DNA from: Pseudomonas laurentiana | GTDB taxonomy: Bacteria > Pseudomonadota > Gammaproteobacteria > Pseudomonadales > Pseudomonadaceae | NCBI RefSeq assembly: GCF_014648275.1 | Contig: NZ_BMQU01000003.1 | Location: 1 to 64,000, forward strand | Direction of reading: 5' to 3' | DNA: 64,000 nucleotides | In this document: positions 1 to 64,000 of the stretch, one piece after another | How positions within the stretch are numbered: position 1 is the first letter of the stretch | Layout of the letters: the number at the start of each line of letters is the position of its first letter | Notes under the pieces: generated by a model | What the model was told of the DNA's origin: nothing | Databases searched by the model: none | What the model saw: the letters and a program-made list of their open reading frames with translations, nothing else | Made by a program: the position numbers and the translations under genes

Positions 1-106
1 CCCGGCGACTGGCGTCATGCGTCATGCCGATGCCGGTTATCAGATCGCCATCGATTGCGCCAAGGAACAAGGCCTGAACTTGCCGATGATTACCGGAACA
101 CGCTGA
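1..106 (+). CDS. hutU: urocanate hydratase, C-terminal end (partial)
   Basis: Reading frame 2 is open from the window edge to a TGA at 104-106 and gives the last 34 residues of a protein. The segment [20 protein letters not shown] followed by a Leu-Pro-rich end matches how urocanases end. Urocanase converts urocanate to imidazolone propionate in histidine degradation. The start lies outside the window. I recognise the tail from memory of the family, without alignment. The downstream gene faces the other way, so hutU ends its transcription unit here. Confidence 0.78.
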
Positions 107-221
107 TGCAAAGGCCTATGCGCAGGTAATACATCGTTCTCAGGGGCGAAACTTGCGCATGGGCCCTCTACCGGAAGGCAGGTATTCAAACAACTAACGT
201 CGTTGCTTAAACGAATGAAAG

Positions 222-1214
222 TCAGGTGCCAAGGAAGCGTTCTTGGTATTGCTTGGGTGTTACAGACAAGTGCTTTTTGAATATGTTGCGCATTTGGTCA
301 GTGGTTGCAAATCCACACTTGAATGCCACGCTTTTCATTGGAAGTCCGCTTTCACTCAGTAAGCGCCTCGCTTTATCAACTCTGGCTTTCTCCAGGAACT
401 CAGAAGGGCAGACGCCCACCTCTTTATGAAAGGTCCTCGTAAAGTTCCTCAGGCTCATCGAAGCGTGATTAGCCATGAGCGATACGCTGATCTTTTGATC
501 AATATTGTTCAATACCCACTCTTGAACTGCACGCATGCCTGAAGCCTGGGTCATCTGGCTCGTCAGGTTGGCGCTGAACTGTGACTGACCACCGGGCCGC
601 TTCAGGAAAATCACGAGGTCTTGTGCCACTTGCAGCGCAAGGTCATGACCGAAATCAGCTTCGACAAAGGCAAGTGCCAAATCCACTGAAGCGCTTACGC
701 CTGCTGACGTCCAGAGGTTTCCTTCATGAATGAAAATGGAGTCGATGTCGACCTGGATGCCGGGGTAGTTCTGTTGCATGACCTCAGCCATTCTCCAGTG
801 AGTGGTTGCCCGCTTGCCATCAAGCAGGCCAGTTGCAGCCAGGAAGAACGCTCCTGAGCAGAGGGCGGCAAAACGCTCAACGCTCAATGCAACGCGTTTA
901 GTCCACGCCACAATCTCCGATTGCTCTTCGATGATTCGCTCAATTTCGTGTGCGCCAACGACCAGAATCGAATGGGGAAGCGATTCATCGTCCAACGTGT
1001 GAGTTGCAGTTAAGGACATCAGCGTATCTGAGGGGATAGGCCCTAACTGTGTTGAGACAATTCTAACCTCGTATCCGGGCGCCTTTCCCTGTGCTTCCAA
1101 GTGTTTATTTGCATACGTGAAGACTGTCATGGGGCCAATGGCCTCGAATGACTTGAATTCAGGATAAATCACGATATCGATTGTTCGGCGTGTGGCCGTA
1201 TCAGAACGGAGCAT
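222..1214 (-). CDS. GlxA family transcriptional regulator (DJ-1/PfpI domain + AraC HTH)
   Basis: This 330-residue protein has an N-terminal DJ-1/PfpI (class I glutamine amidotransferase-like) domain at about residues 10-185. It keeps the nucleophile-elbow Cys near 119 (AALCSGAFFLAATGLLDGK). A C-terminal AraC-type double helix-turn-helix spans about 228-325 and ends in the usual KCGF...F..H....P..Y pattern. Members sense small nitrogenous or C1-related metabolites through the DJ-1 fold and activate neighbouring genes. The gene is divergent from frmA with a 136-bp shared promoter region, so it probably regulates the frmA-VOC pair. That is inference from position; the ligand is unknown. Confidence 0.88.
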   Translation of the reverse strand: MLRSDTATRRTIDIVIYPEFKSFEAIGPMTVFTYANKHLEAQGKAPGYEVRIVSTQLGPIPSDTLMSLTATHTLDDESLPHSILVVGAHEIERIIEEQSEIVAWTKRVALSVERFAALCSGAFFLAATGLLDGKRATTHWRMAEVMQQNYPGIQVDIDSIFIHEGNLWTSAGVSASVDLALAFVEADFGHDLALQVAQDLVIFLKRPGGQSQFSANLTSQMTQASGMRAVQEWVLNNIDQKISVSLMANHASMSLRNFTRTFHKEVGVCPSEFLEKARVDKARRLLSESGLPMKSVAFKCGFATTDQMRNIFKKHLSVTPKQYQERFLGT

Positions 1215-1338
1215 ACTTACATCTCTTATTTAGTGCTTGGCCCGATTTCATGCCAGCTTGGCCGAATTCAACGCCATTTTTATCAGCGTAACGAGTCGGA
1301 TTTTCTTATTGTAGGGGCACCTGAATAACACACGGTAG

Positions 1339-2463
<1,125 letters not shown>

Positions 2464-2533
2464 ATGATTCTCCGGTGCTTCACAGGAGGTACCGGCTTCT
2501 TCCTACAACACCCCACCTGCAATGGAGACTTTC

Positions 2534-2917
2534 ATGTCGATTTTCACTCACGTAACTGTTGGCACCAATGATCTGGTCAAAGCCCGTAAGTTCTACGACG
2601 AAGTGCTAGGTAAGCTGGGTTTCAAGCGCCTTGCTGATCTGGGCGACAACGGCTCGATCTGGGGCGTGGACAAGCCCGCTTTCTTTGTACTCAAGCCAGC
2701 CAATGGCCAGCCGGCCAGTGTTGGCAACGGCGTGACCGTAAGCTTCGAAGCTCAGAGTCGTGCCCAAATCAACGCCTTCCACGACGCAGCACTGAGTGCT
2801 GGCGGTAAGGACGAAGGCGCGGCAGGTACGCGTGACTGGGCACCGAATGCCTATGCTGCATATGCCCGTGACCTTGATGGCAACAAGCTTGCTGTTTACT
2901 GCTTCAAGGCCGAGTAA
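2534..2917 (+). CDS. VOC family (glyoxalase-fold) protein
   Basis: This single-domain vicinal-oxygen-chelate protein has 127 residues. It opens with a metal-site beta strand (FTHVTVGTNDLVKARKFYDE) and ends with ARDLDGNKLAVYCFK. I chose the second ATG (2534) because GGAG sits 6 bp upstream of it; the first ATG (2522) has no Shine-Dalgarno sequence. Small proteins of this type commonly sit next to frmA and may handle glutathione adducts or lactoylglutathione-like compounds. The substrate cannot be read from the sequence. A strong hairpin terminator follows directly. Confidence 0.82.
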   Translation: MSIFTHVTVGTNDLVKARKFYDEVLGKLGFKRLADLGDNGSIWGVDKPAFFVLKPANGQPASVGNGVTVSFEAQSRAQINAFHDAALSAGGKDEGAAGTRDWAPNAYAAYARDLDGNKLAVYCFKAE

Positions 2918-2926
2918 GACCGCTTA

Positions 2927-2953
2927 AGCGGCACTCATTGGGTGCCGCTTTCT
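2927..2953 (+). terminator. intrinsic terminator after frmA-VOC
   Basis: An 8-bp GC-rich stem (AGCGGCAC / GTGCCGCT) with a 7-nt loop is followed by a T-rich run. It lies 10 bp after the VOC stop codon. Confidence 0.8.
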
Positions 2954-3151
2954 TCGCTCTGCTATGGCTACTGCTGTACGCGATCCATTTTGCTCAAACT
3001 GTATTTCCCTCCGCGCCTTGATCATGGCGCCCACTGGATTTCCTGAAGCGTTATCCGCGTCCATGGCGGCATACCTCGCCTGTCAGTACATCTACCGCCT
3101 GATAATTGCACACACCAAAAGGCAGCGGCTCAGCCACTGCCCATTTTGCTG

Positions 3152-3469
3152 CTAGCGCAGTTCCGGCCTTGATCGGTCGGTCTCCATACCACCGAGCAAC
3201 GCCTGCACCAGCCCTTGTGCCATTTCGACAGCCGTGCGGGTGGACCAGAGCAGATGACGGGTTTCGTTATCGACCACCTGACAGGCTTGTTCGTTGGTGG
3301 CGTAGGCGGAACGTAGCAGGATGGTGAGGTGGATCAGCACGTCTTCGACGTTGAGCCCGGCGCGAACACTGAACAGCGGATCGTGGCTGTCTTCGCAGGA
3401 ACCGAAGGTAGCGCAGGCGGTGGTTTTCAGTATGGTGGTGGGTGGGGGATCGGGGACTATCTTGGTCAT
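3152..3469 (-). CDS. DUF6124-type small protein
   Basis: This is a 105-residue acidic protein with no signal peptide. I recognise the Pseudomonas-specific pattern: an opening MTKIVPDPPP, a Cys-rich strip before HDPLFSV, then EDVLIHLTILL and a helical C-terminus (AVEMAQGLVQALL). The family, now called DUF6124 and formerly mixed with DUF3077, has no established function. The start at 3469 is set by AGGAG 7 bp upstream; the ATG ten codons earlier lacks one. Its 5' leader contains the structured RNA element at 3523-3597, so expression is probably controlled post-transcriptionally or by attenuation. Confidence 0.78.
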   Translation of the reverse strand: MTKIVPDPPPTTILKTTACATFGSCEDSHDPLFSVRAGLNVEDVLIHLTILLRSAYATNEQACQVVDNETRHLLWSTRTAVEMAQGLVQALLGGMETDRSRPELR

Positions 3470-3522
3470 GGTGACGCTCCTAGAGTATTGAACCACCACC
3501 TATCGCTACCAAACGAATGGGT

Positions 3523-3597
3523 GACGGCTGTACACAGGTTGGTAGACCGGGACTCTAGGAACCCAGCGCGCACGAGGGCGCCCTGCGCACAGCCGCC
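3523..3597 (-). promoter_or_regulatory. structured RNA leader element, copy 1 (three-way junction)
   Basis: On the minus strand, the strand of the DUF6124 gene, the segments 3597-3582 and 3538-3523 pair over 16 bp. The only non-Watson-Crick positions are three G-U pairs. Inside lie two hairpins: one with stem GCGC/GCGC and one with CUGGG/CCCGG. The element ends 53 nt before the DUF6124 start codon. Read as plus-strand RNA, the same three positions would be A-C mismatches, so the sequence favours a minus-strand transcript. No known riboswitch class comes to mind. Confidence 0.7.
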
Positions 3598-3618
3598 ATA
3601 ACACGAAGTAGCAGACAC

Positions 3619-3652
3619 AAAAAAAGCGCCAACTAGTTCGGATGGGGCGCTT
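3619..3652 (-). terminator. intrinsic terminator between RNA copies 2/3 and copy 1
   Basis: On the minus strand AAGCGCC (3652-3646) pairs with GGCGCTT, followed by a run of seven T (3625-3619). It would end a minus-strand transcript carrying copies 3 and 2, just 21 nt before copy 1 begins. It could alternatively be the regulated attenuator for readthrough into the DUF6124 gene. Confidence 0.7.
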
Positions 3653-3790
3653 GCACGCCATAGAGTAAGCGGGCTACCAAACCCGTTCGCTGGATTTACA
3701 GCGACTGTAGAAGGTTAACGGTGCAGAGATTTGGATTCAAGCGCTGGTATGGATGAACTGATACGAATGCCCTTGATGCCCATCAAGGGT

Positions 3791-3863
3791 GGCAGTTGTA
3801 CGCGGGTTGACAGGCCAGGCTCCAGGTCCCGGCGCACCCGAAGGCGCCCCACGCACAACCGCC
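3791..3863 (-). ncRNA. structured RNA element, copy 2
   Basis: The outer stem pairs 3863-3848 with 3806-3791 over 16 positions on the minus strand, again with only G-U deviations. The first inner hairpin has a UUCG tetraloop (GCGCC-UUCG-GGUGC). The second is GCCGGG/CCUGGC. Against copy 1 several base pairs change on both sides (C-G to U-A, A-U to G-C), so pairing is preserved while sequence changes. Confidence 0.65.
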
Positions 3864-4018
3864 ATAGCACGAAGCAACAGGCACGAATTAAAGCACCTGC
3901 TGAACGAGAGTTGGGCTGCTGAAATCGGCCGCTGTATTGGGCGCAATGCGGAAGAGGGTAATTGGGCTGAAGTGTGTCTTCAAGCGCAGAAATGTATGAA
4001 CTGATGCCCATCAAGGGT

Positions 4019-4093
4019 GGCAGTTGTACGCGGGTTAGCAGACCAGGGATCAAGGAACCCGGCGCACCCGAAGGCGCCCCACGCACAACCGCC
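4019..4093 (-). ncRNA. structured RNA element, copy 3
   Basis: It has the same fold as copy 2, with the outer stem from 4093-4078 and 4034-4019 and the same UUCG hairpin. The second hairpin differs in sequence (CCGGG/CCUGG) but not in shape. It is the first copy met by a minus-strand transcript. No convincing promoter was found to its right. Confidence 0.65.
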
Positions 4094-4269
4094 ATGACAC
4101 GAAGCAACAGGCATGAATTAAAGCACCTGTTGAACGACGGGTGGGCTGCTGAAATCGGCCGCTGTATTGGGCGCAATGCGGAAGAGGGTAATTGGGATGA
4201 AGTGTGGACTCAAGCGTAGGTGCGTATGGAGTCTCCCACAGGACAGTGTTGGCCTCAGCCCTTGCACAT

Positions 4270-4300
4270 TCACTGTGGGAGCGGGTTCACCCGCGAACAC
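4270..4300. repeat. P. putida-type REP palindrome
   Basis: CTGTGGGAGCGGGTTCACCC followed by GCG is the familiar extragenic palindrome of putida-group genomes, with stem GCGGGT/ACCCGC at 4281-4294. The rest of 4220-4527 shows nothing further that I can name. Confidence 0.8.
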
Positions 4301-4527
4301 GGGTGCAGCCCGTGCCATGCTACTGGGGTAATTGAGTGTTCTCTATGGGGAAAGCAGCCATCCACCATCGACAGCTCACCAGCAATAGCAGTTGTTCAGC
4401 CTGAAGCCCAAAAAATAGGCTACCCCCCTTGCAGCATGGTAGCCCTGGTGTTGCTCCAGTCAGGACAACACCTGTCCCATCAGAGTCATTGCATTGGCGT
4501 CGTGGACCAAGCAGTGATGACCGACAC

Positions 4528-5163
4528 TCAGGCAACCTTGGCCTGAACGGTAAACAGGCTCGCGCCCAGCGCCATGAACGAGGCGCCGAACAGCCGGTTC
4601 ATCAACCGCGCACGGTTCGGCGAGGCGAGCTTGCGCCGCAGCACCTGGGCCATGGCCACATAGAAGGCATGGGAGACGATCGAGCAGGCCGCGAAGGTCA
4701 GCACGAGAATGCTCAACTGCACGTTCGAGTCACTGCCCGGGCGGATGAATTGCGGCAGGAACGCGGCGAAGAACAGGATCGCCTTGGGGTTGGTCAGCGC
4801 CACGGTCACGCCGCTGAGCATCAGTCTGTTGTGGGTGGAGGTGCGCCTGGTCGGCTGGTCGAGCTTGTCGAACGCACTGGTGCGGCTCTTCCACTGCTTG
4901 ATGCCCAGGTAGATCAGGTAGCTCGCGCCGAGCACCTTGAGCAGCAGGAAGGCCGTCGCCGACGCCTGCAGCAGCACCCCCAGCCCGGCACTGATGGCGG
5001 CGGAGATCACCAGCAAGCCGAAGGCGTTTCCGAGCGAGCCGAGCATCGCCCGCCGCGGCCCATAGGCCACCGAATTGGATAGCGCCATGATCACCCCGGG
5101 ACCTGGGGTCAGGGTAACCAGCATGGCGACGACGACAAAACCGAACCAATCGTGAAGCGACAT
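4528..5163 (-). CDS. LysE/RhtB family amino-acid exporter
   Basis: This 211-residue inner-membrane protein has five to six hydrophobic segments. It carries the LysE signature LTPGPGVIMALSNSVAYGPR near the N-terminus and NPKAILFFAAFLPQF near residue 130. Family members export basic or neutral amino acids or homoserine lactones; the substrate is not predictable here. The start at 5163 (MSLHDWF) fits the family better than the longer open frame. The gene stands alone. Confidence 0.88.
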   Translation of the reverse strand: MSLHDWFGFVVVAMLVTLTPGPGVIMALSNSVAYGPRRAMLGSLGNAFGLLVISAAISAGLGVLLQASATAFLLLKVLGASYLIYLGIKQWKSRTSAFDKLDQPTRRTSTHNRLMLSGVTVALTNPKAILFFAAFLPQFIRPGSDSNVQLSILVLTFAACSIVSHAFYVAMAQVLRRKLASPNRARLMNRLFGASFMALGASLFTVQAKVA

Positions 5164-5343
5164 CCTTGTACATCTCCTAGGGAACACCACATTGACCAGC
5201 GGACTGTAACAGATTGTTGCCCGGCTCACGCTTGAATACCGGCCAGCACAGCGCTTTGCCGGAGCGCAATCTGCGCCTCCGATCGCGCGCAGTAGAGCAT
5301 AGGAAATTTGCTATCTCATCGAAGAGTGCCTGACGTGGTTGGC

Positions 5344-6408
5344 TCAATTGGGCAGGTGACCCTCGACGTAGTGCACCGTCTTTTCCAACATTCGCGCCAT
5401 GTCGGGATGTGTTAACTGATACTTCCGCTCCAGTTGCTTGCTCTGACTCATGTCGAAGCGCTGCGTCTGAATAAAGTTCAGTGACTCGGCGCTGATCGCG
5501 AGTCGGGCCGCGAGTCCGGGAATCGTCAAAAGCCACCTCAGCACCCTTATCGCTACATGGCGGCGGGGGGCCTTGACCTTCAGTGTCATTGCGATCTGCT
5601 GAAGCATCCCCTGTACGTTCGGTGTGCGCTCATCGAGCGCCAGCACCTGCCGGTTGGCCATCGAGGGATCGAACGCCACGCAGGTTATCATCGTCACCAA
5701 GTAATCGACGCTGACCAATGGCAACCAGTGCGCGGCGGAACCGGGGACGGCTTTGAACCGGCCGTGTGCCAGATTTCGAATGAGCTCGGCCAGCGGTTGC
5801 CCTTCCGGGATGTGACCACTCTCGCTGTGGCCACACACTGTAGCAGGATGAACGATCGTGTAATCCGCGCCCGCTTCCTGCATGTAACGAATGACTGCGA
5901 AGTGGGACTCGAGCTTGCTGCCTTCATAGCCACCTACACGGCCGTAGACTGCGGGCCAATCTGTGTTTTCAGGGCGCTCGTTATCTACCCCGATACTGGC
6001 AAGGTGGGTAAGGTTCTGCAGCATAAAGCCGCCCACCATCAACAATCGGATACGCTGGCTCGCCGCAAGCCTGGCGACGTTCAACGCCCCTTGCACATTG
6101 ATTGTGCGGGCGCGCTCCATTGTAAGCCCCCAGGAAAATTGCGCCGCGAGGTGGAACGCCACAGAGGCCGAAGACACACGCTGCTTGTCTGCCTCGCTGA
6201 GCCCAAGCCCCTCTCTGCTGATATCGCCCTCAACGGCATGGATGTACGCGGGGTTACCGCCCAGTCGGCCTACCTGCTCCCTGAGACGCTCAATGTTTTC
6301 AGGGCTGCGCATAAGCACCCACGTCGTGTGCCCTGTCGCAGTAAGACGGGCCAGTAAATGTTGACCCACAAACCCACTGCCGCCTGTGACGAAGCATTCA
6401 ATGCTCAT
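5344..6408 (-). CDS. NAD-dependent epimerase/dehydratase-type SDR
   Basis: This 354-residue extended short-chain dehydrogenase has the nucleotide-binding motif TGGSGFVGQHL at residues 8-18 and an active-site YEGSK (Tyr-x-x-x-Lys) near residue 160. The C-terminal third is helical and basic and resembles acyl or sterol reductases of the NAD_binding_4 type. Substrate unknown. It is divergent from a MerR regulator, and its promoter has the 19-bp spacer and palindrome typical of MerR control. It is therefore the probable target, responding to a reactive or hydrophobic compound. Confidence 0.8.
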   Translation of the reverse strand: MSIECFVTGGSGFVGQHLLARLTATGHTTWVLMRSPENIERLREQVGRLGGNPAYIHAVEGDISREGLGLSEADKQRVSSASVAFHLAAQFSWGLTMERARTINVQGALNVARLAASQRIRLLMVGGFMLQNLTHLASIGVDNERPENTDWPAVYGRVGGYEGSKLESHFAVIRYMQEAGADYTIVHPATVCGHSESGHIPEGQPLAELIRNLAHGRFKAVPGSAAHWLPLVSVDYLVTMITCVAFDPSMANRQVLALDERTPNVQGMLQQIAMTLKVKAPRRHVAIRVLRWLLTIPGLAARLAISAESLNFIQTQRFDMSQSKQLERKYQLTHPDMARMLEKTVHYVEGHLPN

Positions 6409-6438
6409 GCCTGACTCCTTGTTTGGATGATGGGCGCA

Positions 6439-6469
6439 GGCTAAGGTGTAGAGCCTGCTCTACAGTCAA
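6439..6469 (-). promoter_or_regulatory. MerR-type promoter with 19-bp spacer and perfect dyad
   Basis: On the minus strand TTGACT (6469-6464) and TTAGCC (6444-6439) are 19 bp apart. The spacer is almost entirely filled by the palindrome TGTAGAGCAGGCTCTACA (6464-6447), with 8-bp half-sites around a 2-bp centre. Over-long spacers with central dyads are the hallmark of promoters activated by MerR proteins through DNA twisting. The element drives the SDR at 6408. Confidence 0.85.
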
Positions 6470-6481
6470 GGGGTTTTTAGT

Positions 6482-6886
6482 GTGAACATTGGGGAGTTGG
6501 AGCGTCGCAGTGGCGTCGGGCGCCATGCGTTGCGCTATTACGAACAGCTCGGGCTGATCGTGGCCCATCGACAGGCCAACAACTACCGCAGCTACAGCGA
6601 TCAGACCGTTGTTGATTTGGCATTCATTCAGAGTGCCCAGAGCGGGGGATTTTCACTCGCTGAGATCGGCGACATCCTCGCGGCCAAGCGGGGTAATACG
6701 ATCGATTGCGCTCAAGGCGCGGCCTTGGTCGCCAGCAAGATGGCCGAAATTCAAGCGAAGATCACCACCCTGCACACCGCGTATGTTTTTTTGGAAGCGG
6801 AGCGTGCAAAGCTTGAAGCCAGTGCCATTGCCAACGGACAGACTGTTCCTTACCTGCCTGTCCATGAGCATGCCTCGAGGCCATAG
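6482..6886 (+). CDS. MerR family transcriptional regulator
   Basis: This 134-residue regulator has an N-terminal winged HTH (MNIGELERRSGVGRHALRYYE) and a long dimerisation helix (about 75-120). It has no cysteine cluster for metal sensing: a single Cys near residue 79 and none at the C-terminus, so a metal or redox ligand is unlikely. The start is GTG at 6482, only 17 bp from the dyad, so the protein can repress itself. It most likely activates the divergent SDR. Confidence 0.88.
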   Translation: MNIGELERRSGVGRHALRYYEQLGLIVAHRQANNYRSYSDQTVVDLAFIQSAQSGGFSLAEIGDILAAKRGNTIDCAQGAALVASKMAEIQAKITTLHTAYVFLEAERAKLEASAIANGQTVPYLPVHEHASRP

Positions 6887-7020
6887 CCTCCGTGCAAGGC
6901 CATTCAGCGTGGCCCCAGCACCTTGGACTTGCCTTGCAAGTACGCATGGCGAACCCTGAGTCGTTTGAAGGTCCTCACAGGTCTGCTGGCCGATTACTGC
7001 TGGTGTCGAATGGCTGTTCA

Positions 7021-7110
7021 GGGTCGATAGCTGTCAGTGGTGACCGGCTGCTATCGACCCTTAGCTGCCTTTCGCAGAGAGCGGAAAATGGCCAGAAGCG
7101 GACACTTAGG
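7021..7110. repeat. decayed dispersed repeat with GGGTCGATAGC inverted ends
   Basis: GGGTCGATAGC at 7021-7031 is repeated inverted at 7050-7060, followed by a GGCCAGAAGCGGAC block. Related pieces occur near 10,498, 14,065, 35,070 and 35,810. It is non-coding. Confidence 0.6.
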
Positions 7111-7212
7111 CAGCAGAGTCTTTGAGGTGAAAGTGACGGAATGTCCATCACCTCAATCCCCGTGTATCTCTCCTCACATTCCATCTCGCGCGTTCGTGCA
7201 TTCGCGTGCGTT

Positions 7213-7268
7213 GATTAATCTAATAAGAAAATCTTATGCGTCATGATGGTAAATCATTAGATCTAATG
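7213..7268. promoter_or_regulatory. cluster of AT-rich palindromes upstream of the B3/4 operon
   Basis: Three perfect palindromes lie close together: GATTAATC (7213-7220), ATAAGA-AAA-TCTTAT (7223-7237) and CATTAGATCTAATG (7255-7268). The centres of the last two are about 31 bp (three helical turns) apart, which suits a dimeric repressor or activator. They are the only operator-like structure in the 545-bp gap 6887-7431, apart from the repeat at 7021. Confidence 0.5.
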
Positions 7269-7431
7269 GCAGGGACGGATTAAAACTCCATGCATTGATC
7301 ACCTTCACTGCGGAGATAGCTACATTGAAATGCAAACTGAAATCGCTGGTTCACACCCTCAATACCCTTTGCTCGGCATGGGGCAGCTACACCATGAGAA
7401 ACCTTCAGCGTTAGTAGCCGTGGAGGCCAGC

Positions 7432-8121
7432 ATGTCATTTGTCGCTCCGGTTCTTGATCCCCAACTAGCTAAGATCGCACCAGGTTTCCGAGCGCTGAGT
7501 ATCAGCGTGGAAGCTTCGCTGATCGAACACCCCCAGGTTTCTACAGACGCTCTTGAAAAGGCTTGTGAGTCGCTGGTCGCGGACACCCCGGTTTGGGCTG
7601 AGAGTCATTTGGCTGCGTGGGCCAATACATTCAAGCTGTTCGGCGCTAAACCACAGCGCACCCCGTGCTCAGCCGAAGCATTGCGCAAGCGAGTCCTGCG
7701 AGACGGGAGCCTTCCCAGCATCGATCCCATTGTCGATTTGTACAACGCAATCAGCATCAAATACGCCATACCCGTTGGCGGAGAAGATTTTGATGCCTAC
7801 ATAGGTGCTCCACGTTTAACCATCGCCGATGGCACTGAGCTGTTTGACACAACCAAAGATGGCCGTGCGGCAAACGAGTCTCCAGAAAAAGGCGAAGTCA
7901 TTTGGCGAGATGATCACGGTGCGACTTGCCGACGCTGGAACTGGCGTCAGGGCACCCGGACCCGGCTTGATTCGAACGCGAAGCGGATGTGGTTCATTCT
8001 GGAGAGTCTTCCTGAAATGCCCATAGAGGCCCTGAGGGCTGCTGGGGATGAGCTGAGCAGCGGACTTCAGCAGATGATGCCAGAGGCAAAAATTGCATCC
8101 CAATTGATTGAGTTTTACTGA
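7432..8121 (+). CDS. B3/4 (phenylalanyl-tRNA synthetase beta-like) domain protein
   Basis: This 229-residue stand-alone B3/4 domain belongs to the fold that, in PheRS, hydrolyses mischarged tRNA. Recognisable parts are IAPGFRALSISVEASL at the N-terminus, VDLYNAISIKYAIPVGGEDFDAY in the middle and a WNWRQG.RT segment near residue 180. I prefer the ATG at 7432, preceded by GGAGG at 6 bp, over the ATG at 7330, which would add 34 poorly conserved residues. It heads an apparent operon with a DapA-like lyase 12 bp downstream, suggesting a role in handling an unusual amino acid or its aminoacyl-tRNA. Confidence 0.75.
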   Translation: MSFVAPVLDPQLAKIAPGFRALSISVEASLIEHPQVSTDALEKACESLVADTPVWAESHLAAWANTFKLFGAKPQRTPCSAEALRKRVLRDGSLPSIDPIVDLYNAISIKYAIPVGGEDFDAYIGAPRLTIADGTELFDTTKDGRAANESPEKGEVIWRDDHGATCRRWNWRQGTRTRLDSNAKRMWFILESLPEMPIEALRAAGDELSSGLQQMMPEAKIASQLIEFY

Positions 8122-8133
8122 CCGGAGAAACAA

Positions 8134-9027
8134 ATGCTCACAGGTCTTAGCGCTTTTCCTCTGACGCCCGTTACTGAATACGGAATTGAAGCACGCGCCT
8201 ATATCGAGCTAATCAAACGCTTGGTGGATGCTGGGGTCGATTCTATTGGGGCCTTGGGCTCGACAGGCAGCTACATGTATCTCAATCGCCTGGAGCGGGC
8301 GCAAGCTGCTCGGCTCGCTGTTGAACACGCTTCTGGGATTCCTGTCATGGTTGGCATAAGTGCGTTGAGTACGCGGGATGTGCTGCTCCATGCAGAGGAT
8401 GCTCAGGAAGCTGGCGTTGATGCAGTGCTGCTGTCCCCGGTCTCTTATCAAAAGCTCAGCGATAAAGAAGTGTACGGGCTCTACAATGCAGTGGCGCGCA
8501 ATCTGTCAGTGCCTCTGGTTGTCTACGATAATCCCGGGACAACAAATTTTGTGTTCAGCGATGAGTTGCATAGTCGCATTGCCGAACTGCCCAATGTTGC
8601 ATCGATCAAAATTCCTGGCGTGCCTGAAGATCCTGTCCGCGCCAGAGATAGAGTTGATCGACTTCGCAACCTGATTCCTGAGCATGTGACCATTGGTGTC
8701 AGTGGTGACTCATTGGCTGCGACGGGTTTAAACGCTGGTTGCGATATTTGGTACTCCGTGATCGGCGGGCTATTTCCTGAAATTGCAGTGGCCATCACTC
8801 GCGCTGCCCAAAAAGGGAATGCAAACGAGGCCAATCAGCTCTCCAGTAAACTCCAGCCTCTTTGGAGCCTATTCAGTAAGCACGGTGGTAGTTTGCGCGT
8901 GATAGCAACAGCAGCCACATTGCTCGGACGGGCTCCTGATCGAAACCTGCCTTCTCCCCTGTTACTCCTTGAGGGAGAAGATCGCTCGGCTCTACTCACA
9001 ACGCTGAACCAGCTTGATCTTGTGTAG
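8134..9027 (+). CDS. dihydrodipicolinate synthase/N-acetylneuraminate lyase family aldolase
   Basis: This 297-residue TIM-barrel class I aldolase has the proton-relay Tyr in VVYDNPGTTNF (about residue 133) and the Schiff-base Lys in ASIKIPGVPED (about 162). The usual GSTGS loop near residue 43 replaces the GTTGE of true DapA, so lysine biosynthesis is unlikely and a keto-acid aldolase or dehydratase role fits better. It follows the B3/4 gene closely and precedes a LysE exporter. Confidence 0.85.
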   Translation: MLTGLSAFPLTPVTEYGIEARAYIELIKRLVDAGVDSIGALGSTGSYMYLNRLERAQAARLAVEHASGIPVMVGISALSTRDVLLHAEDAQEAGVDAVLLSPVSYQKLSDKEVYGLYNAVARNLSVPLVVYDNPGTTNFVFSDELHSRIAELPNVASIKIPGVPEDPVRARDRVDRLRNLIPEHVTIGVSGDSLAATGLNAGCDIWYSVIGGLFPEIAVAITRAAQKGNANEANQLSSKLQPLWSLFSKHGGSLRVIATAATLLGRAPDRNLPSPLLLLEGEDRSALLTTLNQLDLV

Positions 9028-9039
9028 CGATTTGAAGTC

Positions 9040-9069
9040 GAATCCGGTCAATGGGTATTGACCGGATTC
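9040..9069. promoter_or_regulatory. perfect 12-bp inverted repeat between the DapA-like and LysE genes
   Basis: GAATCCGGTCAA and TTGACCGGATTC flank a 6-nt loop. There is no T-run after it, so it is not a standard terminator. It may be an mRNA processing or stability hairpin, or an operator for the exporter gene. Confidence 0.7.
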
Positions 9070-9089
9070 ATATGTGGGAGAGCGTTCAA

Positions 9090-9725
9090 ATGTCATTCGA
9101 CTTCAACCACCTGTTGCTCGTGCTGACCGTCTACGTAATCGGCGCGGCCAGCCCTGGCCCTAGCAACATGCGAATCATGGGGGTGGCCATGCATCAAGGG
9201 CGGCGCCCAGCCCTGATGCTCGCATTCGGTGTTATCAGTGGCTCTTTCTTTTGGGGAGGCATGGCCGCAACAGGTATCTCGGCAATCTTGACGACCTTTG
9301 CCCAGGCAATCATCGCTCTTAAAATCGTGGGCGGAGCTTACCTTCTTTTCCTTGGTATCAAGGCCGCTCGTTCGGCACTGACTACGGACGAGCATATGAG
9401 CAAGAAGGACGCTACTGCGGCCAGTGTCTCGGGCTTCAAATTGTACAAACAGGGATTGATGATGCACTTAACCAATCCCAAGGCCTTACTCGGTTGGGTA
9501 GCCACAATGACCTTAGGGCTGGGGCCTCAAGCATCGACAACGACCGTTGCGATCACTCTGGCTTGCTGTGCTGTGTTAAGCATCACTATTTTTGGTGGAT
9601 ACGCCTTGCTTTTCTCAACGGCACCGATGGTTCGGGCTTATCGACGTGCACGCCGAGGCATCGAAGGCACGCTGGCTTTAGTATTCGGCGTCGCAGGCAT
9701 AAACCTGCTGCTTTCCAGGCAATGA
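9090..9725 (+). CDS. LysE family exporter
   Basis: This 211-residue inner-membrane protein has the LysE signature ASPGPSNMRIMGVAMHQGRR near residue 20 and NPKALLGWVATMTLG near residue 135, with about six membrane segments. The start at 9090 has GGGAG about 9 bp upstream. It is the third gene of the B3/4 - aldolase - exporter - PaiB set and probably expels the amino acid handled by that set. Confidence 0.86.
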   Translation: MSFDFNHLLLVLTVYVIGAASPGPSNMRIMGVAMHQGRRPALMLAFGVISGSFFWGGMAATGISAILTTFAQAIIALKIVGGAYLLFLGIKAARSALTTDEHMSKKDATAASVSGFKLYKQGLMMHLTNPKALLGWVATMTLGLGPQASTTTVAITLACCAVLSITIFGGYALLFSTAPMVRAYRRARRGIEGTLALVFGVAGINLLLSRQ

Positions 9726-9829
9726 CGGCTATGAGCCCAAGCGTGTCTTGGCATTATTGTCTGGCTTTGAGAGCACTGCTTTGGCGCCTGAGTCGCTAAA
9801 GTCTCGTCAATGTACATGGGGCATAGCTG

Positions 9830-10453
9830 ATGTATTTACCATCGCACTTCAGTGCAGCAGATTCAGAAAAACTGCATCAGTTAATTGCGCAGTATCCGTT
9901 TGGCACGATTATCACCCATGGCAACGAAGGATTGGATGCTAATCACCTTCCTTTCGACCTCGACACAGGCAAAGGAAGGCTGGGAACACTGCAAGCCCAT
10001 GTGGCTCGTGATAACCCTCTTTGGCGAGAGGTACAGCCTGATCAAGAGGTGCTGGTCATCTTCCGCGCAGGTGACGCCTATATTTCACCTCAGTGGTATC
10101 CCAGCAAGCAGGAGCATCAGAAGCAGGTACCGACCTGGAATTATCGAGTAGTGCATGCACACGGAAAAATTCGAGTGCTTGATGATGTGAGGGCTGTTCG
10201 CGGCATCGTTGCCAGACTTACACGAACGCACGAATCGTTTCAGAAACAGCCTTGGAAGATGACTGACAGCCCAAAGGACTACATGGATGACATGCTTCGA
10301 AGAATAGTCGGAATTGAGATTGAAATAACTCGGCTCGTTGGCAAATTGAAGCTCAGCCAAGATGATGAGCGCCGGGACGCCCAGAGTGCCGGCAAAATTT
10401 TAATTGAGCGAGGCGAAGAAGAGGTCGGGTCAGCGATGATCCCCCATGCCTAA
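9830..10453 (+). CDS. PaiB-type FMN-binding negative transcriptional regulator
   Basis: This 207-residue protein has a split-barrel flavin-binding fold. It opens with MYLPSHFSAADSEKLHQLIA, contains NHLPFDLD and the family hallmark SPQWYPSKQEH..VPTWNY near residues 88-107. PaiB proteins repress protease and sporulation genes in Bacillus; in Pseudomonas they often sit in amino-acid export clusters. The 104-bp gap from the exporter leaves open whether it has its own promoter. Confidence 0.85.
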   Translation: MYLPSHFSAADSEKLHQLIAQYPFGTIITHGNEGLDANHLPFDLDTGKGRLGTLQAHVARDNPLWREVQPDQEVLVIFRAGDAYISPQWYPSKQEHQKQVPTWNYRVVHAHGKIRVLDDVRAVRGIVARLTRTHESFQKQPWKMTDSPKDYMDDMLRRIVGIEIEITRLVGKLKLSQDDERRDAQSAGKILIERGEEEVGSAMIPHA

Positions 10454-10565
10454 GCAAACCGAGCGTCTTAATTTTAGAAATTTAGCGGGAGTTATGAGCG
10501 TCCGCTTCTGGCCGAAACCGGGCCGCAATAAAGGTCCGCATTGGGTCAAAGGCAGCCTTCACGAT

Positions 10566-10693
10566 TGACCACCCTCGACCCAGAGCGTGTAAAAACACCT
10601 TGTCGAGCACGCGCCATGATTTCCGAGGATTTCACCACAGGGATTGCCCATGAGGTGCTTTATCCAAGGTGAACATCAAGGCCAAGGCACCTG
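10566..10693 (+). mobile_element. relic left end of an IS1182-type element
   Basis: About 128 bp match the left end of the complete IS at 12396: CGACCCAGAG.GTGTAAAAAC, then ATGATTTC.GAGGATTTCA, then GCTTTATCCAAGGTGAACAT. The match stops abruptly at 10693, 14 bp before the stop of the SDR gene. The relic keeps an ATG where the full copy has AAG. The gap 10454-10565 also holds a piece of the GGCCAGAAGCGGAC repeat. Confidence 0.8.
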
Positions 10694-10706
10694 ACCCGCG
10701 ATCTCG

Positions 10707-11573
10707 CTACTCGACAATCGCCGGATGTGCCTGGAATGGACTGCCCAGCGTGTCGCGATAGGACGGCGGCTGTTGGCCATTCAGATCGACAATGCCGTAG
10801 GTCATCGCGACTTCTGCCCCGATGAGGACCTGTCCGGATTGCGTCATCCGGTCAGGGTCGCAATACAGCGCGTGAATGACCTTGCCGGTGAACTCCGGGC
10901 TTTCCATGACGAATGAAAAATCCTCGTAGCGATGCGGGTGGTCTTGCAATGCGCGTATCGTGCGCTCCGTGCGCAGCGGACCCATCCAGATGGACACCAC
11001 TGCGACATCGTAGGGGCGAAAGTCCACGGCCATGTCTTTGGCGAACTTGTCGACACCGGCTTTCTGCGCGCCATAGGCTGCGCCGTGCATGTAGCAGTTC
11101 GCGCCAAATGACGAGGTGAACACGATCAGCCCGCCACGACGTTTGGCCATCAGCGGAGCCGCGTACCAACTCGCCACATAGGCGGAGCGTAAACCGACGT
11201 CGAGGATCTTGATGAGATCAAGCGACTTCTCCCAGAACGGTCCGGGGTTTATCAATTGATCGTGTAGAAACGTCGCATTATTGACAAGGATGTCGAGCCG
11301 CCCGCTCTCGCGCTCGACCTGCTCGAAGAGGCTGCGCACCTGTTCGTCATCGGCGTGATCACAGGCGACGGCGATGCCCTTGCCGCCTAATGCGTCGATT
11401 TCGCGTGCCGTCTCGTGGATCGTGCCTGGCAACGGCGCATCGCCCTCGTTCTGCGAGCGGCCTGTCACGTACACCGTCGCGCCCGCCGCGCCGAGTGCGA
11501 GCGCAATGCCTTTGCCGGCACCGCGCGACGCGCCTGTTACAACCGCGACCAATGGGCTGTGATCGTTACTCAT
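10707..11573 (-). CDS. short-chain dehydrogenase/reductase
   Basis: This 288-residue classical SDR has VVTGASRGAGKGIALAL at residues 10-26, NNA near residue 105 (DILVNNATFLH), and Tyr-x-x-x-Lys as YGAQK near residue 165. The Ser position reads FTSSFG. The start at 11573 opens with MSNDHSPLVAVV, and the gene overlaps the upstream NTF2-like gene by 8 bp, so both are co-translated. Its substrate is unknown. The pair is bracketed by IS1182-type ends, suggesting it was carried in. Confidence 0.86.
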   Translation of the reverse strand: MSNDHSPLVAVVTGASRGAGKGIALALGAAGATVYVTGRSQNEGDAPLPGTIHETAREIDALGGKGIAVACDHADDEQVRSLFEQVERESGRLDILVNNATFLHDQLINPGPFWEKSLDLIKILDVGLRSAYVASWYAAPLMAKRRGGLIVFTSSFGANCYMHGAAYGAQKAGVDKFAKDMAVDFRPYDVAVVSIWMGPLRTERTIRALQDHPHRYEDFSFVMESPEFTGKVIHALYCDPDRMTQSGQVLIGAEVAMTYGIVDLNGQQPPSYRDTLGSPFQAHPAIVE

Positions 11574-12090
11574 CTGCAGGTGCTCCCGTTTCTGTGGCGC
11601 TCGCCTGAACACCGGCGAAGCGCACACCGGGCTCGGTTTCCTCATAGCTGGCGATCAGCGTGGACGTCACCACGCAGCGCGTGCTGCTGATCGTCCAATG
11701 GCCGTTGATCTTGCGGTACTCGTCGTCATAGTGCGCGCCAAGCTGGGTGATCACTCGCGATTGCGTGTCGATCATCTGGTAATGCAAACCCCAGGTGCCA
11801 CGGGCGTGCGTGTCATCAAGCACATCGATCTGCGGGTTGACGCCATGGTGCATCTCGACAACATGCGGATGGCAGCCGAGCTGTTGGAAAATCGCCACGA
11901 GTTGGTCGCGGTCTTCGAACACACCGATCCGGCCGTAGTCGATAAGCACCGGGCCCGGCGCGAAGCAGTCGCGCATGCCCTGTGGATCCTTCCGGTCGCA
12001 ACACGCCAGGTAGCGCGCCTTGAGACGGCGAATCGCTTCGACATCTTCGAGCGTGCGCAGGCGGGTTTCCAATTGATCAATTGAGGTCAT
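11566..12090 (-). CDS. NTF2-like (SnoaL_4-type) protein
   Basis: This 174-residue cone-shaped NTF2-fold protein begins TSIDQLETRLRTLEDVEAIR, followed by LKARYLACCDRKDPQGMRDCF and a central HHGVNPQIDVLDD.HARGTW. These are typical of SnoaL_4/ring-hydroxylating-beta-like dehydratases and isomerases. The start at 12090 is fixed by AAGGAG 5 bp upstream. It leads the SDR in a two-gene operon, and such pairs often act on hydroxylated terpenoid or aromatic intermediates. Confidence 0.8.
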   Translation of the reverse strand: MTSIDQLETRLRTLEDVEAIRRLKARYLACCDRKDPQGMRDCFAPGPVLIDYGRIGVFEDRDQLVAIFQQLGCHPHVVEMHHGVNPQIDVLDDTHARGTWGLHYQMIDTQSRVITQLGAHYDDEYRKINGHWTISSTRCVVTSTLIASYEETEPGVRFAGVQASATETGAPADE

Positions 12091-12395
12091 GCCATCTCCT
12101 TGAGCCAGAGTGTGCCCAGGCACCATGGTACAAGTGCGACCGCCTCGGTTATTCATCCATACAGACGATGTGGTTCACGTGCCGGCATGATGATGGGCAC
12201 TGACAGAAATGGTATTGCAGGCTCACCGCGCAGGAGCTGCGCTTGGGCCGATCGCATTCGCGCGGCAGATTCAGTCGTAACGCCATCGCCTGACACTTTT
12301 TTCAAGCCATGCCTGCGCACCAAGCTGGAACAGCGACAGGAAACTGAAACGGCATGCGCTGCTGATTCGACGTAATGGTTTGACGCTGGGGCAAG
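12091..12395. other. non-coding gap upstream of the NTF2-like gene
   Basis: Nothing here is convincingly coding. It must hold the promoter of the NTF2-SDR pair. A GAAACGGCATG 11-mer near 12,345 recurs inverted beyond the IS (about 14,326). Confidence 0.4.
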
Positions 12396-14079
12396 GGCTG
12401 CAATCGACCCAGAGTGTGTAAAAACGCCTTCGTGAACCCTTGCTATGATTTCTGAGGATTTCATCGCAGGGATCGCCCAAGAAGCGCTTTATCCAAGGTG
12501 AACATCGAGGCCAAGGCACCTTACTTCCCGAGAGCCTCGACGACTACGTCAGCGATACCAACCCGGTGCGCGTAGTCGACGTCTTCGTCGATGAACTCGA
12601 CCTGGCCAAACTGGGTTTTGACGGTGCCATTCCAGCCGACACTGGCCGACCTGTTTACCATCCTTCGGTCTTGTTGAAGATCTACATCTACGGCTATCTC
12701 AATCGCATTCAGTCGAGCCGACGCCTGGAGCGAGAAGCCCAACGCAACGTCGAACTGATGTGGTTGACCGGGCGTTTGATGCCGGACTTCAAGACCATCG
12801 CCAACTTCCGAAAAGACAACAGCAAAGCCATCAGAGGCGTCTGCCGCCAGTTCGTCGTGTTGTGTCAGCAGTTGGGACTGTTCGGAGAACATCTGGTCGC
12901 CATCGATGGCAGCAAATTTAAAGCCGTCAACAACCGCGACCGCAATTTCACCAGCGCCAAACTGAAGCGGCGAATGGAAGAAATTGAATCGAGTATCAAT
13001 CGTTACCTGACGGCACTCGATGCTGCTGATCGGCAAGAACCAACAGCTACCGAGCCCAGCGCCGTGCGGCTGGAAGAGAAAATCGCCAAGCTCAAAACTC
13101 AAATGAAAGAGCTTCAGGCGATCGAAATTCAGCTCAATGAATCACCGGATAAACAGGTCTCACTGACCGATCCAGACAGCCGCTCCATGATGACGCGCGG
13201 CACGGGAATTGTTGGCTACAACGTGCAGACAGCGGTCGATACGGAGCACCATTTGATCGTTGCGCACGAGGTGACCAACGTTGGTTCCGACCGCGATCAA
13301 CTCAGTTCAATGGCCAAGCAGGCCCGCGAGGCGATAGCGTCAGAAACGTTGTCGGTGGTGGCGGACCGAGGTTATTTCAAAAGCGAACAAATCCTGGCTT
13401 GTCACGATGCCGGCATCACCGCCTATGTGCCCAAACCGATGACCTCTGGAGCCAAGGCTGACGGGCGTTTCAATAACGATGCCTTCGTCTATGACGCGGC
13501 AAAAAACGAATACATTTGCCCCGCTGGAGAGGCGCTGATTTGGCACTATTCGTACGTTGAAAAAGGCATGAAGTTGCATCGTTACTGGAGTTTGAAATGC
13601 CAGGACTGCGCGTTGAAATTGCAATGCACACCGAGCACGGAACGACGTGTTCGACGCTGGGAGCATGAAGCCGTATTGGAGGAGATGCAGCTTCGGCTAG
13701 GCAAAGCACCAGAGATGATGCGAGTCCGAAGACGGACCGTTGAGCATCCCTTCGGGACGCTCAAACAATGGATGGGTGCAACGCACTTCCTGACGCGAAA
13801 GCTGGCCGGGGTGAGCGCGGAGATGAGCTTGAATGTGCTCGCCTACAACTTGAAACGGGTCATAAAAATCATCGGCACCCATCACTTGATGAAGGCGCTA
13901 ACGGCCTAAAAACCGGTCTGTTTTTACGTCTCCCGATGATCTGGCGCGTTGCTGGGGCGCTTTAGCTCATCAGGAAGGGACATCGTGCCTTGATCAGGCT
14001 ACGAAGCCGGACAGCCACTCAGCCTTGAAGATCGAAACGGGATCTAGCGTTTTTACACACTCTGGGTCGATAGCAGCCA
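12396..14079 (+). mobile_element. complete IS1182-type insertion sequence (1,684 bp)
   Basis: The ends are inverted repeats of about 32 bp with a single mismatch: left 12396-12427, containing ATCGACCCAGAGTGTGTAAA, and right 14048-14079. They enclose one transposase frame. Length, single ORF and transposase sequence fit the IS1182 family. I see no convincing target duplication at the edges, and the outermost bases of the right end resemble the GGGTCGATAGC repeat found elsewhere, so the exact tip is uncertain by several bases. Confidence 0.85.
12566..13909 (+). CDS. IS1182 family transposase (normal start codon apparently lost)
   Basis: A DDE transposase of 447 residues from GTG 12566. It has the family N-terminal domain (VLLKIYIYGYLNRIQSSRRLEREAQ), the first catalytic Asp in LVAIDGSKF, a coiled segment at about 130-195, the second Asp in SVVADRGYF and the Glu in RRTVEHPFGTLK. 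The same frame stays open upstream to codon 12479-12481 and would add 29 residues, starting with Lys-Arg-Phe-Ile-Gln-Gly-Glu-His. That codon is AAG here, but ATG in the relic at 10566-10693. Translation may start at GTG 12566 with a short N-terminus, or the copy may be silent. Confidence 0.85.
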   Translation: MRVVDVFVDELDLAKLGFDGAIPADTGRPVYHPSVLLKIYIYGYLNRIQSSRRLEREAQRNVELMWLTGRLMPDFKTIANFRKDNSKAIRGVCRQFVVLCQQLGLFGEHLVAIDGSKFKAVNNRDRNFTSAKLKRRMEEIESSINRYLTALDAADRQEPTATEPSAVRLEEKIAKLKTQMKELQAIEIQLNESPDKQVSLTDPDSRSMMTRGTGIVGYNVQTAVDTEHHLIVAHEVTNVGSDRDQLSSMAKQAREAIASETLSVVADRGYFKSEQILACHDAGITAYVPKPMTSGAKADGRFNNDAFVYDAAKNEYICPAGEALIWHYSYVEKGMKLHRYWSLKCQDCALKLQCTPSTERRVRRWEHEAVLEEMQLRLGKAPEMMRVRRRTVEHPFGTLKQWMGATHFLTRKLAGVSAEMSLNVLAYNLKRVIKIIGTHHLMKALTA

Positions 14080-14433
14080 TTGGCGATAGCTCCCAAGCAG
14101 GGGGATGTGCTCCCCGTAACCCCCCCCTAACACCGCCAAGCACCCCTGAAAAACTGCATATCCATGACATCCAGAAGGCAGACGAGGGCGAGTCATCTGT
14201 GAGCCAAGTTTCGGGAATGGGAAGCGATTGGCAGAACGCCGGGGAGGGTGCGTTGGCTAGGGGGGATGGGCCGAAAATCGGTTCCAAAACTGAAACGGCG
14301 ACCCTTTTGGTATGCGGCCTGTAGCCATGCCGTTTCGTCTTTGTTTTGGAATCGATCAAGTATCGCGCCAGGCGATACCTGCCAGCGCGAAATACGCATT
14401 CTTGCCCAGGCTTATTCGCGTATAAGCCTGTTC
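14080..14433. other. non-coding gap between IS and catabolic island
   Basis: The gap contains poly-C runs and no credible gene. The right part (14362-14398) is the promoter region of the first LysR gene and includes a degenerate nod-box-like site. Confidence 0.45.
14362..14398 (+). promoter_or_regulatory. degenerate nod-box-like site upstream of the first LysR gene
   Basis: One perfect ATC-N9-GAT half-site (14362-14376) is followed by a 7-bp spacer. The second half (14384-14398) keeps only the GCG core. It lies 36 bp before the LysR start and is the weakest member of the series found across the island. Confidence 0.45.
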
Positions 14434-15363
14434 ATGCGCTATCGACGTCTGGACCTCAACCTGCTGGTCGCCCTGGATGTGCTGCTCGAAGAGTGCAGCG
14501 TCAGCCGGGCTGCGCAGCGCCTCAACCTTGGCCAGTCAGCGACCAGCGCTGCACTGGGCCGGTTACGCGAGCACTTTCAGGACCCGCTTTTGCTGCCGGT
14601 AGGGCGTGGCCTCGAACCGAGTGCCCTGGCGCGCCAACTGGCACCTAAGGTGCGCGAAGTGCTGAGCCTGACGGGCGAAGTGGTGGAGATGTCGGCGGCA
14701 TTCGACCCCGCCCGCTGTGACCGGCGCTTCATCCTGGTGGCCTCGGACTATGTGGCGGCCACCCTGGTTCCGGCGGTCAGTCGTACCCTGGCGCGGGTAG
14801 CGCCCGGTGTGTCGCTGGTGGTGCGTGACCTGCCGCTGCCGCGTGACGGCGATGTGGTGGCCGAGGCGCTGGACTATCGACGCAGCGACCTGGTGATCGT
14901 GCCGCAGCCGCGCATCAACCCGCGCTACCCCCACGCCTCGCTGCTCCAGGATGAGCTGTGTTGCATCGTCTGCGCAGACACTCCCGGCTACCAACAGGGC
15001 CTGAGCCTGGCCGACTACTGTGCGGCCGGGCATGTGGTGCGCGAATTCAGCCATGGCCAGAACCTTTCGCTGGACACCCAGCACCTGCGCGAGATGGGTA
15101 TCGAACGGCGACTCGATGTGGCAGTGCAGAGCTTTGCCCTGATGGCTGAATTCGTCGTCGGCACGCCGCGTATTGCCACGCTGTTCCGCCGCCAGGCCGA
15201 GGCGCTGGCGCGACGCTACCCCCTGCGCGTGCTGGCGTCGCCCATTGTCTTTCCGGTGGCCTCGCAAGTCCTGCAGTGGCAGCCGCAGCAAGCCTCTGAC
15301 CCGGCCCTGGCCTGGCTTCGCCAGGTGCTGACGGAGCAGGCCGAGGTGCTGGATCAGGGCTGA
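14434..15363 (+). CDS. LysR family regulator, NodD/NahR-like subgroup
   Basis: This 309-residue LysR protein begins MRYRRLDLNLLVALDVLLEE, the opening shared by NodD, NahR and LinR. The HTH follows (SVSRAAQRLNLGQSATSAALGRLR), then a periplasmic-binding-like effector domain from about residue 90. The subgroup responds to aromatic compounds or flavonoids. The ATG at 14434 starts exactly at this conserved opening; the longer frame upstream is not family-like. It is convergent with the GlcG-like gene (9-bp overlap at the ends), and it guards the left end of the island. Confidence 0.86.
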   Translation: MRYRRLDLNLLVALDVLLEECSVSRAAQRLNLGQSATSAALGRLREHFQDPLLLPVGRGLEPSALARQLAPKVREVLSLTGEVVEMSAAFDPARCDRRFILVASDYVAATLVPAVSRTLARVAPGVSLVVRDLPLPRDGDVVAEALDYRRSDLVIVPQPRINPRYPHASLLQDELCCIVCADTPGYQQGLSLADYCAAGHVVREFSHGQNLSLDTQHLREMGIERRLDVAVQSFALMAEFVVGTPRIATLFRRQAEALARRYPLRVLASPIVFPVASQVLQWQPQQASDPALAWLRQVLTEQAEVLDQG

Positions 15364-15797
15364 TGGTCGCCGGTATCTGCGACCAGCCCGTGGCTTTCGA
15401 TGGCCAGCAGGGCGCAGCGCTCGTCGTTGTCCGAGGTGTCGCCACTGACGCCGATCGCACCCAGGACACGGCCCTCGGTATCACGTATCAGGATGCCCCC
15501 GGGCACGGGAATCACCTCGCCGTCGGTTAGGCAGTTGATGGCCGCGAAGAACGCCGGCATCGCTTGGGCACGGCGAGCCAGTTCGCGGCCACCCAAGCCC
15601 ATGCCCAGGCAACCACGGGCCTTGCCGGTAGCGATCTGCGGGCGCAGGAAGCTGGCCTGCTGGTCGCGCAGCACCGCCAGTGGATGCCCTGCGCTGTCGA
15701 GCACGGCGGCTGCCAACGGCCGCATGCCCAGGGTGTGGGCGTGGCGCAGGGTGGTGGCGGCCAGTTGCGCGGCCAGTTCGAAGTCCAGAGTAGGCAT
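15354..15797 (-). CDS. GlcG/HbpS family heme-binding-like protein
   Basis: This 147-residue protein shows the GlcG/HbpS fold pattern: AAAVLDSAGHPLAVLRDQQA, then PGGILIRD.EGRVLGAIGVSG near residue 115. Members bind heme or act as accessory proteins of catabolic operons; many gene neighbourhoods for aromatic degradation contain one. The start at 15797 lies 3 bp beyond the stop codon of the upstream amidohydrolase (stop at 15800), so the two form an operon. Confidence 0.82.
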   Translation of the reverse strand: MPTLDFELAAQLAATTLRHAHTLGMRPLAAAVLDSAGHPLAVLRDQQASFLRPQIATGKARGCLGMGLGGRELARRAQAMPAFFAAINCLTDGEVIPVPGGILIRDTEGRVLGAIGVSGDTSDNDERCALLAIESHGLVADTGDHQP

Positions 15798-15799
15798 GT

Positions 15800-17143
15800 T
15801 CACAGGCTCCATTTGCCGAGTTCGGCTACGCGGTCGCGGGTGTAGAGGTCGGTCCATTTCAGCGAGTTGAAGTCAGACACCTGTTTGGGGTTGTAGCCGG
15901 TGCGTTGCAGGCGCACCGGCTCGCCGGCCTTGTACACGGCCAGCAGGCGACTGCGGTCCTGGAGGATGCGGATGTCGTCCAGGGGCGAGCCGTCCAGCAC
16001 CAGCAGGTCGGCCTGTTTACCCGTCTCGAGCGTACCGAGGGTCTCGCCCTTGGGCATCAGCCGGGCACCGACGTTGGTGGCGGCGTACAGCGCCTCGGCC
16101 GGGGTGAAGCCCAGGCGTCGTACCAGCAATTCGAGTTCGCGGGCATGCCATTCTCCATAGGGTGTGATGGCAAAGCCGCTGTCGCTGCCGCAGGCAAAGG
16201 GCACGCCGGCAGCCTTGGCGCGCTTGAGTACCGGTGTGCCCACCTCCAGCGTGCGTGCGCAATAACCGGCGTAGCCGGTGCTGATGGCGGGGTCGTGGGG
16301 CTGGCAGAAGTCCACGGTGTTCTGTGGGAAGGTCATGGTCGGTGCCAGCACGCTGCCTGCCTCAAGCAGCGCCTCGATGCAGGCATCGTCCATGTAGAAG
16401 GCGTGGAACACCAGGTCTACGCCGGCCTTGGCGGCATACATGACCGCCTCGCGGCCATAGGCGTGGGTGGCGACGCGGCAGCCGAGGCGGTGGGCCTCAT
16501 CGACCATTTCACGGGTTTCGTCGGCGGTGAAGGCGGCGATGATTTCACCGTTGGGGCGACGGTGGGTGCCGTCCATGGCGATTTTAATCAGGTCCACGCC
16601 ATCCTTGGCCTGCTTGCGGATCTGCGCGATGGCTTCGGTACGGCTGGTGACCAGCGCGGCGGTGAAGTATTCCGGCGCGCCGACACGGCTGGGGAACCAG
16701 TCGTTCAGGCTCTGCCGGTTGGTGATCACGCGGCTGCTGGCGGCGATGCGCGGCCCCTCGAACAGGCCGGCATTGACCGTGTTGCGCACGGCGATGCTGA
16801 GCTGGCCGCTGTCGCCGGGGCAGACCATCGAGGTCACGCCTGCGGCCAGTACGTGCTGGGCAAAGAACAGGCCGCGCAAGGCGCGAAATTCGTCGCTGGT
16901 CCAGATGTCGATGTCCTCTTCGCTCTGTGCATTGCCGAACGCCAGGTGGGTGTGCACATCCACAAGCCCAGGCATGACGAAGTGCCCCTGGGTTTCACGG
17001 TCACCAGGCCGGGGGCGCGGTGCCTCTGCGGTCGGCCCGACATGGCGGATCACGCCGCCTTCGATGATCAGCGTGTGCAACGGGCGGGCCTGCAGGCCTG
17101 TGCCGTCGAACAAGGTGGAGCAGTGCAGATGAAGGGCGCTCAT
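15800..17143 (-). CDS. metal-dependent amidohydrolase (imidazolonepropionase-like)
   Basis: This 447-residue TIM-barrel amidohydrolase has the metal-binding His pair in GLVDVHTHLAFG (about 60-71), a bridging-Lys candidate in DLIKIAMDG (about 190), His in CRVATHAYGRE and VFHAFYMDD, and the catalytic Asp in ACGSDSGFAITP (about 325). The C-terminal GTLETGKQADLLVLDGSPL is typical. It hydrolyses an amide, lactam or lactone. In this island a lactone or cyclic intermediate is plausible but unproven. It is transcribed with the GlcG-like gene, away from a nod-box-like site. Confidence 0.85.
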   Translation of the reverse strand: MSALHLHCSTLFDGTGLQARPLHTLIIEGGVIRHVGPTAEAPRPRPGDRETQGHFVMPGLVDVHTHLAFGNAQSEEDIDIWTSDEFRALRGLFFAQHVLAAGVTSMVCPGDSGQLSIAVRNTVNAGLFEGPRIAASSRVITNRQSLNDWFPSRVGAPEYFTAALVTSRTEAIAQIRKQAKDGVDLIKIAMDGTHRRPNGEIIAAFTADETREMVDEAHRLGCRVATHAYGREAVMYAAKAGVDLVFHAFYMDDACIEALLEAGSVLAPTMTFPQNTVDFCQPHDPAISTGYAGYCARTLEVGTPVLKRAKAAGVPFACGSDSGFAITPYGEWHARELELLVRRLGFTPAEALYAATNVGARLMPKGETLGTLETGKQADLLVLDGSPLDDIRILQDRSRLLAVYKAGEPVRLQRTGYNPKQVSDFNSLKWTDLYTRDRVAELGKWSL

Positions 17144-17305
17144 GGACGAATTCTCCTCGTCTTGTTGTTTGCCGGCAGGCTAGGCCGTGAGCGCTGCCAC
17201 GCACCAACAGATGCTGTAGATGGCCCGCCATCGATGCCGTCGATACCTGGCCAAGCCCTTGTCCTTTCTGGGCTGCACGGGAGAAGTCGAGGGGACTCAG
17301 CGAGT

Positions 17306-17342
17306 ATCGGCAGTGGCGATGCCTGGCATGGCGATTGGCGAC
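17306..17342 (+). promoter_or_regulatory. nod-box-like site between amidohydrolase and NTF2-like genes
   Basis: There is a perfect ATC-N9-GAT half (17306-17320), a 7-bp spacer, then ATG-N9-GAC (17328-17342), which is off by one base at each end. It lies 63 bp before the NTF2-like start. A further isolated perfect half-site at 17230-17244 faces the amidohydrolase. Confidence 0.6.
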
Positions 17343-17404
17343 TTTTCCTCGGGGCAGGGGTGGGGCGAGGATGCGCTCGCCAATCAATCACCGAGGACAA
17401 TTCC

Positions 17405-17785
17405 ATGAAGGCTATTCACGATCTGTTGCTGGGCCTGGAGGCCGAACGCCAGCGGGCCCTGGTACAGGAAGATCATGCCCGGCTCCACACGCTGTTCGAC
17501 GATGACCTGCTGTACGTGCACACCACCGGGCTGGTGCAGGACAAGGCGCAGTACCTGGACTATGCCCGTGACGCTGTGCACTACCTGGCGGTAGAGCGTG
17601 GCGAGTTGACGGTGAGGGTGTTTGCCGATGGCCTGGCGCTGATGAGCGGGGCGCAGTGCAACCTGCTGCAAAAGCGTGGCGGCGGCGAGCCGATGCGCGC
17701 CGAAGGCTTCGCCACGCAGCTGTGGGTGAAAGGCGAGGAGGGGTGGCGGATTGCAGCGTTCCACGGCACGCGGGCACCGGCCTGA
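17405..17785 (+). CDS. NTF2-like (DUF4440-type) protein
   Basis: This 126-residue NTF2-fold protein reads IHDLLLGLEAERQRALVQED, then LHTLFDDDLLYVHTTGLVQDK and a C-terminal WRIAAFHGTR strand. Proteins of this type act as small isomerases, dehydratases or binding proteins; the function here is unknown. The ATG at 17405 has GAGGA about 10 bp upstream. The open frame continues far upstream antisense to the amidohydrolase, but that part is not coding. The nod-box-like site 63 bp upstream places it in the island regulon. Confidence 0.8.
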   Translation: MKAIHDLLLGLEAERQRALVQEDHARLHTLFDDDLLYVHTTGLVQDKAQYLDYARDAVHYLAVERGELTVRVFADGLALMSGAQCNLLQKRGGGEPMRAEGFATQLWVKGEEGWRIAAFHGTRAPA

Positions 17786-17858
17786 TGACGCGGTGACCCG
17801 CTAGCAGGTACCCGGTCAGCCCTTGATGAGGCTGGCCGGGAACTGTCGGCGAAGGAGG

Positions 17859-19016
17859 TCAGGCGGTATGGCCACCGAGGGTCTCGGCGACCCAGTCGGC
17901 GATGTAGTGGCCGGCGTTGATGCTGTTGTCGAAGCTGGAGTGCTGCACGCCGCCTTCGCGGTCGGTGAAGATCTTCAGCTCGCGTTTCGGGCTGTTGACC
18001 AGTTGCTCGTAGGTGCGATGCGCCCATTTGAGCGGGATCTGCGAGTCTTTCTCGCCGTGGGTGACCAGGAACGGCACGCGAATGCGCTCCAGTACGCCGT
18101 CCAGGTGCACGTTTTCAGCGATACGCATGAAGTCGTCCATGTCCTTCGCTCCCCAGACCCAGCATACGTGTGCCCAGTAGTGTGGCACCGGGAAATTGCC
18201 TTCCTTCTCCAGGCGGCGCTTCTGCACATCGCGCCAGTCGTGGTTGGCGCCCCACACCACTCCGCAAGCGAAACGCTGCTCGAAGGCCACCGCGCGCGGG
18301 CAGTAATAGCCGCCCAGGGAGACACCCTCCAGGCCGATGCGCTTGGGATCGACGTCGGCACGGGTTTCCAGCCAGTCCACCACGCGGCTGGCCCAGTGCT
18401 CGCTGTCGTAGCGCGCGGTCAGGCCGTGCAGGCGCAGTGCTTCGCCAGTGCCGGGCTGGTCGATGATCAGCGACGACACGCCGCGCTTGGCCAGCCAGGC
18501 GGGCAGGCCGACGCGGTACTTCATCTCCTTGGTCGAATCCAGGCCATTGACCTGCACCAGCAGAGGCGCTGGGCCGCTGACGCCCTCGGCGCGCACCAGC
18601 AAGCCCGAGAGGTGCTTGCCCTCATAAGGGATTTCCACCCGCTCGCAGTTTTCTGCGGACAGGTCGATACCTCGCGCGAAGGTGTCCAGGAAGCGCTGGT
18701 ACAGGTCTGCGCGACCCGGCGCGCCATGGGCCTGCAGGCGTTCGCAGGTGAGGTAGTAGGTGGCGGCGCGGTTGTATTTCTCACCGGCGGAGAGGCGTCG
18801 GCCAGCCGCTTCGTCTTCCTCGGCCAAGGCGCAGAGTTTGTCGGCCATGTTCGACCAGGTTTCCCTGAAGGCCTGGGTACCGGCAGCATCTGGCTGCTTG
18901 GCGGCTTCCAGCAGCGGTGCGCACATTTCTTCGATTTCGCCCATGCGGGCGCCCATCTCGATGGCCAGGTCCACCGAGAGGTTCCAGACGTAGTTGGTGG
19001 GAAAGTAACGGAACAT
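17859..19016 (-). CDS. alpha/beta hydrolase, pseudooxynicotine C-C hydrolase/FrsA-like
   Basis: This 385-residue hydrolase has a helical N-terminal cap (1-130), then the alpha/beta core. The nucleophile is Ser233 in GLEGVSLGGYYCPRA, the acid Asp lies in VTHGEKDSQIP, and the His in GVQHSSFDNS. The large N-terminal cap and these motifs resemble 2,6-dihydroxypseudooxynicotine hydrolase, which cuts a C-C bond of a hydroxylated aromatic ketone. A comparable ketone-cleaving role would suit a flavonoid or aryl-ketone pathway. The best-formed nod-box-like site lies about 105 bp upstream on its strand. Confidence 0.82.
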   Translation of the reverse strand: MFRYFPTNYVWNLSVDLAIEMGARMGEIEEMCAPLLEAAKQPDAAGTQAFRETWSNMADKLCALAEEDEAAGRRLSAGEKYNRAATYYLTCERLQAHGAPGRADLYQRFLDTFARGIDLSAENCERVEIPYEGKHLSGLLVRAEGVSGPAPLLVQVNGLDSTKEMKYRVGLPAWLAKRGVSSLIIDQPGTGEALRLHGLTARYDSEHWASRVVDWLETRADVDPKRIGLEGVSLGGYYCPRAVAFEQRFACGVVWGANHDWRDVQKRRLEKEGNFPVPHYWAHVCWVWGAKDMDDFMRIAENVHLDGVLERIRVPFLVTHGEKDSQIPLKWAHRTYEQLVNSPKRELKIFTDREGGVQHSSFDNSINAGHYIADWVAETLGGHTA

Positions 19017-19121
19017 TTTTTGTTGTCCTTCTGCGGTCGTTGGGTACGGCGCCCAAAACTGCGGCAGGCACGCAGGGCGCGGTTCGCAAGCAAGGTACGT
19101 AGGCAGGGCAGGGCGGGGCCA

Positions 19122-19158
19122 ATCGTGATAAGGGATGCGAGGTATCGTGAAACGCGAT
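19122..19158 (-). promoter_or_regulatory. nod-box-like operator upstream of the alpha/beta hydrolase
   Basis: Read on the minus strand: ATC-N9-GAT (19158-19144), 7 bp, ATC-N9-GAT (19136-19122), then TGG. Both halves are perfect and share the internal bases ATCGCG and ATCCC with the sites at 20258 and 21709. Confidence 0.78.
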
Positions 19159-19198
19159 GCCCCGGCACCGTTGCGGTGGCCGGGGCGATGGTGGCGGT

Positions 19199-20137
19199 TC
19201 AGGCGGTGGCGCGCAGGGCACCTGGCTGCGTCTCGGCGCGCTGGATGAACTCGCTGATGCGCTCGCGCAGCCAGCGGTGCATGGGGTCACCCTCCATGCT
19301 GCGGTGCCAGAGCATGAACTCGCGCATCACCGGGATCTTCACCGGTGGCGGCAGGATACGCAGGGGCAGATAGCCGGCGTACAGCTCGGCCAGGCGACGG
19401 TGCATGGTGGCGATCCGCGGGGTGCCCACCAGTAACTGGGGCAAGGTGTTGAAGTCGTTGGTGATCACTTCCAGGCGGCGGTTGAAGCCGTACTGGTTCA
19501 TGAACCAGTCTTCGATACTCAGGTGGCGGTTGCGGCCAAAGCCCACCGAGATGTGCCCCATCTGCATGTACTGCTCCAGGCTCAACTGCTCGCCGACCTC
19601 GGGGTTGTCGCGCCAGACCATGCAGACATGGTCTTCCTCGAACAGCAGCTGTGCCGGATGGCCGTCGATCAGGTAGCGCTCGGGCACGATCATCATGTCG
19701 ACCTCGCCGCGCATCAGCAGCTCGGCGCTGCCGTCGCCGGGGCTGATCATTTCGAAGGTGATGTGCGGCGCCTGCTGGTGGATTTTCTGGAGAACCTGGG
19801 CGAACAGCACGCTGATCAGGTAGTCCGAGGCCACCAGGCGGAAGTGCCGCTTGCTGCTGGCCGGTTCGAACACCGGCTTGGCAGTGATTGACGAACGAAT
19901 GGTCAGCAGCACCTCGCGCACCGGCTTGGCAAGCTCCAGGGCGTAGGGCGTGGGCTGCATCTTGCGGCCGACCTGCACCAGCAGTTCGTCCTCGAAGAAG
20001 GTCCGCAAGCGGCCGAGCACGCCACTGGTGGCCGACTGGGTCATGTGCAGGCGTTCGGCAGCGCGGGTGATGTTCTGCTCATCGAGCAGGATGTCCAGGG
20101 CAACCAGCAGGTTCAGATCAAGGTGGTGAAAGCGCAT
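19199..20137 (-). CDS. LysR family regulator closely NodD-like
   Basis: This 312-residue protein begins MRFHHLDLNLLVALDILLDE, then has the HTH NITRAAERLHMTQSATSGVLG. Downstream blocks track rhizobial NodD strikingly well: PTPYALELAKPVREVLL, RHFRLVASDY, RGEVDMMIVPE, YMQMGHISVGFGR and GTPRIATM. NodD and the Herbaspirillum FdeR respond to flavonoids, so a flavonoid-like ligand is the best guess. It sits between two nod-box-like operators, divergent from the dioxygenase gene. The ATG at 20137 is chosen by family alignment; the longer open frame is not conserved. Confidence 0.88.
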   Translation of the reverse strand: MRFHHLDLNLLVALDILLDEQNITRAAERLHMTQSATSGVLGRLRTFFEDELLVQVGRKMQPTPYALELAKPVREVLLTIRSSITAKPVFEPASSKRHFRLVASDYLISVLFAQVLQKIHQQAPHITFEMISPGDGSAELLMRGEVDMMIVPERYLIDGHPAQLLFEEDHVCMVWRDNPEVGEQLSLEQYMQMGHISVGFGRNRHLSIEDWFMNQYGFNRRLEVITNDFNTLPQLLVGTPRIATMHRRLAELYAGYLPLRILPPPVKIPVMREFMLWHRSMEGDPMHRWLRERISEFIQRAETQPGALRATA

Positions 20138-20257
20138 GTGATAGCTCTCGGTTCTTGTAGTTATTTTCGCGATACCTTCCCGCTGGATTACCGATACGTC
20201 AATACCTTCCCCTTCTGCAGCCAGCCAACGCCAGGCGCCATGGGCTGGCGCACAGGT

Positions 20258-20294
20258 ATCGCGATTGCCGATGCCTCGCATCCCGACACGCGAT
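20258..20294 (+). promoter_or_regulatory. nod-box-like operator upstream of the dioxygenase gene
   Basis: ATC-N9-GAT (20258-20272), 7-bp spacer, ATC-N9-GAT (20280-20294), then TGGTCA. Both halves are perfect. The site lies 118 bp before the VOC dioxygenase start and 120 bp from the LysR start, so it could serve both. Confidence 0.8.
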
Positions 20295-20412
20295 TGGTCA
20301 CCCCGGCCCACCACCGAGCAACCTGCGCTCCAGTCGAACGGCCGCCATGCCGCCGCGACCCACTACCGGTGACCCTGGCTCGCCGAATAACAATTTCAAT
20401 GGAGTGGTAGCC

Positions 20413-21354
20413 ATGAACATTCTTGGTCTCGACGCGCTGGTATTCGGCGTCGACGATATACAGGCCTGTGCCGATTGCCTGCGTGACTATGGCCTGAAAG
20501 CCGTTCAATTGGACGCCGACGGTGGCCGTTTCGAAGCGCTGGACGGTACCGCGATCATCATCCGCCGCGGCGACGACAGCCGCCTGCCGCCAGCGCTGGG
20601 CCCTACGCCGTCGCTGCGTGAAACCATCTACGGCGTGGCCGCCGCGACTGACCTGGAGGCGATCGCCGACGAACTGGGCCGTGACCGCGCGGTGCACCGT
20701 GACGCCGGCGGCGCGCTGCGTACCGTCGATGACCTGGGTTTCGCCATCGCCTTCCAGGTGACCTGCCGCCGCGCCTTCGAAGCGCCGGCTGACCTCACCA
20801 ATGCCCCTGGCAGCGCGCCGCAGCGCCCGCTCAACCAGCTGGGCATCGCTCCAGACATGCCGGCCCTGCCACGCACCTTGTCCCACGTGGTGTACTTCGT
20901 GCCCGACGCGGCCAAGGGCGAAGCGTTCTATCGCGACCGCCTGGGCTTCGTCACCACCGACAGCTTCATCGGCGTCGGCCCGTTCATGCGCACAGCCGGC
21001 ATGGACGACCACCACTGCCTGTTCATGATCCAGACGCCGCCGCACATGCAGGGCTGCGAGCACTTCACCTTCCACATGGGCAGCGGCACCGAGGTGCTGC
21101 TGGCTGGCACGCGCTTCCAGCAGAACGGCTGGACCAGCTTCTGGGGGCCAGGCCGTCACCTGCTGGGCTCAAACTGGTTCTGGTACTTCAACAGCCCGCT
21201 CGGTTGCCACATCGAGTACGACGCCGACATGGACAAGCACGATGACGAGTGGGCGGCGCGCCAGGCGCCGATGTCGGCTGACAACTCGCAGCTGTTCCTG
21301 TTCACCTCGCGGGAGAAATGGGCACCGAGCGGCCCACCGCCGAAGCAGGGTTGA
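20413..21354 (+). CDS. extradiol-type VOC dioxygenase
   Basis: This 313-residue protein has two vicinal-oxygen-chelate modules, about 1-120 and 152-300. The C-terminal module carries the probable Fe(II) ligands His158 (RTLSHVVYFV), a His in CEHFTFHMG (217 or 221) and Glu268 (CHIEYDADMD), the 2-His-1-carboxylate set of ring-cleaving extradiol enzymes. GGAG lies 8 bp before the ATG at 20413. With the Rieske ferredoxin and the flavoprotein hydroxylase next door it forms the expected hydroxylate-then-cleave core. It corresponds in context to FdeC of the Herbaspirillum naringenin pathway (inference). Confidence 0.82.
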   Translation: MNILGLDALVFGVDDIQACADCLRDYGLKAVQLDADGGRFEALDGTAIIIRRGDDSRLPPALGPTPSLRETIYGVAAATDLEAIADELGRDRAVHRDAGGALRTVDDLGFAIAFQVTCRRAFEAPADLTNAPGSAPQRPLNQLGIAPDMPALPRTLSHVVYFVPDAAKGEAFYRDRLGFVTTDSFIGVGPFMRTAGMDDHHCLFMIQTPPHMQGCEHFTFHMGSGTEVLLAGTRFQQNGWTSFWGPGRHLLGSNWFWYFNSPLGCHIEYDADMDKHDDEWAARQAPMSADNSQLFLFTSREKWAPSGPPPKQG

Positions 21355-21357
21355 AGC

Positions 21358-21705
21358 ATGGGTTGCGTGGCGCTGTGCCGGCTCGATGCGCTGGGCGAAG
21401 GCCAGGCGCGCGGCTTCGACCCGCAGGGCAGGGGCGCGGACAGCTTGTTCGCCCTGCGCCACCGGGGCCGGGTCAGGGTCTACCGCAACCTTTGCCCGCA
21501 CCTGCTGGTGCCGTTGGAGTACCGCAAGGATCGCTTCCTGAGTGCCGATGGTCAGTGGGTCGTGTGCTATGCCCACGGCGCGCGCTTCCGGCCCGAGGAC
21601 GGCGCCTGCGTCCACGGCCCCTGCCGTGGCGAGGCCTTGCAGGTGCTGGTGCACCAGGAAACGGACGGCTGGCTGCTATTGCCGTTGGTGCAGCTCGAAC
21701 GCTGA
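21358..21705 (+). CDS. Rieske [2Fe-2S] ferredoxin
   Basis: This 115-residue single-domain Rieske protein has Cys46-x-His48 (NLCPHLLVP) and Cys70-x-x-His73 (VVCYAHGARF). It starts 3 bp after the dioxygenase stop, so it is translationally linked to it. A ferredoxin beside an extradiol enzyme usually keeps the iron reduced (as XylT-type ferredoxins do) or serves an oxygenase. No dedicated reductase is present in the island. Confidence 0.88.
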   Translation: MGCVALCRLDALGEGQARGFDPQGRGADSLFALRHRGRVRVYRNLCPHLLVPLEYRKDRFLSADGQWVVCYAHGARFRPEDGACVHGPCRGEALQVLVHQETDGWLLLPLVQLER

Positions 21706-21708
21706 CCT

Positions 21709-21745
21709 ATCGCGCCGCGCGATAGGTCGCATCCCGCGACGCGAT
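21709..21745 (+). promoter_or_regulatory. nod-box-like operator upstream of the flavoprotein operon
   Basis: ATC-N9-GAT (21709-21723), 7-bp spacer, ATC-N9-GAT (21731-21745), then TGGTCA. Both halves are perfect, and 22 of the flanking and core positions repeat the 20258 site. It lies 99 bp before the flavoprotein start and would drive the 13-kb run of co-directional genes to 35026. Confidence 0.82.
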
Positions 21746-21844
21746 TGGTCAACGCCCGGCGCAGCCGGGAAGCTGTGCCCAGGCACAGGAAACGGTCGCC
21801 TCGCATGACGGGGCGGACAACAAGAACAAGACGTGAGACATGCC

Positions 21845-22969
21845 ATGAATACTGTGAACAACGTACTGATCGTGGGTGGCGGGATTGGCGGGCTGTGCGC
21901 TGCCATCGCCCTGCGCCGCAAGGGCATTGCCGTCGATTTGGTCGAGTTGAAGACCGAATGGACCGTCTACGGGGTCGGCATCATCCAGCAGAGCAACGTG
22001 GTGCGCGAGATGCACCGTCTGGGCCTGCTCGAGGCCTATCTCGATGCGGCCTACGCCTTCGAGGATGTGGCCATCTACACCACCGAAGGGCAGCAGCTGG
22101 CGCGCTTCCCCGGCCAGCGCCTGGCCGGCCCGCAGTACCCGGCCAACGTCGGTATCTCGCGCCGCGCCTTGCACAAGGTGCTGAGCGAAACCGCCATCGA
22201 ACTCGGCACGCGGGTGCGCCTGGGCACCTCGGTGGAAAGCGTCGAGCAGGATGCCAGCGGCGTGGATGTCCTGTTTAGCGACAGCAGCCAAGGCCGCTAC
22301 GGGCTGGTGGTAGGTGCCGATGGCTTGTTCTCGAAAGTGCGCGGCTTGCTGTTCGGCGACCAGTACCAGCCGCGCTTCACCGGCCAGTCGGTGTGGCGCT
22401 ACAACTTCCCGCGGGCCGCCGGCATCGACCATCTGGCCAACTACCAGGGGCCATCGGGCAACGCTGGCCTGGTGCCGCTGGCCGATGACCTGATGTACCT
22501 GTTCACCACCTCGCATGAGCCCGGCAACCCCTGGATGGAGCCCGCCACCCTGGCGCAGGACCTGCGCCAGCGCCTGGCCGGTTTTGGTGGGCTGATCGGC
22601 GAGTTGCGCGAGCTCATCGATGACAGCGCCGAGGTCGTCTACAAGCCGTTGGAGGCGGTGTTCGTTGACGAACCCTGGTACCGCGGCCGCGTGCTGCTGA
22701 TCGGTGATGCCGCCCATGCCACCACGCCGCACCTGGGGCAGGGCGCCGGCATGGCCATCGAGGATGCCGTGGTCCTGGCCGAGGAACTCACCACCGACGG
22801 CAGCCTCGACGTACAGCTGCAGCGCTTCATGGGCCGGCGCTTCGAACGCTGCAAATTCATCAGCGAGATGTCCCTGCTGGCCGGCGAGAAGGAGGTCCAG
22901 CGTGACCCGTCCTTCGACCGCATCGGCTTGGTCAAGCAGATGCTGGAGGTTACCGCGCAACCGATCTGA
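21845..22969 (+). CDS. FAD-dependent aromatic monooxygenase
   Basis: This 374-residue class A flavoprotein hydroxylase has the FAD-binding GGGIGGLCAAIALRRKGI (about 9-26), the DG motif VVGADGLFSKVR (about 157-168) and GDAAHATTPHLGQGAGMAIEDA (about 285-306). These enzymes use NAD(P)H and O2 to hydroxylate phenolic rings. The ATG at 21845 (MNTVNNV) fits the family start; an in-frame GTG lies 12 bp upstream. It opens the large operon after the nod-box-like site and corresponds in context to FdeE, the naringenin 8-hydroxylase. Confidence 0.88.
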   Translation: MNTVNNVLIVGGGIGGLCAAIALRRKGIAVDLVELKTEWTVYGVGIIQQSNVVREMHRLGLLEAYLDAAYAFEDVAIYTTEGQQLARFPGQRLAGPQYPANVGISRRALHKVLSETAIELGTRVRLGTSVESVEQDASGVDVLFSDSSQGRYGLVVGADGLFSKVRGLLFGDQYQPRFTGQSVWRYNFPRAAGIDHLANYQGPSGNAGLVPLADDLMYLFTTSHEPGNPWMEPATLAQDLRQRLAGFGGLIGELRELIDDSAEVVYKPLEAVFVDEPWYRGRVLLIGDAAHATTPHLGQGAGMAIEDAVVLAEELTTDGSLDVQLQRFMGRRFERCKFISEMSLLAGEKEVQRDPSFDRIGLVKQMLEVTAQPI

Positions 22970-23030
22970 TTCCCTGACTGGCGCGCCCTGCCTGCCTGGC
23001 GCGCCGGCCCCTACGCCAACACCGACGCAC

Positions 23031-23060
23031 AAGAACAAGAACAAGAACAAGAACAAGAAA
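23031..23060 (+). repeat. hexanucleotide repeat (AAGAAC)4 + AAGAAA in a leader
   Basis: Four exact AAGAAC units and one imperfect unit end directly before GAGGAA and the ATG of the DUF1302 gene. Shorter AAGAACAAG pieces precede the genes at 21845 and 26178. Confidence 0.8.
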
Positions 23061-23072
23061 GAGGAAACCACG

Positions 23073-24743
23073 ATGTTGACTCGCAAAGGTGCATTCGCAC
23101 GGCCATTGCCGACGCTCAAGCCCCTCAGCCTGGCGCTTGTCGCGCTGGCTGCAAGCCAGGCGCAGGCCTTCGAATTCGACACCGGCAACCCCGACCTGCG
23201 GGTGCGCTGGGACAATACGCTGAAATACAGCGCCGCCTGGCGCACCCAGGACGCCAGCAGCAAGCTCACCGAAGGGCAGACCGCGCTGAACCTGGACGAT
23301 GGTGATCGCAACTTCGACAAGGGCCTGATCTCCAATCGCCTCGACCTGCTGTCCGAGCTGGACATCACTTATCACAACGTCGGCGCGCGGGTCAGTGGTG
23401 CGGCCTGGTACGACGATGTCTACAACCGGGGCACCGACAATAACGACCCCAGCCGCGCCAACAGCTATTCAGTCGGCTACGACGAATTTACCGACGACAC
23501 CCGCACCCTGCACGGGCGCAAGGGCGAGTTGCTCGATGCCTTCATCTTCGGCAAGACCGAGATCGGCGACATGCCGCTGTCCGGCCGTCTTGGCCAGTAC
23601 GCCATGCAGTGGGGCGAAAGCCTGTTCTACGGCATGAACGGCATCGCTGGCGGCATGGCGCCGGTGGATGTGGTCAAGGGCCTGTCGGTACCCAACACGC
23701 AGTTCAAGGAGTTGATCCGGCCGGTGCAGCAGATTTCCGGGCAACTTCAACTGACGCCGGATGTGTCGGTGGGGGCCTACTACCAGTTCGAGTGGGAGGC
23801 CAACCGCCTGCCGGCGGCGGGTAGCTATTTTTCCACAGACGACTTTTTCGGCGATGGCGCCGAGCGCATGTTCGTCGGGGCGCCGGTGTTCCCGGGTGGC
23901 CAGCCCCTGGCGTTCTTCCACGGCCACGATAAGCAAGCCAAGGACTCGGGGCAGGGCGGTGTGCAGTTGCGCTGGCGTACCGAGACGGTCGACTGGGGCC
24001 TGTATGCCATCCGCTTCCACGACAAGTCGCCGCAGCTCAACGTGCGCCCGGACTTCGCCAGCCTCGACCCGGTCAGCGGCAAGGCCGGCGAGTTCTACTG
24101 GGTGTACCCCGAAGGCATCGAAGCCTTTGGTGCCAGCTTCTCCACCACCCTGGGCAACTTCAACCTGGCCGGCGAATTGTCCACGCGCTGGAACCAGCCG
24201 CTGGCCTCTACCAGCCAGCATGCGTTGGCCGTGGGCGAGGCAATCGACAACGAAGACAACCCGCTGTACGCCACCGGCCGCACGCTGCACGCCAACTTCT
24301 CCTGGCTTGCCAGCCTGGAGCCGAACTTCATCGCTGCCGAGTCGAGCTTCCTTGGCGAAATCGCCTGGAACCGGGTGATGAGCGTGAGCAAGAACGCTGA
24401 TGCCATCGACCCCAACGCCGACCGCGACGCCACCAGCCTGCGCCTGGTGTTCGAGCCGATGTACCGGCAGATCCTGCCCGGCCTCGACCTGTCGGTGCCG
24501 ATCGGTGCGAGCTACACCAACGGCGCGTCGATGGCGCTGGGCACCGGCTTTGGCACCGACCATGGCGGCGACCTGAACATCGGCCTGAAGGGCAACTACC
24601 TCAACACCTGGAGCCTGGGCCTGACCTACACGCACTTCTACGGCCCGGAGAACACCTTCCTCGACGCCGACAGCCACTACACCTTCGAACAGTCGCTCAA
24701 AGACCGCGACTTCATCGCCTTCACCGTCAGCCGCACCTTCTGA
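23073..24743 (+). CDS. DUF1302 family outer-membrane protein
   Basis: This 556-residue protein has a signal peptide (hydrophobic stretch LALVALAASQAQA, cleavage near residue 32) followed by FEFDTGNPDLRVRWDNTLKY, the usual start of DUF1302. The rest is beta-rich with many aromatic strand ends and a terminal Phe (SRTF), as expected of an outer-membrane barrel. Members sit beside DUF1329 in operons for hydrophobic or aromatic substrates and are thought to move such compounds across the outer membrane. The start is fixed by GAGGAA and by the signal peptide. Confidence 0.88.
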   Translation: MLTRKGAFARPLPTLKPLSLALVALAASQAQAFEFDTGNPDLRVRWDNTLKYSAAWRTQDASSKLTEGQTALNLDDGDRNFDKGLISNRLDLLSELDITYHNVGARVSGAAWYDDVYNRGTDNNDPSRANSYSVGYDEFTDDTRTLHGRKGELLDAFIFGKTEIGDMPLSGRLGQYAMQWGESLFYGMNGIAGGMAPVDVVKGLSVPNTQFKELIRPVQQISGQLQLTPDVSVGAYYQFEWEANRLPAAGSYFSTDDFFGDGAERMFVGAPVFPGGQPLAFFHGHDKQAKDSGQGGVQLRWRTETVDWGLYAIRFHDKSPQLNVRPDFASLDPVSGKAGEFYWVYPEGIEAFGASFSTTLGNFNLAGELSTRWNQPLASTSQHALAVGEAIDNEDNPLYATGRTLHANFSWLASLEPNFIAAESSFLGEIAWNRVMSVSKNADAIDPNADRDATSLRLVFEPMYRQILPGLDLSVPIGASYTNGASMALGTGFGTDHGGDLNIGLKGNYLNTWSLGLTYTHFYGPENTFLDADSHYTFEQSLKDRDFIAFTVSRTF

Positions 24744-24757
24744 CCGAGGACTACCCG

Positions 24758-26125
24758 ATGAAACACAACAAGAAAGTCGTTTCCCTGTTCACTGCCCTGA
24801 GCGCCTCACTACTGTTCGCCCACGGCGCCGTTGCCGCAGTGTCCGCCGAACAGGCGGCCACTCTCAAGACTACCCTGACCCCCTTGGGCGGCGAGCGTGC
24901 TGGCAATGCTGATGGCAGTATACCGACCTGGACCGGTGGCTACACCAAGGCCGACCCGGCCTACAAGGAAGGCGGCAAGCGCGGCGACCCGTTTGCCAGC
25001 GACAAGCCGCTGCTGACCATCACCGCGCAGAACATGGCGCAGTACGCCGACAAGCTGGCGCCGGGCATCCAGGCGATGCTCAAGAAATACCCATACAGCT
25101 ACCGCCTTGATATCTACCCGACCCACCGCAGCGCTGCCGCGCCACAGTCGGTGTACGACGCCACCTTCGCCAACGCCACCAGCGGCAAACTGGTGGACGG
25201 ACCCGCAGGCCCCATGCCTGAAGGCGCATCCGGCGGCATTCCGTTCCCGATCCCGGCCAACGGCGTGGAAGCCATGTGGAACCACCTGCTGCGTTGGCGT
25301 GGTGCGTCCTGGCACGCCAGCTTCAACCAGTACCTGACCACCGCCGACGGCAAGCACGTGCTCACCAACGACTCGCGCGCCGACCTGCAGATGCCTTGGT
25401 ACCTGCCTGGCGGCAGTGGCGACAAGGGGGTGTTCTGGTCAATCCGCATGACCAACGACGGCCCGCCACTGCGCGCCGGCGAGGCCATCACCGGCCTGGA
25501 AAACCTCAACGCCGACAAAGCTGCGGTCTGGACCTACCTGCCGGGCCAGCGCCGTGTGCGCCGTCTGCCCAATGCTTGCTGCGACACGCCGACCCCGGCC
25601 ACCGCAGGAGTCATGAGTTTCGATGAGCTGTACGTGTTCAACGGTCGCCTTGACCGCTTCGACTGGAAGCTGGTGGGCAAGAAGGAGATGTACATCCCCT
25701 ACAACGCCAACAAGGTGTTCACTGCCAGTAACGCCGAGGCGCTGCTCGATCCGCATCACCTGACCCCCGAATCCATCCGCTGGGAGCTGCACCGTGTATG
25801 GGTGGTCGAGGCGACCCTGAAGAATGGCCAGCGCCACGTGATGCCGCGCAGCACCTATTACCTCGACGAGGACACCTGGGCGGCTGTGCTCGGCGAGCGC
25901 TACGACGCGCGTGACCAGTTGGCTAAGGTGGTCTGGACCTCGCCGGTGGTGCTGCCCGACCTGCCAGGCGTGGTGACCCTGACCAACGGCTTCTACGACC
26001 TGCTCTCCGGTGCCTGGTTCGCCGGGGACCTGTTCGCCGGCAAGAACGAGCAGTACCGCATCGTGCCGCCCTATAAGGACTCGGTATTCACCGCCGACGC
26101 CATGGCTGGCGAGGGCGTGCGCTGA
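24758..26125 (+). CDS. DUF1329 family periplasmic/outer-membrane protein
   Basis: This 455-residue secreted protein has a signal peptide ending near AHGAVAA (residue 27). It shows the family pattern LTPLGGERAGNADGSIPTWTGG and later GQRRVRRLPNACCDTP and VYVVEATLK-like WVVEATLKNGQRH. DUF1329 has a LolB/LppX-like fold and may bind lipids. It lies 14 bp after DUF1302 and always partners it. Confidence 0.9.
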   Translation: MKHNKKVVSLFTALSASLLFAHGAVAAVSAEQAATLKTTLTPLGGERAGNADGSIPTWTGGYTKADPAYKEGGKRGDPFASDKPLLTITAQNMAQYADKLAPGIQAMLKKYPYSYRLDIYPTHRSAAAPQSVYDATFANATSGKLVDGPAGPMPEGASGGIPFPIPANGVEAMWNHLLRWRGASWHASFNQYLTTADGKHVLTNDSRADLQMPWYLPGGSGDKGVFWSIRMTNDGPPLRAGEAITGLENLNADKAAVWTYLPGQRRVRRLPNACCDTPTPATAGVMSFDELYVFNGRLDRFDWKLVGKKEMYIPYNANKVFTASNAEALLDPHHLTPESIRWELHRVWVVEATLKNGQRHVMPRSTYYLDEDTWAAVLGERYDARDQLAKVVWTSPVVLPDLPGVVTLTNGFYDLLSGAWFAGDLFAGKNEQYRIVPPYKDSVFTADAMAGEGVR

Positions 26126-26177
26126 GCGGGCGCACTGCGCCCGCGGTACCCACTAAAAGAACAAAAGGTTGCGTGCG

Positions 26178-27239
26178 ATGAACAAGATGCTCTACGGCTG
26201 GCTGCTGGCAGCCTGTTGCGGGCTGCCGTCGGCCTTCGCCGGTGGTAGTGTGGATGTACTCGCGCAGCCCGCGGTGCAAGGGCCCCAGGCCCTGCATGCG
26301 GTGCTGCAGGACGTGGCCCGCGCCGGCGCGCGCCTGGTGTCGGTGGGCGAGCGTGGCGTGGTGCTGCTTTCCGACGACAACGGCGCGACTTGGCGCCAGG
26401 CCAAGGCTGTGCCGGTGAGCGTCAGCCTGACTGCCGTGCAGTTCGTCGACGAGCGCAACGGTTGGGCGGTCGGCCACGCTGGCGTGGTGTTGCACAGCGA
26501 GGATGGCGGCGAGCACTGGGGCTTGCAACTCGACGGCAAGCGCGCTGCCGCCCTGGAGGTGCAGGCAGCCGAAGCGTCCGCTGACGAAGGCCGCCTCGCG
26601 GCGGCGCAAAGGCTGCAGGCTGATGGCGCGGACAAGCCGCTGCTCGCGCTGAGCTTCGCCGATGCACGCCACGGCCTGGTCGTGGGCGCCTATGGCCTGG
26701 CCATGAGCACGGCCGACGGTGGGCGCAGCTGGCAGTCGGCCATGGGCCTGTTGCCGAATCGGCGCGGGCTGCACCTTTACGCACTGGCCCGCCAGGGCGC
26801 CAACCTGTACGTCGCCGGCGAGCAGGGCCTGCTATTGCGCTCGCGCGATGGCGGTGAGCATTTCGACGCGCTGCGAAGCCCGTACGACGGTAGCTACTTC
26901 GCTGCCGCCGTGTTGCCCGACGGCCGCCTGCTGGTCGGCGGCCTGCGCGGTTCGCTGTTCGCTTCCGATGACGGTGGCGACAGCCTCCAGGCGCTGGCCA
27001 ACCCGGTTCCGGCATCGCTCAATGCCATGCGCGTCGCGGGTGGCCAGTTGTTGCTCGCCAACCAGGCGGGGATGCTGCTGCGCAGTGGTCTGGAGCGATT
27101 TGCCGCGCAGCCTGTGGCGGTCTCCGATGGCCTGCCACTGACCGCCGCCACCGCCGCCGCCGACGGTGCCATCGTTGCCGTCGGCATGGCCGGCGCGCGC
27201 CGCCTGGAATCTTCCTCCCTTTCCACCACGACGGACTGA
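26178..27239 (+). CDS. YCF48-like beta-propeller protein (secreted)
   Basis: This 353-residue protein has a signal peptide (LYGWLLAACCGLPSAFA). Repeated Asp-box or BNR-like blades follow: LLSDDNGATWRQ, VLHSEDGGEHWGLQ, MSTADGGRSWQS, LLRSRDGGEHFD and FASDDGGDSLQA. This resembles the photosystem II assembly factor YCF48/HCF136 fold. In proteobacteria such proteins sit between DUF1329 and an RND pump, probably as a periplasmic adaptor. Function inferred from neighbourhood only. Confidence 0.85.
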   Translation: MNKMLYGWLLAACCGLPSAFAGGSVDVLAQPAVQGPQALHAVLQDVARAGARLVSVGERGVVLLSDDNGATWRQAKAVPVSVSLTAVQFVDERNGWAVGHAGVVLHSEDGGEHWGLQLDGKRAAALEVQAAEASADEGRLAAAQRLQADGADKPLLALSFADARHGLVVGAYGLAMSTADGGRSWQSAMGLLPNRRGLHLYALARQGANLYVAGEQGLLLRSRDGGEHFDALRSPYDGSYFAAAVLPDGRLLVGGLRGSLFASDDGGDSLQALANPVPASLNAMRVAGGQLLLANQAGMLLRSGLERFAAQPVAVSDGLPLTAATAAADGAIVAVGMAGARRLESSSLSTTTD

Positions 27240-27242
27240 GCC

Positions 27243-29747
27243 ATGCACGCCATGAATTCACCTGCGCCGTCCAGCGGCCGTCTCGACGACTTCGACAGCA
27301 CGTCCGGTTCGCTGCTGGAACGTGCCTTGTTCAACCACCGTGCGCTGGTGTTGTTGCTGTGCCTGGCAACGACCCTGCTGCTCGGTGGGCAGGCTTCGCG
27401 CCTGACCCTCAACGCCAGCTTCGAGAAGATGATCCCGCGCGATCACCCGTTCATCCACAACTACCTGGAACACCGCCAGGAACTTGCCGGCTTGGGCAAC
27501 GCCGTGCGTATCGCGGTAGCCAACCCGCGTGGCAGCATCTACGACAAGGACTACCTGCATAGTCTGCAGCAGCTCAACGACGCGGTGTACCTGCTGCCGG
27601 GGGTCGACCGTGCGGCGATGAAGTCGTTGTGGACCCCGTCCACCCGCTGGACCGGGGTGACCGAGGAAGGCCTGGAAGGCGGCCCGGTGATTCCTGATGG
27701 CTACGATGGCGCTGCCGCCAGCCTGGAGGCGCTCAAGCGCAACGTCGAGCGTTCCAACGAGATTGGCCAGCTGGTGGCCTTCGATCAGCGCTCGAGCATC
27801 CTCTACGTGCCGCTGCTGGAAAACACCCCGGACGGTCATGCGCTTGACTACTCGGCCTTCGCCCATGAGCTGGAGACTTTGCGCGAACGCTTTCAGGCGC
27901 AGGGCGTGGAGATCCACATCAGTGGTTTCGCCAAGGTCGTCGGCGACCTGATCGACGGGCTGCAGCAGATCCTGCTGTTCTTCGCCGCCGCCATCGCCAT
28001 CACCGCCGGTGTGCTGTACTGGTACACCCGTTGCGTGCGCAGTACCGCGCTGGTGGTGGTGTGCTCGCTGGTGGCGGTGATCTGGCAGCTCGGCCTGCTG
28101 CCGTTGCTCGGCTATGAGCTCGACCCCTACTCGGTGCTGGTGCCGTTCCTGGTGTTCGCCATCGGCATGAGCCACGGCGCGCAGAAGATGAATGGCATCA
28201 TGCAGGACATCGGCCGCGGCATGCATCGCTTGGTGGCGGCGCGCTTCACCTTCCGCCGGCTGTTCCTGGCCGGTCTCACCGCGCTACTGTGCGATGCCGT
28301 GGGTTTCGCCGTGCTGATGATCATCCAGATTCAGGTGATCCAGGACCTGGCGGTGATCGCCAGCCTGGGCGTGGCGGTTTTGATCTTCACCAACCTGATC
28401 CTGCTGCCGGTGCTGCTCTCCTATGTGGGCGTCAGCGGCCGTGCGGCGCAGCGCAGCCTGCGTGCCGAAGAGGGCGATGCCAGGGGGGCGCGCAAGCATG
28501 CGCTGTGGCGCTTCCTCGACCTGTTCACTCGCCGCCGCTGGGCTGCCGCGTGCATCGCCGTGGCCGCACTGATGGCTGCCGGAGGCTACGCCGTGAGCCT
28601 GCACCTGAAGGTCGGTGACCTCGATGCCGGCGCCCCCGAGCTGCGCGCCGATTCGCGTTACAACCGCGACAACGCGTTCGTCACCCGGCACTACGGCGCC
28701 AGTAGCGATGTCTTTGCTGTTATGGTGCGCACCGCCCCTGGTGGCTGCTCGGCCTATGACACCTTGAAACGCGTGGACGACCTGGACTGGCAGTTGCGTG
28801 GCCTGCAGGGCGTGGACTCGACCAACTCGCTGGCGCAGCTCAACCGCCGAGTGCTGGTCGGCCTCTCCGAAGGCAGCCCGAAGTGGTACGACCTTGTCAA
28901 CAACCAGGCGACCCTGAACATGGTCACCGCGGGCGCCCCTCGCGGGCTGTACAACGACGACTGCAGCCTGCTGACGCTCTACGCCTACCTCACCGATCAC
29001 AAGGCCGACACCCTGGCACGGGTAGTGGACAGCGTCCAGGGCTTTGCCCAGGCCAACGACAGCGACCAGGCCAGTTTCCTCCTGGCTGCCGGCAGCGCCG
29101 GTATCGAGGCTGCCACCAACCAGGTGGTGAAACAGGCCAACCGCGACATGCTCTGGTGGGTCTACGGCGCGGTGATCCTGCTCTGCCTGGTGACCTTCCG
29201 GTCCTGGCGCGCGGTGCTGTGCGCGGTACTGCCGCTGGTGCTGACCTCGATCCTCTGCGAAGCGTTGATGGTTGCCCTGGGCATCGGCGTGAAGGTGGCG
29301 ACCTTGCCGGTGATTGCCCTGGGCGTCGGCATCGGCGTGGACTACGCGCTGTACGTGATGAGCATCGTCCTGGCCCAGTTGCGCCAGGGCGCGAGCCTGT
29401 CCCAGGCGTACTACCGTGCGCTGTTGTTCACCGGCAAGGTCGTGATGCTCACCGGCATCACCCTGGCCATCGGCGTCGGCACCTGGATCTTCTCGCCGAT
29501 CAAGTTCCAGGCCGACATGGGCGTGCTGCTGGCCTTCATGTTCGTCTGGAACATGGTCGGCGCGTTGATCCTGTTGCCGGCGCTGGCCTACTTCCTCTTG
29601 CCGCAGCGTCAGGTGCGCGCGGATCAGGAGCGCCAGCCAGCATTGCCGACGTATGAACATACGACGAGGCAGCACGAGCACGCTGGTGCAACGGTGGAGC
29701 AGGGTGCCCGCTTGCGCCCGCTCAAGGAGATCAGTCATGGCCGCTGA
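27243..29747 (+). CDS. RND/MMPL family transporter
   Basis: This 834-residue inner-membrane protein has a first membrane helix near residue 37, a periplasmic loop, and five helices at about 230-400 (LLFFAAAIAITAGVLYWY onward). A second loop follows, then five helices at about 635-800, ending LILLPALAYFLLPQ. The two-fold layout is that of hydrophobe-exporting RND or MMPL proteins (HpnN or MmpL-like). Its end overlaps the MFS gene by 11 bp. With DUF1302, DUF1329 and the YCF48-like protein it makes a four-part envelope module for hydrophobic compounds. Confidence 0.9.
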   Translation: MHAMNSPAPSSGRLDDFDSTSGSLLERALFNHRALVLLLCLATTLLLGGQASRLTLNASFEKMIPRDHPFIHNYLEHRQELAGLGNAVRIAVANPRGSIYDKDYLHSLQQLNDAVYLLPGVDRAAMKSLWTPSTRWTGVTEEGLEGGPVIPDGYDGAAASLEALKRNVERSNEIGQLVAFDQRSSILYVPLLENTPDGHALDYSAFAHELETLRERFQAQGVEIHISGFAKVVGDLIDGLQQILLFFAAAIAITAGVLYWYTRCVRSTALVVVCSLVAVIWQLGLLPLLGYELDPYSVLVPFLVFAIGMSHGAQKMNGIMQDIGRGMHRLVAARFTFRRLFLAGLTALLCDAVGFAVLMIIQIQVIQDLAVIASLGVAVLIFTNLILLPVLLSYVGVSGRAAQRSLRAEEGDARGARKHALWRFLDLFTRRRWAAACIAVAALMAAGGYAVSLHLKVGDLDAGAPELRADSRYNRDNAFVTRHYGASSDVFAVMVRTAPGGCSAYDTLKRVDDLDWQLRGLQGVDSTNSLAQLNRRVLVGLSEGSPKWYDLVNNQATLNMVTAGAPRGLYNDDCSLLTLYAYLTDHKADTLARVVDSVQGFAQANDSDQASFLLAAGSAGIEAATNQVVKQANRDMLWWVYGAVILLCLVTFRSWRAVLCAVLPLVLTSILCEALMVALGIGVKVATLPVIALGVGIGVDYALYVMSIVLAQLRQGASLSQAYYRALLFTGKVVMLTGITLAIGVGTWIFSPIKFQADMGVLLAFMFVWNMVGALILLPALAYFLLPQRQVRADQERQPALPTYEHTTRQHEHAGATVEQGARLRPLKEISHGR

Positions 29748-30927
29748 ACGTACCGCCGCAAGCCCCCAGGCCGCCTTGTTGCTGTTCGGCAGTTGCCTGC
29801 CCGTGCTGGGCGCGGTGCTGATCGCACCGGTGCTGCCACGCATGCATGCGCATTTTGCCGAGACAGCGGGCGTTGCAGTGCTGGTGCCGGTGGCGCTGAC
29901 CCTGCCGGCACTGGTGATCGCCTTGCTGGCACCGCTGGCCGGGGTACTGGCCGACCGAATGGGACGGCGGGCGCTGCTGCTGGCGAGCATGTTGCTCTAC
30001 AGCCTTTGCGGCGTGTTGCCGTTGTGGCTGGATTCACTGGCCCTGATCGTCGCCAGCCGCGCCGGCATCGGCCTGGCCGAAGCCGGCATCATGACCTGCT
30101 GCACCACGCTGATGGGCGATTACTTCGATGGCCAGCGTCGGGCGCGGCTGTTCGCCTTGCAGATGGTGGTCACCTCGTTGTCGGCAGCGTTGTTCATGGG
30201 CGTGGGCGGCGCACTGGGTGAGAGCGACTGGCGTACGCCGTTCGCACTCTACGCGGTGGGCGTGCTGTGCTTGCCGCTGATGGCCGCGCTGCTGTGGGAG
30301 CCGCGCGCCTGCCATAGCGCAGCCGAAGCGACGGCGCAGTCGCGTTTCCCATGGGCCGCCCTGGCGCCGTTGTACCTGCTGACCGGGTTGGCCGGTGTCA
30401 GCCTGTTCATCGTCCCGGTACAGGCCGGCTACGTGCTGCAACTACTGCAGGTCGATGCGCCCCGACAGGTCGGCCTGGCCATGGGCGCCAACCAGCTCGG
30501 CGTGCTGGCCGGTGCCCTGGCCTTCCGCTTGCTGGCGCGCTTGCCGGTCGCTCGCCTGCTGGCCCTGGGCTTTGCCACGGCGGGGTTTGGTGGCGGCCTG
30601 CTGGCGCTGGCGAGCGGCTATGCGCCGGTGGTGCTGGCGGTGCTGGTCAATGGTCTGGGTGTGGGGTTGTTGTTGCCGACCCTGATCACCCGGGTGATGC
30701 AGCAGGTCGGTTTCGACCAGCGAGGCCGCGCCACGGGCGGGTTCACCGCGGCGATTTTCGCGGGTGAGTTCATCAGCCCCTTGCTGGTGCTGGCACTGAT
30801 GGCCGGTATGGCTATGCAGCTGCCGCATGCGCTGCTGGTGATTGCCCTCGGTCAGTTGGCGCTGGCGCCAGCGTGCCTGTCGTTGATGCGTCACCAGCGT
30901 GCGGCGGTAGGGATAGGTGCACCATGA
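29737..30927 (+). CDS. MFS transporter
   Basis: This 396-residue protein has about 12 hydrophobic segments. The MFS loop motif ADRMGRRALLLAS lies near residue 75, and a GIGLAEAGIMTCCTTLMGDYF segment near residue 110. AAGGAG lies 7 bp before the ATG at 29737. It is probably the inner-membrane permease for the island substrate or its glycone-free form. The start codon of the following SDR overlaps the stop (ATGA). Confidence 0.88.
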   Translation: MAAERTAASPQAALLLFGSCLPVLGAVLIAPVLPRMHAHFAETAGVAVLVPVALTLPALVIALLAPLAGVLADRMGRRALLLASMLLYSLCGVLPLWLDSLALIVASRAGIGLAEAGIMTCCTTLMGDYFDGQRRARLFALQMVVTSLSAALFMGVGGALGESDWRTPFALYAVGVLCLPLMAALLWEPRACHSAAEATAQSRFPWAALAPLYLLTGLAGVSLFIVPVQAGYVLQLLQVDAPRQVGLAMGANQLGVLAGALAFRLLARLPVARLLALGFATAGFGGGLLALASGYAPVVLAVLVNGLGVGLLLPTLITRVMQQVGFDQRGRATGGFTAAIFAGEFISPLLVLALMAGMAMQLPHALLVIALGQLALAPACLSLMRHQRAAVGIGAP

Positions 30928-31697
30928 GCGAATGGTTTTCCCTGGCGGGCAAGACCGCCCTCATCACTGGCGCCACCCGTGGCATCGGCCTGGCCATTGC
31001 CCGCGAGTACGGGCGCGCGGGGGCGCGTATCGCCATCAGCAGCGAATCTGCCGAGGCTTGCACGCAGGCCGTGGCACAGCTGGCGCAAGAGGGCATCGAG
31101 GCCATCGCCCTGGTGGCTGACCTGCGCGAAGCCCAAGCGGTACAGGGCTTGGCCAATCAATGCCTGGCGCATTTCGGAGGGCTCGACGCGCTGGTGTGCA
31201 ACGCAGGCGTCGCGCCGCACCTTGGGCCGTTGTCCACGGCCAGCGACGCCGATTGGGAGCTGACCTTCAGCGTCAACCTGCGCAGCGCCGTATGGCTGAC
31301 CACTGCATTGCTGCCGACCATGGCCGAGGGCGGTGGTGGCAGCGTGGTGCTGATGGCCAGCATCGCCGGTGTGCGCGGCAACAAGGGGCTGGGCCTGTAT
31401 GGGTTGTCGAAGGCCGGTCTGGCACAACTGGCGCGCAACCTGGCGGTGGAGTGGGGGCCGGCGAACATTCGTGTCAATGCCATCAGCCCCGGCGTCATCC
31501 AGACCGAGTTTGCCCGGCCATTGACCGATAACCCGGATGTCTTGCAACGGCGCCTGGCGCTGACGCCGTTGCGCCGGGTCGGGCGCCCCGAAGAGGTGGC
31601 GGCCCTGGCACTGCTGCTCGCCGCTCCCGGCGGCGCATTCATCAGCGGACAGAATCTTATTGTCGACGGTGGCACGACCATCGGCGACGGCAATTGA
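30924..31697 (+). CDS. classical short-chain dehydrogenase (FabG-like)
   Basis: This 257-residue SDR has TGATRGIGLAIAREYG at 14-29, CNAGV near 91, MASIAG near 143, catalytic YGLSK near 156 and a C-terminal GQNLIVDGGTTIGDG. It starts within the MFS stop codon, so it is translationally coupled. It would oxidise a secondary alcohol or reduce a ketone in the island pathway; substrate unknown. Confidence 0.9.
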   Translation: MSEWFSLAGKTALITGATRGIGLAIAREYGRAGARIAISSESAEACTQAVAQLAQEGIEAIALVADLREAQAVQGLANQCLAHFGGLDALVCNAGVAPHLGPLSTASDADWELTFSVNLRSAVWLTTALLPTMAEGGGGSVVLMASIAGVRGNKGLGLYGLSKAGLAQLARNLAVEWGPANIRVNAISPGVIQTEFARPLTDNPDVLQRRLALTPLRRVGRPEEVAALALLLAAPGGAFISGQNLIVDGGTTIGDGN

Positions 31698-31708
31698 AAG
31701 GAGACAGC

Positions 31709-32281
31709 ATGCAATCGCTTCCTGCATTCAAACGTGTGGTCACCGGCCACAATGCCGAGGGTCAGGCGGTTGTCGCCAGTTGTGGCTCGACGCCGAACAA
31801 CTTCCCGCTCAAGGCGGTGCCGGGCACCTTGTTCTACGAAGTCTGGAACAGTGTCGGCAGCCCGGCGCAACTGGATAACGGCGACGATCCGACCGCGCAG
31901 CCCCTGCAACTGAGCCCTGGCCCGCTGGGCAGCGTGATCCGTGTGGTGGACATTCCGCCGGACAGCGTGCAGAACCAGGTAAGTGCCGAGGAGGCGGCGG
32001 CAGCCTTCGCCGAAATCGGCGAGGCCAGTGCCGGCACCGGCAAGTCGGACTCCAGGCACAAGCTGATGCACCGCACCCAGACCCTGGACTACGGCATCGT
32101 CACCGAGGGCGAGGTCTGGCTGGTACTGGACGATGGCGAAGTCCACCTCAAACGTGGCGACATCGTGGTCCAGCGCGGTACCAACCACGCCTGGAGTAAC
32201 CGCAGCGAACAGATGGCGCGGATGGTCTTCATCCTGCTCGACGGGCGCTATGCCGATGACCTGAAGGAGCTGCTGCCATGA
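31709..32281 (+). CDS. cupin-domain protein
   Basis: This 190-residue protein has a single C-terminal cupin barrel. It contains KLMHRTQTLDYGIVTEGEVW (metal His and Glu candidates), then LKRGDIVVQRGTNHAWSN with the second-motif His. The N-terminal half is less conserved. Related proteins are annotated as cupin oxygenases, isomerases or transcription-linked binding proteins. AAAGGAG lies 6 bp before the ATG at 31709, and the stop overlaps the next ATG. Confidence 0.82.
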   Translation: MQSLPAFKRVVTGHNAEGQAVVASCGSTPNNFPLKAVPGTLFYEVWNSVGSPAQLDNGDDPTAQPLQLSPGPLGSVIRVVDIPPDSVQNQVSAEEAAAAFAEIGEASAGTGKSDSRHKLMHRTQTLDYGIVTEGEVWLVLDDGEVHLKRGDIVVQRGTNHAWSNRSEQMARMVFILLDGRYADDLKELLP

Positions 32282-33270
32282 AGCTCGCAACGCTGAACGA
32301 CGGCAGCCGCGATGGCCGCCTGCTGGTGGTGGCGCGTGACCTTGAGCGCGCGGTCGATGCCAGCGACATCGCTGGCAGCCTGAAGGTTGCCCTGGAGAAC
32401 TGGCCCCAGGTCGAAGCCCGCTTGCAGGCGCTGTACCAGCGGCTCAACGATAACGTGGCCGCAGACGCTTTCGACCTCGACCCGGCGCAACTGGCCGCGC
32501 CTTTGCCACGGGCCAGCCAATGGCTGGACGGCTCATGCTTCCTCAGCCATGGCGAGCTGATGCAGAAGGCCTTCAACCTCGACCCGATCGAAGGCGTCGA
32601 GCACATCCCGCTGATCTACCAGGGTGCCAGCGACGACTTCCTTGGGCCGTGCGCGGACATCCCTTTGCCGAGCGAGGCCCACGGCATCGATTTCGAGGGG
32701 GAGTTCGCCGTGCTGCTGGATGACGTGCCCATGGGCTGCGCGGCGGAGCAGGCCTTGCAGCATGTGCGCCTGGTTCTGCAGCTCAACGACGTCAGCCTGA
32801 GGGCCCTGGCCCCGCGGGAGATGAGGACCGGTTTCGGCTTTCTCCAGGCTAAGCCGGCCAGCAGTTTCGCGCCGGTGGCGGTCACCCCGGATGAACTCGG
32901 CGAGGCCTGGCGCGACGGCCGGGTGCACCTTGCGCTGCAGGTGCAGTGGAATGGCGAGTGGTTTGGCCATCCCTATGGCGGCGCCATGCACTTCGGCTTT
33001 CATCAGCTGATTGCCCACGCGGCGCTGACCCGGCGCTTGAGTGCCGGCACGCTGGTGGGCTCCGGTACCGTTTCCAACGCCGATCGCAGCGTGGGCTCGG
33101 CGTGTATCGCCGAGCGCCGCGCCATCGAAACCCTTGCATCCGGTGCGCCGCGCACAGATTTCATGCGCTTTGGCGACCGGGTGCGGATGGAGGCACGCGG
33201 GCCGGGGGGCGAGGTGCTGTTCGGCGCCATCGACCAGCGCGTGGTCCAGGGAGGCTGGCCATGCGTGTGA
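32278..33270 (+). CDS. fumarylacetoacetate hydrolase (FAH) family protein
   Basis: This 330-residue FAH-fold hydrolase has its metal site in GIDFEGEFAVLLDDV (about 138-152) and the conserved LSAGTLVGSGTVSNADR near residue 259. Such enzymes cleave C-C bonds of acylpyruvates and 1,3-diketones, the products that arise after extradiol ring cleavage. It overlaps the cupin gene before it (ATGA) and the SDR after it. Its N-terminal lid (1-100) is longer than in small fumarylpyruvate hydrolases. Confidence 0.9.
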   Translation: MKLATLNDGSRDGRLLVVARDLERAVDASDIAGSLKVALENWPQVEARLQALYQRLNDNVAADAFDLDPAQLAAPLPRASQWLDGSCFLSHGELMQKAFNLDPIEGVEHIPLIYQGASDDFLGPCADIPLPSEAHGIDFEGEFAVLLDDVPMGCAAEQALQHVRLVLQLNDVSLRALAPREMRTGFGFLQAKPASSFAPVAVTPDELGEAWRDGRVHLALQVQWNGEWFGHPYGGAMHFGFHQLIAHAALTRRLSAGTLVGSGTVSNADRSVGSACIAERRAIETLASGAPRTDFMRFGDRVRMEARGPGGEVLFGAIDQRVVQGGWPCV

Positions 33271-34253
33271 TGGTCACCGGTGCCAATGGCTTCGTCGGTC
33301 GGCTGTTGGTGCGGCGCTTGCTGGAGACCGGCGAGGTACGCGGGCGGCGGATCGAAGCGTTGCTGGTGCTGGACCAGGCACTGGACGGCCTGCCCGAGGA
33401 TGCACGCCTGCGTCGTCACCACGGCAGCATCACCGACGCGGCTTTGCTGCGCCGGGCGCTGGCCGATGGCGTGGATGTCGTCTTCCACCTGGTCAGCGTA
33501 CCGGGCGGTGCTGCCGAGGCGCAGTACGAGCTGGGTTACCAGGTGAACCTGCAAGCCAGCCTCGAGCTGCTCAACCAGTTGCGCAACCCCAATCGCCCAC
33601 CGGTGCTGGTGTATGCCAGCAGCGTCGCAGTGTACGGCGGTGAGTTGCCGGCTCGCATGGACGAAGGCCAGCCGGCGTCACCGCAACTGTCTTATGCAGC
33701 GCACAAGCGCATGGTGGAAATCGCCTTGCAGGATCTGGCCCGACGCGGCGAAGTGGATGGTCGCGCACTGCGCCTTCCTGGCATCGTCGCCCGACCGCGC
33801 GAGCCGAACGGTTTGCGCTCGGCGTTCATGAGCGACCTGCTGCATACCTATGCGGCAGGGGAGGCCTACACCTGTCCGGTATCTCCCGAGGCGTGTGCCT
33901 GGTGGATGTCTGCGCGTTGTTGCGTGGACAACCTGCTGCGCGCCGCAGAGCTGGACGACCTTGGCAGCCAGCGCATCTGGCAACTGCCGGTGCTGCACCT
34001 GTCCATCGCCCAGGTGCTGGCCGGCCTGGCGGACAGCTTTGGTGCGGACAACCTCGCGCGTATCGCCTTCGACCCGGACCCGCAGCTCGAAGCCCTGTTC
34101 GGCCGTTATCCGCCATTGCGCAGCCCCCAGGCTCGCGAACTGGGCTTCTGCCATGACGGTTCGGTGGCCGGGCTGCTACGCAATGCCCTCGACCTGCCAT
34201 CCCGTCGCAACCGCTGCGTCGTCAGCCGCAAAGGAGTCTTCTCATGGCCTTGA
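33261..34253 (+). CDS. extended SDR, NAD-dependent epimerase/dehydrogenase
   Basis: This 330-residue extended SDR has VTGANGFVGRLLVRRLL at 5-21, catalytic Ser in YASSVAVYG near residue 115 and SYAAHK (Tyr-x-x-x-Lys) near residue 143. Overall it resembles the D-erythronate dehydrogenase (DenD) branch, but an aromatic-pathway role is suggested by position. The ATG at 33261 lies inside the end of the FAH gene and its own end overlaps the cyclase gene by 10 bp. Confidence 0.85.
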   Translation: MRVMVTGANGFVGRLLVRRLLETGEVRGRRIEALLVLDQALDGLPEDARLRRHHGSITDAALLRRALADGVDVVFHLVSVPGGAAEAQYELGYQVNLQASLELLNQLRNPNRPPVLVYASSVAVYGGELPARMDEGQPASPQLSYAAHKRMVEIALQDLARRGEVDGRALRLPGIVARPREPNGLRSAFMSDLLHTYAAGEAYTCPVSPEACAWWMSARCCVDNLLRAAELDDLGSQRIWQLPVLHLSIAQVLAGLADSFGADNLARIAFDPDPQLEALFGRYPPLRSPQARELGFCHDGSVAGLLRNALDLPSRRNRCVVSRKGVFSWP

Positions 34254-35026
34254 ACACACGTCGTCTGCTGGACCTGTCTGTAACCCTGGACAACAACCCC
34301 TACACAGATCCGCCGCCCCTGCTGCCGAAGATCGACTACATGGACCACCAGCAGGGTTGGCCGGAGATGGCCGCGATGTTTCCCGGGCTGCGCAAGGAAG
34401 ACTTGCCGGGTGATGAGTCGTGGGCGGCGGAGCGCCTGCAGATCACTACCCACAGCGGTACCCATATGGATGCGCCCTGGCACTACGCATCGACTACCGA
34501 CGGCGGCAAGCCGGCCTTCGGCATCGATGAACTGCCGCTGGAATGGTGCTTGCAGCCGGGGGTGAAGCTGGACTTTCGGGATTTGCCGGATGGTCACGTG
34601 GTCACGGCGGCGCAGGTCGAGACCGAGCTTGAACGTATCGGTCACGAATTGCAGCCGCTGGACATCGTGCTGGTGAACACCCGGGCGGGCAGCCTCTTCG
34701 GTCAGCCTGGCTACCTTGAGGCCGGGGTGGGCATGGGGCGCGAGGCGACGCTGTACCTGTTGGAGCGGGGGGTGAGGGTGGTTGGCACCGATGCTTGGAG
34801 CTGGGACGCCCCGTTCAAGTACACCCGCGAACGCTTCAATGAAACCGGTGATGCCTCGCTTATCTGGGAGGGACACAAGGCCGGGCGCGATATCGGATAC
34901 GGACAAATGGAGAAGCTGGCCAATCTGGAGCAGTTGCCGGCAGATGGGTTTCTGGTCAGTTGCTTCCCGTACAAGATCCGTCATGCTTCGGCAGGTTTTG
35001 TCCGGGCCGTGGCGATTCTGGAGTAA
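34244..35026 (+). CDS. cyclase family (kynurenine formamidase-like) hydrolase
   Basis: This 260-residue metal-dependent hydrolase carries the family signature THSGTHMDAPWHYA near residue 70 and a further metal region at VGTDAWSWD near 180. Members hydrolyse formamides, lactones or cyclic esters. AAGGAG precedes the ATG at 34244. It is the last gene of the operon that starts at 21845; only a weak hairpin (35034-35047) without a T-run follows. Confidence 0.88.
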   Translation: MALNTRRLLDLSVTLDNNPYTDPPPLLPKIDYMDHQQGWPEMAAMFPGLRKEDLPGDESWAAERLQITTHSGTHMDAPWHYASTTDGGKPAFGIDELPLEWCLQPGVKLDFRDLPDGHVVTAAQVETELERIGHELQPLDIVLVNTRAGSLFGQPGYLEAGVGMGREATLYLLERGVRVVGTDAWSWDAPFKYTRERFNETGDASLIWEGHKAGRDIGYGQMEKLANLEQLPADGFLVSCFPYKIRHASAGFVRAVAILE

Positions 35027-35068
35027 CGGGTCCTCCGCGCCTGCGGAAAACGGCTTTCTATGACCGCT

Positions 35069-35115
35069 ATGGGTCGATAGCTGCCAGTCGCGACTGACCG
35101 CTTTCGACCCAAAGC
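35069..35115. repeat. dispersed GGGTCGATAGC repeat, copy near the island end
   Basis: GGGTCGATAGCTGCCAGTCG at 35070 is followed by TTTCGACCC and AAGCGGAC. It is the same decayed unit as at 7021 and marks the right border of the catabolic island. Confidence 0.55.
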
Positions 35116-35170
35116 GGACGTCCATCCTTAGTTAGCGCTGATACAGGCAGCATTGTGACGACAAGGCCCA

Positions 35171-35593
35171 TCAGGACCAAATCTGCATCACTCCCACCAG
35201 ATGGACCAAGCCAAACAATGTACAGATGGCCGAACTGATCGCAATGAACTGAGTGGATCGGCCCGTACCCACCAGGAAAAACGGCCCCACTAGCCCGCGT
35301 AACAGGTAGACAAGCGTTATTGCGACGAGCGCCGGACGCAGCAGCGGCAGAGGACTCATCACCCCAGCCCCGGAAAGTGCGTAGGCTGCCCACGACACCA
35401 GTACCAGTGCGATGCCCAGCGTGATGAGCGGCGGATGAATCTTACCTCTTTCAGCTGCGCTGACGAAACGTTCGCCAGCGCCAAACAGCCGGTATCCCAC
35501 TGGCCCCATAAAGATAGCCACCACATGTAAAGTTGCCGCCACGAGGCTTAGCACACCCCCGACGATCAAGGACCAGTTGTAGTCAGCAGCCAT
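35171..35593 (-). CDS. small four-helix membrane protein, unknown function
   Basis: This 140-residue protein has four predicted membrane segments (about 8-28, 55-75, 82-102 and 110-132). I do not recognise a named family. The start at 35593 has GAGGTGAG about 5 bp upstream. It stands alone between dispersed-repeat fragments. Confidence 0.7.
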   Translation of the reverse strand: MAADYNWSLIVGGVLSLVAATLHVVAIFMGPVGYRLFGAGERFVSAAERGKIHPPLITLGIALVLVSWAAYALSGAGVMSPLPLLRPALVAITLVYLLRGLVGPFFLVGTGRSTQFIAISSAICTLFGLVHLVGVMQIWS

Positions 35594-35842
35594 GCATCTC
35601 ACCTCTTCCATGATTGTTACCAGCCTGGTTCCAAGCTATTGACCTGCCGTGGCTCGTTTGCTCACGACCCACGGTCGCCATGCAAGAATAGCTGCTTGGG
35701 GCGACTGCTAGCGAGCCGACATTTGTCCGGCTCATCCTGAAGAACAATACCTAGGCCTAAAGCCTCGGCCCGAGCTGGCTGACAGGACGGTCCATTACAG
35801 ACAGTGACCGCTATCGACCCTTGGCAGAAGCTCACAGGTTCT

Positions 35843-36847
35843 CTATGAATGATTGGTAGTTGTTTGTTCTTCTGCACGTTCAACTGCAGACCAGCACGCT
35901 ACCCCCTCCAACTGCACATGTTCAATGCGGTGCCGTCCATTGTTTTTAGCCGCATATAGCTGCTGGTCTACGGCGTTGATGAAGTCTGTAGGCTTTTCCC
36001 GCTCACCTGGCACCACCGAGCCCGCGCCTATGCTGACAGTGACGCGGTGGCCATGTGGCGATAGCGCATGCACGATGGACTGCTTCTGAATCAACCGCTG
36101 GCAGCGGTCAGCAACTTTACGCGCCACCTCAGCATCGGCTTCGGGCAGCAGCACGACAAACTCTTCGCCTCCATAGCGAGCCACAAGATCACGAGGGCCA
36201 TCCAACGCCAAACTCAGCGTCTGGGCAATCGCTATCAAACATTTGTCGCCTTGAATATGGCCGTACAAATCGTTGTATTGCTTGAAAAAATCGACGTCAA
36301 ACAACAGCAGAGACAGTGGCTGGCGCTCGCGGCGCGCACGTTCCCACTCCAACTCGAAACAGCTATCGAAGCGGCGGCGGTTGGCGATATTCGTCAAACC
36401 GTCCTTGAACGAAAGCACCTCTAGCTCTTTCTGCAAGCTCAGCAGTTGGTCCTCGGTCTTCTTGCGTTCGCTGATGTCAAACATGAAGCCGATCAGTGCT
36501 TCGACCTCGCCCTTGTCATTGCGCACCACGTGCACAACGTCGCGAATCCACACATAGCCGTTGTCCTTGGTCAGCGCTCGGTAGTCCGCCTCATGGTCCA
36601 CGCCAGCCTGGGATTGTGCCACGCAGAAATTCACCACATATTCGCGATCTTCTGGATGCATGCGCATAGCCCAGTCTTCCACGCTCACCCAACTTTCAGG
36701 ACTCCAGCCCAGCAACGCCTCGATTTGAGGGCCGATATAGGCGAATTTCATCGAGGTCCAATCAATCTTCCAAGGAATCGCCTTGGTCGACTCCAGCAAG
36801 GTTCTGTACACCTCACTGTCATTAACAAACTCGCTTACTTCGGACAT
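35843..36847 (-). CDS. PAS-GGDEF diguanylate cyclase
   Basis: This 334-residue soluble protein has a PAS domain (about 15-125, ending GFMFDISERKKTEDQL), a linking helix, then a GGDEF domain at about 140-305. The active loop is YGGEEF, and KDGLTNIANRRRFD marks the start. It should make cyclic-di-GMP in response to a ligand of the PAS fold. No inhibitory-site RxxD is seen directly before the loop. The start ATG is at 36847. No neighbour suggests the signal. Confidence 0.9.
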   Translation of the reverse strand: MSEVSEFVNDSEVYRTLLESTKAIPWKIDWTSMKFAYIGPQIEALLGWSPESWVSVEDWAMRMHPEDREYVVNFCVAQSQAGVDHEADYRALTKDNGYVWIRDVVHVVRNDKGEVEALIGFMFDISERKKTEDQLLSLQKELEVLSFKDGLTNIANRRRFDSCFELEWERARRERQPLSLLLFDVDFFKQYNDLYGHIQGDKCLIAIAQTLSLALDGPRDLVARYGGEEFVVLLPEADAEVARKVADRCQRLIQKQSIVHALSPHGHRVTVSIGAGSVVPGEREKPTDFINAVDQQLYAAKNNGRHRIEHVQLEGVACWSAVERAEEQTTTNHS

Positions 36848-37139
36848 ACACAATAGCCCTCAGATCCATATCAGTAAGCCACTTTAGCCTGAAGCCGTCA
36901 GTCGTGGAAATGTACTGAGCGACTATTGCTGGCCGACTCTTGCCGGTCATGAGGGGTAGAAAACGCCCCGAAGCAACCGCTCACGGCGTCTGCGAAATGA
37001 GGTGCGATAACACGAGTAATGGGCACTCTATGGCCCTTGGGTCACAGGGCAATGACCACGCTCTCGTGTGAAGCGTGCGCACAGCAACTGATACGTGGAC
37101 AATAAGCCGGCCCCCACTACAGACAAAGGAAACGCGTGC

Positions 37140-37901
37140 ATGTTGAACACGGATGAACCCATTATCGGGCTGGTCGATGCCTTTGGTTCAGGGGCGGGGT
37201 GTATCGGCAACACTGAGCAATGGACACTGGTGTTCTACCTGGCCGCCTGGAAACGCCAGGACGGTACCCTGACACAGCAGCGGCAGCGGTGTGAGATGCC
37301 GGTGGAAAAGAGTGCAGTCGAGCATTGGATGCGTCAGGTTCGTGCCTTCAGTCAGCATACCCTCCAGGTGCAGGGGGAAACGGCGAGCGGTGCAATCCTG
37401 GTGCGCAGTATCACACCTTGTCAGGCCGCCGATGCCGAGCTGAAGCGCATTGCGGATGACCTGCAAATCCCTGTGCGGCTGGATACCCCGGAATTTGGCG
37501 TGCTTGAGCGGGAAAAGTGCTCCGATCAGTTTGAGGGTACGGCAGTCTGGAACGGTTCAGAGATCAACCTGCTGTTGCGTTGCGCCGATCCCGAGAGCCC
37601 TCAGGCTGTCATCTCGCTGGCGGCGGGCTTGTTTCAGGCACAGCAGCAGTGGCACCGCCGTATCAGCGATTTTGCGTTGAGCCAACTGTTGCCGCTGAAG
37701 AACGAACACTGGCTTGGCGACGATGAAGGGGCGTGTTCTGCTGCAGACTTCCTGTCACGCATGAAACTGCTCACCATCGAAATCGACGCCGCCGGGGATT
37801 TCACCTTTTGGCACGAGGACGGTGAGCTGTTCTTCGGCCATGCCATCGAGGTCCGCGGCAATCTGGTTGATGGGCCGACGGACGCCGATATTGCTGGCTA
37901 G
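37140..37901 (+). CDS. DUF2262 domain protein
   Basis: This 253-residue cytoplasmic protein has a C-terminal block at about 185-245 (LKNEHWLGDDEGACSAADFL...FWHEDGELFFGHAIEV) matching the DUF2262 pattern. Function unknown. I chose ATG 37140 over an upstream GTG because AGGAAA precedes it. It is convergent with the L,D-transpeptidase gene downstream. Confidence 0.7.
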   Translation: MLNTDEPIIGLVDAFGSGAGCIGNTEQWTLVFYLAAWKRQDGTLTQQRQRCEMPVEKSAVEHWMRQVRAFSQHTLQVQGETASGAILVRSITPCQAADAELKRIADDLQIPVRLDTPEFGVLEREKCSDQFEGTAVWNGSEINLLLRCADPESPQAVISLAAGLFQAQQQWHRRISDFALSQLLPLKNEHWLGDDEGACSAADFLSRMKLLTIEIDAAGDFTFWHEDGELFFGHAIEVRGNLVDGPTDADIAG

Positions 37902-37915
37902 TGTGCCGCTGCGTT

Positions 37916-38629
37916 TCAGCCCCCGCTGGCGGTCAGGATGCTCGCCACCTGCCGTGGTTGGCAGTTGAGGTAGGCCGAGGATTTCAGCCAGCGTTGGTCG
38001 GGGTACCAGGAAAACATGAACTGACCGCCCTTGAGTTTGTCTATGACCTGTCGCGCCACTTGTGGTCGAACAGCCGGGCAGCCCTGGCTGCGGCCGATAC
38101 GGCCCTGGCGTTGGCTCCACAAGGGGTTCACATAGTCAGCGGCATGAATCACGATGGCACGGTCCCGCGCTTGGTCGTTGAAGCCCGGCTCCAGGCCGTC
38201 CATGCGTAGCGAGTAACCGTGGCTGCCCTCATAGCTTTCCTGGGTGCGGAACAGCCCGAGGCTGGACTGGTAGCTGCCTTGGCGATTGGAAAACTGGGTG
38301 GCGAAATTTTCCCCGGACTTTTGACCATGGGCGACCAGGTCGCGCAGCACCACGGTCTTTTTGTTCAGGTCGAAGATCCAGAGCCGACGTGCCGTGGAGG
38401 GTTGGGAGTAGTCGATCACGGCCAGGTGTCGCGCTTGCCGGGCGCCGTTATTGACGGCACATTGCATGGCGCTCAGGGCGCCTTTTAGCGCTTGGGGATT
38501 GAGTTCTGGAGCGGCCTGCGAGAGGCTGTCATACAAAGCAGGGTTGTTTGTGTTGGCGGCGAACGTTGGCGTGCAGATCACGCCCAAGGTTGCTGTTGCC
38601 AGAAAAAGTCGGCACAAAAAGGTCAGCAT
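37916..38629 (-). CDS. murein L,D-transpeptidase catalytic domain protein (YkuD_2 type)
   Basis: This 237-residue secreted protein has a signal peptide (FLCRLFLATATLGVICTPTFA). The catalytic region is GRIGRSQGCPAVRP, with the nucleophilic Cys near residue 194 and the His in AIVIHAADYV. Members cross-link peptidoglycan or attach lipoprotein. The start at 38629 coincides with the signal peptide. It is divergent from a second, unrelated L,D-transpeptidase. Confidence 0.87.
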   Translation of the reverse strand: MLTFLCRLFLATATLGVICTPTFAANTNNPALYDSLSQAAPELNPQALKGALSAMQCAVNNGARQARHLAVIDYSQPSTARRLWIFDLNKKTVVLRDLVAHGQKSGENFATQFSNRQGSYQSSLGLFRTQESYEGSHGYSLRMDGLEPGFNDQARDRAIVIHAADYVNPLWSQRQGRIGRSQGCPAVRPQVARQVIDKLKGGQFMFSWYPDQRWLKSSAYLNCQPRQVASILTASGG

Positions 38630-38775
38630 GTGTGAAGAGTCTCCCTTGCCACTTTGACTCCTGACATCGTGTCGTCTCCCTCGGCAGCCTAGCGTGTACG
38701 CTGGCCCGATTACGTGTCGTATCTGCTGCAGAGGTTGACCGTCAACCGTGACGGCCATGGATTGGAGTAAAGCAG

Positions 38776-40347
38776 TTGTTCAAAAAGTCCGCATGTTACT
38801 TGAGCATTTGCTTGCTCGCTGCGCCATTGGTCGCGTTTGCCGAAGTGGCGCCTGTTGAGAATGAAAGCCCGCTGCAATTAGCGCTCACTCAATTGGCGGT
38901 CGCGTGCCCGGGCCTGGCCAAGCACGTGGACACGCCGATGCAGGTGCTGCTTCAGGCGTTCTATCAGCAGCAACATGGCCAGCAGGTCTGGTCGGTCGGC
39001 GGACGGGTGGCGGCCTTGCAGGCTGAGTTGCAGCACGTGGCCGACGATGGCCTGGACCCGGCCAACTACAAGTTGCCGACGAGTAATGTGGCAGGCGACG
39101 CGCTGTGTACTGACATCCAGATCAGCCAACAGTACCTTCAGGCCTTGCAGGATCTGCATTATGGCCGTTTGCCGCAGGGGCGTTTCGAGCCGTTGTGGCA
39201 TGCCAACGAGGTGCCGCGTGATCGAGGTGCCGAGGTGCTGGCGATCGCCGGTCCGGGCCTGCAGAACATCGCCGTGGCCTTTGCCCAGGCCCGCCCGAGC
39301 CTGGAGCAGTATCAGCACCTGCGCCATGTCTATGCCCAGCAGCGGCAGCAGCCGTTGCCCAATTGGCAGTCGCTTGCCAGTGGCCCTTTGTTGCGCCCGG
39401 ACATGCAGGATGCGCGCGTGCCGCAGCTTGCTCAGCGGCTGTTGAACGAGGGGTATTTGAGCCACCTCCCGGTTACCGTCGATTCGCACTACAGCGCCAC
39501 GCTGGTCAGTGCGGTGAAAAATTTCCAGCTCAGCCATTCGCTGCAAGCGGACGGGGTGATCGGGCCGGGAACCTTGAGCGAGTTGAACGTCAGCCCGGCG
39601 GCGCGGCGCGAGCAGTTGCGGATCAACCTCGAACGCTTTCGCTGGCTGGCCCAGGACATGGAGCCCGACAGCCTGCTGGTGAATGTCGCGGCCGCCCAGT
39701 TGATCGTCTATCAGAACGGCGTACCGGTGTGGCAGACGCGCACGCAGGTAGGCCGTGCCGAGCGCCAGACCCCGCTGCTGAAGTCTCGGGTAACGCGCCT
39801 GACCCTGAACCCGACCTGGACCGTGCCACCGACCATTCTGCGTGAAGACAAACTCCCGGAAATTCGCCGGGATCAAACCTTCTTGAGCCGCCAGAACCTG
39901 CAGGTGCTGGACAGCGATGGGCAGCCACTGGCGCCGGATGAGATCGATTGGGAAAATCCCGGCAACATCCTTTTGCGTCAAGGCGCCGGGCCGAGGAACC
40001 CTCTGGGGCAGATGGCGATCCGTTTTCCCAACCCTTATTCGGTGTACCTGCACGACACGCCCAGCCAGGCGTTGTTCAATAAAGGGCCGCGGGCGTTCAG
40101 CTCGGGTTGCGTGCGGGTCGAGCACGCATTGCAGCTGCGCGATCTGCTGTTGAGCCCGGCCGAGCGTGCCCGCACCGACCAACTGCTGAGCACCGGGCTC
40201 ACCCACGAGTTCCGCCTGGCAACGCCAGTACCGATTCTGCTCACGTACTGGACGGCCCAGGCCGACAGCCAGGGCAAGGTGTCCTATGCCCCGGATATCT
40301 ACGGGCGTGATGGGGCATTATTGGCCGCGCTGGCTGCGAAGCGCTGA
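38776..40347 (+). CDS. L,D-transpeptidase (YcbB/LdtD type)
   Basis: This 523-residue secreted enzyme has a signal peptide ending near AAPLVAFA and a peptidoglycan-binding segment about 225-275 (SAVKNFQLSHSLQADGVIGP). The YkuD domain at about 290-460 has catalytic Cys in FSSGCVRVEHA. It forms 3-3 cross-links in peptidoglycan. The start codon is TTG (38776) with GGAG upstream; an ATG start would remove the signal peptide. Confidence 0.9.
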   Translation: MFKKSACYLSICLLAAPLVAFAEVAPVENESPLQLALTQLAVACPGLAKHVDTPMQVLLQAFYQQQHGQQVWSVGGRVAALQAELQHVADDGLDPANYKLPTSNVAGDALCTDIQISQQYLQALQDLHYGRLPQGRFEPLWHANEVPRDRGAEVLAIAGPGLQNIAVAFAQARPSLEQYQHLRHVYAQQRQQPLPNWQSLASGPLLRPDMQDARVPQLAQRLLNEGYLSHLPVTVDSHYSATLVSAVKNFQLSHSLQADGVIGPGTLSELNVSPAARREQLRINLERFRWLAQDMEPDSLLVNVAAAQLIVYQNGVPVWQTRTQVGRAERQTPLLKSRVTRLTLNPTWTVPPTILREDKLPEIRRDQTFLSRQNLQVLDSDGQPLAPDEIDWENPGNILLRQGAGPRNPLGQMAIRFPNPYSVYLHDTPSQALFNKGPRAFSSGCVRVEHALQLRDLLLSPAERARTDQLLSTGLTHEFRLATPVPILLTYWTAQADSQGKVSYAPDIYGRDGALLAALAAKR

Positions 40348-40488
40348 CGCGGCGGGGCAAAACGCCCGATTTTGTCCTGTTCATACCCTCGATGCACCAC
40401 CGCGTAGCGGCGCATACCGTCCGCTACGCGCCTTTTCATCCCAGCACCTCGGTTCCTCCGGTGTTTCTGTCGATTCCTGCGAGTTTTT

Positions 40489-40508
40489 GTTACCTCCTTG
40501 GAGGTAAC
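40489..40508. promoter_or_regulatory. perfect palindrome GTTACCTCC-TT-GGAGGTAAC upstream of amtB
   Basis: It has 9-bp half-sites with a 2-bp centre, 12 bp before the sigma-54 -24 element. It shares the GAGGTA core with the sites upstream of the dmm and tmm genes. Confidence 0.65.
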
Positions 40509-40518
40509 GGCAGGCAGT

Positions 40519-40536
40519 TTGGCAAATAGATTGCTT
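40519..40536 (+). promoter_or_regulatory. sigma-54 promoter of amtB-glnK
   Basis: TTGGCA and TTGC are placed so that GG and GC are exactly 10 bp apart, the -24/-12 geometry of RpoN promoters. The ATG of amtB is 125 bp downstream. NtrC control under nitrogen limitation is expected. Confidence 0.8.
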
Positions 40537-40658
40537 TTACCTTTGGGAATGAAATTTTCTTTTTGGGAAATTTTGTTGGCGAACCTGAAGCTAGGGGGCG
40601 GGCGATGGGTCGCACGCCACTCATGAGAGCAATGCTGCATCACTGTTGAGGAATACAC

Positions 40659-41978
40659 ATGAACGGTTCTTTCAGAGGTGGCCGATTGGCGGCGGTCGCT
40701 GCGCTCACGTCCGGGGCGCTTCCTACATGGGCTGCGGATCAGCCGCCTGCGCTGAATAGCGGTGATACCGCCTTTGTGGCGACGTGCGCGTTGGTGGTGT
40801 TGTTGATGACCTTGCCTGGCCTTGCGTTGTTCTATGGCGGGTTGGCACGTAGCAAGAATGTGCTCTCGATTCTGATGCAAGTGTTTTCAGTCGCATCATT
40901 GATGTCAGTTCTGTTTGCGATTTACGGCTATTCCCTGACGTTCACCTCGGGTGGCGAATGGCAAGCGATCATCGGCGGGCTTGATAAACTGTTTCTCAAG
41001 GGCGTAGGCCCGGACTCACTTCAAGGCACCATTCCCGAGCTGTTGTACTTCCTGTTCATGCTCCTGTTCGCAGCCATTACCCCGGCCATCATCTGCGGCG
41101 GGTTCGCTGAGCGGATGAAGTTTTCGGCGGTCATGGTGTTCATGGCTATCTGGTTGACGATCAATTACCTCCCCATGGCGCATATGGCCTGGGGCGGTGG
41201 CTGGGTGTTCAACCTGGGGGTTCAGGACTTCGCCGGCGGTAACGTGGTGCACGTCAATGTCGGTATTGCGTCGCTGATCGGCGCCTTCCTGCTGGGGCGT
41301 CGTCGCGGCTACGGAACCTCGGCACTGGCGCCGCATAACATGACCATGACCATGACCGGTGGCTCAATGCTGTGGGTCGGCTGGCTGGGTTTCTGCGGCG
41401 GTTGTGCATTGGTGGCCAATGGTTTTGCCATGCTGGTGATGGTCAACACCATGCTCGCCAGCGCGGCCGGGGCATTGGCGTGGTTGTTCGTCGAGTGGAA
41501 GCATCGCGGCAAGCCCAGCATGTTGGGCGCGTTGTCCGGGGCGATTGCCGGCCTTGTCGCGATCACCCCGGCCTGCGGTTTCGTCGGCCCGATGGGTTCT
41601 ATCCTGCTGGGCTTCATCGTTGCGCCGATCTGCCTGTGGGCCGTGGAAAAACTCAAGCCGATCCTGGGGCTGGATGACGCATTCGATGTGTTTGGCGTGC
41701 ATGGTGTTGGCGGCATTGTCGGCGGTTTGCTGACCCCGGTGTTCGCCATGACCTCGCTGGGCGGGCTGGGTTTCAGTGGGGATCGCGGCGTGCTGGATCA
41801 GCTGTGGGTCAATGGCGGTGTCTTGGCGTTCAGCATTCTGTTCTCGGCGGTGTCGAGCTATATCGCCTTCAAGGTGGCCGCCGTGCTATGCCGTGGCCTT
41901 CGTGTCGACGAAGAGCATGAAGTAGACGGTCTGGACCTCTCTTCTCACGGCGAAGTGGGCTACAAGTACTCGAATTAA
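40659..41978 (+). CDS. amtB: ammonium transporter
   Basis: This 439-residue Amt protein has a short signal-like N-terminus, then about 11 membrane helices. Family motifs are visible: FYGGLARSKN near 55, DFAGGNVVHVNVG near 185 with the first pore His, and DVFGVHGVGG near 345 with the second. Where most Amt proteins have DFAGGTVVHI this one has Asn for Thr. GAGGAA precedes the ATG. It is co-transcribed with glnK, but in the order amtB then glnK, the reverse of the usual one. Confidence 0.93.
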   Translation: MNGSFRGGRLAAVAALTSGALPTWAADQPPALNSGDTAFVATCALVVLLMTLPGLALFYGGLARSKNVLSILMQVFSVASLMSVLFAIYGYSLTFTSGGEWQAIIGGLDKLFLKGVGPDSLQGTIPELLYFLFMLLFAAITPAIICGGFAERMKFSAVMVFMAIWLTINYLPMAHMAWGGGWVFNLGVQDFAGGNVVHVNVGIASLIGAFLLGRRRGYGTSALAPHNMTMTMTGGSMLWVGWLGFCGGCALVANGFAMLVMVNTMLASAAGALAWLFVEWKHRGKPSMLGALSGAIAGLVAITPACGFVGPMGSILLGFIVAPICLWAVEKLKPILGLDDAFDVFGVHGVGGIVGGLLTPVFAMTSLGGLGFSGDRGVLDQLWVNGGVLAFSILFSAVSSYIAFKVAAVLCRGLRVDEEHEVDGLDLSSHGEVGYKYSN

Positions 41979-41989
41979 GGAGCGCACTC

Positions 41990-42328
41990 ATGAAAGTGAT
42001 CACTGCGATCATCAGGCCTTTCAAGCTCGACGATGTACGTGAGGCCTTGGCTGAAGTGGGCGTGACAGGGCTGACGGTGACCGAGGTCAAGGGCTTCGGT
42101 CGGCAGAAGGGGCATTCCGAAATCTATCGGGGCGCTGAATACGTTGTCGACCTGATCCCCAAGATCAAGCTTGAAGCGATTGTCACCGATGCGCTGTGCG
42201 AGGCGGCGCTGGAGTCCATCATCAACGCTGCACGCACGGGCAAGATCGGTGATGGCAAGCTGTTTGTCACCGACGCGTCGGAGGTTGTCCGGATCCGCAC
42301 CGCCGAGGTGGGCGCCGACGCGGTCTGA
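41990..42328 (+). CDS. glnK: PII nitrogen regulatory protein
   Basis: This 112-residue PII protein is complete, with the uridylylated Tyr51 in the T-loop (GHSEIYRGAEYVVD) and the C-terminal signature KIGDGKLFVTD near 89. It plugs AmtB when nitrogen is plentiful. It lies 11 bp after amtB and is followed by a strong terminator. Confidence 0.95.
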   Translation: MKVITAIIRPFKLDDVREALAEVGVTGLTVTEVKGFGRQKGHSEIYRGAEYVVDLIPKIKLEAIVTDALCEAALESIINAARTGKIGDGKLFVTDASEVVRIRTAEVGADAV

Positions 42329-42344
42329 GTATCGAGGGTGGGCG

Positions 42345-42379
42345 AAAGGGGCGACCTGTGCATGCAGGTCGCCCCTTTG
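42345..42379 (+). terminator. terminator after amtB-glnK
   Basis: A 14-bp stem AAAGGGGCGACCTG / CAGGTCGCCCCTTT has a 6-nt loop. Its near-perfect symmetry could also work in the opposite direction. Confidence 0.85.
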
Positions 42380-42417
42380 CATCACGGTTGATGGTTGGTG
42401 TTTTTCAGGATGTTGTT

Positions 42418-42954
42418 ATGACCGCTCTACAGCGTCGCACCTTCGGGTTCACTGACATCCAGGTCCATGACGTCTACCTGGGCCTGGGTAGCAACCTGCG
42501 CAGGCAGTGGCATTTGAGTCAGGCGTGCATCGCGTTACGGACGTCACTGGGGCCATTGCGTTGTTCTTCGGTCTTTGAAAGCCGTGCGGTCGGGCTGTCG
42601 GCACCGCCATTTTTCAATATGGTCGTGCAGGCACAAACCAGCCGCTCCCTGGCCTCCCTGGTTGCTGAACTGAAGGCGCTGGAGGTGCGTTTCGGTCGCT
42701 GCCGGGAGACACCGGAACAGGTCAGCCTGGATATTGATCTGTTGATGTATGGCGATCAGGTCGGACAGTTCGGCGACCTTGAGTTGCCACGGCCGGAGAT
42801 TCTGGAGCAGGCCTTCGTGCTTAAACCCCTGGCCCAGCTTGCGCCAACCTCCCGGCATCCGCGCAATGGGCAGACGTTCAGCGAGCTGTGGAACGGCTTT
42901 GCGGTAAATGCCCCGCTGACGGCGGTTGAGTTGAGCTTGCCGTCGCTGGGTTGA
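42418..42954 (+). CDS. folK: HPPK (FolK-type pyrophosphokinase), paralog
   Basis: This 178-residue protein matches 2-amino-4-hydroxy-6-hydroxymethyldihydropteridine pyrophosphokinase: VYLGLGSNLRRQWHLSQA, then FNMVVQAQT, then SLDIDLLMYGD with the Mg-binding Asp pair, and RPEILEQAFVLKPLAQLAP. AGGA precedes the ATG at 42418. Its place inside the methylated-amine locus suggests a second copy that boosts tetrahydrofolate supply for one-carbon transfer. Confidence 0.88.
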   Translation: MTALQRRTFGFTDIQVHDVYLGLGSNLRRQWHLSQACIALRTSLGPLRCSSVFESRAVGLSAPPFFNMVVQAQTSRSLASLVAELKALEVRFGRCRETPEQVSLDIDLLMYGDQVGQFGDLELPRPEILEQAFVLKPLAQLAPTSRHPRNGQTFSELWNGFAVNAPLTAVELSLPSLG

Positions 42955-43060
42955 GGTAGCGGTGGTGGTGCAGGTGGTGCAGGTGGGTCAGCGGCTGCGC
43001 AGGGTCCACCGACATTTCTGCCGGTGGACCGCGTCTCTGGCAAGCGCTGGCGAGTTGGAC

Positions 43061-43915
43061 TCAGCTGAAGATAACGGTCTTGTCGCCGTTGATGAACACC
43101 CGATGTTGCAAGTGGTATTTCAGTGCTTTCGAGAGTGCGATGGTCTCGGTATCCCGGCCGATAGCCACCAACTGATCGGCCTGGTGGGCGTGGTCAACAC
43201 GCTGCACTTCCTGTTCGATGATCGGGCCTTCGTCGAGGTCGCTGGTCACGTAGTGGGCGGTGGCGCCGATCAGTTTAACGCCACGGGCGTAGGCCTGGTG
43301 GTAGGGTTTGGCGCCCTTGAAACCGGGCAGGAAGGAGTGGTGGATGTTGATTGCGCGGCCAGACAGCTTGCGGCAGAGGTCGTCAGAAAGAATTTGCATG
43401 TAGCGCGCAAGCACCACCAGATCGGTTCCAGTGTCCTCGAGGATTTTTATCAGTTCGGCTTCCTGCTGGGCCTTGTTGTCCTTGTTCACCGGCAGGTAGA
43501 CGAAGCGGATACCTTCGCGTTCGGCCATGTGCCGCAGGTCGAGGTGGTTGGAGACAACGGCGGTGATCTCCATGTCGAGCTCGCCTTTGTGATGACGGTA
43601 CAGTAGGTCCACGAGACAGTGGTCGAACTTGCTGACCATGATCAGTACTTTCGGCGGCTGGCTGGAGGAAAACAGTTCCCACTGCATATCCAGGGGGATG
43701 GCCACGTCAACGAACCCGCTGCGAACCCGGTCGATGTCGGGTTCGCAGCCGTCGTTGAAGCGGAATACTGCGCGCATGAAAAAGCGCGAGGTGACCTCGT
43801 CGTCGAATTGCGCGAGTTCGCTGATGTAGCACTGCTGGTTCGCAAGGAAGGTGGTGACGGCGGCGACGATACCCGAGCGTGCCGGGCAACTGATGTTCAA
43901 GACGAACTGGTTCAT
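43061..43915 (-). CDS. purU: formyltetrahydrofolate deformylase
   Basis: This 284-residue enzyme has an N-terminal ACT domain (about 1-80, FVLNISCPARSGIVAAVTTF). The formyltransferase-like domain follows with INIHHSFLPGFKGAKPYHQAY and the catalytic Asn-His-Asp set ending DLDEGPIIEQ. It hydrolyses 10-formyl-THF to formate and THF. The start is fixed at 43915 (MNQFVLN). It is the last gene of the dmm operon and recycles THF loaded by methyl groups. Confidence 0.92.
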   Translation of the reverse strand: MNQFVLNISCPARSGIVAAVTTFLANQQCYISELAQFDDEVTSRFFMRAVFRFNDGCEPDIDRVRSGFVDVAIPLDMQWELFSSSQPPKVLIMVSKFDHCLVDLLYRHHKGELDMEITAVVSNHLDLRHMAEREGIRFVYLPVNKDNKAQQEAELIKILEDTGTDLVVLARYMQILSDDLCRKLSGRAINIHHSFLPGFKGAKPYHQAYARGVKLIGATAHYVTSDLDEGPIIEQEVQRVDHAHQADQLVAIGRDTETIALSKALKYHLQHRVFINGDKTVIFS

Positions 43916-43985
43916 GGCGGGGTGATCCAATGAGGGGAATGGGTGACAGCACACGGGGCGCGCGAGTGCGGCCCCGTGTGTCGGG

Positions 43986-45116
43986 TTAGCCCTTGGCGGT
44001 ACGTTTTTTCTTTTCGGGGTCGTCGAACGGCATTTCATGGGCGATGGCGCTGGCTTCCAGGCTGCCTTTGACCCGCAGGGGTGTGCCATGCACGGCGCTG
44101 GCGGTGTCCATCCGGGCGATGGCCAGGGAGCGTTTTGTCAGGCGTGAGTACATGGGGCAGGTGATGACGCCGACCTGTTTGCCGTCCTGCCACAAGGTAT
44201 CCCCAGGTTCGGCGGCCAGTGGGGCGTCTATCAGTACGCCGAAGATCTTGAAGCGCTCCTGACCTTGCAGGCGGTAGTGCTCGTGGGCACCGCGAAAGTC
44301 CTGCTTGCCTGGTGATACGGTGAAGTCCAGGCCCAGCTCCCAGAGCGTGTCCCCGGCTTTTTCCTGCGCAAACGGGTACATCTCGGAGTTGTCATAGGGG
44401 AAGAACAGCAGATAGCTTTCGGTGCGCAGCCAGTCCAGGGCGAGGAACGCACAGGGGACGATGCCCAGGGCGCGGCCTTTCTCCAGAATGGTGTCCCAGA
44501 TCGAGGGGGCATCGGCGGCCTTGCAGAAAATTTCGTAGCCCCGCTCGCCGGTGTAGCCTGTGCGCGAGATCATCACCGGGTGGCCGAAGAGCGTGGTCTG
44601 GACATGGTGGAAGTAGGGCAGGTCGCGGATGCCCGGCACGTGTTCGGCAAGAAACTCCACGGCCAAGGGGCCTTGCAGCGAGAGGTCGTGGAGGTCGTCG
44701 TCGAACAGCACGGCGACCTGCCGGCCTGCCGCTTGGCGAACCAGCATCTCATGGCCGTTACCTGCCCCGTGCACGACCATGAAGGCGTTCGGGCCCGTGC
44801 GGTAGATCACGCAGTCATCGGCGAACTTTCCGTCTTCGTTGAGCATGCAGGCATACACCGACTTGCCCGGGTAGACCTTGCTGATATCCCGAGTGGTGGC
44901 GTAGCTGAGCAGGCTTTCGGCATGAGGCCCGACGTAGTGGACTTTTTTCAGCCCCGAGACATCCATCAGGCCCGCCTTGGTGCGGATCGCCTCGTGATGG
45001 TCGGCCAGGTCCGAGCTGTAGGTCCAGGCGGTGCCCATGCCGTTCCAGTCTTCGAGCGTGGAGCCCAGGGCCAGGTGTCGGTCGCGCAGTGCGCTGATGC
45101 GCCATGAATGAGCCAT
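43986..45116 (-). CDS. GcvT-like aminomethyltransferase of the dimethylamine operon
   Basis: This 376-residue GcvT/YgfZ-fold protein has a folate-binding region at about 45-260 (DVSGLKKVHYVGPHA...DDLHDLSLQGPLA...ISRTGYTGERGYEIF) and a C-terminal barrel (TCPMYSRLTKRSLA). It probably captures formaldehyde from N-demethylation as methylene-THF. The DMSP demethylase DmdA has the same fold, but the neighbours favour amines. It lies between the heme N-demethylase gene and purU. Confidence 0.85.
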   Translation of the reverse strand: MAHSWRISALRDRHLALGSTLEDWNGMGTAWTYSSDLADHHEAIRTKAGLMDVSGLKKVHYVGPHAESLLSYATTRDISKVYPGKSVYACMLNEDGKFADDCVIYRTGPNAFMVVHGAGNGHEMLVRQAAGRQVAVLFDDDLHDLSLQGPLAVEFLAEHVPGIRDLPYFHHVQTTLFGHPVMISRTGYTGERGYEIFCKAADAPSIWDTILEKGRALGIVPCAFLALDWLRTESYLLFFPYDNSEMYPFAQEKAGDTLWELGLDFTVSPGKQDFRGAHEHYRLQGQERFKIFGVLIDAPLAAEPGDTLWQDGKQVGVITCPMYSRLTKRSLAIARMDTASAVHGTPLRVKGSLEASAIAHEMPFDDPEKKKRTAKG

Positions 45117-45149
45117 TGATCGTTTCCTTATAACCGGTCGTTGAGAGAG

Positions 45150-46166
45150 TCAGGCGTGTGGGTCGAATTGGCTGAGCCATGCCAGCAGCGGCTGGCGGTA
45201 GCGGGTCATGCCCTTGTAGTCGGCGATGGGGTCGGGCAAGTCGCGCAGCACCCGATGCAGGCGCGTGGCCCAGACCGGGTTGGTGACGAGTTCGTTGAGG
45301 CTGATCAGGTAGGTGCGGATGCTGAACATCAGCCCGTTGCTGCGCGGCAGGCGCGCCATGAATTGCAGCTCGACCCGCAGATGCACCAGGGCGCCGGCGT
45401 TTTCTGCGGTGACGGTACTGCGGTCGTGGCCCCATTCGTGGAAGGTTTCCGGCGAGGTGTCCATGCGCGGATTGATCGTCAGTGTCCAGTTCAAGCGGCG
45501 TACCGGCTTGTCCACTTGAATGTTCAGCAGGTATTTCAGGGCCCGGTCAAACACGCCCAGTTCATGCGCCATGGGCACTGGGGTGTGCCATTGCTTGAAG
45601 CTCATGCCGGCGTCGAAGGCCAGTGACCAGTCCGCCGGGCTTGTGACCATGCCAGCATCCATGAACAGGTCGTTGTCGCGCTGGTCGAGCAGGGCGATAT
45701 CCCCCTGGACCTGGCGGGTAATGAACTCCAGTGGTTCGCAGGGCAGTGTGCCGGGATCACCAAAGGTGAAGTGCTGGTCGATACCCAGAACGTGGTTCCG
45801 CCAATGCCATTGGTCACCCGCGCGGGTGAGGCTGAACAGTGCCGGGTAGTCGTTGCTCAGGTGCTCCATGAACATCTGCAGCGCGTCCCACGACGCCGTC
45901 TGCATGTGTGGCATGACCAGATAGCGTCGCGGGTCTTGCTCCAAGACCCGCGCCCGCTCGGCCATCTCGGAGCGGTAGTGCTCGTCAATGTCGAACCAGT
46001 GCTCGAACACCGAGCCCGGATCGCGCGATGTGGCCGGCTCGATGTTGACCGAGTACCTGTACTGGTCTTCTGGAAATGGGAACGGAAAGCGTGCGATCGC
46101 GTGGGCACTGTTGCTGAAGGTGAAGTCGTCGCGATAGGTCTCGACGGGTTTGAGGATCAGGGTCAT
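45150..46166 (-). CDS. heme-dependent oxidative N-demethylase subunit (DUF3445)
   Basis: This 338-residue protein matches DUF3445/HODM-type subunits: RFPFPFPEDQYRYSVNIEPA, WFDIDEHYRSEMAERARVL, then ...VRRLNWTLTINPRMDTSPE and FSIRTYLISLNELV. It is the catalytic subunit of dimethylamine monooxygenase, oxidising dimethylamine to methylamine and formaldehyde. The start at 46166 (MTLILKPVETY) is the family-like one. The heme-binding His cannot be assigned by eye. Confidence 0.85.
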   Translation of the reverse strand: MTLILKPVETYRDDFTFSNSAHAIARFPFPFPEDQYRYSVNIEPATSRDPGSVFEHWFDIDEHYRSEMAERARVLEQDPRRYLVMPHMQTASWDALQMFMEHLSNDYPALFSLTRAGDQWHWRNHVLGIDQHFTFGDPGTLPCEPLEFITRQVQGDIALLDQRDNDLFMDAGMVTSPADWSLAFDAGMSFKQWHTPVPMAHELGVFDRALKYLLNIQVDKPVRRLNWTLTINPRMDTSPETFHEWGHDRSTVTAENAGALVHLRVELQFMARLPRSNGLMFSIRTYLISLNELVTNPVWATRLHRVLRDLPDPIADYKGMTRYRQPLLAWLSQFDPHA

Positions 46167-46186
46167 GGCCAGGCTCCAGGCAAAAG

Positions 46187-47125
46187 TCAGAGGTCGAGCA
46201 CCAGCGAGCTGCCGCAGCCGCGGGACACACACGGCATCAGGCGGTCAGCGCGCTCGTTAGCGGCAAGGAAGTGGTCGCGGTGGGTTACATCGCCCTTCAC
46301 GTAGCGGGTTACGCATTGCCCGCACACCCCGCCACGGCAGAGGTTGGGGATCTCGACAGCGTTGGCCTCCAGGGCTTCGAGCAGGCTTTGGTCAGCACCA
46401 ACCTCGATACGGCGCCCGCTCTGTGCCAATTCAACGCTGAACGGTAGGCCGGGTTCGGCGCTGCTGAAGGCTTCCCAGTGAATGCGTCCGTCCGGCCAGC
46501 CCAAGGCACTGGCTTGTTCCCGGACGCTGGCCAGCAGTCGCTGTGGCCCGCAGATGTACAGGTGGCTGCCCAGCGGTTGGTTGCTCAGGATCGGCGCCAG
46601 GTTCAGTGGTCGCTCCAGGCTGTCGTAGGCATGCAGCCTGTCGCCCAGGCGCTCGGCCAGCGGTTGCACATAGGCATCGGTGAGGCCGCTGCGATAGGCG
46701 TAGTGCAGCTCGAATGAGGCGCCTTCGCGCAACAGGTGCTCGCTGTAGGCCAGGAACGGCGTGATGCCGATACCCCCGGCGATCAGGATGTGATGGCGAC
46801 CCAGGGTGTGAATGGGGAACAGGTTGGCCGGGCGAGAGAGGTTCAGCACGTCACCCACCTTGAGGTTTTCGTGCAGGTACCTCGAGCCGCCGCGCGAGTG
46901 CTCCTGCAAGCGCACGGCAATGCGATAGGCCGTGCGGTCTGCCGGGGCGTTCAGCAGGGAATAGGCATTGCGCAGGGTGCGTTGTGCCAGCGGAATATGC
47001 ACCTGGACATGACTGCCCGCCGAGTAAGCGGGCAGGGCGGTGTCGACCGGTTCAAAGGTGATCTCGCGAATCACCGGGGTAATGTTGAGGGCGGCGTGTA
47101 CGCGTACCTGGATAACGTCGTTCAT
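46187..47125 (-). CDS. PDR/VanB-type oxidoreductase of dimethylamine monooxygenase
   Basis: This 312-residue reductase has a flavin domain (about 1-105, with RNAYSLLNAP), an NAD domain (HILIAGGIGITPFLAY near 112, YICGPQRLL near 192) and a C-terminal plant-type [2Fe-2S] domain with Cys ligands in CRGGVCGQCVT and a later Cys (LMPCVSRG). It passes electrons from NAD(P)H to the heme subunit. Its start overlaps the DmmA stop by 4 bp. Confidence 0.9.
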   Translation of the reverse strand: MNDVIQVRVHAALNITPVIREITFEPVDTALPAYSAGSHVQVHIPLAQRTLRNAYSLLNAPADRTAYRIAVRLQEHSRGGSRYLHENLKVGDVLNLSRPANLFPIHTLGRHHILIAGGIGITPFLAYSEHLLREGASFELHYAYRSGLTDAYVQPLAERLGDRLHAYDSLERPLNLAPILSNQPLGSHLYICGPQRLLASVREQASALGWPDGRIHWEAFSSAEPGLPFSVELAQSGRRIEVGADQSLLEALEANAVEIPNLCRGGVCGQCVTRYVKGDVTHRDHFLAANERADRLMPCVSRGCGSSLVLDL

Positions 47126-47670
47126 GCTGGCAGCCCCGAGTACGGTGCGTCTGCATTCCGGCAGACCCCCAGGTAGGCACCCAAGCGTCGTGAGAAATGC
47201 TCACGCACTTCCAGTGCCACAGCGCAGGCCGGGCATTTCACTGCGTCGGCCAGCGGGTGGCTGTGCACGTTGGCGCAATGCACGCAGTAAACAAGGCGTT
47301 GCATGGCGTCGGTTGGGCTGCACAGGCTGATTTCCTCGTTCGACAAACCGTGCGCGGTGGCCTGTGCATGGATCGTCCAGAGGAAGGCTTCGCTGCCAAG
47401 GACATGCAGCTGTACACCGACATGCAGGCCTGCAAACCACTGCGCCAGGACCTGCAGCAGGCGCTGCAGCGACGGGGTATCCGAGGCGCCCAGAACCAGG
47501 CTGTCGACCCGTGGGGTTTGCGCCAGGCGGCTGACCAGTGCCTGGGTGCGCGGCAGGTCACTGCCGTCGCTGATCACAAGGTGGCACCGGGCATCGGGAT
47601 TGATCGCCATGGGCGGGTAGTAAGGGACGCTTTTGAATGGAGCATGGGGGCTTGCCGTTGAGTTAGCCAT
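47122..47670 (-). CDS. dmmA: dimethylamine monooxygenase subunit DmmA-like
   Basis: This 182-residue protein has a C-terminal zinc-ribbon-like motif (CVHCANVHSHP...VKCPACAVALEVREHFSRRLGAYLG), typical of the small DmmA subunit. The N-terminal half (PHAPFKSVPYYPPMAI onward) resembles a flavin or NAD-domain remnant. It is the first gene of the minus-strand operon that continues with the reductase, the heme subunit, the GcvT-like gene and purU. Confidence 0.82.
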   Translation of the reverse strand: MANSTASPHAPFKSVPYYPPMAINPDARCHLVISDGSDLPRTQALVSRLAQTPRVDSLVLGASDTPSLQRLLQVLAQWFAGLHVGVQLHVLGSEAFLWTIHAQATAHGLSNEEISLCSPTDAMQRLVYCVHCANVHSHPLADAVKCPACAVALEVREHFSRRLGAYLGVCRNADAPYSGLPA

Positions 47671-47925
47671 GTGCGCTCTCTGCTGTGTGGATCACCCTGG
47701 CAAGCCTGAAGGACTGGCCAGGCGGGATAGGCTCATCAGTGGCAGGGTCAAGTCGTCAGGTTGCGTGCAACGCTTTGATGCAATCGAGGCCTTCAGGCCT
47801 TCTGTTGGTGCGCGCTGTATTGCCTCGGGCAGCGCCTGCGCCCTACGCGGACAGGGCAGGGCGTGCTTTCCTGTTGGTGGATATAGTTTCCTACAGGGAA
47901 TTACCTGGCAATTCGCTCATTGGGA

Positions 47926-47956
47926 GTACCTCTTAAGGGGTAGCGCAAAGAGGTAC
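47926..47956 (-). promoter_or_regulatory. inverted GTACCTCTT/AAGAGGTAC sites in the dmm promoter
   Basis: GTACCTCTT (47926-47934) and AAGAGGTAC (47948-47956) form a perfect 9-bp inverted repeat. A one-mismatch copy AAGGGGTA lies between them (47935-47942). The same 8-mer occurs three times upstream of tmm. The gap 47671-48017 otherwise shows nothing recognisable. Confidence 0.65.
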
Positions 47957-48017
47957 GGAACTTGCTCGTTGATTCACCCTGCAATGACGCCACTGTCGGC
48001 ATGCAGGAGGAGGGTCT

Positions 48018-49013
48018 TTGACGGATTGTCCAATGAGCGAGTACTCGGCTATCGACCAGAAGGCGTTGGCGTTACTGCAAACCGAATTGCTGTTTGCCAT
48101 GCTGGGGGAAGAGGACGTCAATCGGGTGCTCGAGGGCTTTGTTGCTCAGGTCTCCAACCTGCTTGTGGGTGCGAGCCTGCACCTCGACCTGCACATGCCG
48201 GCAGCACCTGAAGACGAACTGGCGGTCAGCGTTCACGTGCCCGGCCAAGAGGGGCATGGACGGCTGACGATGAGTGCTGCGAAGGTTGCTCCCGAGGGTG
48301 CGCGGACGCTGCTGCTGGAGCTTGCCCGCTTTATTGAGCGCGTATTGCAGCACGCGTTCAAAGGCTCCCAGCTATCGCCCAACAGCCGAGCAGTGCCGCA
48401 GTCGATGATTGCCCGGGAGTTGCACGATGGGGTCGCCCAGGAGCTGGCCTATTTGTCATTGCAGACCGCTCGGTTGCAGCGCCGTATTCAGCAGCCGGAC
48501 AAGGCGCTGGCTATCGTCGAGGTGCTCAAAGGCGGGCTGTCGAGGCTACAGCGGCAAGTCCGCGAGCTGATCAGTGAAGCGCGCTTGACCATGAACGGTA
48601 AAACCCTGCGCGAGTCTCTCGGTGAATCCGTCGAGGAGCTCTCACGGCGCAGCAGTATGGTGTTTCACCTGGATAATCGATTACCCGATGGCCTGTTGTC
48701 TGGCGACGTCGAGCTGCAACTGCTACAGATCGTTCGTGAGGCACTGGTCAACGCGCTGCGCCATGCGCGGGCGCGCAATGTCTGGATCAGCCTGGTCCGT
48801 GACACGGCTGCAGGGGTGTTGATGCAGGTCGAGGACGACGGCATCGGGCTGCAACCGGCTTCACGTGAAGTGGGGCATTTTGGCATTTCCATCATGCAGG
48901 AACGGGCGGCGCTGATCGGCGCCGGGTTTGAGGTCGGGGCACGCCAGGGTGGAGGTACGCGCCTGGCGCTGGTGCTCCCAGCGGACGGATTTTCCATGAG
49001 GAGTCACCCATGA
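48018..49013 (+). CDS. NarL-family sensor histidine kinase (soluble)
   Basis: This 331-residue kinase has no membrane helix. The N-terminal 115 residues are a GAF-like input region, and HisKA_3 has His136 in IARELHDGVAQELAYLSLQ. The ATPase domain follows with VREALVNALRHARA and EDDGIGLQ, then GFEVGARQGGGTRLALVLP. The start is TTG 48018, placed after AGGAGGAGGG. The stop overlaps the response-regulator start. Probably it senses a cytoplasmic signal tied to methylated amines. Confidence 0.9.
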   Translation: MTDCPMSEYSAIDQKALALLQTELLFAMLGEEDVNRVLEGFVAQVSNLLVGASLHLDLHMPAAPEDELAVSVHVPGQEGHGRLTMSAAKVAPEGARTLLLELARFIERVLQHAFKGSQLSPNSRAVPQSMIARELHDGVAQELAYLSLQTARLQRRIQQPDKALAIVEVLKGGLSRLQRQVRELISEARLTMNGKTLRESLGESVEELSRRSSMVFHLDNRLPDGLLSGDVELQLLQIVREALVNALRHARARNVWISLVRDTAAGVLMQVEDDGIGLQPASREVGHFGISIMQERAALIGAGFEVGARQGGGTRLALVLPADGFSMRSHP

Positions 49014-49696
49014 ATCACACATCGATCGTCTTGATTGATGACCATCCCTTGTTCCGCCGTGGGCTTTCGGAAATGTTCGCCGACAGTGGCGACCATGAAG
49101 TGGTCGGGCAGGCGGCGGAAGGGTTGCTGGGAATCGACCTGGTGCTGGGGCTCAAGCCCGATTGCGTCTTGCTCGACCTGCACATGCCAGGCATGACGGG
49201 TTTGCAAGTGCTTGAGGAATTGAACCGACTCAAGTGTGAGTGTCAGGTGATCGTGCTGACGGCCTCGCTTGACCGGGTGGAACTGGTCACCGCGTTACGC
49301 CTCGGGGCCCAGGGCTTCCTGCTCAAGGACACCGATCCCGAGGTGCTGCTCGACTATGTCCGCTGTTGTGGCCGAGGCTCGGCGGTGCTTAATGAGAGCT
49401 TGGTGGCATTGCTCGCTGATGCTCCCGGCGCGGCGGTCAGCGATGCGGCAAGCACCGCCCATGGCCAGTTCGCGGGCCTCACCGAGCGGGAGAAGCAAAC
49501 CCTCAACCTGCTTGCCCATGGTTTGAGCAACAAACTTATTGCCCGTGACCTGCGGATCAGCGAAGGGACGGTGAAGGTGTACGTCAAGAACCTGATGCGC
49601 AAGTTGCAGATGCGCTCGCGCCTTGAGTTGGCGGCCTGGGTTCACCAGAACTGTGCCACCCAGCTTGTCGGAGGGAGGACGAATGCCGTTCACTGA
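49010..49696 (+). CDS. NarL/LuxR-type response regulator
   Basis: This 228-residue regulator has a receiver domain with acidic pair IDDHP and phospho-acceptor Asp56 (CVLLDLHMPGMTG). The LuxR HTH at about 160-220 reads LTEREKQTLNLLAHGLSNKL. It overlaps the kinase gene by 4 bp and the PAS gene by 14 bp. It is the best candidate to bind the GAGGTA-type sites of the locus. Confidence 0.92.
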   Translation: MNHTSIVLIDDHPLFRRGLSEMFADSGDHEVVGQAAEGLLGIDLVLGLKPDCVLLDLHMPGMTGLQVLEELNRLKCECQVIVLTASLDRVELVTALRLGAQGFLLKDTDPEVLLDYVRCCGRGSAVLNESLVALLADAPGAAVSDAASTAHGQFAGLTEREKQTLNLLAHGLSNKLIARDLRISEGTVKVYVKNLMRKLQMRSRLELAAWVHQNCATQLVGGRTNAVH

Positions 49697-50423
49697 GCTC
49701 GCGAGCCTGGCCAACCTGCTGGATGACTTTCCTGTCGCCCTGGTGGTACTCGATGGCGAGGCACGGATCATCGGGCACAACACCCACTGGTCACAGCGCA
49801 TGACACCCACGGTCGGAGACCTGCTCAGCGATGCGGTGCACCATGAAGACCAAGGGCTGTGGCAGGCTTTCATCGCCCGTTGGAAAACACCTGATCCTGC
49901 ACCGCAAGCCCTTGAACTGCGGCTGATTGATCAGGGCAACGGGTTGCTCTGGTGTGAGGTGTCTTGCCGGTTCAAGGCCGGGTGTGCGCTGTTGTCGCTC
50001 CAGGACCGCACCTCTCGGCGTCAGCAGGAATTTCAACTGCGGGCCAGCCACCGCAGTGCCAGCGATTTGTTACACAACCTGCCGTTCATGATTTATCGCG
50101 GCCGGATCAACCGTGAGTGGACGATGGAGTTTGTCAGTCGAGGCTGTGAGCAACTGACCGGTTTCAGCGCCGAGGCGATCGAGGACCGAGAGGCCGGCGG
50201 CTATGGTCGGTTGATCTTGCCAGAGTACGCTGACTACATCTGGTATGGCGTCCAAACCGCATTGCTCCGGCGCGAACCCTATTCGCTGACGTATCAGATC
50301 CGCTGCGCCAACGGTACGGTCAAGTGGGTTCAGGAAGAGGGGACGGGCATTTTCACCGATGGCGGCGAGGTGCTGGGTATTGAAGGGGCGATCTTTGAGG
50401 TGCGGGCAGTCGCCGCTGGCTGA
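49683..50423 (+). CDS. two-PAS-domain signalling protein without output domain
   Basis: This 246-residue soluble protein has a degenerate N-terminal PAS (about 10-115) and a clearer C-terminal PAS (about 130-240, with FMIYRGRINREWTMEFVSRG and KWVQEEGTGIF). There is no kinase, GGDEF or HTH. It is translationally coupled to the response regulator and probably modulates the two-component system. Confidence 0.82.
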   Translation: MPFTELASLANLLDDFPVALVVLDGEARIIGHNTHWSQRMTPTVGDLLSDAVHHEDQGLWQAFIARWKTPDPAPQALELRLIDQGNGLLWCEVSCRFKAGCALLSLQDRTSRRQQEFQLRASHRSASDLLHNLPFMIYRGRINREWTMEFVSRGCEQLTGFSAEAIEDREAGGYGRLILPEYADYIWYGVQTALLRREPYSLTYQIRCANGTVKWVQEEGTGIFTDGGEVLGIEGAIFEVRAVAAG

Positions 50424-50477
50424 CCAGCGGCGATGGGTTCTTGTGGTGTCGGCCTGTGTTCCGCTTGGCGTGCGGGG

Positions 50478-52820
50478 TCAGGCGCGCACGCGGCTTTTGT
50501 CCGGGTCATAGAAGATCGGTGCACAGACCGTGGCGTCGATGCGTTTTTGCACACCATCGACTTTGCCCACTTGCAGCGCCTGCCCCAGCTCCGCGTAAGC
50601 CACATCCAGGCGGCACAGGGCAATGTTGCTCGCCAGCAATGGCGAGCGACAGGCGCTGGTGATGACCCCGACCTGCGCCCGTCCGTGGTACACGCCATCG
50701 CCATGATGGGCCACTTCATTGCCTTGGAGTGTCAGCCCGACCAGCTTGTGCGTGGGGTGCGCACTGCGCCGCAGCAAGGCCTCACGGCCAATAAAGTCAT
50801 CGGTCTTGCTCTTGAGTGGCACACTGAAGCCGATCCCGGCCTCGAACGGATCGGTCTGGTCGTTGAACTCGTAGCCAGCAAATATCAGCCCGGCCTCGAT
50901 GCGCAACATGTCCAGGGCTTCCAGCCCCAACGGCACGATCCCCAAGGGTTGGCCCAATGCCCAGATACGGTCCCAGACCTGTTCCGCATCCTGCGGGGCG
51001 CACCATACCTCGTAGCCCAGTTCGCCGGTGTAGCCGGTACGGGAAACCATGACCGGGCAACCGTCGAAACCGTCCAGGCGTCCGACCAGAAAGCGGAACC
51101 AGCCCAGCGCGTCCAACCCTGGTTGTGTGGCCGGGGTCCAGATCATCTGTTTAAGCAGCGCTCGGCTCAGCGGGCCCTGCACCGACAGGTTGTGGATCTT
51201 CTCGCTGGCCGACTTGATCCAGACTTTCATGCCGAGCTTTTCGGCCTGCTCACGTAGCCATACCCCGGCGTACTCTTCGCCGCAGATCCAGCGGAAGTTG
51301 TCCGGGCCAAGGCGCAGTAATGTGCCGTCGTCGAGCATGCCGCCATGTTCATGGCACATGGCCGAGTAGACCACTTGGCCGACGGCCAGGCGCCTGACGT
51401 CACGGGTCAGGCAGTACTGCAGCAACGCCTCGGCATCGGGGCCCAGAATCTCGAATTTGCGCAGGGCAGTCAGGTCCATGACGGCAACACGCTCACGGCA
51501 ACCGTAGTACTCGTCGATTGCGCCAAAACCATCGAAGCGCAGCGGCAGCCAACAGTTGCGGTAATTGGTAAAGCTGCCGGTCAAGGCGCTGGTGCGGGAG
51601 TGGAATGCTGTTTCTTGGGTCAGCACCGGGTCGGCATCCGCCGTTTTTCGATTGGCCATGGCGATAGAGAATCGTTCCTTGTCGGCGTAGACACGAATAT
51701 GGATATCGGTCGGGTTCCAGCCGTTGGCCGGGTCGATGTCATCGGGGCAGGAGGAACTGGCACAGATCAGGTCGTTCATTGCCCGCATCAGCACGTAGTC
51801 ACCCGGCCGCGACCAGGGTTCATCCATGACCATCTGTTGATGGGCGTCGATGGCCGTGTTGAAGAAGAAGTTGATCGCCGGCCAGCCGCTGCGAGCCTGA
51901 ACACCATGGGCCTGCAGGGCACGGCTGAGGTTGTCGCTGCAGTTGTCATGGGCAAAATAGCCATGGCTTTCGTAATAGCGTGCGGTGCAGGCCAGGGCAA
52001 AGGCGTCGTGACGGCCGACGGTGTCGCGCACCACCTCGAGCATGGGGCGCATCTGCCGGTCGAAGAACTTGCTGAACAATCCAGGTGCGGGATAGGCGTT
52101 GCCGTTCAGGGTGCGAGTAACGGTCTGGTCAAGGTCGAACTCAAGGCCCTTGTCCAGGTCTCGTCGGTTCAGGGCAACGAAGTCCGAGGACTGGCGCCCG
52201 GCGACATCGATGACCTGAATGTATTGCCCCTTGCCCACGGTGTAGCTGCGGGCGCTGCCGGCAGGCAAGGTGAACTCGTCCACCAGGTCGGCCAGGGGTT
52301 CTGGCAGCGTGGGTACATGGACCACGGATGGATTGGCGCGATGCAGCCGTATCCGCAGTTCACTGGGCGTTTGCTGGGCGTCCACTGACGTTGCGTGAGC
52401 GGGCGCGGCAATGATCAGCAGCAGTGGCTCACTGAGGGTGAACTGGCGACTGTAGCCCGCAGCCGAATCAAAGCTCCAGAGCATCCCAGCGCCCGGCAGG
52501 CGCTGGGTGTCGAAGCCACGTTTGGTGAGCGCCTGCAGTATGCGCATGACCTGTCGGCTGTTGCCTGCCAGCGTTTGCTGGATAAAACCGCAGCCGCTGC
52601 CAGCGAGCAAACCCAGGCCCGCCAGAGCCGGGTTGGCCCTGGCGCTGAAGGCCATGACTTCACACGGTTGGAGGCCCTCCACATCAGTAATCTGCAGGGT
52701 ATCGCCGGGGTCCAGCTCGACCAGTGTCAGGCCGCCGCCGTTGACCCGGTAGTGCTCGGTTGCCGGTGTCCGGGTGAACAGGCCGGGTTCCCATGGTCGT
52801 GAAATACGGGGTGCGTGCAT
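50478..52820 (-). CDS. tdm: trimethylamine-N-oxide demethylase (TMAO aldolase)
   Basis: This 780-residue two-part enzyme has an N-terminal DUF1989 region (about 1-380, including RSYTVGKGQYIQVIDVAGRQ and SSCPDDIDPANGWNPTDIHI) and a C-terminal GcvT-like THF-binding region (about 410-780, with MSRTGYTGELGYEVW). Tdm splits TMAO to dimethylamine and formaldehyde; the second domain can trap the formaldehyde on THF. AGAGGAG precedes the ATG at 52820. It follows tmm after 34 bp. Confidence 0.92.
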   Translation of the reverse strand: MHAPRISRPWEPGLFTRTPATEHYRVNGGGLTLVELDPGDTLQITDVEGLQPCEVMAFSARANPALAGLGLLAGSGCGFIQQTLAGNSRQVMRILQALTKRGFDTQRLPGAGMLWSFDSAAGYSRQFTLSEPLLLIIAAPAHATSVDAQQTPSELRIRLHRANPSVVHVPTLPEPLADLVDEFTLPAGSARSYTVGKGQYIQVIDVAGRQSSDFVALNRRDLDKGLEFDLDQTVTRTLNGNAYPAPGLFSKFFDRQMRPMLEVVRDTVGRHDAFALACTARYYESHGYFAHDNCSDNLSRALQAHGVQARSGWPAINFFFNTAIDAHQQMVMDEPWSRPGDYVLMRAMNDLICASSSCPDDIDPANGWNPTDIHIRVYADKERFSIAMANRKTADADPVLTQETAFHSRTSALTGSFTNYRNCWLPLRFDGFGAIDEYYGCRERVAVMDLTALRKFEILGPDAEALLQYCLTRDVRRLAVGQVVYSAMCHEHGGMLDDGTLLRLGPDNFRWICGEEYAGVWLREQAEKLGMKVWIKSASEKIHNLSVQGPLSRALLKQMIWTPATQPGLDALGWFRFLVGRLDGFDGCPVMVSRTGYTGELGYEVWCAPQDAEQVWDRIWALGQPLGIVPLGLEALDMLRIEAGLIFAGYEFNDQTDPFEAGIGFSVPLKSKTDDFIGREALLRRSAHPTHKLVGLTLQGNEVAHHGDGVYHGRAQVGVITSACRSPLLASNIALCRLDVAYAELGQALQVGKVDGVQKRIDATVCAPIFYDPDKSRVRA

Positions 52821-52854
52821 GCCGCTTCTCCTCTGTCCTGAGTCCCTGGGCGGC

Positions 52855-54222
52855 TTAGCTGGCGGATTTGACGCTAACGTGTGGCGCGTTGAGGTAGGCC
52901 TCCATTGAGTCATCCAGCGCCTCAAGCCACGGCGTATGGTGGGGCGGTGACTGCGTGCCGGTCATCAGTGAGCGATAGGATTTATCACGGTAGCCCATGA
53001 TGTTCGTCGCTTTATCGTGCTTCCAGTGCAGGAAGGTTTCGTTCACAGCAGGGATGTTGAAGCTCGGGTAGTCCGTTGCATCCACCAGTTGCTGGATGTA
53101 CGCCCCCTGGTATTCGAACATTTGCTGGTTGGTTTGCAGCTCGGCTTCGCGTGCTTGCCATTGCAGGCAGTCGGCGTTGCGGGTGGCAGCGTCGGGCAGG
53201 GCGATACGCCCCAGGATCACGTCGCGGGCATACCAGGCTTGAGCATCAAACATGTTGAAGGAGTACCACTGGTCCTGCATGCCGAGGTAGATCAGCTTCG
53301 GGTTGGGTTCCCAGAAAATGCCCTTGTAGAGGTTGCGCGGCCAAAGGCGGTTGTCGGTCTTCAAACACAGCGATTCGGGCAGGAACGGGAAATGGTGTTT
53401 GTACCCCGTGCACAGAATCACCGCGTCGATCGGTTTGCTGGTGCCGTCGATAAAATAGGCCCGGTCGTTCTCAAGGCGTTGCAGCAGAGGTTTTTCTTCC
53501 CAGTTTGCTGGCCACTTGTAGCCCATGGGTGCCGTACGATAACAACTGGTGATACTGCGGGCGCCATACTTGTAGCACTGCGAGCCGATGTCCTCGGCAG
53601 AGTAGCTGCTACCGACAATCAAGAGATTCTTGTCTTTGAATTCCAGTGCTTCGCGGAAGTCATGGGCATGCAGAATACGCCCGGCAAAATGTTCAAAGCC
53701 TGGGAAGTACGGGACTATTGGCGTCGAGAAGTGCCCGCAGGCATTGATCACGTAATCAAATTCTTCCAGGGTCTCGGTGTCGTTCTTGTAGTCATGGGCC
53801 AGAACAGAGAAACGCTGGGTGTGTTCATCGAAGGTGACCTGACGCACCACCGTGTTGAAGCGGATGTAATCGCGCACACCGGCTTTCTCGACGCGGCCCT
53901 TGATGTAGTCCCAGAGCACTTCACGGGGTGGGTAAGAGGCGATTGGCCGACCAAAATGCTCTTCAAAGGTGTAGTCGGCAAACTCCAGGCACTCTTTCGG
54001 CCCGTTCGACCAGAGGTAGCGGTACATGCTGCCGTGGACCGGTTCGCCGTTTTCATCCAGACCGGTGCGCCAGGTGTAGTTCCACATGCCGCCCCAGTCT
54101 TGTTGCTTTTCGAAGCAGACCAGTTCGGGAATGGCAGCGCCTTTGTCCCGAGCCGATTGGAACGCTCGAAGTTGTGCCATGCCGCAAGGGCCTGCACCAA
54201 TAATTGCAACGCGTGAGTTCAT
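52855..54222 (-). CDS. tmm: trimethylamine monooxygenase
   Basis: This 455-residue flavin-containing monooxygenase has FAD motif [19 protein letters not shown]-like [14 protein letters not shown] near residue 170 and the NADPH motif [15 protein letters not shown]. The Tmm-type [20 protein letters not shown] block distinguishes it from other FMOs. It oxidises trimethylamine to TMAO. It heads the tmm-tdm operon. Confidence 0.93.
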
Positions 54223-54331
54223 GGGTATGCCTCTTAGTCCGAATTGACATCAGCGTGTTCCGCATCAGCGATGCGATAATTCCTGCCTGGAAAAATACTT
54301 GCCCAAAAGGAATTTCCGCTCAATCCGGAAA

Positions 54332-54393
54332 AAGAGGTACGTCTAAAGAGGTAGCCCGCTAGAAACCGCAGGCGGTATACCCACAAAGAGGTA
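54332..54393 (-). promoter_or_regulatory. three AAAGAGGTA direct repeats upstream of tmm
   Basis: The 8-mer AAGAGGTA occurs at 54332-54339, 54346-54353 and 54386-54393, all in the same direction, in the 275-bp region between tmm and the divergent PAS-MCP gene. The same word forms the inverted repeat in the dmm promoter. Confidence 0.68.
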
Positions 54394-54497
54394 TCTGCCT
54401 GGCGCGAAGCCCCTTGTTATAGTCCGGCAGGCGTTTGCTCACCCAAGCACTCGCCAGAACAATGTAGGGGTCGTGTTCGCTGTCAGGAGAAGTCGCC

Positions 54498-55487
54498 ATG
54501 TGGTTCAGACATTCCGCAACCGCGCTGGCCGTCGACCTTACCCGGGTGATGAATTGCCTGTTGGTCGAACAGCAGACCGATATCAATCAGCTCTCGGGGT
54601 TGAAGCGCCAACCTGAGTTGCTCGCAACCTTTCAACAGTTGAGCGAGCAATGGCACGCTCACCTGCAGTCGCAGCGTCAGGCTGCCATGCTGCCTGCTGC
54701 ACCCTGCAGCGCCGAGGACTATCAGCGCTTGCTCGGGCAATTGGCCGATGTCGAGCAGCAACGTCGTGGGCTTGAGGCCGAGTTGTCGCGTTACCGTGAA
54801 GAGCGCGCGGCAATGGTCGCGGTGCAAAACCGTCAGCTAGAAGATGAGCAAGCCTGGGCACTGACCAGGCAGGCGCTGACAGAAGGGTGTTGGGACCTCA
54901 CGGTCGTGAACGGTGATGCGGATCATCCGAAGAACGTGATCCGCTGGTCTGACCAGTTCCGTCAGCTTATCGGCTATGGCCCAGGGGAGTTCGCAGACGG
55001 TTGGGACAGTTTTTTTACAGTTGCCCAGCCGCAGGATCTGAAAAATGTCATGCAGGTGTTTGGTGACTGCACGGCCAAGAACTCGACGCAGTCTTCCTAC
55101 ACCGTTGAATACCGCATGCGTCATAAAACCCGTGGCGAAACCTGGTACCGCGAGCGTGGTTGTTGCCTGCGCGATGCTCAAGGGGTGTTGCTCAGGGTCG
55201 TCGGTGCGGTACGCGACATCAGCGACGAGAAGGCCGCTGAAGCGCTGCGTACCCGCGAGCAAGATACGATGAGGAGCACCTACGGGGAAATTGCCAAGGT
55301 GGCAGGTGCGATCAAGGGGATCGCCGAGCAGACCAACCTGCTGGCACTGAACGCGGCCATTGAAGCCGCCCGTGCGGGGGAGCAGGGGCGCGGTTTTTCT
55401 GTGGTGGCAGATGAGGTCCGTAACCTGGCCAAGCGTACTCAGGAGTCGGTGCAGCAGATTCAGACGATGCTCAAGAGAGACCAGTGA
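54498..55487 (+). CDS. cytoplasmic PAS/methyl-accepting chemotaxis-like protein
   Basis: This 329-residue protein has no convincing membrane helix. A coiled N-terminal part (1-120) is followed by a PAS domain (about 125-245, with PAC-like [16 protein letters not shown]) and a short MCP signalling hairpin ([20 protein letters not shown]). Both helices beyond the hairpin are cut short. AGGAG precedes the ATG. It may couple amine metabolism to motility. It is divergent from tmm across the repeat-bearing promoter. Confidence 0.88.
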
Positions 55488-55563
55488 ACCGAACCTCCAG
55501 CACTTGCGCATGGGCTAGACAGTCACCATACGCAGTGATGCGCTATAAAGGCACTTGGAAAGT

Positions 55564-55584
55564 TAATGTTATAAGGTAACATTA
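55564..55584. promoter_or_regulatory. Zur box
   Basis: TAATGTTA-TAAGG-TAACATTA is a palindrome with perfect 8-bp halves, 27 bp before the hisI start. This is the Zur operator pattern of gamma-proteobacteria (GTTATA..TAAC core). Confidence 0.85.
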
Positions 55585-55611
55585 CGCTTTTCCAGATTCA
55601 GGTGCTTCAGC

Positions 55612-56025
55612 ATGCCCTTTCTCGCTTTGGAGCAAGCCCCGGCGGGCTTTCGTTACCCCCTTTCACAGGCGCTCGATGCCATTGCGTGGAATGAGCAGGG
55701 CTTGATTGCGGCCATTGCACAGCAACACGACACGGGCCAGGTGTTGATGCTGGCGTGGATGAATCGCGCGGCCCTGGAGGAGACCCTGGCAACCGGGCGT
55801 GTCTGCTACTGGTCACGCCGTCGGCGTCAGTTGTGGCGCAAGGGCGATACGTCCGGGCATGTTCAGCAATTGATCGCAGCGCGCCTGGATTGCGATGGCG
55901 ATGCCATCCTGCTGCAGGTGGAGCAACACGGGCCCGCCTGCCATACCGGGCGCCCAAGCTGTTTCTACAATGCGATTCTCGATCAGCAGATCGAAGTACA
56001 GGGTGCGCCGGGAGATCAGCCGTGA
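55612..56025 (+). CDS. hisI: phosphoribosyl-AMP cyclohydrolase, Zur-linked paralog
   Basis: This 137-residue HisI has [20 protein letters not shown], the [17 protein letters not shown] block, and the zinc/magnesium region [20 protein letters not shown] followed by HTGRPSCFY. All three Cys ligands are retained. The housekeeping hisI is expected elsewhere with hisE; this copy sits directly behind a Zur box and overlaps the dihydroorotase gene (GTGA), marking a zinc-starvation operon. Confidence 0.9.
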
Positions 56026-57362
56026 GCAGTGTGCTGATCCGTAATGCTCGCTTGGTCAATGAAGGGCGTATCGTCGACGCTGACCTGCTGGTTGCCCATG
56101 GCCGTATCGAAAAGATCGCCAGCAGTATTGAAGGGCGCAACGCCAGCGTGGAAATCGACGCGGCCGGGCAATGGCTGTTGCCCGGGATGATCGACGACCA
56201 AGTGCATTTTCGTGAGCCTGGTGCACCACACAAGGCCAGTATTGCCAGCGAGTCACGGGCCGCCGTGGCGGGTGGCATTACCAGCTTCATGGACATGCCC
56301 AACACCCATCCGGCAACGCTCGACCTGAGCGCGCTGGCCGACAAGAAGTCCCGGGCTGCGCGCAGTTCGCTGGCCAACTACGGCTTTCACTTTGGCGTCA
56401 GCAAGGACAACCTTGAGACGGTCGCGCGTCTTGACCCGCGCGAAGTAGCCGGCGTGAAGGTGTTCATGGGCGCGTCTACCGGCGACATGCTGGTCGATGA
56501 CCCATTGCTGCTGGAGCGGCTGTTTGCCTGCGTGCCGACCGTGTTGTTGGCCCATTGCGAGCACACCCCCTCTATTCGTGCCAACGAAGCGCGTTTTCGC
56601 GCGCGCCACGGCGACCGGATCAGCCCGGCGATGCACCCGCAGATTCGCAATGCCGAGGCCTGCTTTCGCTCATCGAGCCTGGCGGTGGAGTTGGCACGGC
56701 GTTTTGGCACGCGGCTGCACGTCCTGCATTTGAGCAGTGCCCGTGAGCTGGCACTGTTTGAGGACAAGCTGCTGGCGGAAAAGCGCATCAGCGCCGAAGT
56801 CTGTGTGCATCACCTGGTGTTCGATGATCGTGACTATCCGGTGCTGGGCAACCGGATCAAGTGCAACCCGGCGATCAAGTCCCAGGCAGACCGCGATGCC
56901 TTGCGTCAGGCCGTGCTGGGCAACCGCCTGGACGTGATCGGCACCGACCATGCCCCGCACACCCTGGAAGAAAAGAGCCTGCCTTACAGCCAGGCGCCGT
57001 CTGGCCTGCCGTTGGTGCAGCACGCGTTGCCAGCGTTGTTGGAGCTGGTTGAGCAAGGTCTTCTGCCGCTGACCCGCGTGGTCGAGAAGACCAGCCATGC
57101 CGTCGCTGAGTTGTTCGCGATTTCAGAGCGGGGTTTCTTGCGGGAGGGCTACTGGGCGGACCTGGTGCTGATCGAGCGTCTCGCACACCCCCGCGCAGTC
57201 GACCTCGACCCGTTGTACGCGCATTGCCAGTGGACGCCGTTCAGCGGGCGCGCCTTTCGTCATCGCGTCGCCACCACCTTGGTATCAGGGCAGTTGGCCT
57301 GGCACCGGGGGACATTATTCGACGATTGCCAAGGCCTGCCGCTGTCCTTCACCCGCCGCTAG
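56022..57362 (+). CDS. pyrQ: dihydroorotase-like amidohydrolase, Zur-linked
   Basis: This 446-residue amidohydrolase begins at GTG 56022, overlapping the hisI stop. The metal motif reads [13 protein letters not shown]: the first His of the usual HxH is Gln, as in the PyrQ-like dihydroorotase branch. Further ligand candidates are [16 protein letters not shown] and GTDHAPHT. The P. aeruginosa Zur regulon contains the comparable pyrQ. It would supply dihydroorotase activity when the main PyrC lacks zinc. Confidence 0.85.
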
Positions 57363-57408
57363 TTCCCCTTGATAGGGGCTGACTGATTCTATGCCTGAGG
57401 AGTTACCG

Positions 57409-59349
57409 ATGATCCGCGTTACCCTGCCTGATGGGGCTGTTCGATGCTACGACTCGCCTGTTTGTGTTGCCGCCGTGGCTGCCGACATTGGCCCCGGTTT
57501 AGCCAAGGCGACCCTGGCGGGCAGGGTGGACGGGCGTTTGGTGGACAGCACGTTTGTGCTGGATCGGGACGCCAGCCTGAGCCTGGTGACTGCACGCGAT
57601 ACTGACGGCCTGAGCATCCTTCGTCATTCCTGCGCGCACTTGCTGGCCATGGCGGTGAAGCAGTTGTTCCCCACGGCACAGGTGACCGTAGGCCCCGTGA
57701 CCGAGGACGGCTTCTTCTATGACTTCGCCCATGAGCGTGCCTTCACCCCGGAGGACCTGTCGATTATCGAGGTGAGGATGCTGGACCTGGCGGCGCAAGA
57801 CCTGCCGGTGCTGCGTCGCGAGCTGTCGCGTGAGCAAGCGCTGGCGCTGTTCACTGCCGCAGGCGAGCAGTACAAGGCCCAACTGATCGCCGAGATTCCA
57901 CAAGGCGACGTGGTCAGCCTGTATCGCCAGGGTGATTTCGAAGACCTGTGCCGTGGCCCACATGTGCCGTCTACCGGAAAAACCGGTGCATTCACCTTGA
58001 CCAAGGTGGCGGGTTCCTATTGGAAGGGGGATGCACGCAATGCCTCACTGCAGCGGATTTACGGCACGTGTTGGGCGACCGCCAAGGACCTCAAGGCTTA
58101 CCAGACTCGCCAGGAGGAGGCCGGCAAGCGCGATCACCGCAAGCTGGGTGCGCAACTGGAACTGTTCCATTTCGACGACGCCGCGCCTGGCTCGGTGTTC
58201 TGGCACCCCAAGGGCTGGAGCCTGTTTCAGAGCCTGTTGGGCTACATGCGCAAGCGCCAGGACGCGGCGGGCTATGTCGAGGTCAACACGCCCGACGTGA
58301 TGGACCGCGGCCTTTGGGAGACCTCCGGGCATTGGTTCAATTACCGCGACAACATGTTCACCACGACCACTGAAGACGAGCGGGTGTTTGCCCTCAAACC
58401 GATGAACTGCCCCGGAGCGGTATCGCTGTATGCCCGGGGCTTGAAAAGCTACCGCGACTTGCCGTTGCGCATGGCGGAGTTCGGCAAGGTACATCGATAC
58501 GAGCCTTCCGGTGCCTTGCATGGTTTGCTTCGGGTGCGCCATTTCACCCAGGATGATGCGCACATCTTCTGCACCCCGACGCAGATGCAGGAGGAGTGTG
58601 CCAGCACCATCGCCCTGGTGTTCGACATCTACCGTGACTTCGGTTTCAGCGAAGTGGCGGTCAAGTTGTCGACGCGGCCAGTCAATCGTATTGGCTGTGA
58701 TGCTACATGGGATGTGCTTGAAGGCGCGTTGACCGGCGCGCTGGAGCGGATGCAGATCGACTATTCGCTGAACCCCGGTGAGGGGGCGTTCTACGGTCCG
58801 AAACTGGAATTCGTGCTGCGCGATGCCATTGGCCGTGATTGGCAATGCGGCACGCTGCAGGTTGACCTGAACCTCCCCGAGCGATTCGATATCCACTACA
58901 TCGACGAAAGTGGCGAGCGTCAGCGCCCGGTCATGCTGCATCGGGCGTTGTTCGGTTCTCTGGAGCGTTTCATCGGCATTCTGATTGAACACTACAGCGG
59001 TGCATTTCCCGTATGGCTGGCACCGCAGCAGGTGGTGGTCTTGAACATCAGCGAGGGCCAGTCGGATTATGCCCATCAGGTGGCTGCCACACTGAAGCAG
59101 GCTGGCGTGCGTGCCGCAGTCGACCTGCGCAACGAAAAAATTGGCTACAAGATCCGCGAACATACCCTGCAGAAAGTGCCCTATCTGATTATCGTCGGCG
59201 AGAAGGAGAGGGCAGAGGCGACCGTTGCTGTGCGGACGTGGCGTGGTGAAGACCAGGGTGTCGAGCCATTGGCTGTGCTGGTCAACCGCCTGGCAGGAGC
59301 CATTGCCGGGCCGGGTAACCCCTCGGTTCCTGCGGGAAGCCAGCCATAG
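57409..59349 (+). CDS. thrS: threonyl-tRNA synthetase, Zur-linked paralog
   Basis: This 646-residue ThrRS is complete: TGS domain (1-60), editing domain with HSCAH near 72 and [12 protein letters not shown] near 180, the catalytic core, and the anticodon-binding domain from about 545. The zinc ligands Cys (MNCPGAV), His (QDDAHIFC) and His ([10 protein letters not shown]) are all kept, so it is not a zinc-free form. GAGGAG precedes the ATG at 57409. The third gene of the zinc-starvation operon, as in cyanobacterial and pseudomonad Zur-controlled thrS2. Confidence 0.92.
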
Positions 59350-59472
59350 GGTGTCGTGTACAAGCCTGCGGCCTTGAATCGTGCGGCGTTCGCTAGGCTT
59401 GCCAGCACGACTGGGTAAGCGCAAGATTTGGCGATTATGCGGTATCCCCCCTCAAGGACGCAGTGAACTGCC

Positions 59473-60672
59473 ATGGTCGCGCATACACCCACGTTGTTTG
59501 CTTCCGTTGCCCTCGTGGCGACGATCATGGCGTTCTGCCTGATTCTCGTAGCCCAGTACAACCAGCGTGACGGTGTATTGACCACGGGGGTTGGCTTGCT
59601 TGCGCATGCGGCTGCCTATGTCTGTTACACCCTCTACGGGCATGCGCCGCTGTGGCTCACCTACGGCGCTGCCAACACCTTGCTGTCGATAGCGCTGGGT
59701 TACTACGCGATCAGCATCTACCGGATTCGTGACCTGACGGTGCCTTGGCTGCCGGTTTTCAGCCTGCCACTGCTCATGTCGGTATTGATGGCGCTGTTGA
59801 TCGAGACCCTGGAACTGCGCATGTTGGCCGCGTCGCTGGTGCTTATCCTGCAGTGCCTGTTGATCGTTCGGCTGGCCTACCGGTACAGCGAGCCTGGAGG
59901 ACGGGCGCAGGTCTTGCTGATTATTGGCGGGAGCATCAGCCTGATCGGCCTGGGGATGCGCGTGGTTGCGATCCTGCTTGGCGGCGCGACCGAGATGCAA
60001 TACAACGTCAGCAACCTGACACAAACCATCTCTGTGAGTATCGGCACCGCGACGGTCATGATGTACTCACTGGGCCTGGTATTGCTTTCCAAGGAGCGCA
60101 GTGAGTCGAAACTGCAGCACATGGCCCATCGCGATGTGTTGACCGGCATGCTCAATCGCCGGGCGATCCTGGAGCGTTTTTCGGACGAGCTGGAGCATGC
60201 GCATCTGGCTCGGACTAGTCTGGCGGTGGCGTTAATCGACATCGACCACTTCAAGCAGATCAATGATGCTTACGGCCACCTGGCCGGGGATTCGGTGCTG
60301 GTCCACTGTGCGCGTCACTTGAGCCGGCGTTTGCGTCACTTGGACATCATTGGCCGTTACGGCGGCGAAGAATTCCTCGTGCTGCTGCCTTCAACCGACA
60401 CCGCGGGCGCGCTGGCCGTGCTCGATGCGCTGCGCGTGTCATTGGCGCACACACCGGCAGCGGTCGATGGGCAGAGTATCCCGGTGCGCTTCAGTGCTGG
60501 CTTGTGGTGCGGCATACCCGAGGCAGGGGACAGCACGGCGAAGCTGATTGCCAAGGCCGATGTGGCCCTCTATGACGCCAAGGCTTCCGGGCGAAATACA
60601 GTGTGCTTGTCACCGGCTGGGCCGGCAGCCTCTGCAGCCTGTGCAAACGACAGCCTTGAGGTGCCTGGTTGA
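59473..60672 (+). CDS. membrane-bound GGDEF diguanylate cyclase
   Basis: This 399-residue protein has seven N-terminal membrane helices (about 5-215), then a GGDEF domain (about 225-380) with HRDVLTGMLNRRA, DIDHFKQINDAYGH and the active loop YGGEEF. A low-complexity Ala-rich tail ends the protein. It should synthesise c-di-GMP. The signal is unknown and no partner gene is adjacent. Confidence 0.9.
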   Translation: MVAHTPTLFASVALVATIMAFCLILVAQYNQRDGVLTTGVGLLAHAAAYVCYTLYGHAPLWLTYGAANTLLSIALGYYAISIYRIRDLTVPWLPVFSLPLLMSVLMALLIETLELRMLAASLVLILQCLLIVRLAYRYSEPGGRAQVLLIIGGSISLIGLGMRVVAILLGGATEMQYNVSNLTQTISVSIGTATVMMYSLGLVLLSKERSESKLQHMAHRDVLTGMLNRRAILERFSDELEHAHLARTSLAVALIDIDHFKQINDAYGHLAGDSVLVHCARHLSRRLRHLDIIGRYGGEEFLVLLPSTDTAGALAVLDALRVSLAHTPAAVDGQSIPVRFSAGLWCGIPEAGDSTAKLIAKADVALYDAKASGRNTVCLSPAGPAASAACANDSLEVPG

Positions 60673-60764
60673 CGTGTAAGGGTCTGCGCTGCAGGCCTGC
60701 CGATTGCCAACGCCGGCTTTGTAAGGCGAAGCGCCCACTTAGAAGAAAAAAGTTGAACAGGGGG

Positions 60765-60793
60765 TTGCCAAGGTCAAAAAACGAGTACATAAT
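60765..60793 (+). promoter_or_regulatory. probable sigma-70 promoter of tRNA-Cys
   Basis: TTGCCA (60765-60770) and CATAAT (60788-60793) are 17 bp apart. Between this and the tRNA lies a leader of about 90 nt with an 8-bp hairpin AACTCTTT/AAAGAGTT (60822-60844). Confidence 0.6.
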
Positions 60794-60885
60794 CCCGCTC
60801 ACTCCACAGGGAGTCAGCAAAAACTCTTTAGATAACAAAGAGTTGAAGCAAGTTTGAAGCAGCGGTAACCGCTTCAGACATTTGA

Positions 60886-60959
60886 GGCCGAGTAGCAAAG
60901 TGGTTATGCTCCGGATTGCAAATCCGTCTACGCCGGTTCGATTCCGACCTCGGCCTCCA
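60886..60959 (+). tRNA. tRNA-Cys(GCA)
   Basis: A complete cloverleaf: 7-bp acceptor stem GGCCGAG/CTCGGCC, anticodon loop with GCA (GGATTGCAAATCC), T-loop GGTTCGATTCC and encoded CCA. The element beginning with the integrase at 61059 lies directly behind it, so its 3' end is the likely attachment site. Confidence 0.96.
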
Positions 60960-60966
60960 TATTTGA

Positions 60967-60999
60967 AAGCCCCGCAGATTAACGTCTGCGGGGCTTTTT
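60967..60999 (+). terminator. terminator after tRNA-Cys
   Basis: Stem AAGCCCCGCAGA / TCTGCGGGGCTT with a 6-nt loop followed by TTTTT. Confidence 0.9.
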
Positions 61000-61058
61000 C
61001 GTTGTGGTGCGGAAAGCCAAGAGTTCCGAAACTTTGAGGGTGGAGTTCCGAAACTTTC

Positions 61059-62108
61059 CTACTTCGAAGGCTTGGCGATGGCGCCAACCCGGCGGTAAAC
61101 GCGCTCGGTAATGCCTTCCTTCGAGTGCCCCAGAAGCAAGCTGGCATCGCCCAAATCTGTGATCTCCGAGGCCGCCTTGGGCCTGATATCGCGAAACTGG
61201 AACTGCACGATCCGGTTGGCCAGCTCGGGCTGCTTCTCACTGATGGCCTTCAATCGGGCCGACTCCCGCGCCTCCTGCCACCGGTTGCGCAGCATCTCCC
61301 AGGACAGCCGCTTGCCGTTGGCGCTCAGGATGAAGAACGGTGACAGGTGGTCTCGGTTCCTGAGCTTAATTCGCTCCAGCAGCGTACCAAGGCTGTTGTT
61401 CACCCCATCCACTTCCAAGATGATCCTCAGTCGCTTGCCCGTCTTGCCTTGGCTGACCAGCAGGTAGATCCCTTCCACATCGTCCTTCCGCATGGACAGC
61501 ACATCCGCCGGTCTCTGGCCGGTCAGGTATGCCAGGTCCATCGCATCCTTCAGCTCCGCCGGGGCCTCCTCATACACCGCTCGCCATACCGCCTCGTTGG
61601 CATAGTAATCGCGCGGCTTCTCTTTGTTCTTCCTTACCCCCAAGCATGGATTCTGCTGCGTCGTCAGGCCCCATTCCCGGGCCGTGTTGAATACGTGCGA
61701 CAGCAGCGCAATCTCGCGGTTGGCTCGGGTCTTCGCAGATCGACTATCTCGGTACTGCGCGATCATGGCTGGCGTGATGGCATCGATTGGCGCCGAGTCG
61801 AACACCGTTCGCAGCTGCTTCAGTTCGTAGATGTTGTCCTTCTGAGTCCGGGGCGCTTTCTTGGGCAGGATGTGCCGCTCGTACTGGTCGAAGATCCCCT
61901 TCATGGTTGTGAGCTCGGCCGGCACGGCTTTCGCCTCCAGCTCGGCCCATTTGAGTTTGGCCTGGGCCAGGTCGGTACCGAGGGGAATCTCCTTGCCAAC
62001 CGGGTCGCGGTAGTAGTACCCGACCCATACCTTGCCGTTCTTCCTGGTGCGCTTGCGCCGGTAAACTCCCGGCGGCAGGTCGCGATTCTCGGTACTTCTT
62101 GGGCGCAT
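61059..62108 (-). CDS. phage-type tyrosine recombinase (integrase)
   Basis: This 349-residue integrase has an N-terminal arm-binding or SAM-like part (1-150) and a catalytic domain with Arg in LTGQRPADVLSM, a RDIRPKAASE box, and a His/Tyr pair in LLGHSKEGITERVYRR (Tyr near 340). The box I motif reads IRPKAA where HxLRRT is usual. It points toward the tRNA-Cys gene, as integrases of tRNA-integrated elements do. Confidence 0.92.
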   Translation of the reverse strand: MRPRSTENRDLPPGVYRRKRTRKNGKVWVGYYYRDPVGKEIPLGTDLAQAKLKWAELEAKAVPAELTTMKGIFDQYERHILPKKAPRTQKDNIYELKQLRTVFDSAPIDAITPAMIAQYRDSRSAKTRANREIALLSHVFNTAREWGLTTQQNPCLGVRKNKEKPRDYYANEAVWRAVYEEAPAELKDAMDLAYLTGQRPADVLSMRKDDVEGIYLLVSQGKTGKRLRIILEVDGVNNSLGTLLERIKLRNRDHLSPFFILSANGKRLSWEMLRNRWQEARESARLKAISEKQPELANRIVQFQFRDIRPKAASEITDLGDASLLLGHSKEGITERVYRRVGAIAKPSK

Positions 62109-62109
62109 T

Positions 62110-62352
62110 TCATTTCACTCGGGAAAAGTCAGGTGTCCATGCCGTGGTCGGCAAGGGTGGAGGTGTAACAGGCAGGACGCCTACCGTGACGCCCAGCTTC
62201 ATGCGGGCGTACTGTCGACCCACCAGGGGGCGACCGCCGCGGCTCTCGACAAAGTGCCAGTGACGCTCATTGAGCCAGCGGCGCTGCCAGCCCCTGGCCT
62301 TGTAGCCGGTCAGTTCGGCCAGTTCTGTGTCCGAAAGGATTTCGGTTTCCAT
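62110..62352 (-). CDS. DUF4224-type small protein (excisionase-like position)
   Basis: This 80-residue protein opens METEILSDTELAELTGYKAR, which fits DUF4224, common beside phage integrases. A short HTH-like start may act as a directionality factor. The start at 62352 is the ATG that begins this pattern. Its stop is 1 nt from the integrase start, so the two are co-translated. Confidence 0.72.
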   Translation of the reverse strand: METEILSDTELAELTGYKARGWQRRWLNERHWHFVESRGGRPLVGRQYARMKLGVTVGVLPVTPPPLPTTAWTPDFSRVK

Positions 62353-62395
62353 GGGATAGGCTCCACGCCGCGCATGGCGGCAGAGGTGGGGAGGG

Positions 62396-62725
62396 TTAGT
62401 AGTCGGTGCTGGAGCTTGAGCTGCTATCGCTCGAACTGGATGAGCTACAGCTGTCGCTCGGCGAGTAGCTGCTGCCGCTGTCATGTCCGCCAGAGCTGTG
62501 GCTTGAGCAGCTGCTATGGGAGTGGGGTGGTTCGTAACTGTCGATCTGGTTGACCGGGTTCAGCGGACTGAACGGACTCAGGGGGGTGAGCGGGTCAAGC
62601 ATCGGGCCTGGTCTTCCGGCAGCCGTGCTGCGGCCAGCGGCGTAACCGGTTGATGGTGGTGCAGAGGGCGCCGGGCGCTGCGGCTTTGCCTTTCGGCGAA
62701 ACAGGCGGGTCAGAAAATTGGGCAT
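62396..62725 (-). CDS. small protein with Ser-rich C-terminus, unknown function
   Basis: This 109-residue protein has a basic N-terminus (FLTRLFRRKAKPQ), a Pro-rich middle, and a last 45 residues that are mostly Ser with scattered His, Asp and Cys. I do not recognise a family. Low-complexity tails of this kind occur in phage accessory proteins. Confidence 0.6.
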   Translation of the reverse strand: MPNFLTRLFRRKAKPQRPAPSAPPSTGYAAGRSTAAGRPGPMLDPLTPLSPFSPLNPVNQIDSYEPPHSHSSCSSHSSGGHDSGSSYSPSDSCSSSSSSDSSSSSSTDY

Positions 62726-62777
62726 GACTCATCCTCGCCCGCCTACCGGCAGGCTTGAGTTGTTGTAGGGGGAGGGG

Positions 62778-63551
62778 TTAGGCGCGGGCTTCGAACAGAT
62801 CGATCTGCGGTGCGGGGGTATCGCGAATGGAGATGGCTTCGGCTATCCGCTGTTTTGCGGTACCGAAGTGCGCTTCGTCCTGTTCGATTCCGATAAAGCG
62901 ACGACCGAGCTGGATGCAGGCCACGCCAGTGGTGCCGCTGCCCATGGTGTTGTCGAGAACCACCTGGCCTGAGTTGGTGTAGGTGGAGATCAGAAAGCGC
63001 ATCCATCCGACGGGCTTCTGGGTTGGGTGAAAGCTGCCGGACTGCTTATCGCTTGAGAAGAACTGCACTGATCGTGGGTACCGATCGGTTGAATCGTACT
63101 CGGTGAGCGACAGGGCTTTGCCGTAGCACTCCGAGTTGACCGTCTTGCGCTTCGCCGTCCTGCGTTCGTGTCCGCTGGTCATCTGCGGGTTGTATGTCGG
63201 TTGTCGTCGGTAGAAGACCTGGGCACTTTCGTGGGCTCGCAGCGGCTGCTTCTTGGCGTTTAGGAAGCCGGTGGCGTTCCCTTTCTCCCAGATCCATTCG
63301 TAGCGGTAGTCGGCTGGGTTGCTGGCAACGACCATCGATGCGAACGGCTGAGCAGCGCAAAGCACAATGGCCGCTTCCGGCTTTGCGATCCTCAAGTACT
63401 GCTCCCACAGCGGCGCGAAAGGAATGATCACATCCCAGGCGCACTGTGTCGTGCCGTAGGGCAGGTCGGCCAGCACCAGGTCAACGCTGGTGCTGGGTAT
63501 CGACTTCATTACCTCCAGGCAGTCGCCATGGTGAAGGTTGATTTCTGTCAT
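62778..63551 (-). CDS. phage-type DNA methyltransferase (N4/N6 class)
   Basis: This 257-residue methyltransferase has motif IV ADLPYGTT near residue 29 and motif I DNTMGSGTTGVA near residue 210, with SFHPTQKPV before it. The order (IV before I) is the beta-class arrangement of solitary adenine or N4-cytosine methylases. No restriction partner is visible. The start at 63551 (MTEINLHHGDCLEVMK) fits the family. Confidence 0.88.
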   Translation of the reverse strand: MTEINLHHGDCLEVMKSIPSTSVDLVLADLPYGTTQCAWDVIIPFAPLWEQYLRIAKPEAAIVLCAAQPFASMVVASNPADYRYEWIWEKGNATGFLNAKKQPLRAHESAQVFYRRQPTYNPQMTSGHERRTAKRKTVNSECYGKALSLTEYDSTDRYPRSVQFFSSDKQSGSFHPTQKPVGWMRFLISTYTNSGQVVLDNTMGSGTTGVACIQLGRRFIGIEQDEAHFGTAKQRIAEAISIRDTPAPQIDLFEARA

Positions 63552-63597
63552 TGCCTTGGCCCCTTCCAAATCAGGTAGGCCATATAGGTGAGGGCGA

Positions 63598-63993
63598 TCA
63601 TGCTCGATCCTCCTTTCGGCGCTCCACGTCAATCTGGTCGTACAGGGCGTCCACTCGCTTCTGTTTGCGGTTGATCGCCTCTGAACGCTTCAAGTGTTCC
63701 GACATGGCCTTGCTGTACGGCTCGATCTTCTCAATGAGCCGTAGCCGCTCATGGTGGCAAGTCGATTCGTTGAACTTCCTGGCCAGACGGTCGCGCTCAC
63801 CGAAATCGAGGTGGTCGAGCGCCCGATTCTCCTTCTCCATCTCTGCCAGCACTTCCGCCGACTGCCGCTTCCAGCGCAGGTACAGAACTTCGCTTTTCTT
63901 CGGCTTGAGGAAGAAATGTTGGGACCTGATCCAGTCCAGCAGGTCATCCTTGGTCATCTCGTCGAGCACGTCTTTCCGGGCGGGCTTACTCAC
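63598..63993 (-). CDS. hypothetical coiled-coil protein of the element
   Basis: This 131-residue, highly charged helical protein (EVLAEMEKENRALDHLDFG, EAINRKQKRVDALYDQIDVE) has no known domain. It starts with GTG at 63993, but the window ends seven bases upstream, so a start farther upstream cannot be excluded. Confidence 0.6.
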   Translation of the reverse strand: MSKPARKDVLDEMTKDDLLDWIRSQHFFLKPKKSEVLYLRWKRQSAEVLAEMEKENRALDHLDFGERDRLARKFNESTCHHERLRLIEKIEPYSKAMSEHLKRSEAINRKQKRVDALYDQIDVERRKEDRA

Positions 63994-64000
63994 AGCGAAT

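Follow-up and report, generated by a model that had tools for sequence, protein, structure and literature searches.

The 64-kb stretch of Pseudomonas laurentiana DNA analysed here (the window) holds a catabolic-type gene cluster in which three intergenic sites match the two-dyad pattern ATC-N9-GAT-N7-ATC-N9-GAT in full, and each of them faces a gene of the cluster (Table 1). We consider it likely, from sequence comparison, that LysR2, a regulator of the NodD/FdeR type, activates a flavonoid A-ring-type catabolic cluster through these tandem dyads, and its trigger is probably a flavonoid-like compound or a close plant phenolic. For a catabolic cluster that is common, this would point to a likely class of inducer.

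Table 1 Operators and genes of the cluster, in positions of the window; scores are those of the matrix described in the text
Feature	Position	Strand	Remarks
Operator 1, perfect	20258..20294	+	Between LysR2 and VOC dioxygenase genes, faces VOC gene; score 71.0
Operator 2, perfect	21709..21745	+	Between Rieske and FAD monooxygenase genes, faces FAD monooxygenase gene; score 58.2
Operator 3, perfect	19122..19158	-	Faces alpha/beta hydrolase gene; score 45.1
Operator 4, weak	17306..17342	+	Faces DUF4440 gene; score 2.1
Operator 5, weak	14362..14398	+	Faces LysR1 gene; score -3.9
LysR1, second NodD-like regulator	14434..15363	+	39.5% identical to LysR2
HbpS-like protein	15354..15797	-	
Amidohydrolase	15800..17143	-	
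DUF4440/SnoaL-like protein	17405..17785	+	Presumed target of operator 4
Alpha/beta hydrolase	17859..19016	-	Like 2,6-dihydroxypseudooxynicotine (DHPON) C-C hydrolase
LysR2, NodD/FdeR-type regulator	19199..20137	-	Likely binder of the sites
VOC extradiol-type dioxygenase	20413..21354	+	FdeC-like by domain and context
Rieske [2Fe-2S] protein	21358..21705	+	FdeD-like by context
FAD monooxygenase	21845..22969	+	FdeE-like by context and motifs
DUF1302 protein	23081..24743	+	Start not fixed; by similarity to annotated plasmid genes
DUF1329 protein	24758..26125	+	
YCF48-like protein	26178..27239	+	
MMPL-type transporter	27243..29747	+	
MFS-transporter-like protein	29734..30927	+	Start not fixed; family by eye and from gene order of relatives
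SDR oxidoreductase	30924..31697	+	By similarity to annotated genes
Cupin protein	31709..32281	+	
Fumarylacetoacetate-hydrolase (FAH)-family protein	32278..33270	+	
NAD-dependent epimerase/dehydratase	33264..34253	+	Start not fixed
Cyclase-family protein	34244..35026	+	Ends the same-strand run

An exact scan returned the same three perfect sites from the window and from the whole 5.2 Mb genome, all in the cluster and none elsewhere. Allowing one mismatch added a single match in the window, at 63071 and outside the cluster, and shuffled versions of the window gave a mean of 0.05 matches at this setting. Since the pattern reads the same on both strands, direction was read from a scoring matrix built from 120 distinct orthologous sites of relatives, with the window excluded. 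The five best places in the window are operators 1 to 5, in this order, and the next different place scores -21.0. The two weaker sites, which deviate at two (operator 4) and three (operator 5) of the 12 fixed bases and may be inactive, rank fourth and fifth. On the opposite strand operators 1 to 4 score -4.7, 9.5, -11.6 and -29.1, and operator 5 must lie below -29.1 because it is absent among the 14 places listed. The better-scoring strand points toward the downstream gene at all five sites, which together span about 7.4 kb. The first-pass annotation had described this arrangement, with three perfect and two weaker paired half-sites at a constant 7-bp spacer and correctly directed, and it is upheld on each of these points.

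That annotation also staked its operators on conservation of the half-sites in orthologous promoters, and such conservation was found. A perfect site occupies the intergenic region of operator 1 in 50 of 56 core loci, and the equivalent of operator 2, at most 300 bp upstream of the FAD monooxygenase gene, is perfect in 50/56 as well. The equivalent of operator 3 (at most 250 bp upstream of the hydrolase gene) is perfect in 49 of the 63 loci bearing the hydrolase. Operator 4, counted at up to two mismatches, has an equivalent in 22/24 loci with the DUF4440 gene vs. 1/21 without it. Upstream of LysR1 the score exceeds -10 in 25 of 43 LysR1 loci, and three of the 43 have a perfect site.

Perfect sites were also counted genome-wide in a sample of 399 Pseudomonas genomes. 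At least two are present in 59 of the 61 genomes with a LysR2 relative, vs. 4 of the 338 without; a regulon with exact operators would accordingly exist in about 15% of the sampled genomes (61/399). The pattern matches 149 genomes with its 7-bp spacer and 30 with a 10-bp spacer, the latter giving one match in the P. laurentiana genome, on a different contig. The reversed pattern matches a single genome of the 399; we judge this control too lenient by itself, TAG/CTA triplets probably being rare in Pseudomonas, and the 10-bp spacer was therefore added as the fairer one. Within 80 loci carrying LysR2 relatives, 199 half-site pairs have a spacer of 7 and no other spacer up to 40 reaches more than 10 pairs; eight of these loci have no perfect site. 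A class-wide search with the VOC protein matched two of 369 genomes besides that of P. laurentiana. These two whole genomes contain 12 (one perfect) and three sites at up to one mismatch; the reversed control gives 5 and 0 there, and we read the site counts as background. The three short VOC loci from this search have no site at up to one mismatch.

For LysR2 the most likely start is 20137 and not 20314, as judged from its match to relatives, and this start would place operator 1 between two divergent genes. The first-pass annotation called the protein NodD-like, and identities of 41-43% to NodD bear this out. It is 44-46% identical to the regulators of similar clusters in Massilia, Azospirillum, Burkholderia and Diaphorobacter, and 36-43% to those of Roseinatronobacter, Roseomonas and Bradyrhizobium; a regulator tree gave no clear branching order among NodD, the similar-cluster regulators and the other groups compared. 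The top two PDB matches (E = 4e-48 and 6e-48) are effector domains of LysR proteins that carry no gene name; we take them, by their sequence, to be NodD. DntR-type regulators match nearly as well (1.7e-45). NahR, likewise a LysR activator of an aromatic pathway, is 31% identical to LysR2, which is by this comparison clearly nearer to NodD and the fde-type regulators. An 8.8-kb stretch of NAH7 contains no match to the pattern at up to two mismatches, and NahR is rejected as a model on both counts; two further plasmid stretches list no nahR and were left out of this comparison.

In the mechanism we propose, a LysR2 tetramer would occupy two tandem ATC-N9-GAT dyads, 22 bp from start to start or about two helical turns, placed ahead of several promoters in a catabolic cluster of the flavonoid A-ring type. 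The final GAT appears to merge into a -35-like TTRGYC, with a -10-like element about 18 bp further, so that an effector-bound tetramer could activate these promoters. Its targets would be the hydrolase gene, the pair of VOC and Rieske genes, and the monooxygenase gene together with those that follow on the same strand as a putative operon; the DUF4440 gene and LysR1 would receive a weaker LysR2 input.

The FAD monooxygenase, its Rieske partner, the VOC dioxygenase and the C-C-hydrolase-like protein co-occur as they do in flavonoid degradation clusters. The naringenin hydroxylase FdeED consists of an FAD monooxygenase and a Rieske protein (PMC8552027, as far as accessible), and the pair at 21358-22969 is of the same kind. 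The accessible parts of three reports give the fde operon of Herbaspirillum seropedicae a NodD-like LysR, FdeED and the glyoxalase-type FdeC (PMC10799723, PMC8552027, PMC11069340). The isoflavone cluster ifc of Variovorax shares with the Pseudomonas cluster an FAD monooxygenase, a glyoxalase, an alpha/beta hydrolase like DHPON hydrolase, and cupins; the portion seen of that report also mentions IfcA homologues in Pseudomonas and includes no operator analysis (PMC11069340). Our cluster thus appears to resemble fde and ifc, with putative orthology assigned by domains and context and with FdeE, FdeC and FdeR compared by description. The control regions differ: FdeR is described, in the text available, with T-N11-A boxes in one intergenic region and a 60-bp footprint rather than nod-box geometry, whereas the Pseudomonas cluster has an operator at each of at least three promoters. 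Among the matches listed from a limited open-access literature, titles and abstract openings contain no description of nod-box operators on this cluster.

Of the flavonoid-type regulon outside rhizobia proposed in the first-pass annotation, the cluster type is thus favoured by homology and context (PMC11069340, PMC8552027, both in part), and the novelty is smaller than implied. FdeR of Herbaspirillum is already a NodD-like flavonoid regulator outside rhizobia (PMC10799723), and MexT sites in Pseudomonas, of the form ATYA(N7)YGAT, have been called nod boxes (PMC11432991), as far as the accessible text of both reports goes.

The gene set is common to plasmids of Diaphorobacter, Azospirillum, Burkholderia, Massilia and others. 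The alpha/beta hydrolase is 79-89% identical in five of seven plasmid relatives. The FAD monooxygenase is merely 33-44% identical to its counterparts in alpha- and beta-proteobacterial clusters, and its substrate may therefore differ; among its best 25 of 76 NCBIfam families it passes only the cut-off of PRK06847, a broad subfamily. The divergence of this first-step enzyme and its broad assignment would suit the same regulator and operators serving a non-flavonoid inducer and substrate, such as a stilbene, dihydrochalcone, lignan or other plant or soil polyphenol, or a later pathway intermediate. We hold this to be rather unlikely, as the set of monooxygenase, Rieske protein, VOC dioxygenase, C-C hydrolase, cupin and FAH-family protein is that of the fde and ifc reports and of the plasmid relatives. 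Moreover, one P. thivervalensis strain carries the cluster, and a different strain of that species is reported, in the part of the source available, to have naringenin-degradation-like genes (PMC8515041).

LysR1 could bind the sites in place of LysR2 or share them with it as a pair; it too is NodD-like (35-38% identical to NodD), and its gene is preceded by a weak site. This is unlikely, because all 15 full-length core loci that have no LysR1 homologue in the fetched DNA retain two or three sites, and because it is the presence of LysR2 that predicts sites across the genus. The share that the first-pass annotation had allowed LysR1 is thus not needed. Binding by a general nod-box LysR such as MexT, suggested by the shared term and genus, is very improbable. 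MexT has another half-site consensus and other targets in the portion of its report seen (PMC11432991), and the half-sites of the strong operators start with ATCG or ATCC rather than ATYA, on which ground it is rejected as the binder. In addition, its effector domain matches LysR2 at E = 1.9e-11, as against 4e-48 for the best match, and the sites track LysR2. Chance, which could point to the 30 genomes (that of P. laurentiana included) matched by the 12-base pattern at the 10-bp spacer, is practically negligible, being already refuted by conservation; the confinement of all three perfect sites to the cluster and the preference for spacer 7 also speak against it.

The likeness to the rhizobial nod box lies in the two ATC-N9-GAT dyads at a fixed 7-bp spacer and in the site upstream of the regulator gene. 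The site beside nodD of C. taiwanensis matches the 37-bp pattern perfectly and those of S. meliloti and S. fredii each deviate from it at one position, which supports the nod-box geometry claimed earlier; in C. taiwanensis and S. meliloti the site also sits between nodD and divergent nod genes. In contrast to these three rhizobial sites, the Pseudomonas sites have other inner bases and another tail (compared by eye), adjoin catabolic-type rather than nod genes, to judge from family matches of the neighbours, and form a group of three strong and two weak operators. Nod-box-type control is, this suggests, not special to nodulation. We tentatively raise the idea that the nod box predates nodulation and that NodD and its box were recruited from a switch of flavonoid catabolism that is widespread and shares the 37-bp geometry. 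The origin of the pair is thereby opened to swaps between catabolic and symbiotic promoters, and the Pseudomonas regulon would, if the idea is true, be a living relative of the ancestral switch. On plasmids, the Pseudomonas CIP-10 cluster has neither a LysR2 homologue nor a site, which is only a weak hint because the monooxygenase and Rieske homologues are absent too, and the regulator gap of Roseomonas has no site, its best place showing five mismatches. Only two of nine plasmid loci, in Bradyrhizobium and Roseinatronobacter, match the pattern at up to one mismatch (one in each), which counts against the proposed mechanism, though both matches fall in the gap that adjoins the regulator gene; under the idea above, these nod-box-like sites would be further members.

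Exact scanning of the window returned three perfect matches to ATC-N9-GAT-N7-ATC-N9-GAT (the N7 site, with the geometry of a nod box) and none elsewhere in the 5.2-Mb genome, while dinucleotide-shuffled versions of the window averaged 0.05 matches when up to one mismatch was allowed. The sites reported in a first-pass annotation of this DNA are real: its three perfect sites are those of the exact scan, and the two that it listed as weaker do depart from the pattern.

N7 sites in the window and their placement
Site	Position	Placement or match
Perfect	19122-19158	about 105 bp ahead of the alpha/beta hydrolase start
Perfect	20258-20294	about 120 bp from both divergent genes, LysR2 and VOC
Perfect	21709-21745	about 100 bp ahead of the FAD monooxygenase; starts 3 bp past the Rieske stop
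Weaker	17306	2 bases off the pattern
Weaker	14362	3 bases off the pattern

A scoring matrix built from 120 distinct orthologous sites, with the window left out, ranked the same five places highest in the 64 kb. Besides the fixed triplets, the consensus of the three orthologous promoters has GGTATCGCG..., a CATCC in the interior, and behind the last GAT a tail, reading TTGGTCA, TTAGTCA or TTGGCCA, which gives the site its direction. At the four sites with both strands listed, the higher-scoring strand points to the next gene, in agreement with the earlier remark that the sites point the right way. A candidate -35/-10 pair, judged by eye, would be TTRGYC with GAAGCT, CAATCT or TAACGT some 18 bp beyond it; a distance of 19 bp appears to suit the VOC promoter of the window better than 18.

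Site and target gene occur together in relatives. Of 56 core loci, in which VOC and monooxygenase both reach at least 70% identity, 50 have a perfect site in the interval from VOC to the NodD/FdeR-type regulator gene LysR2, 50 have one in the 300 bp ahead of the monooxygenase, and 49 of 63 loci with the hydrolase have one within 250 bp upstream of it; the half-sites are thus conserved in orthologous promoters, as the first-pass annotation had asked to be checked. Where the amidohydrolase reaches at least 80% identity (45 loci), the fourth, weak site (at most 2 mismatches) is present in 22 of 24 with the DUF4440 gene vs. 1 of 21 without it. Upstream of LysR1, the second NodD-like regulator gene, the matrix score exceeds -10 in 25 of the 43 loci with enough sequence and does not in 18 (967 random 300-bp stretches: 99th percentile -16.9, maximum 44.9). 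A near relative (G308; 97.3% identity over 16 kb) shares all three perfect sites in position, carries the fourth with one mismatch, and has another two perfect sites in other parts of its genome. A transposase-like ORF, judged by eye, lies upstream of LysR1 at 12566-13909 of the window.

The LysR2 gene is central in the cluster, and its presence goes with that of the sites. Of 80 loci with LysR2 relatives (the best 80 of 98), 72 hold one or more perfect sites; half-site pairs in these loci are spaced by 7 bp in 199 cases and by 6 bp, the runner-up and the sole other spacing above 4 pairs, in 10; these pairs are not independent because the loci are related to each other. Perfect N7 sites occur in 149 of 399 genomes of the genus, part of which must be background or other regulons since the N10 spacer control matches 30 genomes, P. 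laurentiana included, at most once each. With a cut-off of E 1e-130, LysR2 relatives were found in 61 of the 399, from scores for the five best candidates per listed genome, and 59 of these 61 hold at least two N7 sites, counted across the whole genome (exceptions G023 with none and G071 with one); two sites occur in 4 of the 338 genomes without a relative (G241, G287, G351, G358). LysR1 seems dispensable: all 15 full-length core loci whose fetched DNA lacks it keep two or three sites. Two loci (L097, L098) with LysR2 relatives at 74-77% and no perfect site count against the link between LysR2 and the sites; VOC and monooxygenase are also absent there. The Pseudomonas CIP-10 plasmid cluster (hydrolase 81% and VOC 60% identical; TetR and IclR regulators) has neither a LysR2 homologue nor a site at up to one mismatch in the fetched stretch, and is a weak control because monooxygenase and Rieske homologues are absent too.

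In five loci (L044, L046, L073, L077 and the short L064) LysR2 orthologues (83-87%) adjoin transport genes and two perfect sites lie 48 to 90 bp apart; VOC, hydrolase and monooxygenase are absent. In L021 a more distant relative (52%) and a DUF1302-like gene are divergent, and the gap between them holds a perfect site (at 1501); this is probably a sister regulon.

Against four NodD proteins LysR2 shows 41-43% identity. Regulators at fde-type clusters come out at 44-46% (Massilia, Azospirillum, Burkholderia, Diaphorobacter) and 36-43% (Roseinatronobacter, Roseomonas, Bradyrhizobium), a Sphingobium LysR at 47% and NahR at 31%; 10 of 27 inner branches of the LysR tree are open and the order of groups is not resolved. 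The two top PDB hits for LysR2, which cover the effector domain (E 4e-48 and 6e-48), are presumably NodD, with DntR-type regulators close behind (E 1.7e-45, across the whole protein). Among positive controls, C. taiwanensis has a perfect N7 match between nodD and nodB, and one-mismatch matches lie between nodD1 and nodA in S. meliloti and directly upstream of nodD1 in S. fredii, each the sole one that good in its fetched locus; the fetched stretch of Rhizobium sp. N741, where nodD1 is not adjacent to nodA, yields no match even with one mismatch allowed. PMC5596368 describes the nod box as 47 bp with the ATC-N9-GAT motif.

By Pfam the cluster encodes a glyoxalase/dioxygenase-type VOC, a Rieske protein and an FAD monooxygenase; the last has GxGxxG and GD motifs and no F motif, the pattern reported for FdeE in PMC11303751, and the Rieske protein FdeD is given as the partner of FdeE in PMC8552027. 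The best PDB match of the alpha/beta hydrolase is the DHPON C-C hydrolase, to which the ifc hydrolase is likewise compared in PMC11069340. Comparison across genomes makes a strong case for a NodD/FdeR-type regulon with nod-box geometry as the predicted mechanism, so that this part of the flavonoid-type NodD-like regulon proposed at first pass stands; its flavonoid step is putative but likely. Precedents are already known in FdeR and MexT; what stands out is the exact geometry repeated ahead of three to five genes in one cluster and its tight link to LysR2 across the genus.

Plasmids of Diaphorobacter, Azospirillum, Burkholderia, Massilia, Paraburkholderia, Roseinatronobacter and Roseomonas carry similar gene sets, not all genes in each, with hydrolase identities of 62-89% (79-89% in five of the seven), VOC 55-66% and monooxygenase just 36-44%. 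A partial Bradyrhizobium cluster has VOC at 55% and monooxygenase at 33%, the hydrolase being absent from the stretch. The pattern at up to one mismatch occurs in two of nine plasmid loci (CIP-10 included), once in Bradyrhizobium (L127) and once in Roseinatronobacter (L129), and in each case it occupies the gap separating the regulator from its divergent neighbour; in the B. ottawaense plasmid the one-mismatch site (L127:14870) separates a LysR from an FdeC-like gene. The best places in the other divergent gaps have 2 mismatches (Burkholderia), 3 (Diaphorobacter, Azospirillum, Massilia; no excess over the rest of those loci) or 5 (Roseomonas). Two FAD-monooxygenase ORFs of Roseomonas mucosa GlSt084 are separated by an IS5 transposase gene (L130:13761-14579).

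Elsewhere in the genus, perfect N7 sites (L005, L006 and L013, at 1501) read ATCAG...GTCGAT...TATC, similar to MexT boxes, near ORFs typed by eye as ArsR-type regulator (L005, L013), MFS transporter (L005, L006) and old-yellow-enzyme-like (L013). A further motif family, ATCAGC..ACGGATATTT..CATCCTAAATTACGAT, occurs in L010, L027 and the near relative (G308:C1:3504260), in the first two between LysR-like and membrane-protein-like ORFs that diverge. The record named Pantoea sp. Ap-967 (L040) carries genes of the cluster at 91-95% identity, and therefore its name may be wrong and the strain may be a Pseudomonas.
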